The notes beneath the pieces are model-generated. The model ran no database searches. It was not told where the DNA came from and saw only the letters and a program-made list of their open reading frames with translations. Below are positions 1-27,384 of a stretch of 27,384 nucleotides of DNA, one piece after another; the first letter of the stretch is position 1; every line of letters begins with the position of its first letter. Made by a program: the position numbers and the translations under genes. This DNA is from a virus. The DNA is taken from positions 1 to 27,384 of the IMG/VR virus record IMGVR_UViG_3300020192_000068. One strand, given 5' to 3'.

Positions 1-890
1 CGGATTTGCTGTCGCATTTGGATATCATGTCGCTTACGATCTTCCAGTTGCATTTTTAGATAGTACTGGTAAGACCGGCGGGCAGAAGATAATTGCTGAG
101 TCCTGAGTGCATCAGCCTGCTGCGCAATCCTACTTTCAGCAACCATAGCCGCTTCCTTAGCAGCTTTTTCTTGCTTATAGATGGCTAGTCGAGCATGGAG
201 TGCCTTACGGGCAATTGCTGATTCCTTATCTACATCAGCGGTTAACCGATTGAATCTCGCCTGCTCCTTCAATCCGCGATCGCGATTAGCCTTGTCATGC
301 GATGCCTTAATCAGCTCGAGATGCTTTTGCTCATCCTTCATCTGTTTATCTCGCAGCCTACTTTCAGCAACCATAGCTGCTTCCTTAGCAGCCTTTTCTT
401 GCTTATAGATGGCTAGTCGAGCATGGAGTGCCTTACGAGCAATTGCTGATTCCTTATCTGCATCAGCGGTTAACCGATTAAATCGCGACTGCTCCTTCAA
501 TCCGCGATCGCGATTGGCCTTGTCGTTCTCTGCCTTCAGCTCTACGCCTGTACGACGCGGCTTGCCAGGCGTAATGCCACCAGGCGAGCCCAGCACCTTC
601 AACCGACGAGTCTCCTCATCGGTTAGCACGCGAATCGCCTTAGCTTCCTTCAGATACTGCAGTTCTAATTTATTCTCAAACTCAACCCGACGCCTAGCAA
701 TGGCTTCGCTTTTTTCCGAGATATTTTGCAGGTTGGTCAAGCCGTTCACATAGCGATCGAATGGAGTCTGCAGCGACTCCATCATCTTCTTCTGCTCACG
801 CCATAGCTGATTGGACTTCATGACACCTTTGGTGAGCGATGTCGCATCCCACACTGCCACATACGCTAACTTGCCGATTTGCACTGTCAT
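1..890 (-). CDS. Tape measure protein, N-terminal part (cut by window edge)
   Basis: An open frame runs from ATG at 890 to the left edge without a stop (296 codons visible). The first 40 residues are mixed; the rest is charged, Ala/Lys/Glu/Arg-rich and strongly helical, as expected for the coiled-coil part of a phage tape measure protein, which sets tail length and forms a rod inside the tail tube. A 76-residue unit is repeated (see 130-524). A short motif with GSPGG interrupts the helix near residue 100. The gene sits downstream of the tail assembly chaperones, the conserved place for a tape measure gene. A weak GGGAG lies about 11 bases before the start. Most of the protein, including any membrane segments or lytic domain, lies outside the window. 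The tape measure call rests on position and composition, not on a recognised domain. Confidence 0.75.
   Translation of the reverse strand, partial: MTVQIGKLAYVAVWDATSLTKGVMKSNQLWREQKKMMESLQTPFDRYVNGLTNLQNISEKSEAIARRRVEFENKLELQYLKEAKAIRVLTDEETRRLKVLGSPGGITPGKPRRTGVELKAENDKANRDRGLKEQSRFNRLTADADKESAIARKALHARLAIYKQEKAAKEAAMVAESRLRDKQMKDEQKHLELIKASHDKANRDRGLKEQARFNRLTADVDKESAIARKALHARLAIYKQEKAAKEAAMVAESRIAQQADALRTQQLSSARRSYQYYLKMQLEDRKRHDIQMRQQI
130..524 (-). repeat. In-frame 228-bp (76-aa) repeat inside tape measure gene
   Basis: Positions 130-296 and 358-524 are near-identical (167 bp, few substitutions) and exactly 228 bp apart, which keeps the reading frame. The segments between and after the copies are loosely similar, so the true unit is probably the whole 76 residues. 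Repeats of this kind can lengthen or shorten a tail through unequal recombination. Confidence 0.85.
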
Positions 891-928
891 TTTCCAAAGT
901 ACTCCCTACATCGATTTTCGGCAATTTC

Positions 929-1264
929 TTAAAAACCCAACCGCAAGCTACTTGGGAATAACTTTCCGTTCTGCGATTCGGGATCGCATAGCGTCCACGA
1001 CTCTCGTTTGAATCCGGCGCGATAGCGATGACCATCTCGACGCACTAAACAGCCATCCGGCAAATCGCCATCATTATTCACCAGCCACCAGTAAACAACA
1101 TCGTAGCGACCGTAATCATGCGACCACTGCCAAAGAATAACCTGGTCAAATCGATGTCCAGAATGATCGTAGAAATGATTCACCTCGACCATATCAATTG
1201 ACTTAACCGGCTCGGTACCAGCACCGCTAGCCAGCATCGCGATCATGACCAGAAAAAGACCCAC
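929..1264 (-). CDS. Planctomycete-type small exported protein, unknown function
   Basis: A 111-aa protein with a hydrophobic N-terminus (residues 1-16, rich in Leu, Met, Val and Ala) that looks like a signal peptide or membrane anchor. The body contains VNHFYD, RFDQVI, a Trp/Tyr-rich stretch and RESWTLCDPE. This order of motifs resembles a small family I associate with Planctomycetes and their prophages (FDQVIFYDW and RETWTQYDPE in other members); the match is from memory. The start is GTG at 1264, preceded by AAGGGG at good spacing. It sits between the chaperones and the tape measure gene, so it may be tail-associated or a passenger gene. Function is unknown. Confidence 0.7.
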   Translation of the reverse strand: MGLFLVMIAMLASGAGTEPVKSIDMVEVNHFYDHSGHRFDQVILWQWSHDYGRYDVVYWWLVNNDGDLPDGCLVRRDGHRYRAGFKRESWTLCDPESQNGKLFPSSLRLGF

Positions 1265-1401
1265 GACAAAAACCCCTTATGCAAAAAAATGGTCGCGCGG
1301 GACAGAATTACCAAGGGCGACAGTGGATAAGATACCCACATCGAATTTTCCCTTAGCTCACACGTACTCCGCGCGGCCATAACTCACGAGCTAACAAGTC
1401 A

Positions 1402-1770
1402 TCACAGCCCACACAGAGCGGATGCCCAGTCGTTCAACTGCTTATCAACCGCCTTGCGGTTACCTTCTGCCAGCTCTACCTTATCTTTCGACTGCACACG
1501 CACCGGCAAGAACTGCGATTCCGTAATAGGCACTGGTGGCTTGTCACCCGGCTTAGCCGAACGTCCCCAAGCATACATCCGCACCGCGTTATGCACCTCC
1601 GCACAAATACGAGCGGTCATCCGCTTGGACTGTCCAGCACCCTCCAATTCATCCAGTGCGGCAGCGTCCAATATTTCGTCGACAGACCACGATTCGCCAA
1701 CCACACTGGGCGGTAGCCCGCACCCCTTAGCAATCCTTACGATGGTTCGGTGGATTCTGTCGTTGATGAG
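1402..1770 (-). CDS. Tail assembly chaperone, frameshift extension (gpT-like)
   Basis: This frame is read after a -1 shift at the A_AAA_AAC site (1770-1776) near the end of the upstream chaperone. The frame stays open from the slip point through 1402, giving a fusion of about 242 aa: 120 residues from the first ORF and 122 from this one. The joined sequence begins LINDRIHRTIVRIAKG and continues into an acidic helix (VDEILDAAALDELEG). The only internal start is a GTG at 1704 with no convincing ribosome site, and starting there would drop the well-formed first 22 residues. In lambda-like tails the long form recruits the tape measure and the short form binds tail tube subunits. Sequence similarity to lambda gpT is not expected; the call comes from layout and the slip site. 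Confidence 0.75.
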   Translation of the reverse strand, partial: LINDRIHRTIVRIAKGCGLPPSVVGESWSVDEILDAAALDELEGAGQSKRMTARICAEVHNAVRMYAWGRSAKPGDKPPVPITESQFLPVRVQSKDKVELAEGNRKAVDKQLNDWASALCGL

Positions 1771-2129
1771 TTTTTTGCGCGACCCTCATCGTCTTCGTTC
1801 ACACCGACCACCACATACGACTTGCGGATAATCGGCGCAAGAGATGTCATGTCGATATCATCCAGTACGCCACTGACTACCTGTTCCTCTGTGAACATTG
1901 GCGTACCATCTGGAGAAACCAGCAGCCGAGACACCAGCAGCTCATCGCCAAACGACTGACGCTCGGGAATGGGCATACCATCCTTATCACGCATCGAACG
2001 CCGATACTCACGGTACACCTTCGCCGACGCGGGGCGCAAGAAAACCTGATCACCACCCGGCAAATCAACCGGAATCAGAGCAGTAGAAACTCGCTTTTGC
2101 AAAAACAGAACACGGTCTAAACCAGCCAT
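1737..2129 (-). CDS. Tail assembly chaperone, short form (gpG-like)
   Basis: A 130-aa soluble protein. The N-terminal half (LIPVDLPGGDQVFLRPASAK) looks like a small beta domain and the rest is helical, ending in a polar Ser/Thr/Glu tail. The gene lies between the tail tube region and the tape measure, the standard place for chaperones that hold the tape measure during tail assembly and are absent from the mature virion. The last ten or so codons follow a slippery heptamer in the zero frame, so the tail with STTESTEPS belongs only to the unshifted product. The start is ATG at 2129 with GAGG 10 bases upstream; that site is inside a hairpin (2135-2183). Confidence 0.75.
   Translation of the reverse strand: MAGLDRVLFLQKRVSTALIPVDLPGGDQVFLRPASAKVYREYRRSMRDKDGMPIPERQSFGDELLVSRLLVSPDGTPMFTEEQVVSGVLDDIDMTSLAPIIRKSYVVVGVNEDDEGRAKNSSTTESTEPS
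1770..1776 (-). promoter_or_regulatory. Programmed -1 ribosomal frameshift site A_AAA_AAC
   Basis: On the minus strand the codons read GCA AAA AAC, so the heptamer A AAA AAC sits in the exact X_XXY_YYZ register for simultaneous -1 slippage. The shift moves ribosomes from the short chaperone frame into the frame ending at 1402, which is the -1 frame. No obvious strong downstream pseudoknot was seen. Confidence 0.8.
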
Positions 2130-2134
2130 CGCTT

Positions 2135-2183
2135 ATCATCCTCGCTTACATTGAGAAACAAAAAACATCTCAGCAAGGATGAT
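2135..2183 (-). promoter_or_regulatory. Hairpin burying the chaperone ribosome binding site
   Basis: In the minus-strand RNA ATCATCCTTGC (2183-2173) pairs with GCGAGGATGAT (2145-2135) over 11 bp with a single G-U pair. A further TGAGA/TCTCA helix can form inside the loop. The 3' arm contains the GAGG Shine-Dalgarno of the chaperone gene that starts at 2129. The structure would lower chaperone translation unless opened. Confidence 0.55.
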
Positions 2184-2192
2184 TTCGGATAC

Positions 2193-2600
2193 TTACGGAT
2201 GCTGCAGGCCATACCAGCTAATGTCCAACTGCAATTCAGTAGCTGTGACTGCACGGCCCACGCGTGCAATCCAATCACCGGTCGCCAAGTCGGCATCTGG
2301 AGCTAGTGCACCTGGTGCATCGCCAACGTAATAGGAGTCAGTGACCACCATGGTAGCACCCACCAACACTAATCTGCCACTAATGGCAATAATTCCATAA
2401 CCACCATCGATGCCAGGCGTCAGTGCGATACCACGCACAGTAGCAGCCGCTTGCGATATGTCAGCATCACAAAGCTGGCATTCCTGCGTAACTGCATCGA
2501 CATAGACCAACTGACCAGCCGAAATCGTTTCACCGAACAGCAGTAGTTGCGTCTGAGTCGAAGACGTAGCTCGCACCCCAGTAATCGTCACAGCAGCCAT
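2193..2600 (-). CDS. Beta-rich virion surface or decoration-like protein
   Basis: A 135-aa protein with almost no charged helices and many short beta segments. The pattern AGQLVYVDA, then an acidic turn (CDADISQAA), RGIAL, a glycine turn, ISGRLVLVGA, YYVGDAPGAL and WIARVGRAV is typical of small phage surface proteins that present a beta fold on heads or tails. I recognise the style of sequence, not a specific named family. The start is ATG at 2600 with AGGAG 7-8 bases upstream. The gene follows a terminator-like structure (2638-2722), so it may be expressed separately from the major tail protein. It could instead be an Ig-like domain attached to the tail tube. Confidence 0.6.
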   Translation of the reverse strand: MAAVTITGVRATSSTQTQLLLFGETISAGQLVYVDAVTQECQLCDADISQAAATVRGIALTPGIDGGYGIIAISGRLVLVGATMVVTDSYYVGDAPGALAPDADLATGDWIARVGRAVTATELQLDISWYGLQHP

Positions 2601-2637
2601 GTACTACACTCCTTTTTGCAAAAACACCAAGTAGACA

Positions 2638-2722
2638 TAAAAAAACTCCCGCCCAAGTCCAGACTGGGAAAGCGAAGAGAACACAGCCACATGACCTGAA
2701 CAGGAGGGAGGGCACCGGGAGT
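2638..2722 (-). terminator. Possible terminator or attenuator after the tail-tube genes
   Basis: In the minus-strand RNA ACTCCC (2722-2717) can pair with GGGAGT (2650-2645), extended by GCCC/GGGC with a small bulge, and seven U residues follow. The loop is long and holds its own small CCCAGTC/GACT-GGG hairpin next to the closing arm. It lies in the 137-bp gap between two tail-region genes. The large loop makes full termination uncertain; partial termination is plausible. Confidence 0.4.
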
Positions 2723-2737
2723 GCGCAAAAAAAACAA

Positions 2738-3331
2738 TCACAGATTCTGTTGATTCGCCAAGTCGCCAACCGTATTTTCAGTTGGCGTACTGCTAGTATT
2801 TTCGCCCTGCATCTCAGCCAAAATCGCCCTAACGACCCTCGGGTTAGGCGCTCCAGTCGCACGATCGGTCGACTCCTCAACCATCGCCAGCGACTCCGCC
2901 ACACCGACTTCATTCATGGCCGCCTGAACTGTTATGTCCGCCAACTGCTTCGCATGGACAACATCATCATCCGTACCTGTGAACTGATTCACCTCGTCGG
3001 CAATGGCTTTCGCTTCATCCACGGCTAGCCTGGCTTCTTTGATACGATCCTTAGCCGCCCGCAACAGCGCCATACGCACCATCTGCGTAAACATACTTGC
3101 CACGTTATCGCCAAACGCCAAAATCACACGCAAGAAATTGATCCCCGCACCTGGCTGTTTGCCAACGAATCCAATCAACTCACGCTCACGGCCGCGCACA
3201 GAAAAAAACGCATCCTCACTACCTTCCGCGCCACTTACGAAAATCATGTACTGATCAAACTCAACGACAACCCGAACCCCATCTTGCATTACTTCCCCGC
3301 AATGCGGAACCAACGTAATATCAAAATTCAC
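2738..3331 (-). CDS. Tail-region protein, unknown function
   Basis: A 197-aa protein between the major tail protein and the surface protein at 2193-2600. The first 75 residues look beta-rich. The middle (about residues 85-165) is helical and Ala/Glu/Lys-rich with coiled-coil character, and the C-terminus is polar (NTSSTPTENTVGD). I chose the GTG at 3331 because GGAG lies 8 bases upstream; the in-frame GTG at 3340 would overlap that ribosome site. A mixed beta/coiled-coil build next to the tail tube gene would suit a tail tube accessory or chaperone protein, but no family was recognised. Confidence 0.6.
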   Translation of the reverse strand: MNFDITLVPHCGEVMQDGVRVVVEFDQYMIFVSGAEGSEDAFFSVRGRERELIGFVGKQPGAGINFLRVILAFGDNVASMFTQMVRMALLRAAKDRIKEARLAVDEAKAIADEVNQFTGTDDDVVHAKQLADITVQAAMNEVGVAESLAMVEESTDRATGAPNPRVVRAILAEMQGENTSSTPTENTVGDLANQQNL

Positions 3332-3384
3332 GAATATCACTCCAGTTAAAAACTACCTCACGGAAGTAAAAACAACACCACCAA

Positions 3385-3801
3385 CTAGCTAGCTAATGTT
3401 CTGGCCGGTCCCGTCTTGCCGTCGTACTGCCAATCAATTTCAATTGTCTTGCGCCCCTCCGTGTCGGCAGTGTAGTCCGGCTCCCGCACGTCAACGATAA
3501 AACCAGAACCAGCAAAGATATCCGCCGTGGTATTGCCCGGAACCAAACTGGATGTAACCGTCATCGTCTGCAACACCTTCTTCGCCGGCCGCGCTTGCGT
3601 ACCGATGGACCGAATAATAATACCGGTCATCATCTGCGGATCTTCCAGCATTCCGGGACACTTAATCCTCCTGGCCGTATCCTGCAGATCTGTATCATCA
3701 ATCACTGGTACTGGCGCACCGTAACGCGGAATGGAAATCACTTCCCACGTTCCAGTACTCACGCTTAAAGTTAACGTTGCACCCTGTTGCAGCTCGCACA
3801 T
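3385..3801 (-). CDS. Major tail (tube) protein, putative
   Basis: A 138-aa beta-rich protein following the tail terminator gene, which is the usual place for the tail tube subunit in siphoviruses. Features include alternating hydrophobic strands (ATLTLSVSTGTWEVISIPRYG), a DDTDLQDTARRIKCPG segment resembling the N-terminal arm region of tube proteins, and a C-terminal strand pair (KTIEIDWQYDGKT). It is short for a tube protein but within the lambda/HK97 core-domain range. The start is ATG at 3801 with AAGG 9 bases upstream. The call rests mainly on gene order and predicted beta content. Confidence 0.6.
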   Translation of the reverse strand: MCELQQGATLTLSVSTGTWEVISIPRYGAPVPVIDDTDLQDTARRIKCPGMLEDPQMMTGIIIRSIGTQARPAKKVLQTMTVTSSLVPGNTTADIFAGSGFIVDVREPDYTADTEGRKTIEIDWQYDGKTGPARTLAS

Positions 3802-3820
3802 TTTTGACTACCTTTTTTTT

Positions 3821-4270
3821 CTAATTGCCAATCACCATCCGCAAAACTAACCGCGTCCAGAATCGTTTTCGGTCACCGCTCGCCTGGTCGTACTCGACCC
3901 CTGTATCGCTGATGCCACCATTACACACGTACAGCTTCGTTGCGTCTGCCACAATCGCCTGTGTCGGCAGCATTCGATCTCGCACATGATTTGCCAACGA
4001 TCGGCTGGCCGGTTGATTCTCCGCATAGCAATAAACATGCACGACCATATTTTCGCAGCCGTCGAGCCCTGCCAAATGCTTTTCCGAATTACCCATCGAC
4101 TGCGTGTAAACGATATATGGCGCAGCGACACCTTGCCGCGCAGCCTCGCAGAATATGCGAGCATCGGTACCACTGCCACCAACCACGGCAGCGATTGGCG
4201 AGTGCGCTCGCAAGTGCTTAACAAAGTCACCCGTCAGCTCATTCAGGAATCCATCACGTCCACCCGCCAT
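3821..4270 (-). CDS. Tail terminator / tail completion protein (DUF3168-like)
   Basis: A 149-aa protein with the outline of the HK97 gp11/DUF3168 family: an N-terminal helix (FVKHLRAHSPIAAVVG), a PYIVYTQ strand, a strand with conserved small residues (CENMVVHVYCYAENQPA), the helix SLANHVRDRM and a C-terminal strand (RKRFWTRLVLRMVIGN). These proteins form a hexameric ring that ends tail polymerisation and joins the head. The start overlaps the stop of the gp10-like gene and has AGGG 8 bases upstream. Gene order (gp10-like, terminator, tube) matches HK97-like phages. Confidence 0.75.
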   Translation of the reverse strand: MAGGRDGFLNELTGDFVKHLRAHSPIAAVVGGSGTDARIFCEAARQGVAAPYIVYTQSMGNSEKHLAGLDGCENMVVHVYCYAENQPASRSLANHVRDRMLPTQAIVADATKLYVCNGGISDTGVEYDQASGDRKRFWTRLVLRMVIGN

Positions 4271-4271
4271 C

Positions 4272-4742
4272 TTACGATCCCTTTAGTCGATTCAGCGCCG
4301 CTCGAGCGCCTTCAATCATCGCTCTATTCTGCGTTACCTTGGTCAGCTTGACAACTTCCTTCAAGTACGGATGCGGTTCCACTGGGCTCCCTTCAATATG
4401 CTCACCCCACAACCACTTTTCGTGGCCCAATTCCAATGGACTACCATGCGCACCGGCCGGCACCTCATAGCCAACCACCAGAACCTTTATTTCACCGCCA
4501 CGGTAGTTCAGCACCTTTGCCTTGAGCGTATCACGTAGCGGTTTTAGGCCAACCTTATCCCCCGGATAACCAGGCTTCGGCAAAACCGCCTTGGTATCAC
4601 GGATAATCTGATCACCCACGCTCTTAAGCACTTTGTTGATCGCCGGCCCACGCACGAGGCCATCGATCTGCTCAAGCAATCGAGTTGCCTGACGCATCGA
4701 CGATTCATCCAGTTGGATTCGCATGCGAGCGGTTCTGGCCAT
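4272..4742 (-). CDS. HK97 gp10-like neck protein
   Basis: A 156-aa protein with the typical gp10-like layout: a basic start, an N-terminal helix (MRQATRLLEQIDGLV), a second helix (NKVLKSVGDQIIRDTKAVLPK), a strand segment (KVLVVGYEVPAGAHGSPLELGHEKW) and the HPYLKEVVKL motif near the C-terminus that is common in this family. These proteins sit at the head-tail interface. There is no clear Shine-Dalgarno before ATG 4742, but the upstream ORF stops three bases before it, so translation is probably coupled. This supports expression of that ORF. Confidence 0.8.
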   Translation of the reverse strand: MARTARMRIQLDESSMRQATRLLEQIDGLVRGPAINKVLKSVGDQIIRDTKAVLPKPGYPGDKVGLKPLRDTLKAKVLNYRGGEIKVLVVGYEVPAGAHGSPLELGHEKWLWGEHIEGSPVEPHPYLKEVVKLTKVTQNRAMIEGARAALNRLKGS

Positions 4743-4745
4743 AGG

Positions 4746-5069
4746 TCACTGTACGTCCGAATAGGATGAAGCGACCTTCGTTGAATCAATTTTCTCATGT
4801 GCTGCAGCTAAATCTTCAGCCGCCATTTGCACTTCTGCGTTCATCCGCTGAATCAATTGTTCCAGTTCAATGACCGTCGAATAGGTAGCTATGGCGATGG
4901 TGGTGGAACTGATGCACCAGATGGCGAGGACTGCAAAACCTGCTCTGCGGATATTACTGTGGATTTTGCTTTTTGAAGCGCCTCTAATAACGTTGCTGAG
5001 CTTCCGGCTATCAATGACACTGAGACAGCTATGATTGTGACCAACGTCTTCCAGTTGAGCAGTATCCAA
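4746..5069 (-). CDS. Overlapping small membrane protein with coiled coil
   Basis: The frame is open from 5204 to 4746; I prefer TTG at 5069 (107 aa) because GAGG lies 7 bases upstream, but the start is uncertain (ATG at 5204 is the alternative). The N-terminal part overlaps the PAS gene in another frame. From residue 43 there is one membrane span (AGFAVLAIWCISSTTIAIA), followed by a helical, coiled-coil-like tail rich in Glu, Gln and Ala. The build resembles an inner-membrane spanin or a holin-like protein, but no motif proves this. Its stop lies three bases before the gp10-like start. Alternatively the frame is reached by a -1 shift from the PAS gene. Confidence 0.45.
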   Translation of the reverse strand: MDTAQLEDVGHNHSCLSVIDSRKLSNVIRGASKSKIHSNIRRAGFAVLAIWCISSTTIAIATYSTVIELEQLIQRMNAEVQMAAEDLAAAHEKIDSTKVASSYSDVQ

Positions 5070-5509
5070 TTGGCTACCTCTTGCACTCTTATCGCAGGCT
5101 TCTGCGGTTCGACGCTCTGCTGAGTGTAGGACTGAAACTGCACTCGGTATCCCGAGAACTCGCGGGTCTCGAGCCATTTTCCCGATACTGTTATCATTCC
5201 CCATACAATCCTCCTGTTCTGCGGAGTTGAACCGCGCTGGATATATTTCTTACTAAGTGTATACCCCGGAATTACACCATCACGGACTTTGTTTGCTAAC
5301 GCACTTTCTATTTCGATGTCATCTTCATGAGTCCACGCTTTGAAGTGAGTACCAACAATCAGCTCGGCAGGTGCGTTGAGGATTTCACAGTAGGCGCTGT
5401 TTAGCCACACGAACCTGCCGCTAGCGTCGACTTCAGCGAACGGCGTAGTGCTGTCACAAACAAACGCCACTGCGTCCTCGCAGCTTAGTATATGTATTGC
5501 TGCAGTCAC
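4889..5509 (-). CDS. PAS-domain protein with C-terminal membrane anchor
   Basis: A 206-aa protein. Residues 20-130 form a PAS domain: TPFAEVDASGRFVWLNSAYC is the classic N-terminal strand pair and helix, followed by GTHFKAWTHEDD and, after a variable stretch, the strands RIVWGMITVS and YRVQFQSY. A membrane span lies at about 153-171, then a short helix and a Pro/Ser-rich end. PAS domains bind small ligands or mediate protein contacts; no histidine kinase, GGDEF or other output domain is present. The start is GTG at 5509 with AAGG 6 bases upstream. It lies between a serine protease and the neck genes. A signalling or host-modifying role is inferred only. PAS proteins are unusual inside phage structural operons. 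Confidence 0.75.
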   Translation of the reverse strand: MTAAIHILSCEDAVAFVCDSTTPFAEVDASGRFVWLNSAYCEILNAPAELIVGTHFKAWTHEDDIEIESALANKVRDGVIPGYTLSKKYIQRGSTPQNRRIVWGMITVSGKWLETREFSGYRVQFQSYTQQSVEPQKPAIRVQEVANWILLNWKTLVTIIAVSVSLIAGSSATLLEALQKAKSTVISAEQVLQSSPSGASVPPPSP

Positions 5510-5522
5510 TATCTACCTTTCA

Positions 5523-6443
5523 TTACAATCCAAAAGTACCACCAGTGTTAGGATCGGATGGTGCGTCGCCGTCATCTTCGCCGCCGTCCTTGACTGGTGG
5601 AGCACTTGCGCGAGCGAGTTCAATTAACTTGCCGACGTGCTTTTGCAGCTCCTCGGCTTGCCTTAGCACTGCCGCGCGAAACTCCTTACACCCGCCGGGT
5701 GGAGGCTGTGTTATCGGGTCATCGAGATGAGCCCATATCGGCAGCGTCGTGATGGACGCCTCAGCGAAGAATCCTTCTTCCAGGTCGTGTGCACGATTGT
5801 CATTCAACTCGACAAGTCCTTCTGGCCGAACAACACCGACTACCGCTTTATTCAGGTACTGGAACCAGATCGAACGAGTCGTCTGCCCAGCGCCATCACC
5901 ACCCCACGACCACGTTAGCAAGCCTCGCTGCGTGTCGTCGATAAACGAATGCACCGCTGAACCCGACTGCCCACCGATTGAGATTGGCTGCCATCGCCAG
6001 ACAACGCCGTTGTGCGTGATCTGCCGCGTAACCAACCGCTGAGCCAAAGGCCCTTCGCATCGCGGATAGCCCATCGTGTAGTGTTCACCCGATGGATTGT
6101 CGATCGACAGCTTCGCTGCTGGCAGCGGTATATTCTGGTCGATCTGAAGGATAGCCCAATCCATCATTACCCGGTCCGAGTAGCCTGCCATGATGACTTT
6201 GGCGGGAATCTTAGCGTTTCCCGCGAATGGGAATTGGCATTGGACCACTCGACCAATAGTCGTTCCTGCGACGTGCGCATTGGTCAGCACGAGTGTTTTG
6301 CCGTCTCGCTTACCGACGATTGAGCCTGAACCACATGAACCGCTATTGAGCACGCGACAGCACGATCGCGAGCTAGGGCCGATAGGTGTCTTGCTGTAGT
6401 TGACTTCCTGAAACTCTTCAGCCAGCGGGAAGTTGATTTCCAT
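5523..6443 (-). CDS. Trypsin-like serine protease
   Basis: A 306-aa protein starting at ATG 6443 with a strong GGAGGA 7 bases upstream. A chymotrypsin/trypsin-like fold is shown by the full triad: His57 in LTNAHV, Asp95 in MDWAILQ and Ser160 in GGQSGSAV. GSGSIV precedes the His motif, as in HtrA-type and other trypsin-like peptidases. No signal peptide or membrane segment is seen, so it acts in the host cytoplasm or within the virion. After about residue 230 the tail is helical and then very acidic (DGGEDDGDAPSD). The head already has an S49-type maturation protease, so a second protease suggests a different target, such as a host protein or a neighbouring gene product. Substrate unknown. Confidence 0.85.
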   Translation of the reverse strand: MEINFPLAEEFQEVNYSKTPIGPSSRSCCRVLNSGSCGSGSIVGKRDGKTLVLTNAHVAGTTIGRVVQCQFPFAGNAKIPAKVIMAGYSDRVMMDWAILQIDQNIPLPAAKLSIDNPSGEHYTMGYPRCEGPLAQRLVTRQITHNGVVWRWQPISIGGQSGSAVHSFIDDTQRGLLTWSWGGDGAGQTTRSIWFQYLNKAVVGVVRPEGLVELNDNRAHDLEEGFFAEASITTLPIWAHLDDPITQPPPGGCKEFRAAVLRQAEELQKHVGKLIELARASAPPVKDGGEDDGDAPSDPNTGGTFGL

Positions 6444-6484
6444 GATTTTTTCCTCCAAATTGAATACGTCGCTAGAAACCTGAA

Positions 6485-7306
6485 TTAAACGCCGAACGCT
6501 TTAAGCAGCGACAAAATCAATGGCAGTATCGCTTCGAGGAATTTTGCGAGACCGTCCCAGTTAATGGCATCTACCTGCACGACTCCATCTTCGCCGATCG
6601 GAACCGCGCCGGACTCTTCGCCGGAAAATGCGATCTGCGCTACAGCCAGTTCCTGAGCACGCTCAACGAACGCTGGCGACAGCGATGCAACTCGTAGCTT
6701 GACTGCATCTCTGAAATTGATCTTGCCGTTTTTACGAGCCTCGACCACAGCTTTAAGAAGCGAGCTGCGAAAATTTTCGGTAGCTACTTCTCTTGGCCCT
6801 GGCTCATCCACTTGTGCTAAGACGTGCGACGGAACCGTAGTAGGCTCGACGATTTCCAGTGCCGACAGCCCAAATAGCACGGGGGCAAGCGTAGGCCGAG
6901 GACTTCCTTGCGAAGATGGTGTAACATCAGCCCAGGTTCGCCGTGTCGGCAATCGTGGTGCCACTGGTGCCGCCGGTGCCGCTGCTTTCCTAATGGATCT
7001 TCCTTCGTGCAACGCATTGTGCGTATCAAGCATCTGCTTGCGGCTCATACCATACGTCGATACACCATGATCGTTCTGTAGATGTTCGTCGAGTTTGCCA
7101 GGGTAGGACCATTGGCCCGCAGTGCGTGTGATTTGCACGGCCTGAGTTACGTTTGCTTGTGGGCACACACCGCCGGGGCAGGCTTGCACGGACCTTGTTC
7201 GCTGCACATTGCGCCGGAAAATCTGCGCATCGGCTGATTCAGTAAAGTATGCAATAAAGCATGACATCACAGCCAAGCTGAGTATTGACATTTTCAACAT
7301 TCGCAT
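6485..7306 (-). CDS. Secreted protein of planctomycete type, unknown function
   Basis: A 273-aa protein. I chose ATG 7306, which has TAGGA about 9 bases upstream; the in-frame start at 7348 would prepend residues before a clear signal peptide (KMSILSLAVMSCFIAYF, cleavage near ADA/QIF). ACPGGVCP at residues 42-49 is a cysteine motif common in exported planctomycete proteins. Residues 66-102 hold a patterned segment (WSYPGKLDEHL, HGV, MSRKQML, HNALHEG) with regularly placed histidines that might bind metal. A Pro/Ala-rich linker follows, and the C-terminus is hydrophobic (FLEAILPLILSLLKAFGV). It is the first gene of the left minus-strand unit, facing the capsid gene. It may alter the host envelope; this is inference. 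Confidence 0.65.
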   Translation of the reverse strand: MRMLKMSILSLAVMSCFIAYFTESADAQIFRRNVQRTRSVQACPGGVCPQANVTQAVQITRTAGQWSYPGKLDEHLQNDHGVSTYGMSRKQMLDTHNALHEGRSIRKAAAPAAPVAPRLPTRRTWADVTPSSQGSPRPTLAPVLFGLSALEIVEPTTVPSHVLAQVDEPGPREVATENFRSSLLKAVVEARKNGKINFRDAVKLRVASLSPAFVERAQELAVAQIAFSGEESGAVPIGEDGVVQVDAINWDGLAKFLEAILPLILSLLKAFGV

Positions 7307-7341
7307 CCGAGTCGTTCCTAAAAAGTAGGAGGTAAAGGTAA

Positions 7342-7356
7342 TAGACAAAATGTCTA
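7342..7356. promoter_or_regulatory. 15-bp perfect dyad, candidate operator
   Basis: TAGACA-AAA-TGTCTA is a perfect inverted repeat with 6-bp arms. It lies between the divergent start regions of the secreted-protein operon and the capsid gene and overlaps the -35 of a plus-strand promoter candidate (7353-7381). The arrangement suits a regulator controlling both directions. No matching protein is visible in the window. Confidence 0.4.
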
Positions 7357-7381
7357 CATTCCTTTTCGTATATTGTATAAA
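7353..7381 (+). promoter_or_regulatory. Candidate sigma70-type promoter for capsid operon
   Basis: TCTACA (-35, 4/6 match), a 17-bp spacer and TATAAA (-10, 5/6 match) lie 146 bp before the capsid start in an AT-rich spacer. On the opposite strand, weaker boxes (for example CTCACA and AATAAT, 17 bp apart) could serve the left operon, which has no other upstream sequence on its strand. Late phage promoters often depend on phage factors, so the match is tentative. Confidence 0.35.
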
Positions 7382-7446
7382 TCCGAAATAAATTATTGAT
7401 AGCGGAATTTATGTTGTGAGTGTTCGTGATTCTTTAATCACAGAAA

Positions 7447-7520
7447 ATCGCCTTTGCGGTCACCCACGCGAAACAACGCACTGTAAAAAGGTTCACATCA
7501 AGTTCAAACGCAAAGGTGAT
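7447..7520 (+). promoter_or_regulatory. Long-range hairpin burying the capsid ribosome binding site
   Basis: ATCGCCTTTGCG (7447-7458) pairs with CGCAAAGGTGAT (7509-7520) over 12 bp with one G-U pair and a 50-nt loop. The 3' arm holds the AAAGGTGAT ribosome site of the major capsid gene (ATG 7527). In this state the site would be fully paired. The upstream GTG at 7416 is in frame with the capsid gene without a stop, so leader translation could open it. Confidence 0.55.
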
Positions 7521-7526
7521 TCTGAA

Positions 7527-8993
7527 ATGGCTAAACTCAGCCTAGAACAATTGTCCCGTAAGATTGGCGATTCGCGAGCGAGCTTATCCAAGCTCCACGC
7601 GTCGCTGCAAAGTGCGATCACGCTGTACGACAAACTTGACAGCGATCGCGATAGCTTGGCCTCGGAAATCGACGGAGCTGAAAAGCCAACCGACGAACAG
7701 ATCGCCAGCTTGGCCAAGCACGATAGCGATATCAAAGAAAGTCGACTCAAGAACATCGGCTTGTCCGATCAGATCCAAGCAGCCAAGGACAGCTTGACCG
7801 ACTTGGAAAACGATCTCAAGCTCCGACAATCCAGCAACGATATGGATGAATTCCTGTCCAGTTCATCCGGTCGCGGTACCGGTGACCTCGGCAGCCTAGG
7901 CGCTGGTACCAGTGGCAATGTGCGAGTGCTGCCACTGACCTCGGAGCAACTCGACCACGATCTGTCGGTCTACATGGCTGCAGAGATCATCTCACAATCG
8001 TCACGACGGCACATTGAACCATCGATTGTCGCGATGGAATTCGGTAACGAACGGGTGGCTGCTTCACTGACGCATGCCAGCATGCAAGCCAACGATCATG
8101 ATGCCGGCGGATCTTGGATCTCGGGCACCTACAGCGATCGCTTTATCGAATTGCTGCGTCCCGAATCGATTGTTCGGCAAATGGGCGTCGATGTTGTGCC
8201 ACTGGACGATGGTACTATGACCATGGCCAAAGAGACCGGAGGACCATCGGGCGTTTATTTGGGCGAAAACCAAGACGCTGACGTAGAAGTCCTAACCACC
8301 GGCGATGTCAAGCTGATCGCCAAGGAACTGGTTTGCATCGTGCCAGCATCGGACAAGCTATTGCGTTCGCGTTCCGCCAAGGCTGCCGAACGGATTCGAA
8401 ATTCAATTATCCGAGGTGCCGGGCAAACGGAAGACTTGTACTTCATTCGCGGCATCGCGGCCAGCGCTGGACCAACCGGCATGCGTTACTTGGCACTTGC
8501 GGCCAACATCTTAGCAGCTAACGGTACGGTGAACCTTGCCAACGTCACCAATGACCTTGGCAAGATGGAACTGCGATTGCTGGCCAACAACGTCGTTATG
8601 CGTCGACCAGCTTGGGCGATGTCGCCACGTACGTTGATTTATCTCTCCGACCTGCGCGACGGAAACGGCAATTTGGCGTATCCATCGTTGTCAATGGGTG
8701 ACCGGCCAATGCTGCGCCGCAAGCCGGTGTTTGTTACCAGCCAGATTCCCGAGACGCTGGGCTCTGGCGACAAGTCGGAAATCTACTTGGTCGAAGCCTC
8801 GCACCTGATCATCGGCGACGCGCCTCGCATTGCTCTGGATGCGAGCAACACGGCTGCGTACAACGATGGTGGTACGGTCAAGGCTGCCTTCTCTGGCCGC
8901 AAGACGCTCGTCCGCTTGGTCATGGAAAACGACTTCAACACGTTGCACGCGGGAGCGATTTCGGTGCTTACCGGTGTTAACTGGGGCGTGTAG
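7527..8993 (+). CDS. Major capsid protein, HK97 fold, with N-terminal scaffold domain
   Basis: A 488-aa protein. Residues 1-102 are a long charged coiled coil (a scaffolding delta domain), followed by a Ser/Gly-rich linker at about 111-130 where a head protease would cut, then the capsid domain. The latter shows features of the HK97 capsid family: SGTYSDRFIELLRPESIVRQMG, GDVKLIAKELVCIVPASDKLL, helix RIRNSIIRGAG, a late RPAWAMSPRTLIYLSDLRDGNG segment, and FSGRKTLVRLVMENDFNTLH near the C-terminus. The frame is open from GTG 7416, but ATG 7527 has AAAGGTGAT at correct spacing and starts the coiled coil, so I use it. It lies on the opposite strand to terminase, portal, protease and the neck/tail genes. 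Confidence 0.93.
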   Translation: MAKLSLEQLSRKIGDSRASLSKLHASLQSAITLYDKLDSDRDSLASEIDGAEKPTDEQIASLAKHDSDIKESRLKNIGLSDQIQAAKDSLTDLENDLKLRQSSNDMDEFLSSSSGRGTGDLGSLGAGTSGNVRVLPLTSEQLDHDLSVYMAAEIISQSSRRHIEPSIVAMEFGNERVAASLTHASMQANDHDAGGSWISGTYSDRFIELLRPESIVRQMGVDVVPLDDGTMTMAKETGGPSGVYLGENQDADVEVLTTGDVKLIAKELVCIVPASDKLLRSRSAKAAERIRNSIIRGAGQTEDLYFIRGIAASAGPTGMRYLALAANILAANGTVNLANVTNDLGKMELRLLANNVVMRRPAWAMSPRTLIYLSDLRDGNGNLAYPSLSMGDRPMLRRKPVFVTSQIPETLGSGDKSEIYLVEASHLIIGDAPRIALDASNTAAYNDGGTVKAAFSGRKTLVRLVMENDFNTLHAGAISVLTGVNWGV

Positions 8994-9025
8994 TGATTGA
9001 TGATTGAGTGTCGAAGATTTACTGA

Positions 9026-9045
9026 AGCAGTTGGCGACAACTGCT
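9026..9045 (+). ncRNA. Intercistronic hairpin with GNRA tetraloop
   Basis: AGCAGTTG-GCGA-CAACTGCT is a perfect 8-bp stem closed by a GNRA-type loop, placed 33 bp after the capsid stop and before the next gene. No U tract follows, so it is not an intrinsic terminator. It may protect the 3' end of the capsid message or mark a processing site. Confidence 0.5.
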
Positions 9046-9092
9046 CTACATTGATAACAAAAAAATATGCTTTTAAAAGGTAACAAACAACC

Positions 9093-9554
9093 ATGCAATC
9101 ACATGGCAAAGACCTCAAGGGTCAAACAACATCCAGGTTCGCTCGTGTGGCGACCGCTAGCATTGTCGCTGGTAGTGGCAGCGACAACGTGGAAATCACT
9201 AGCGACGTGATTACCATCAGTGCGCTGGCTCTGCGACCCGCTAGCGTTGTGTTCGAGATCCCAGTCACGGCTACACTGACCGCTGCAGCGACGTGTGTTG
9301 TCATTGGCGAGATCGAGAAGTCTGTCGACAACTCAACGTGGGTTGACATGTTGGCTAGTTCCACCCTGCTAACGCTTACCGGTGGCACTGGTGGGACGAC
9401 TGAAAAGGGTGTAGCTCGCATGGGTGCCGACCTAATTGAGTCGGGCTGCGAATACATTCGCTTCAAGGCAACGCCAAACTTGAGCGCTGCCGGTACCGAC
9501 ACGATGGTCGTGGGTGCTGCTGTGGCTGTGTTCGGCGGATTGGAAGCTACCTAA
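9093..9554 (+). CDS. Capsid-associated (decoration-like) beta-rich protein
   Basis: A 153-aa protein made almost wholly of Thr/Val/Ala-rich strands with Gly-rich turns (SGSDNVEITSDVITI, ASVVFEIPVTATLTAAATC, LTGGTGG) and no membrane segment. The segment NSTWVDMLASS and the late strand CEYIRFKATPN resemble small beta-sandwich phage proteins. It directly follows the capsid gene, the usual place for a head decoration protein. The start is ATG 9093 with AAAAGG upstream. A strong terminator follows at 9583. The family was not recognised; decoration is inferred from position and composition. Confidence 0.6.
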   Translation: MQSHGKDLKGQTTSRFARVATASIVAGSGSDNVEITSDVITISALALRPASVVFEIPVTATLTAAATCVVIGEIEKSVDNSTWVDMLASSTLLTLTGGTGGTTEKGVARMGADLIESGCEYIRFKATPNLSAAGTDTMVVGAAVAVFGGLEAT

Positions 9555-9582
9555 GCTAACGACCCTGAATACTTAAAAAACG

Positions 9583-9620
9583 AGTCCGGTAAATCAATAA
9601 TTGAATTGCCGGACTTTTTT
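9583..9620. terminator. Bidirectional intrinsic terminator
   Basis: AGTCCGGTAA pairs with TTGCCGGACT (10 bp, one G-U) around a 12-nt AT-rich loop and is followed by six T on the plus strand. On the minus strand the same stem is followed, two bases on, by six T (9580-9575). It ends the capsid transcript and, from the other side, the prim-pol gene, whose stop is at 9624. Confidence 0.85.
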
Positions 9621-9623
9621 CTT

Positions 9624-10151
9624 TTAACCTAACGTCTCACACATCAGAATTGATTCTACGGTCCAGTTGCCGCTATCGGGATACGCTTTTACATACCCAC
9701 CTTCACCACGGCGATCCACGCCAGCGATGCCGTTGACTCGTACAGTGTTTCGCTCGCCGTTGTGGCGAAAGACAAAATGCACGCCACGCTTCGTACGCTG
9801 TTGTAGTCCGCTTTCGATACCGCTCTCGATGCATGCGTCTATTGCATCAATGTTGTCACAGTCGATAACGGTTATGTTACTGATCGCGCCAGTCACGATG
9901 GCAGGCTCGTAGTCGTTGGTCACAAACCAACAAACAAGATCCGCAACCGTCGCATACTCGGTCTGGTATTGCTTCCACTTGCGGGCTGGTTTTTTGCCAC
10001 CCGAGAGCAGTGGGACAATTGACATTCCTTCGCATAATAGGCTGTACGCGAGCCTGAACGTGTCATTCGTCATCCACTGGTCAAGCATCTCTTCGGCTCG
10101 CTCGTGATCTGGTCCAGCGATACTGTAGGCGTAATTGGCAAGTTTGTTCAT
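9624..10151 (-). CDS. Stand-alone prim-pol (bifunctional primase/polymerase N-terminal) domain
   Basis: A 175-aa protein of the archaeo-eukaryotic primase superfamily (prim-pol type). Motif I is VIDCDN (Asp97, Asp99), motif II is GVHFVF (His125) and motif III is GVDRRGEGGYVKA (Asp146 with the family GGYV). The upstream KKPARKWKQYQ matches the KxPxxxWxxYQ element that opens this domain. Such domains make primers or extend DNA. It ends right after the catalytic domain: no helicase or zinc-binding part follows. An N-terminal helix of about 40 residues precedes the fold. It lies on the minus strand inside the capsid block, with its own strong promoter (10197-10225), AGGGA ribosome site and terminator: a moron-like unit. 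It may prime DNA, but protection or anti-defence roles cannot be excluded. Confidence 0.8.
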   Translation of the reverse strand: MNKLANYAYSIAGPDHERAEEMLDQWMTNDTFRLAYSLLCEGMSIVPLLSGGKKPARKWKQYQTEYATVADLVCWFVTNDYEPAIVTGAISNITVIDCDNIDAIDACIESGIESGLQQRTKRGVHFVFRHNGERNTVRVNGIAGVDRRGEGGYVKAYPDSGNWTVESILMCETLG

Positions 10152-10196
10152 TTTTTCGATTCCCTGTTTCGCGGTTTGCGTTGCTGTGATGCGTTA

Positions 10197-10225
10197 ACTA
10201 TAGCAAACAGTATCGGCAGAGTCAA
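10197..10225 (-). promoter_or_regulatory. Near-consensus sigma70 promoter for prim-pol gene
   Basis: On the minus strand TTGACT (10225-10220), a 17-bp spacer and TATAGT (10202-10197) match the bacterial housekeeping consensus at 5/6 in each box with ideal spacing. Transcription should start near 10190, about 40 bases before the gene start. GTTTGC and GCAAAC half-sites flank the -10 region 23 bp apart and might bind a repressor, but this is weak. Confidence 0.8.
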
Positions 10226-10383
10226 GCACTACGTAATTTCTTTTTTAGGAATAGTCTGGAAAATCTTTGCCACTCCCAGTACGCTGCCGTCGCTAATACC
10301 GAAAACAAACGGTGTGGCTTGTTTTGTTTTTAAACACGCCAGCACAAATAGTCAGTCAATCAAAAGCGGAGAATGCATCGGTT

Positions 10384-10905
10384 ATGGAATCAGAAATAAT
10401 TGTCCCAGTTAAGCTGCGTAAGAAATACGGTAGCCTCTTCCCTGGTGAACGGGCTGGGTTTGCTGCCAGTGTCGCCGCACGAATGATCGCCAATGGCGAT
10501 GCCTTCGCATTGGATGCAGATGGCCATAGCATCGCGCCCGTAGAGCAATCAGGAGAACAGCCAGATAGCGACCAGCCAAACAGCAGCAAGGCATCCCGCA
10601 AGCCTCGCAACAAGCCGGCCAACGTAACACCGGGCTCTGACGCCAAGTCGGAATCGAAATCAGATGCCACGCCGGAGCTCAAGCCACCTGGCAAGACGAC
10701 TTCGACCAACGACGACCCATCCCTGCAAGGATTCTTACTCGATGGAGTTAGTCGCGAAGTGGCCACCCAGCTCCTAGCCAACGGAATTGATAACCCAGAT
10801 AAACTCGCAGAGGCCCTCCATGATGAAGGACGCGATCTGACATTTGCGTTCGCCGGTATCGACCAAAATGCCGTTAAAGACCTACGGCAAATCTACGCGG
10901 TTTGA
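10384..10905 (+). CDS. Head-associated protein with C-terminal helix-hairpin-helix-like domain
   Basis: A 173-aa protein in three parts. The N-terminal 50 residues (PVKLRKKYGSLFPGERAGFAASVAARMIANGDAFAL) resemble short phage head proteins in which a helix ends in a small-residue turn after ANG. A low-complexity, Ser/Lys/Pro-rich linker spans about 60-120. The last 55 residues form a helix-hairpin-helix-like unit (VSREVATQLLANGIDNPDKLAEAL and the following helices). I use ATG 10384, with GGAG 12 bases upstream; an earlier in-frame start at 10312 lacks support. It lies between the decoration-like gene and the gp6-like connector. A head protein that contacts DNA is plausible, but no family name can be given. 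Confidence 0.6.
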   Translation: MESEIIVPVKLRKKYGSLFPGERAGFAASVAARMIANGDAFALDADGHSIAPVEQSGEQPDSDQPNSSKASRKPRNKPANVTPGSDAKSESKSDATPELKPPGKTTSTNDDPSLQGFLLDGVSREVATQLLANGIDNPDKLAEALHDEGRDLTFAFAGIDQNAVKDLRQIYAV

Positions 10906-10943
10906 ACAAAACGTAATCTGCAATCAGCAATCGGAAATCGTCC

Positions 10944-11588
10944 ATGGCAAGAGTCGCAGGCACCACAGTATTGATTGACGGTCCCACCGGGCGTTATCCG
11001 TATGACGGAGTAGCCGACAATATCGTCTGGCCTGTTCTGGTTGCTGATTTCAAATCGCACGCGCAGATCACCCACGTCCACGACGACCATCTAATCTCCA
11101 GTGAATTCGGTGGTTACCTAGCCGACGCCGTCGAGGAAATTGAAACCAGAGGACAGGTTTCGCTGATTAACCAGAAGCGACGAATGATTCTCGATGGCCT
11201 GCCGTGCGACGAATCTATCGCAGTACTGCGCGGTCCGCTGGTTTCCATCACCGCCATCAAATACCTTGACAAAGACAACGCCGAACAAACCCTTTCTCCC
11301 ACCCTCTATCGTAGCAACTTCAGGTCGCGTCGCGGGAGTATTTGGTTTGCCGGCACATCCGCACTTACCATGACCTATGGCGAAGGTGCTGTCTGGATCG
11401 ATATGGTATGCGGCCATGGCATTTCGCCAAACCTAGTACCAGCCCAGTGGCGACAATTGGTGGCTGTACTCGCCACGCGATCCTACGAACGTCGCGAGCT
11501 CGCTAGCGGCGGTGGACTGGACGCTGCCATGGAAGCGGTGATTAACCGCAAGGTCATTGCCGCCGGCGGTTCGAGGCGATACGTCTAA
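10944..11588 (+). CDS. gp6-like head-tail connector protein
   Basis: A 214-aa protein with the gp6/DUF-type connector layout: an N-terminal helix (VADFKSHAQITHVHDDHLISSEF), a second helix (GYLADAVEEIETRGQVSLINQKRRMILDGLP) and then IAVLRGPLVSITAIKYLDKDNAEQTL, where the GPLxSITxIKYxD motif is typical of this family. The C-terminal part carries RQLVAVLATRSYERREL. These proteins form a ring below the portal. A weak GGA lies about 12 bases before ATG 10944. It follows the helix-hairpin-helix-like gene and precedes the head-closure gene on the same strand, as expected in HK97-like phages. Confidence 0.8.
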   Translation: MARVAGTTVLIDGPTGRYPYDGVADNIVWPVLVADFKSHAQITHVHDDHLISSEFGGYLADAVEEIETRGQVSLINQKRRMILDGLPCDESIAVLRGPLVSITAIKYLDKDNAEQTLSPTLYRSNFRSRRGSIWFAGTSALTMTYGEGAVWIDMVCGHGISPNLVPAQWRQLVAVLATRSYERRELASGGGLDAAMEAVINRKVIAAGGSRRYV

Positions 11589-11607
11589 AGAAAAAAGGCA
11601 ATGCATC

Positions 11608-11991
11608 ATGCAAGAATATCCGCTTCAGCAATCTGCTTCTGGCACCACACGCCGCGCCACCATCGCCAAGCGTGACCGCGTAACCATCCATGTCGACGCA
11701 GCCAGTGGCGGTAGTAGCAATCCATCCTACACTCAGCTACTGGCAGCCAGAGTGCCAGCCGAGGTCTTGCAGGTATCTGGTGGTGAGCAGATTCGCGGTA
11801 AGCAAGTCGAGGCCACCACCACTTACGTTGTTTCTATCGACTACTTGCCAGGCATTACTCTTGATCAGCGATGCCAGATAACCATTATCAGTGGCGTCTA
11901 CAATGGTACCGTGATCTACACTCATCGCGTGCATTTTGAAACAGACCGTTCGCGACCAAAGAACATGCAACTGCACTGCCGATCACGATAG
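11608..11991 (+). CDS. Head closure (head-tail joining) protein
   Basis: A 127-aa protein after the gp6-like connector. It has the strand-rich pattern of SPP1 gp16/HK97 gp7-like joining proteins: RRATIAKRDRVTIHVDA, PAEVLQVSGGEQIRGKQVEATTTYVVSIDY, and the late strands QITIISGV and RVHFETDRSRPK. The GEQxRGxQxEA and Y-strand combination is typical. I use ATG 11608, with AAGG about 9 bases upstream; the in-frame ORF reaches back into the connector gene. The stop lies 7 bp from the convergent stop of the next minus-strand gene, with no visible terminator between. Confidence 0.75.
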   Translation: MQEYPLQQSASGTTRRATIAKRDRVTIHVDAASGGSSNPSYTQLLAARVPAEVLQVSGGEQIRGKQVEATTTYVVSIDYLPGITLDQRCQITIISGVYNGTVIYTHRVHFETDRSRPKNMQLHCRSR

Positions 11992-11998
11992 CAACAGT

Positions 11999-12685
11999 CT
12001 ATTGGGCTGAATAATCGACCGAGAATCTTCCTAGCATCAGCGGCGTTTTGGTAGGCGACGTCCCCTCCCACAGCGTCCATATCAGTGTTCGCTTGACACT
12101 CGTCAGCGCTGCGGACGTAGTGAACGTAAACGTCGAGCCGGAAATAGATGGCGTAAATTCGTCGACCGCCACTCGGTTGAGCGTTTCGACAGCCAGCCTG
12201 AGCGTCTTGCCGGTCAAGTTAACGGCTACCTCTGCAGCGTTTAGGCACGTAATAGCAATTGGCGATCTTTCACCCACAATCAACTTGAAGACGTTGGCCT
12301 CTTGCGATCGCAAGCTACCAGCACCGCCACCACCACTGCCAAAAAACACAGGAGCAAATGCCCCTCCACCCGATACTGGACCACTCGCCGATTCTGGACT
12401 GCTTACCGTCTGCCTATCGTGGTTGGTGACAATCACGACTACGCCACTTGTGCTCGACTCTGGATAGAAGTCAAGAGTATCGCCGTTAGTTTCTGCTTGA
12501 GTCAGATCAAACAGGTAGTAACCATCCTCAACTTCTGTGGCACTGGTGTCGGCGAGTGCCGTTGCTGTGCCGTTGTTCTTCGATACCTTGCACGATAACT
12601 GCGCAGCACCACCAGTCACCGGTAAGCCTGTCGCCGCCGTGAATGCGAATACCCTTAGTTTCTGCCCCGCTATATTTTTTTGCAC
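11999..12685 (-). CDS. Tail fibre or baseplate-associated protein
   Basis: A 228-aa beta-rich protein, starting at GTG 12685. The N-terminal part (GQKLRVFAFTAATGLPVTGGAAQLSCKVSKN, then GYYLFDLTQAETNGDTLDF) matches the general layout of receptor-binding adaptor domains seen in tail fibre clusters: a strand domain ending with LTQAETNG. A Gly-rich linker spans about residues 100-125, and a second beta domain follows (FKLIVGERSPIAI, LRLAVETLN, FTFTTSAALTSVKRTLIWTLW). It is the last gene of the surface cassette. Identity is from style and position; no enzyme motif was seen. Confidence 0.6.
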   Translation of the reverse strand: MQKNIAGQKLRVFAFTAATGLPVTGGAAQLSCKVSKNNGTATALADTSATEVEDGYYLFDLTQAETNGDTLDFYPESSTSGVVVIVTNHDRQTVSSPESASGPVSGGGAFAPVFFGSGGGGAGSLRSQEANVFKLIVGERSPIAITCLNAAEVAVNLTGKTLRLAVETLNRVAVDEFTPSISGSTFTFTTSAALTSVKRTLIWTLWEGTSPTKTPLMLGRFSVDYSAQ

Positions 12686-12691
12686 AGTTAG

Positions 12692-12784
12692 TTATTCCAA
12701 TTTTTCGTATGTCGCGATGACCCACCGGGCGTATTCAAGGAGATCCGAAACTCGCTGGCCTGCAGGGTGACGCTTGGCCCACAG
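12692..12784 (-). CDS. Possible small ORF with non-AUG start
   Basis: Between two surface genes one frame is open from just after the stop of the upstream gene to 12692. The predicted peptide (LWAKRHPAGQRVSDLLEYARWVIATYEKLE, 30 aa from CTG 12784, or 32 from ACG 12790) looks like a real amphipathic helix, unlike the other frames here. There is no ATG, GTG or TTG start in frame, so it needs a rare start or is a remnant of a longer gene. It stops seven bases before the next gene. Confidence 0.3.
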   Translation of the reverse strand: MWAKRHPAGQRVSDLLEYARWVIATYEKLE

Positions 12785-12796
12785 TTCCGTCTACAC

Positions 12797-13222
12797 TCAA
12801 GCGAGTGAAAACACCCCTGATGCAGAAATTGCTACGGTCAAAGTATTACCTGTCGTTGCAGTAACGTCGGCGGGTGCATCGTCCAGCAAACAGTAACATA
12901 ACACGTTGCCCCCTACTTCATATATCACCGCAAATCGAGCAACGATACTGCCACCGCTGGCAGTCCACACTGGGTCTGTCGTAACGTCAACCGTAACCGT
13001 CGTTGTACCGCCCAGCGTCAGGGCAACGACAATACCCGCACTGGTGTATCCGTTTGCGTTGGCGTGCTCGTTTGTCAGTCCGGCAAACGTCGTGCTCGCC
13101 GCTCCGATGTTGGACGTGGAAAGAAACAAAGCCATTCGAAACGTGTCTGTGTCGATGTCGAACGTACCATTAAGCAGCGATGTACGACCGGTATTAGTGA
13201 AAATCCAGGGGCCAGCGGGCAT
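12797..13222 (-). CDS. Small beta-rich virion protein
   Basis: A 141-aa protein of a widespread phage type: it opens with PWIFTNTGRTSLLNGTFDIDTDTFRMALF, where the DIDTDTFRMALF block is a common opening of small tail- or head-surface proteins, and continues with a Thr/Val/Gly-rich beta sandwich, including WTASGGSIVARFAVIYE and a late ITATG-like turn. No catalytic motif. It lies between the repeat protein and the small ORF, inside the surface cassette. It may be a trimerising or decorating part of the fibre. Function unknown; the family look is clear. Confidence 0.6.
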   Translation of the reverse strand: MPAGPWIFTNTGRTSLLNGTFDIDTDTFRMALFLSTSNIGAASTTFAGLTNEHANANGYTSAGIVVALTLGGTTTVTVDVTTDPVWTASGGSIVARFAVIYEVGGNVLCYCLLDDAPADVTATTGNTLTVAISASGVFSLA

Positions 13223-13233
13223 GTTCAGTTTCC

Positions 13234-14175
13234 TTATTTAGTAAGCATCAGATAGTAGTAATTTGCACCGCGTGCATTGCCACCCAGCGACGGGCGATAA
13301 GTAGTAATCGTCAGCACTGCCGTTGCGGGCGTGACCGTAATGGAGCCACCTGCCGTGACTGTCGGCGCAAATGTCGACAGTGATAGTGCTACTGTTGTCG
13401 GCGTGACCGTAATGCCAGTAGCCGCTGTAACCGTAGGGGCAAATGTCGTTAGCGTTAACGATACTGTACCCGGAGTCACTATTTTTGCATCACCAACCAA
13501 CACGGATGGTGCAGATGTAGTCATTGTTAATGTAACTACATTCGGAACAACGGTAACAGGTGTTGCTATCGTTGGAGCGAATGTCGTTAGCGTTAATGTC
13601 GCAGTAGCAGGAACGACTACCTTTGCGTCACCGACAAGTATCGTTGGAGCGAATGTCGTTAGCGCTAGTGCTGCTGTAGTCGGTGTAGCAACTACGCTTC
13701 CACCTGCCGTGACCGTAGGCGCAAATGTCGTTAGCGTCAGGCTAGCGACCGTAGGTGTGACGACTACTGCGCCGCTTGCTGTGACGGTTGGAGCAAACGT
13801 GGTGATCGTCATCGCAAGCGTAGGCGGCGTTACTGTCTGTGGTGTTAATACCGCCGGCGCGAATGTCGTAAGCGTCAACGCAAGTGTTGACGGTGTTACT
13901 GTTTGGGGTGTTAATACATCGGGAGCGTATGTGGTTAGCGTTAGTGATGCTGTAGTCGGCGTGACTGTCTGAGGCGTACTGACCGTGGATGCAAATGTAG
14001 TAAGGCTCAGAGCAGCAGCAGCAGGCGTTACTGTTTGTGGCGTGAGAATGGTTGGTGCATATGTCGTGATCGTCAGTGCAGCAGTAGCCGGTGTGACCGT
14101 AACGCCACCAGCAGCCGCTTGAATCGCACCTTTGCTTAGGCTTCCAGCTTGAACAGCACCTTTGCTTAGGCTCAT
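13234..14175 (-). CDS. Twelve-repeat beta protein, putative fibre shaft
   Basis: A 313-aa protein. The first 22 residues hold a short duplicated peptide (LSKGAVQAG, then LSKGAIQAA). Twelve repeats of 22-24 residues follow, each of the form VTPxTxALTLTTFAPTVxx plus a linker (TPQT, TAGGS or LVGDAK). The LTLTTFAP core is invariant in type: alternating Leu/Thr, then an aromatic and Ala-Pro. This suggests a stacked beta shaft or a surface fibre. No Cys or enzyme motif is present. It starts inside the stop of the upstream short gene (ATGA overlap). The last repeat ends in TYRPSLGG and a short polar tail with tyrosines (NYYYLMLTK). Confidence 0.7.
   Translation of the reverse strand: MSLSKGAVQAGSLSKGAIQAAAGGVTVTPATAALTITTYAPTILTPQTVTPAAAALSLTTFASTVSTPQTVTPTTASLTLTTYAPDVLTPQTVTPSTLALTLTTFAPAVLTPQTVTPPTLAMTITTFAPTVTASGAVVVTPTVASLTLTTFAPTVTAGGSVVATPTTAALALTTFAPTILVGDAKVVVPATATLTLTTFAPTIATPVTVVPNVVTLTMTTSAPSVLVGDAKIVTPGTVSLTLTTFAPTVTAATGITVTPTTVALSLSTFAPTVTAGGSITVTPATAVLTITTYRPSLGGNARGANYYYLMLTK
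13300..14105. repeat. Array of twelve ~66-72-bp coding repeats
   Basis: Twelve direct repeats encode the shaft units of the gene at 13234-14175. Copies share the nucleotides for LTTFAP but differ in linkers and third positions, so the array is old rather than freshly expanded. Some neighbouring units share the same linker (TPQT in the first four), suggesting local duplication. Confidence 0.7.
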
Positions 14176-14393
14176 CCGAATGCCCCGCCCTTCACGTTCC
14201 CCACATCATTGGGCGCAAAGTAAACAAAGCGATTCGCAAATGTATCGGCACCACTCTTGGCGAATGGCGTTGACCCGACAGTCTCATTGTCAACGTTACG
14301 CAATATCTGATCTGATTCTGATGTTGAATAGTTTGTTGTGTTGTTTTTACTTAGCCCTATGCCGTTCTGTACGGAGCCTTTATCAAGTGTCAT
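14172..14393 (-). CDS. Chimeric short protein, C-terminal copy of beta-helix tail
   Basis: A 73-aa product. Its last 44 residues (NVDNETVG, PFAKSGADTFANRFVYFAP, GNVKGGA) match the end of the upstream beta-helix protein (NLDNEVLG, AFAKSGSNTFANRLTYFAP, GNIFGGA) at roughly 60 percent. Its first 16 residues (TLDKGSVQNGIGLSK) instead resemble the start of the downstream repeat protein (SLSKGAVQAGSLSK). The beta-helix body is absent. It overlaps both neighbours by a few bases and could be translated, or it may be a remnant left by recombination in the receptor-binding cassette. Confidence 0.55.
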   Translation of the reverse strand: MTLDKGSVQNGIGLSKNNTTNYSTSESDQILRNVDNETVGSTPFAKSGADTFANRFVYFAPNDVGNVKGGAFG

Positions 14394-15391
14394 TATTGAA
14401 TAGCTCCACCAAAAATGTTTCCAGTGTTAACGGGAGCGAAGTAAGTAAGGCGATTAGCAAAGGTGTTACTGCCAGATTTTGCAAACGCAGTTACACCTAA
14501 TACTTCGTTGTCCAAGTTTTCAATAGAATCAATAGTCCCAGAATAATTTGTGGCGTTATTAAAAAAGGCATTTCCTGCAAAACGCATTGCGGGAGTAGTC
14601 GAGGTTAAAATTCCACGTCCACCTGCACCTGAAAAACCCTCTATGATATTGTTGAGAATTACCGATCCAGCAAAGTAGGCGGTACTATTCCCTGTGATTC
14701 CTGCGGCAGTACTTCCGTTTGCAAGGAAGCTGTTACCAACTATACGGTGCCTTGCAGAAGTCAAGAAAATTCCGTTACCAGACGTGCCTAGAGAAAATAT
14801 ATTACGGAGGATTGTTGCACCAGAACCAGCAACAGCTATTGAATTGGTGAAATTTCGTATCGCCCCATCTTTGAAGTAGCACCCCATGACGAACGCAGCG
14901 CCACTGTTCATGCTAATACCTGTTGCACAATCTGTGATTTCACAAAACGTAACAGATCCAGAAGCTGCTAGTATTCCTGTTCCGGTTGTATCTGCGATCT
15001 TACTATCACTTATCCCAGCCGAACCACTAAGTGAAACAAGTGTGCTGCTTCCACCGTTGCGGATGTAAAGGTTTTTCATAAAGATGATTGCAATAGGAAT
15101 AGCTGCTCCACCATTTGCATTTATCTCACCGACACCTCCATCACCAGCCGCAGACGTGTAGCCCTCAATCACAAGTGGTGCGACGGATGTTGGCGCCCCG
15201 TAGGTTGCCAGTGAAAGTATTGCGGCAAGCACTTCAGCAGTTCCGGCTTTTATATTGAAGCGGTCTCCATCGGTTGCGTTTCGCGTTACTGTGTTCAGTG
15301 CGTGCTGCAAGTCTCCGTATGGACTACCGATTGTTCCGGCACCGCTGTTTGCATTGATTGCTGGATCGACGTAAATCTCTGTTAATGGCAT
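14393..15391 (-). CDS. Right-handed beta-helix surface protein (pectate lyase-like fold)
   Basis: A 332-aa protein opening with the signature YVDPAINANSGAGTIGSPYGDLQHALNTV found at the start of many phage and bacterial beta-helix proteins. Repeating short strands separated by Asn/Gly turns follow (ISDSKIADTTGTGILAA, CEITDCATGISM, HRIVGNSFLANG, SVILNNIIEGF), which form a parallel beta-helix. This fold is common in tailspikes that bind or cut polysaccharides. No clear acidic catalytic cluster was recognised. The last 45 residues form a separate capping segment duplicated in the next gene. The start overlaps the stop of the 829-aa gene. Confidence 0.75.
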   Translation of the reverse strand: MPLTEIYVDPAINANSGAGTIGSPYGDLQHALNTVTRNATDGDRFNIKAGTAEVLAAILSLATYGAPTSVAPLVIEGYTSAAGDGGVGEINANGGAAIPIAIIFMKNLYIRNGGSSTLVSLSGSAGISDSKIADTTGTGILAASGSVTFCEITDCATGISMNSGAAFVMGCYFKDGAIRNFTNSIAVAGSGATILRNIFSLGTSGNGIFLTSARHRIVGNSFLANGSTAAGITGNSTAYFAGSVILNNIIEGFSGAGGRGILTSTTPAMRFAGNAFFNNATNYSGTIDSIENLDNEVLGVTAFAKSGSNTFANRLTYFAPVNTGNIFGGAIQ

Positions 15392-17880
15392 TATGTTTGC
15401 TCCTCGCTAAAGTTCCATGGGCCGTAGCCTGCCCTATTCGATGTTGATAAAAATGTTCTGTAGGAGTTTACATGACCTAGCGTTACTCCCTGGCTACCCT
15501 CCATGTACGCAGCTACTAGTGCGGACATGGCTTGCACTGCCTGAGAATCACCTCCAAAAACAACACTGGACACTGCTTCGTCGAATGCTGCTAGATCAAG
15601 GCCGCAAGAAAAGTTACCACTACCGCTGAACGTGACAGCCGAACCACCCGGCGTTAGCGACAAATTACAAGTCGATCCTGACACATTGATTAGATAGTAG
15701 ACCTGAGCAAAATCCGTTTGTGTTGGGTACGCAGAATTGCCGTTAGAACTATTCACGCCCATCCACATAAATCTATCGTTTTCTGCTATCGAAGCTCCAA
15801 CTGTCAAATCGTCGCCGCTCCAGCTGCCAGTAGATTGGACAAAAATTCCTAGTTCAGTATCTGTCCAAGGCGTAGACGGTACTCTCCATACATACGCGCC
15901 TAACGCTGAAATTCGATTTGCATCCATAGCACGTTTTACTGGTTTCATAATTGCATTGCTGGCAACTCTAAAGCCAGCACCGAAACCCATGTCAGTAAAA
16001 TGAGGAAGCCACTGGGAATAAACCATCGCCATCCAGTTGCTCATCCACGGACTGTAGTAGTGTGGATCATTAAAGATCCACCCACCCCAGTCCCGACGTC
16101 CCTGGTCCCACTTTGGATGACTGACTGAGTGGAAGGCGTCTAGATTTTTCAGCATGTTTTCTAGATACAGCTTGTTCGGGTTTGCGTCACCCATTACGGC
16201 CCATGCCCAGGACATCATATTCGCGGCCCACGCTCTACCTCGCGCGGCTCCTCCCGATGGTACGACTCCATGCCTAGGAGTTGTTTCGGCACTGTAACCA
16301 TCGAAGGCTTTATTGTGCCCGAAGATATTCATAAATCCGCTTGACAGGCAAAGCGAAGCAGGGGACATGGCGGAATCCGCAAGATATCTTTCACCCGTAA
16401 TGAATGCAGCAAATGCAGCGTAGTTGACGCCGTGATCGGTGCCGTACCCCGCAAACGAACCGCTACCGCCGACAGGGTTGTCTACTAAAATATCCCGCGA
16501 TCCCGCGTCATTATCTGCTGATTGACCCAAAAGTGCGTGAGCCGCCTCGATTGCCATCCCTGGGTAAGTAGTTGCACCAAATACTCTTCGCTTTTGTGGT
16601 ATGAATCTAGGCGACGCTTCCGTGTCTATTACGCGGTGGTCGTAGACTGAATTGAATACCGCCAAGCCAGCCTGTGCGGCCACTCGCATGTTTCGCCACT
16701 GCGTGGACGTTTGAAGCGTGATAGCACTCGAATCATATCGAGTAATAGGCCCTCGTCCATTGTACGCCCCGACGTTGTTTATCTGTGCTCGATGCCCGTT
16801 TATGCCGAGCGGCACATAAGTAAAAGTTAAGTCTACTGGCCAACCAGTATCGTCCCATTTTAGAGGCGGCAAATACCCACTGACCCTAGCCATTTTCTTT
16901 CGACTTGCTGTACTGTACGTCACACTCAGCGTTGGCTTGGTCGCGCTGCTTACGTTGATCCAGTGTGGTGTTGCGTGCTGCGCGTCGTCTGCACTGTAGA
17001 GGCTTGCCCATTGACAGTAGTAAGCATGGGACAACGTACTGCGACTATCCACAGTCGTCGCACCAACTTTTACAACTGCGTCGTAAGTACGTCTCTCCTT
17101 GGTCTGCTCAGCTCCTGTCGGATCGTTGACCCACCAATGCTGGCTGAGCACCGGCACCCAATCCATTGCAACTACTGTCGAGCCATCTGTATCTAGCCAG
17201 ATGTCGAGGTAGTTCAGGCAAACTAGATGGTCGTCACCTGTCAACGACTGCCAACAGAAGTACCGAACGAATAGCGGCGTGTCGGCTTGCACCTCGCGTC
17301 GTGTGCTGGCAGCAGATGCGGCCTTGAGTCCGAACGCCCTGTCACCCAGAGCACCGCTTGCAAATCCATTGTGGTTAGTCAGGTTAATAGTGTGGTCGTT
17401 ACTCAACCCAGAGATAAACGTCACCGGGTTCAGTGTGCTTAACGGCACTGTGCCGGTTTCGTTGTATACTTCGATTGCCGTTGATCCCGAGCCTGCAACA
17501 GATCCTAGATCGACCACCATCGTACACTTGCGCATTGATCCATCGGACCAAGTAGCTACGTCGACTGGATAGCCTCGCAGGTTCGCACCGCCAGCAATCC
17601 TTACTTTGGCTACCTGCGTCGAAGGGATGTCGCCCTTCTCAAATGCCAAGCCAAACTTAACCAAGCCTCTGGAACTTGTTGCTGCCGTGTTGCTAAATGT
17701 CAGCGTATGCAAGGCAGGCACGTCAACAGGCGGTGCTGTATCCTCCAACGCACTGACGCGCACCGATAGCACATTAGCCTCAGCTATCATGCTCTCGTAA
17801 GTGTCAACCACATTAGATTCCAGTGCAGTCAATCGATCAGACAGTGCGTTGGCTTCGTTAAGCATGTCGGAGTAGCTCAT
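15391..17880 (-). CDS. Putative tail depolymerase, rhamnogalacturonan lyase-like
   Basis: An 829-aa protein. Residues 1-47 hold two 26-aa coiled-coil units (LNEANALSDRLTALE, then IAEANVLSVRVSALE), which probably form the trimerising or attachment stalk. From about 55 a beta domain contains GLVKFGLAFEKGDIP and TWSDGSMRKCTMVVDLG; the W-x-DGS-x-R element resembles the N-terminal domain of PcRGLX/YetA-like exo-rhamnogalacturonan lyases. The middle is rich in Trp, His, Tyr and Asp (HWWVND, DHGVNYAAF, HPKWDQGRRDWGG, FNDPHYYSPW) and helical, as in alpha/alpha toroid lyases. C-terminal beta segments follow. A capsule-degrading role is likely but unproven. Confidence 0.6.
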   Translation of the reverse strand: MSYSDMLNEANALSDRLTALESNVVDTYESMIAEANVLSVRVSALEDTAPPVDVPALHTLTFSNTAATSSRGLVKFGLAFEKGDIPSTQVAKVRIAGGANLRGYPVDVATWSDGSMRKCTMVVDLGSVAGSGSTAIEVYNETGTVPLSTLNPVTFISGLSNDHTINLTNHNGFASGALGDRAFGLKAASAASTRREVQADTPLFVRYFCWQSLTGDDHLVCLNYLDIWLDTDGSTVVAMDWVPVLSQHWWVNDPTGAEQTKERRTYDAVVKVGATTVDSRSTLSHAYYCQWASLYSADDAQHATPHWINVSSATKPTLSVTYSTASRKKMARVSGYLPPLKWDDTGWPVDLTFTYVPLGINGHRAQINNVGAYNGRGPITRYDSSAITLQTSTQWRNMRVAAQAGLAVFNSVYDHRVIDTEASPRFIPQKRRVFGATTYPGMAIEAAHALLGQSADNDAGSRDILVDNPVGGSGSFAGYGTDHGVNYAAFAAFITGERYLADSAMSPASLCLSSGFMNIFGHNKAFDGYSAETTPRHGVVPSGGAARGRAWAANMMSWAWAVMGDANPNKLYLENMLKNLDAFHSVSHPKWDQGRRDWGGWIFNDPHYYSPWMSNWMAMVYSQWLPHFTDMGFGAGFRVASNAIMKPVKRAMDANRISALGAYVWRVPSTPWTDTELGIFVQSTGSWSGDDLTVGASIAENDRFMWMGVNSSNGNSAYPTQTDFAQVYYLINVSGSTCNLSLTPGGSAVTFSGSGNFSCGLDLAAFDEAVSSVVFGGDSQAVQAMSALVAAYMEGSQGVTLGHVNSYRTFLSTSNRAGYGPWNFSEEQT

Positions 17881-17882
17881 GC

Positions 17883-18110
17883 CTATTCCAGTGCAGTGAT
17901 ACGGGCTGTCAGTGAGTCCAAGATCGCACGCAGGTTGACTAGGGTGGTGGCCTTCTCTTCCAGTAGCGCGTCGCGTTCCGCCGTGAGCGTTGCTAGTGCG
18001 ATGGATAGCGAATCAATCCCAGCCTGGAACAGGGTATCCTCTGCTACGTCATCTGCACTGATTGCGGTTAGTAGGGTCTTTACTTCTTCGATTCGTGGGT
18101 CTGCGGCCAT
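17883..18110 (-). CDS. Small coiled-coil protein of the surface cassette
   Basis: A 75-aa, all-helical protein with heptad Leu/Ile/Ala spacing (LSIALATLTAERDALLEEKATTLVNLRAIL). It ends in DSLTARITALE, which is like the LSDRLTALE coil at the start of the next protein, suggesting a shared trimerisation segment. It stops three bases before that start. It could be a chaperone or an adaptor for the tailspike. No family recognised. Confidence 0.55.
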   Translation of the reverse strand: MAADPRIEEVKTLLTAISADDVAEDTLFQAGIDSLSIALATLTAERDALLEEKATTLVNLRAILDSLTARITALE

Positions 18111-18111
18111 G

Positions 18112-18663
18112 TTATGGTCCTTCGTTAGTGATATTGAGAGTGAGTTTATTGGCCGTGTCGATCACCGAATTCCAAGCGAAGTTTCCGCCTGCTGGAATCG
18201 CCGTTGACGACCTTGGTAGTTTGCCGACTTCAGTAGCCGCCGTGGCTGCGTTGGCACGAGCCGCTGTCTGTGTCACGTCGGCATTTATTGCTGTGACAAT
18301 CGCATTCGCAATTGCTGTGCTATCGACGAATCGATTCTGGATCGAAAAATGGCATATCTCGACACCAACACGACTTACGCCGTCAACGGTTCCTGCCGTG
18401 ATAACCACACGATAATCAGCCGTAGCGGTATAGCCTGTATTGTCGGTATCGACGGTGATCAGATGGTAGCCAGTGCGACCATCAAAATTCAACTGAATGG
18501 TAGCACCTACAGTAAGTTCAGTAGCCGATTCATTTCTATACACGACTACGGTTGGATTGCCATTTATGTCGGCAGCCCAAGTGATTGGCACGCCCCCTGT
18601 CGTAGCAGTGTTGTAGCCAAATCGAACCCTCGTGCCTAAGGGAAAGTCGCCTATGTATTTCAT
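18112..18663 (-). CDS. Tail fibre adaptor-like protein
   Basis: A 183-aa protein. The N-terminal beta domain reads FPLGTRVRFGYNT, VVVYRNES, LNFDGRTGYHLITVDTDNTGYTATADYRVVITAGTVDGVSRVG. The order of blocks (a GT-x-V-R-F start, FDGRTG-x-H, DYRVVITAGTVDG) is typical of beta-sandwich proteins found in many phage fibre clusters. The C-terminal third is helical (ANAIVTAINADVTQTAARANAATAA), ending in a short strand segment. This resembles fibre adaptors with a C-terminal coil. It starts right after the 33-aa membrane peptide. Confidence 0.65.
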   Translation of the reverse strand: MKYIGDFPLGTRVRFGYNTATTGGVPITWAADINGNPTVVVYRNESATELTVGATIQLNFDGRTGYHLITVDTDNTGYTATADYRVVITAGTVDGVSRVGVEICHFSIQNRFVDSTAIANAIVTAINADVTQTAARANAATAATEVGKLPRSSTAIPAGGNFAWNSVIDTANKLTLNITNEGP

Positions 18664-18668
18664 GTTAG

Positions 18669-18770
18669 TTACTTTCCGTCATTTGAGCCAACGTAAATTG
18701 CCCGGCCAACAAGCGGTGCAATTATCACTGAGATGCCGATCCAGATTGCCAGGGTGGTGAGTATTGTCAT
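18669..18770 (-). CDS. 33-aa single-span membrane peptide
   Basis: ATG 18770 opens a frame ending at TAA 18669. The peptide has one hydrophobic helix (ILTTLAIWIGISVIIAPLVG) and a short basic-polar tail (RAIYVGSNDGK). The start overlaps the stop of the 900-aa gene as ATGA, so translation is probably coupled, and the gene ends just before the adaptor gene. Similar short peptides with an APLVGR-like motif occur in other phages. A holin-like or membrane-targeting role is possible but unsupported by function data. Confidence 0.6.
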   Translation of the reverse strand: MTILTTLAIWIGISVIIAPLVGRAIYVGSNDGK

Positions 18771-21469
18771 GTGTATGTTCCTGCTTGCACCGTCAGCGGT
18801 GTAGCCGCAAGTGATCCCAGGTTAGCTAGCCCGCCTACATCGTTCCATGCCGCTGCAGCACCCGTGTAATACAGCTTAGGCGTTGCACCTGTGGGACCCT
18901 GCCCGTTAGCACCAATCAAATCTGGTGACCACAGATTGCGGATTGATGCGTTGGTAATATCGGGCAATAGATAAGCCGCATTGCCCCAATCCATCCAGAA
19001 AAACTCCACAGCACCATCGAATAGTACGCCGCCACCGTCTGATTCACCAAAGATGCCAAGGTTCGGTTGAATCAACTGATTAACGCCCAGGGAACTGAAT
19101 GTACGCGTCCCACTCGTTGAATCAAATGCACCACCACTGCCTGCTGAATTAGCAAGTAGTGTCCCAACTTCCGTTGCCCAGTTTGCACCCGCTGCAACAC
19201 TTGTGAAATCGACTGAGATAAAATGTGTCCGCGTAACCCCGACTGCAGGTGTGAAGCTCGGACGCATATTACAAAACGTACTATTTAACACTTGGAAGCG
19301 AATCGACGTTGTCGATGGAAACCACATCCTAAACGTAGGATTGCTGTCACCAAGAATATTTGCGCTTGTAGTTATCACGTCTGGTCGAAATCGAATAGCC
19401 AGCACAAGCTTAGCCAGTCCAGTTTCCAGCGGTGGTATGAATCGTGATCTAGCTGTCCCACCGTTGTCGACCGCAATGAAGACTGCACTCGATATGGTCG
19501 TAGTCGTCCATGCATGTGCAATTCCACCAATTGTTGCTGTCGTGGTTGTCTCCGTTGAATTTGATGCCGATGTCGTATGCCGTAGTTGGACGTAATCCCA
19601 CACATCCACAGTGCCTGGGCTACTGGTCCAAGCCGATGCATTTGTCCCTAGATGATCATCAGCGATACGATATTCACCACCGACTATTGTAATTGCACGT
19701 CCATCTTCACCTGAGATAACACAATTGAAATCTGAAGTAGTCAGTGTCGATATAGCTTGCGACAGGAGGTCAGTCCACTCGATGAATGACGGCTCAAGTG
19801 TTCTGTTGGTCGTGCGATTAACGTGATCGATGTAATTCACATTACCGAATGCACCCTTGCCTGCGTAAGCTGCTTTTGGCGTATAAGCCGCTACCACTTC
19901 AGCAATCGTCGTTCGCGCCGCTGTATGAGCGGCAAACACATCCACATATGGAATCGTTGCACCATCGGCACCTAAATTGATATTGCCAGAAGCATACCGA
20001 GTGTTATTTGGAGATATGTTATTCGTGTTGAGTATCGTTTCTGCGATGTTGTCCAGGGCTCTTGTATTTCCATACGCGAATGATGTAACGGGTGCTGGAG
20101 AATCAAGCGACCGAGAAACACTTATTGACTTACCGATACCTAGAGCAGCGGCTGGATCGTAAACAATCGCTATATTGCTTGCGACGTAATTGTCACGGCT
20201 TGCCGCAATACTGATACCTAGTGGGGCTCCACCACTGATAATTACGTTACCGACGATCCGCCATCGAGCATAGCAAATAGCGAGGGGTGCGATGTATGGA
20301 TTATCCGCAATTATCATCCCTTGGACCGTGCCTCGTGCGTTGCCTTGCACAAAGATGTTTCGCTCGATGACAACTCCAACCGAATCATTTTGGGTTGGAG
20401 TCGAAGGACTATCATCCATGAAGAATTGCAAAAAGTCGCTATGCGGGTCTCCAGGGTCACTCGTTCGGGAAAATGGCAATGTTGCAAAGTTGTCGGTGAT
20501 GATCCAACTGTACGGTATGCTAGGAGCACTTGCGGATTGATAATCTTGGTAGATTCGCGTAAACGTATTGCCGACGATTGTCCATAATCCAAAACTCATA
20601 TTTGGCTTGATTGCGTTGCCGAACAAATTCAGCTCGCAGTCCCTGACCTCAATCGAACCAGATACACCACTCGTACTTATGTTGGCTCGCATTGCGTTTG
20701 GCAGATAACTTATCATGGGATTCTGTCCAGTCCACGACACAATCTTCGAACGAATGCCATCACCTGTAATATTGGTGAACGATGAGGTTCCACCGGTGAC
20801 TAAATTCGTACTGACGATTTGACCAGCCGACACCGTAAACGTAGCTTCCGCACCCGTTACATCGTCAAAGATCATCGAGTAAGTACCGTCGGCCATTAGA
20901 TCGCCAACTGTCGGACGACGTACATCAAAGCTTGCAATCACGCCACCAGCCGTGAACACCGGCAAGATGCTTGCGTATTCTGGATATGCATCCGATGCAG
21001 CATCAAATGTTTCATCGGCTACGCCACGATAATTACCTGCGAGGCGACAACGTAAGAATCGCAAATGGCCGACGGTGCCAGAGAATCCAATCGCTGCTGC
21101 TGAGTAGCTGACATTATTCCCAGCCGCCCAAGCCGTGGTCACAATCTTCAAGTCTTCGCACGTAAAATTGCCAGAGTCGACAAAACGCAGGCGATCAATG
21201 ACAGGTTTGTTCAACGGATCTTGAGCGATCAGCCGAATCGCTACGGCAGGATTGCGGCTCGTGAGTGTCCGAGTAGTGTAGTTCCCAGGTGCAACGGCAA
21301 TGACTTTCCCACTTAGCGTTGCGTCACTATTGCCGAACACAGTGTCCCACGTCGCGTCGCTGGTAATCGTGTAATCAGATGGCCCCGGAGGCGTGCCACT
21401 GCTACCGCCAGTGATAGAGCCTCTGACCGAACTGCGAACACTACTAAGTACTGGGCTTATGATGCTCAT
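18767..21469 (-). CDS. Large beta-helix tailspike-like protein
   Basis: A 900-aa protein. A short N-terminal part (SPVLSSVRSSVRGSITGG) and Pro/Gly linker precede the fold, and probably serve attachment. The segment SDATWDTVFGNSDATLSGKVIAVAPGNYTTRTLTS is the opening of chondroitinase-B-like beta-helices. Beta-helix turns with N-x-F patterns follow (GNFTCEDLKIV, LRFLRCRLAG, WTIVGNTF, RWRIVGNVII). The last third (from about 600) is a beta sandwich of LamG/concanavalin type with the regular strands AKLVLAIRFRP, FRMWF and VEFFWMDWG. It is the biggest protein of the surface cassette and likely binds or degrades host surface sugars. No catalytic residues were identified. Confidence 0.7.
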   Translation of the reverse strand: MSIISPVLSSVRSSVRGSITGGSSGTPPGPSDYTITSDATWDTVFGNSDATLSGKVIAVAPGNYTTRTLTSRNPAVAIRLIAQDPLNKPVIDRLRFVDSGNFTCEDLKIVTTAWAAGNNVSYSAAAIGFSGTVGHLRFLRCRLAGNYRGVADETFDAASDAYPEYASILPVFTAGGVIASFDVRRPTVGDLMADGTYSMIFDDVTGAEATFTVSAGQIVSTNLVTGGTSSFTNITGDGIRSKIVSWTGQNPMISYLPNAMRANISTSGVSGSIEVRDCELNLFGNAIKPNMSFGLWTIVGNTFTRIYQDYQSASAPSIPYSWIITDNFATLPFSRTSDPGDPHSDFLQFFMDDSPSTPTQNDSVGVVIERNIFVQGNARGTVQGMIIADNPYIAPLAICYARWRIVGNVIISGGAPLGISIAASRDNYVASNIAIVYDPAAALGIGKSISVSRSLDSPAPVTSFAYGNTRALDNIAETILNTNNISPNNTRYASGNINLGADGATIPYVDVFAAHTAARTTIAEVVAAYTPKAAYAGKGAFGNVNYIDHVNRTTNRTLEPSFIEWTDLLSQAISTLTTSDFNCVISGEDGRAITIVGGEYRIADDHLGTNASAWTSSPGTVDVWDYVQLRHTTSASNSTETTTTATIGGIAHAWTTTTISSAVFIAVDNGGTARSRFIPPLETGLAKLVLAIRFRPDVITTSANILGDSNPTFRMWFPSTTSIRFQVLNSTFCNMRPSFTPAVGVTRTHFISVDFTSVAAGANWATEVGTLLANSAGSGGAFDSTSGTRTFSSLGVNQLIQPNLGIFGESDGGGVLFDGAVEFFWMDWGNAAYLLPDITNASIRNLWSPDLIGANGQGPTGATPKLYYTGAAAAWNDVGGLANLGSLAATPLTVQAGTYT

Positions 21470-21476
21470 TCGATTG

Positions 21477-21764
21477 TCAAATCCATCCGTTAAGACTGGT
21501 CGTTCCAGTTGCGCCCGTAATAACCAACCGCAGCTGACACCGACGCGAAACCTTGAGGGTCTTAATTAAAGACACGGTAAAGGCACATGCGGCCGTACCC
21601 TCGCTGACAGGCACCCACGTATCAACGCCTGTAAAATTGGCCTGCAACGCAACGCTAGCGCCACCAAATACCCCGTTGACTGCAATGTCAACTTCGCCGC
21701 CGGAGTGAATGACCGCTGTACTCGTGACGTTGGTTGTCGCTGAGGTTAAAACTTGCGTGAACAT
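21477..21764 (-). CDS. Small beta-sandwich protein after head protease
   Basis: A 95-aa protein with regular strands (VTSTAVIHSGGEVDIAVNG, ASVALQANFTG, WVPVSEGTA, RRCQLRLVITGATGTTSLNG) typical of small Ig-like virion proteins. The start lies six bases after the stop of the protease gene. It resembles decoration proteins in size and composition, but it is separated from the capsid gene by 12 kb. It might serve as a connector between head and surface cassette genes. Function unknown. Confidence 0.55.
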   Translation of the reverse strand: MFTQVLTSATTNVTSTAVIHSGGEVDIAVNGVFGGASVALQANFTGVDTWVPVSEGTAACAFTVSLIKTLKVSRRCQLRLVITGATGTTSLNGWI

Positions 21765-21767
21765 CTG

Positions 21768-22736
21768 TTAGACGACTCCGTTATTTCGCTTACTGCCAAG
21801 TGGTCCGCTACTCTCTTTGTTTCGGATCGCGTAGACCGTCCGCCGCTTAGTAGTCGCCGTACCGCTGCTGGCATCCGTGGAACTGGCACCATCAGCAAGC
21901 ACTGAATCTAGGCTACCAATTTCGTCAATCATGCCACGGCTGATTGCATCCGGCGTAAAGTACATCAGCCCTTGCCCAAAGCTCTTCAGCACATCCTCAC
22001 GCTTAAGACCACGCCCACGAGCAACATGCTCTACGAATTTCTCACCGGCCATGTCAACGATCCTCTTCCGGTCCGCGCGGGCCTCATCCGTGATTGCCTC
22101 GTATGGAATGCCAAGGTTTTTGTTTGGCGATACCGCCGCGCGGATAACCTCAATATCCAATCCGCTTTCTTCGTGCATCCGCTTCATCGAGTACACCATG
22201 ATCTGAGAACCCAGCGAGCCAACCCAGCCGCTCTCAATCCCGACAATGCGGCTGGCCTGCGAGGCTAGCCAGTAGCCGGCGCTAGCGGCCTCTGGGTCAA
22301 CAACGGCGATGACTTCCTTGCCCGTTTCTCGAGCTGCCCAGATCGCGTCAGACGCCTCTTGTAGTCCGTGATGGTGCCCACCGGGGGAATCAACGTACAA
22401 CACAATCCGCTTGATAGAGGCATCGTTTGCGGCTGCCATGACCTTAGCCGTCACGCCTCGATAGCAACTGGAGTCAAAGTACCAGGACCACAGACTGTAC
22501 TTGTAATCGAGCGCACCGAGAACATCGACCTGGGCCGTCGTGCCGTGCCGAGTAAACTCGCCCCCTTCAGCTTGCGACTTGATTTTTCCCCAAATCTGAC
22601 TCCACTCACCATGCATCGGAGCAGAACCAGCAACAGTCTGACCAACAGCCGCATGCATCGCCGCGACTCGCATCTGTGCCGTGTACTGCGATCGCGAGGA
22701 CCAGCGATCGAATGCGTCACCGTTGAATAGCATCAT
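21768..22736 (-). CDS. Head maturation protease, S49 (signal peptide peptidase-like)
   Basis: A 322-aa protein with the S49 fold. RIVLYVDSPGGHHHGLQEASDAI gives the oxyanion strand (SPGG, residues 117-120), and the nucleophile is Ser152 in EAASAGYWLAS. GWVGSLGSQIMVYSMKRM follows, as in phage S49 and ClpP-like head proteases that cut the capsid scaffold domain. The C-terminus (about 285-322) is polar and likely disordered. It starts inside the portal stop (ATGA overlap), the classic portal-protease arrangement. The capsid substrate with its delta domain is encoded at 7527-8993. Confidence 0.9.
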   Translation of the reverse strand: MMLFNGDAFDRWSSRSQYTAQMRVAAMHAAVGQTVAGSAPMHGEWSQIWGKIKSQAEGGEFTRHGTTAQVDVLGALDYKYSLWSWYFDSSCYRGVTAKVMAAANDASIKRIVLYVDSPGGHHHGLQEASDAIWAARETGKEVIAVVDPEAASAGYWLASQASRIVGIESGWVGSLGSQIMVYSMKRMHEESGLDIEVIRAAVSPNKNLGIPYEAITDEARADRKRIVDMAGEKFVEHVARGRGLKREDVLKSFGQGLMYFTPDAISRGMIDEIGSLDSVLADGASSTDASSGTATTKRRTVYAIRNKESSGPLGSKRNNGVV

Positions 22737-24595
22737 AATTCTTCAGCCCCTCGAATAGCCCCGCGCGTTGCAAAAAGACCCAAACCGCGTGCATGGTCCA
22801 ACGGCCCAAACATCACTCGATCGGATAACACTTGGTCGACAATGGATGTCGCCAAAACAACCTGCGATACATCTCGATATCGACAGTAAATCTTGCAGGC
22901 AGGCATGATGGCCGAATGCAGTCTACCGGCATGCTTCTGCCACGACTCAGACAATCGATCTTCTGTATTGCCACCAGCGGCCACACGTTCCAAATCTCGC
23001 TGCAATACCGACTCAACGCGAGCCACGGCCTCTGCTAGCACGTCGACGGCAACAGTGTCCATTTCATCGCGATCCGTGGTCGCGTCCGCCACGCTACCTC
23101 CACGCGATCGGTCATGATGCTTTGGAATGCCGTTTTCCAATGCCGTCAGCAATCGAGGCTTATCGAACTTCGATTCCGACTGATTACCATCGCTCGAACT
23201 GGCATCCGCATTGTTCGAAGCACTGTTCGCAGCATTGCGACCGCTTGGGTATGTACTGCCGAGCGTCGCTAGATTCTCAAAGCCCCCAGGCACCAGATAA
23301 ACCTCACCTTGACCATCGGGCAACGGCTCGCGATTATTCAGCCCACGCCATTCATCTGCTGACGCAATGCCATTGCGACGCTCTATCTCCAGCGTCTCAG
23401 CCTGCTTCTTCGCATCGCCCCGCAACAGGGCCTCCAGCACGAATTCGAACACATAAGGATCGTCAAACACAGCACGCAGCCGACCCTGAGCATCGCGAGT
23501 ATGCGTAATCTTTCGGCGAATCGCCCGTTCGAACCGAACCGCATCGGCACGTACGCAAGTCATCACGAACTGCTGAATCATCGCGTCGACGGTCGAGAAT
23601 TTATAGTCGTCAAAAATCTGCACTAGCGCGGGCGGTACGTTATAAAACGTACAAAGCGTCTTGGCTCCGTACTTCTTTGACTCAATTAACTGCGACTGTT
23701 CCGGCGAGTACTGTATCTCCTTCCATTTCGCACCCTCCCACATCACCGGAACGCCGTGCCAATTCTCCATTCCAGCATGCAGTTGATTGGCCTGTGCGCG
23801 AAACTCGGCGCGTTCTTCATCGTCGTCAATGTACGTCGGGTATTCAATAACTGCCGATGGCCTAGCCCCCTTGGCAAACCATGATCCCGCATACTGAGTC
23901 ATCGCCATGTTAAGCGATACTTCCTCTGTAGCCATGGGGACCACACCATCACCGGTATAGCCGTCACTGCCAAACCCGACGATGTTTAGCATGTCTCGAT
24001 CTGGGATTCGATAAACGCTATACCTCTCGGTGCGTGCGTCCATAAGGTCCGTCGATACCGTCCACTCTAACCTACCGTCCCGGTCACGCTGTGGCATAAC
24101 ACGCGAATTGTGAATCGGCCACAGTGCCACAGGTCGGTCATTGCGATCGCGCACAATCTCCGCATAGCCATTGCCGCGATTAACCACACGAGTCTGCAGC
24201 AACTCGTAGAACACCATACTATCCATGTCTTCATTCGGGCAATCGTGGAGCAATTCCCACAATTGATTGTCACTCGAGCGCCGCCTAGCCAGCGACTCAG
24301 CAACTTCCAGAAACACCATTGGAGGCAACGACGCCAGCGTTTCGGCTCGCGCTCGAGTGCAAGCGTAAACAGTCGGCAACGTCATAGCCGACTCTTGGCT
24401 GAACGTCAGTCCCGCTGCGGGGCTTTCACCGTACAGACCGCCGAGAGCTCCGCCCCACCAGTATCGCTCGCCTTGCTTGACGATGGAGTTTGATATGCGT
24501 CCAGCACCTTGCGACAGTCGTAACCCGCCAAGACCAATCGATCGCAAGCCGTAGCCAAACGACCGTTTGGTCGCAGACCAACTCTTGGACAGCAT
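22733..24595 (-). CDS. Portal protein, HK97 family
   Basis: A 620-aa protein. The middle has the portal core: SQESAMTLPTVYACTRARAETLASLPP, a YELLQTRVVNRGNGYAEIVRDRNDRPVALWPI segment, DMLNIVGFGSDGYTGDGV, a WFAKGARPSAVIE segment and the YNVPPALV clip region. The C-terminal third (from about 450) is polar, Asn/Ser-rich, then helical, longer than in HK97 itself. I use ATG 24595 rather than the in-frame TTG at 24619 because AGGA lies about 16 bases upstream and no better site precedes the TTG. Portal is the ring that DNA passes through. It follows terminase. Confidence 0.92.
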   Translation of the reverse strand: MLSKSWSATKRSFGYGLRSIGLGGLRLSQGAGRISNSIVKQGERYWWGGALGGLYGESPAAGLTFSQESAMTLPTVYACTRARAETLASLPPMVFLEVAESLARRRSSDNQLWELLHDCPNEDMDSMVFYELLQTRVVNRGNGYAEIVRDRNDRPVALWPIHNSRVMPQRDRDGRLEWTVSTDLMDARTERYSVYRIPDRDMLNIVGFGSDGYTGDGVVPMATEEVSLNMAMTQYAGSWFAKGARPSAVIEYPTYIDDDEERAEFRAQANQLHAGMENWHGVPVMWEGAKWKEIQYSPEQSQLIESKKYGAKTLCTFYNVPPALVQIFDDYKFSTVDAMIQQFVMTCVRADAVRFERAIRRKITHTRDAQGRLRAVFDDPYVFEFVLEALLRGDAKKQAETLEIERRNGIASADEWRGLNNREPLPDGQGEVYLVPGGFENLATLGSTYPSGRNAANSASNNADASSSDGNQSESKFDKPRLLTALENGIPKHHDRSRGGSVADATTDRDEMDTVAVDVLAEAVARVESVLQRDLERVAAGGNTEDRLSESWQKHAGRLHSAIMPACKIYCRYRDVSQVVLATSIVDQVLSDRVMFGPLDHARGLGLFATRGAIRGAEEL

Positions 24596-24673
24596 ATTGT
24601 TATTAGCTTTCCTGGACAACTCAATCGCCGTTCATGTTCGCGACAAGAAACAAAATAAAGAACAGCGGACAGT

Positions 24674-24871
24674 TTAAAAAAGACCGCTACTATCGGTGGA
24701 TTTCGGAATCATGCATCCATGCACGCCACAACCGATTGACAACGAAGAAACCGACTTGGAACGATGGCCTGCGAGCGATACAGCTATTGTTGTTCCGCGT
24801 TTTATAGCCAATGACACCACACCTGCGACGACTGCTGCACGTAAAAATGCAATCGTGCCGCTCTTGGGCAC
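24674..24871 (-). CDS. Small membrane ORF between terminase and portal
   Basis: A 65-aa frame from GTG 24871, directly after the stop of the upstream small ORF. It has one hydrophobic segment (TIAFLRAAVVAGVVSLAI) and a basic, Cys-containing tail. The ribosome site is poor (GAG close to the start), so it depends on coupling if translated. A plus-strand ORF in the same place (24696-24920) has no hydrophobic segment and no support. It might be part of a two-gene membrane pair. Confidence 0.35.
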   Translation of the reverse strand: MPKSGTIAFLRAAVVAGVVSLAIKRGTTIAVSLAGHRSKSVSSLSIGCGVHGCMIPKSTDSSGLF

Positions 24872-25006
24872 TCACTCGATCAGCAGCAAGCCACCGTTCC
24901 AAGTCGGCTTTACGTTGTAACTGAAATCAAAAAATACCGGCACCAGGCCGACCACTCCAAGCACCGCTACTGACGCAGTCACTCGGCGGATCGCACGCCC
25001 AGCCAT
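24872..25006 (-). CDS. Small membrane ORF overlapping terminase end
   Basis: A 44-aa frame from ATG 25006 inside the last codons of terminase, in another frame. It contains one membrane span (VAVLGVVGLVPVFFDF) preceded by basic residues (GRAIRRV) and a short outside tail. There is no clear Shine-Dalgarno. The stop abuts the next small ORF. Membrane passengers at this spot could be holin-like, but the overlap with terminase alone could also produce this frame by chance. Confidence 0.35.
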   Translation of the reverse strand: MAGRAIRRVTASVAVLGVVGLVPVFFDFSYNVKPTWNGGLLLIE

Positions 25007-27179
25007 TAGCCATAATCGCAGCCACCAACGGGTCAATCCGTGAGATCGACTTGTCTTTAGCTGGATAGCTGTTTCCATTACGATCCGGCTTGGTCAACAC
25101 ACAACCCTCTACAGCAGCATCCAATACCGGATGATTGCCGTGTACAATCTGATGTCGCTTGAGCATGTTAGCAAACCTCTGACTGGGAGCCGCCATGCTC
25201 CAGCCCTGGCGGTGTGGATAACACTTCATTCCGCCTGGGATTAGAATGTTATCTACCAGCAGGATTGACTTGGCTGGATCGTATGCCGTCGCTTGGACTT
25301 TAAAATAATCGCATAACTGCAAGATCTCCTGGCCGACTTGGTTGTAATTTATCGTGTCGCCGTCGCAAATCCGCACCGGCCCGAATTCTCCTACATAGCG
25401 AGTTTCGGCCAGGGCACGATACGGGATCTCTTCGACTTCTTCGCGGCGTTCAATCTCCGCACTCGGTACCCAAATCAAACCAACCCAGCGGACTAGCGGT
25501 TCAACGACTTTGCCAAAACGCATCCCATGCTTCCAATTGGGAAACGCCAGCCAGAAAGCGGTTAAGTCGTTCACTTGCGAAATGTCCAGCCCGCCGAAAC
25601 ATCGCTGGTTCATCAATGAGCTCATGCGGAACTTGGTTCTACCACATGCTCGCCAAGCGGCTCCAGACACCCAGAGTTCACCATCACCGGTAACGATGTT
25701 TAGGTTGTATCGCTTCGCCTCCGCTTCCGCCTGCGGTCCTTCCGCATCGATGATTTCGTTTTTGATTCGCTCCAACGGCGTAACGATATCGACCGATGGA
25801 TTGGCACGACGAATCGCATGGTCAAGGCGTTCTGGTGCCAGCGGATTCTTGTTTGCCAGCCCCTCTGCATATCGCGTAATGTCTTCTGCGATAGGCTCCA
25901 CTTCCAGGAATCGCTGGAATCGCTTGGCTGGCTGGGTAACTCGCACTTTCGTAGCCGTCTTGCGACTAGACCCAGACGCAATGGCATCACTGGTACCCAG
26001 TTCGATTACTTCGCCAACGTCGATTGGTTGCTCGAGCCTCCGCACGACCAACAGCGTTGCGCCAGCGGCTGCAGGCTCCAGCACGACAACGGGAATGGGT
26101 TCGGCACTGGCGATCATAATGAACTGTGATGTCTTTAGTCGTCGCTCCTGCAGGATCGCCTTGGCCTTTAGATGCACCTCGCCCCAAATGCACTTGAGCG
26201 TTCGGCCATATGTCGTCATCACCAACTCTAGCGGCTGTAGTCTCGCTTGGCCACTTCTCCGCAATGTCACGTACAGACGACGGTCCCTCTGCTGGTGGAG
26301 TTCGTCGAATAGGATTGCCTGTGCATCGTAGCCATCATGCCGAAACGCTTCGGACGAGATCACCTCGTAGTACGAACCAGAACCGTGGTGGATAATTCTC
26401 CGGTCCACGCGAGAGTCGTTGACGAACAGTTCGTCGGCCAGGTGCGAGGCTCGCGCGTAATCCCTAGACTCGTTAAAAATCACCCCAGCCTGATCTTTGC
26501 CGGCCGCACATCCGTAGACATATGCCTTACGCTGACCATCGCCGCGAATCAACGTCAGAACCAGCGTTGAGCCTAGATCGGACTTGCCGTTTTTTTTGCT
26601 AAGCGCTAAATAAACTTGCGAGTAGCGTCGCAGTTTGATCGTACGTTCCTTGCCACGCCTGCGCTCTTGAAAATCTCGCACCCAACCAAAGACGGACAAG
26701 TAAAGCTTGCGTTGCCAATGGATAAAACGATACAGTTCACCTGGGTCGGACGCCATCGAGTCTTTCGTATAGCAAAGAAACAACTCCACGAATCGGCATC
26801 GGATATCGCCCGCGCCGTAGTGTACGACTTCCGGTCTGTTTGGATGTTCAGCCAGTTCGATAGGGATCTTTAGCAGCTTCCGATGTCCCGCGTCGTCGTA
26901 TTCCCAGCGAACCCATGAACCCTTGTGCCAATAGACGATTCCACCATCCCTATCCCGCGACAGGTCGTAGGCAAATCCCTGCTTGACCGCCTCCATATCC
27001 ACCGGCGATTCAATCCATTCCGCCCAACCCTCGTGCAAGGCACGGAGCACTAGCGGATGATTCCTATCCTCTTCTGGCCATTCTTCTGGTTGCCAAGGAT
27101 AAAACCAATCTGCATCGAATGCATCGATCAGCGCTGGGTGTGTAATACTCTCGCGTGCTAATTGTTGCCGATTTTGCAT
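24927..27179 (-). CDS. Terminase large subunit with inserted beta domain
   Basis: A 750-aa packaging motor ATPase and nuclease. Walker A is SKKNGKS (194-200), Walker B FDELH (291-295) and the coupling motif TTYG (322-325). Nuclease acids are Asp532 (GGLDIS), Asp634 (AYDPAKS) and Asp716 (RIDPLVA). An N-terminal extension of about 110 residues precedes the motor. Between ATPase and nuclease, residues 361-436 form a beta-rich segment (VVVLEPAAAGATLLVVRRLEQPI, KVRVTQPAKR) not usual in this family; downstream, NPLAPERLDHAIRRANPS is the normal linker region. The start is ATG 27179; AGGATAA lies rather far upstream. Cuts and threads DNA into the head. Confidence 0.92.
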   Translation of the reverse strand: MQNRQQLARESITHPALIDAFDADWFYPWQPEEWPEEDRNHPLVLRALHEGWAEWIESPVDMEAVKQGFAYDLSRDRDGGIVYWHKGSWVRWEYDDAGHRKLLKIPIELAEHPNRPEVVHYGAGDIRCRFVELFLCYTKDSMASDPGELYRFIHWQRKLYLSVFGWVRDFQERRRGKERTIKLRRYSQVYLALSKKNGKSDLGSTLVLTLIRGDGQRKAYVYGCAAGKDQAGVIFNESRDYARASHLADELFVNDSRVDRRIIHHGSGSYYEVISSEAFRHDGYDAQAILFDELHQQRDRRLYVTLRRSGQARLQPLELVMTTYGRTLKCIWGEVHLKAKAILQERRLKTSQFIMIASAEPIPVVVLEPAAAGATLLVVRRLEQPIDVGEVIELGTSDAIASGSSRKTATKVRVTQPAKRFQRFLEVEPIAEDITRYAEGLANKNPLAPERLDHAIRRANPSVDIVTPLERIKNEIIDAEGPQAEAEAKRYNLNIVTGDGELWVSGAAWRACGRTKFRMSSLMNQRCFGGLDISQVNDLTAFWLAFPNWKHGMRFGKVVEPLVRWVGLIWVPSAEIERREEVEEIPYRALAETRYVGEFGPVRICDGDTINYNQVGQEILQLCDYFKVQATAYDPAKSILLVDNILIPGGMKCYPHRQGWSMAAPSQRFANMLKRHQIVHGNHPVLDAAVEGCVLTKPDRNGNSYPAKDKSISRIDPLVAAIMANGWACDPPSDCVSSGAWSGRPGAGIF

Positions 27180-27219
27180 CTTTGTGAAAACTGTTTATCC
27201 TACGCCTTTTTGATAATAA

Positions 27220-27235
27220 CCCGCGACTGCGCAGG
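27220..27235. promoter_or_regulatory. Small hairpin between upstream gene and terminase
   Basis: CCCGCG (27220-27225) and CGCAGG (27230-27235) form a six-pair GC stem with a 4-nt loop, counting one G-U pair when read on the minus strand. It lies between the stop of the upstream gene and terminase. U residues after the stem are too few for a convincing terminator. Confidence 0.3.
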
Positions 27236-27246
27236 TGAATAAGTTG

Positions 27247-27384
27247 TTATCGGGATGAATCAAGAACAGCTAGCGCATCACGAAGTCTTGCGAGTTTCGG
27301 TAATTCGATCGCACAAAACCCAACCGATCCGTGACAGTCGGCTCCGGGATTGTCCCTAATGTCCTTGGCCGCGTCCATCAGTTC
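27247..27384 (-). CDS. C-terminal end of an upstream gene (cut by window edge)
   Basis: A frame open from the right edge ends with TAA at 27249-27247, giving 45 visible residues (DAAKDIRDN, GFCAIELPKLARLRDALAVL and a Ser/Arg end). The gene is on the same strand 67 bp before terminase, where a small terminase subunit or HNH gene is common, but nothing here identifies it. The segment is helical and leucine-rich at the end. Confidence 0.5.
   Translation of the reverse strand, partial: ELMDAAKDIRDNPGADCHGSVGFCAIELPKLARLRDALAVLDSSR

Follow-up and report, generated by a model that had tools for sequence, protein, structure and literature searches.

Strand arrangement of head genes in known phages

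Few layouts of tailed phages are as conserved as that of the HK97-type late region, in both the order of its genes and their shared direction. The same head-gene order is found in the HK97-type late regions of RcapNL, BgVeeders33, Marinobacter AS1 and Pseudomonas PG1 (terminase, portal, protease, HK97-fold capsid and adaptor, followed by gp10 and the tail genes where the record extends that far), and the named head genes of all four lie on one strand. Head genes split by strand are nevertheless known. In P2 (Peduovirus), the portal (Q) and terminase (P) genes occupy one strand and the scaffold and capsid genes (O and N) the other, with both head-operon promoters located in the divergent spacer. 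The tail genes of P2 share the direction of its capsid gene, and this divided arrangement is the established one in the group. In sr1WO of phage WO, the core modules for replication, head and connector/baseplate have an orientation opposite to that in other WO phages (PMC9203015).

The window analysed here is the 27,384-base linear IMG/VR record IMGVR_UViG_3300020192_000068, an incomplete metagenome contig. Its major capsid protein (MCP) is 29–35% identical over the alignment to those of the four HK97-type phages named above; in contrast to these, the genes from capsid to head completion are reversed and flanked by accessory genes. Unlike in P2, the tail genes share the direction of the portal gene and the divergent spacer divides the capsid gene from an accessory gene; thus, both hallmarks of the P2-type split head operon, a shared portal/capsid spacer and tail genes running with the capsid, are missing from the window, and its split is unique so far. 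As compared with sr1WO, where larger modules are affected in prophages rich in mobile elements, only a five-gene sub-block is turned and no mobile element was seen. No isolated flip of the capsid-to-head-completion genes within an HK97-type late region was reported in the literature searched, the coverage of which was partial, and none of the relatives carries one.

With a probability of about 0.8, we conclude that in this tailed phage, the head of which is of the HK97 type, the native MCP-to-head-completion block has undergone an inversion that is now fixed. The rearrangement is judged to be real, and it is probably an old and settled change, not a switch. As a natural exception, a reversal restricted to the capsid genes would show that capsid transcription is separable from that of the packaging and tail genes, and it marks the protease/MCP and head-completion/gp10 junctions as sites of module breakage and insertion.

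Gene content of the window

We found that 92% of the window is coding and that its head module is of the HK97 type, as the matches of capsid (PF05065), portal (PF04860), protease (PF01343) and terminase large subunit (TerL; PF03354/PF20441) all exceed curated cut-offs. The preliminary description had placed the capsid-to-head-completion genes on the plus strand and the remaining virion genes on the minus strand, and the ORF listing together with family searches bears this out. From the right, the minus strand carries TerL, portal, S49 protease, a small gene and a fibre/surface cluster (21.5 to 12.0 kb); left of the block, it continues with genes for an exported protein, a trypsin-like protease, a PAS-domain frame, a small membrane protein and gp10/neck, and then with the tail genes, including a tail assembly chaperone (phrog_344) and a tape-measure-like frame that runs off the left end of the window. 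The main features are as follows (L numbers denote related loci):

24927..27179, minus: TerL (PF03354, PF20441)
22733..24619, minus: portal protein (PF04860, 2e-73)
21768..22736, minus: S49 head maturation protease (PF01343, phrog_53)
11999..21764, minus: fibre/surface gene cluster between protease and flipped block (ORFs, beta-helix PF13229)
11608..11991, plus: head-completion protein (PF05521, 7e-6; homologue in L173)
10944..11588, plus: gp6-like head-tail adaptor (phrog_442, 9e-8; 38–43% identity to L028 and L173)
10384..10905, plus: small protein between decoration-like protein and adaptor (open frame; no family match)
9624..10151, minus: stand-alone Prim-Pol domain protein inserted in the block (PF09250, 5e-11)
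9093..9554, plus: decoration-like protein adjoining the capsid gene (homologues directly after MCP in L065, L046, L003 and L027; no named family)
7529..8993, plus: MCP of the HK97 fold family with an N-terminal coiled scaffold-like region (PF05065, 3e-27; phrog_617)
4746..7348, minus: accessory genes between flipped block and gp10, namely exported protein, trypsin-like protease, PAS-domain frame and membrane protein (PF13365, PAS)
4272..4742, minus: gp10/neck protein (phrog_5; L174 homologue, 7e-21)
3821..4270, minus: tail terminator (phrog_347)
3385..3801, minus: tail tube protein (homologues in L174, 9e-9, and in L027, placed after the tail terminator)

The capsid cassette had been described as lying on the plus strand. 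This holds for five of its genes, but not for the Prim-Pol gene, which lies inside the block on the minus strand. The 175 aa Prim-Pol protein, encoded between the capsid and adaptor genes, shows DxD, H and D motifs by eye. A GTG at 7416 was also considered as the MCP start; the alignment with L028 and L173 favours the ATG at 7529, which is the most likely start.

Several further details of the minus-strand regions were observed. The overlapping frames at 4746-5509 encode a membrane protein of 152 aa and a PAS-domain protein of 206 aa, and at least one of their boundaries is uncertain. The tape-measure-like gene contains a direct duplication of 180 nt (129-308 / 357-536, 93%). In the 300-bp TerL-portal spacer there is a 25-nt inverted repeat (24748-24772 / 24886-24910, 88%), the fold of which is no better than that of shuffles. 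The minus-strand spacer at 14176-14392, which follows the beta-helix fibre gene, holds a degenerate second copy of the C-terminus of the protein encoded there (NVDNETVGSTPFAKSGADTFANRFVYFAP vs. NLDNEVLGVTAFAKSGSNTFANRLTYFAP); as a side reading, this may represent duplication or exchange of a fibre tip.

Gene order and strand in relatives

By profile-guided searches, related capsids were found at 80 viral and 80 genome loci, to which 18 new portal relatives and 25 new capsid relatives were later added; scans of IMG/VR with the single MCP or portal protein of the window gave no match, and alignments were required. The strand test covered loci in which the capsid gene was detected together with one or more of terminase, portal and protease, gp6 being added where detected. 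All of these genes were located on one strand in 161 of 162 loci, the window included, and the sole exception is the window itself. All 11 testable loci among the later additions were co-directional, as were three out of three loci with a portal too distant for the main test, which were judged by Pfam portal and capsid models. In total, 175/175 testable relatives are co-directional, some of them near-identical, so that they do not stand for 175 independent lineages.

The uninverted order is well documented in individual relatives. In L028 (IMGVR_UViG_3300038701_003317; identity to the window of 45% for terminase, 35% for portal, 36% for capsid and 38–39% for gp6) and L173 (3300037882_002307; terminase 41% identical), the terminase-portal-protease-MCP-gp6 genes lie on one strand, and in L173, which possesses the head-completion homologue, the series extends through that gene. 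In L174, the one-strand order continues via gp10 (7e-21 to gp10 of the window) and the tube gene, and in L027 a single strand holds the whole series, terminase and tape measure included; here, a methyltransferase-like gene separates the protease and MCP genes. The run protease-MCP-adaptor-head completion-gp10 in one direction appears in the window only once 7349-11998 is flipped, and this flip returns the order seen in L028, L173, L174 and L027, as had been proposed. The order is restored, yet not the adjacency: fibre genes spanning about 9.8 kb continue to separate protease from MCP, where relatives have the MCP beginning 0 to 2.5 kb after the protease, and 2.6 kb of accessory genes separate head completion from gp10.

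The preliminary description had called for a comparison of synteny in relatives. A layout shared by all relatives had been named there as evidence against an inversion; instead, none of the 175 testable relatives shares the layout of the window, and the flip is thus found in one genome only. Since relatives keep the uninverted one-strand order, an inversion is favoured and, judged from this sequence comparison, the layout of the window is derived, not ancestral. We propose that the ancestral late region would have read terminase-portal-protease-MCP-adaptor-head completion-gp10-tail on a single strand, and that one inversion would have turned five genes, with breaks where MCP faced the protease and where head completion faced gp10. 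Among the relatives, L196 contains a single open frame (8015-10546) that matches the protease profile as well as the capsid one and apparently encodes a fusion of the two.

Native origin of the reversed block

We found that the block and the genes around it point to the same relatives. In the MCP tree, the window groups with L028 and L173 (support 98/97), and in the portal tree (a quick method, with long branches) with L028, L173, L174 and L026 (support 99). L028 and L173 are also the two best matches, by a wide margin, for TerL, protease and gp6; for the latter, scores are 109–123 bits vs. 37 for the next. As capsid, portal, terminase, protease and adaptor agree in this respect, the capsid block is most likely native and turned in place, not brought in. 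Horizontal acquisition of a foreign, reversely oriented capsid block would be compatible with an MCP core that is locally closer to some distant phages (42%) than to L028 (36%), and with a decoration-like protein nearest to those of L065 and L046, whose portals differ. Yet, the MCP tree and the gp6 scores given above speak against it, and we regard such an import as improbable.

Borders and nature of the probable inversion

Both borders are organized as initially described. At the right border, two genes converge and leave 7 bp between their stops (11992-11998), and no stable fold was found there; the left border is a divergent spacer (7307..7528) between the minus-strand gene of the exported protein and the plus-strand MCP gene. 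Both joins fall between intact genes despite the high coding density of the window, and accessory inserts are present at both junctions. Inserts occur at these positions elsewhere: the protease/MCP junction also holds them in the uninverted L027 and L028, and the adaptor/gp10 junction holds a minus-strand gene in RcapNL. The left break point lies within 7307..7528, probably upstream of 7448, given that the MCP leader shares the 11-mer TCGCCTTTGCG at 7448 with the MCP leader of L028. A match of this length is reached by 17 of 2000 shuffles, and the 11-mer is absent elsewhere in the sequences compared, on the strand searched; the match is suggestive only. The right break point is best placed at 11992-11998, but could be at 21765-21767 if the fibre cluster turned too.

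The latter case would be an inversion of about 7349-21767 (14.4 kb vs. 4.6 kb), which took along fibre genes formerly positioned on the opposite strand after head completion. It also explains the order in one step, and something must have placed the fibres in a protease-MCP gap that measures 2.5 kb at most in relatives. However, only 3 bp separate the stop of the protease gene from the next start on the fibre side, as would be expected of a settled operon, and the protease-MCP inserts of L027 and L028 occur in the absence of an inversion. We therefore consider the larger event rather unlikely and prefer the inversion of the capsid-to-head-completion block alone.

A site-specific mechanism, as suggested in the preliminary description, is not supported by the borders. 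The best border-to-border inverted match is 7 nt long, which is no better than in shuffles (mean 7.9, max 10), and family searches detected no invertase, integrase or recombinase gene in the 27 kb window of this incomplete record. Since border repeats above chance and a recombinase gene were not seen, recombination without special sites would be the default route of the inversion. A 24-nt inverted repeat with 92% complementarity exists in the window (3364-3387 / 14329-14352, 10.9 kb apart), its arms being essentially intergenic, one after the tube gene and the other between two fibre genes. It was rejected as the inversion site, as it does not bracket the block and a flip there fails to restore the order.

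The age of the inversion was approached by third-position GC (GC3) skew. On the coding strand, the skew is -0.21 in the capsid block, +0.14 in the packaging genes and +0.35 in the tail genes, while that of the fibre genes is near zero and uninformative; the value of the PAS-domain gene, which was read out of frame, is excluded. The difference between the block and portal/TerL/protease amounts to -0.36 (bootstrap -0.46 to -0.26), the lowest of 137 loci; read on the plus strand, the skew of the block has the same sign as that of its neighbours. The sign supports, though does not decide, a long residence of the block in its present direction. This argument is weakened by the uninverted L173 (-0.32) and L028 (-0.15), in which the block is negative too and which thus partly share the signal.

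These data bear on two other readings. A reversible site-specific inversion switching capsid expression would fit the clean borders and the divergent spacer, and a recombinase may lie beyond the ends of the contig. Against this stand the border matches, the lack of a recombinase within the window and the skew, the sign of which suggests a fixed direction; moreover, switching off an essential gene such as that of the capsid would come at a cost. Such a switch seems very improbable. An assembly or binning error, with the block misoriented or two phages joined, is suggested by the nature of the record, a metagenome contig providing a single example with no relative sharing the flip. Yet, the borders lack an inverted repeat that could mislead an assembler, both joins are clean between complete genes, capsid and portal are of one lineage, and in coding terms the block and its minus-strand neighbours have GC3 skews of opposite sign, a contrast that a misjoined normal block would not give. 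We hold an error of this kind to be unlikely, and an old inversion fixed in the phage itself agrees better with these observations.

Expression of the reversed block

Two sequence elements in the block concern its expression:

7446..7521, plus: leader hairpin pairing with the MCP Shine-Dalgarno sequence (inverted repeat 7446-7458 / 7509-7521, 13 nt, 92%; fold z -3.5)
9581..9622, both strands: strong intrinsic terminator with T-runs on both strands (fold z -5.1 plus, -2.8 minus)

In the leader hairpin, AATCGCCTTTGCG pairs with CGCAAAGGTGATT, the latter including the likely Shine-Dalgarno sequence. The hairpin is not clearly conserved among relatives; the leader of L174 has a different, strong one. 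The terminator follows the decoration-like gene on one side and the Prim-Pol gene on the other; the latter gene has in addition its own sigma70-like promoter-like site (10225-10197, 10/12 match). The left spacer is rich in AT (71% over 7349-7450); a promoter search identified none with confidence there, and 9-mers common to the spacers gave no convincing late-promoter motif.

Given its opposite orientation, the block would be expressed separately, in agreement with its having a spacer, a leader and a terminator of its own. Its products act in trans and could therefore be assembled into virions as before, but transcription must change, and the block requires a separate late promoter. Virion assembly would accordingly be expected to proceed normally, and the block is probably a late operon of its own, which may be transcribed from the divergent spacer, with the terminator setting off the output of MCP and the decoration-like protein. 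A fully independent late operon, in which output is kept apart from that of the packaging and tail genes by a promoter in its own spacer, hairpin-gated capsid translation and termination after the decoration-like gene, is a tentative and rather doubtful extension drawn from these sequence elements. In L173, a gene encoding a sigma-70-like factor (3845-4408, minus strand; PF04542) is located between the terminase and portal genes on the opposite strand, and its product is a candidate regulator of late genes in this lineage.
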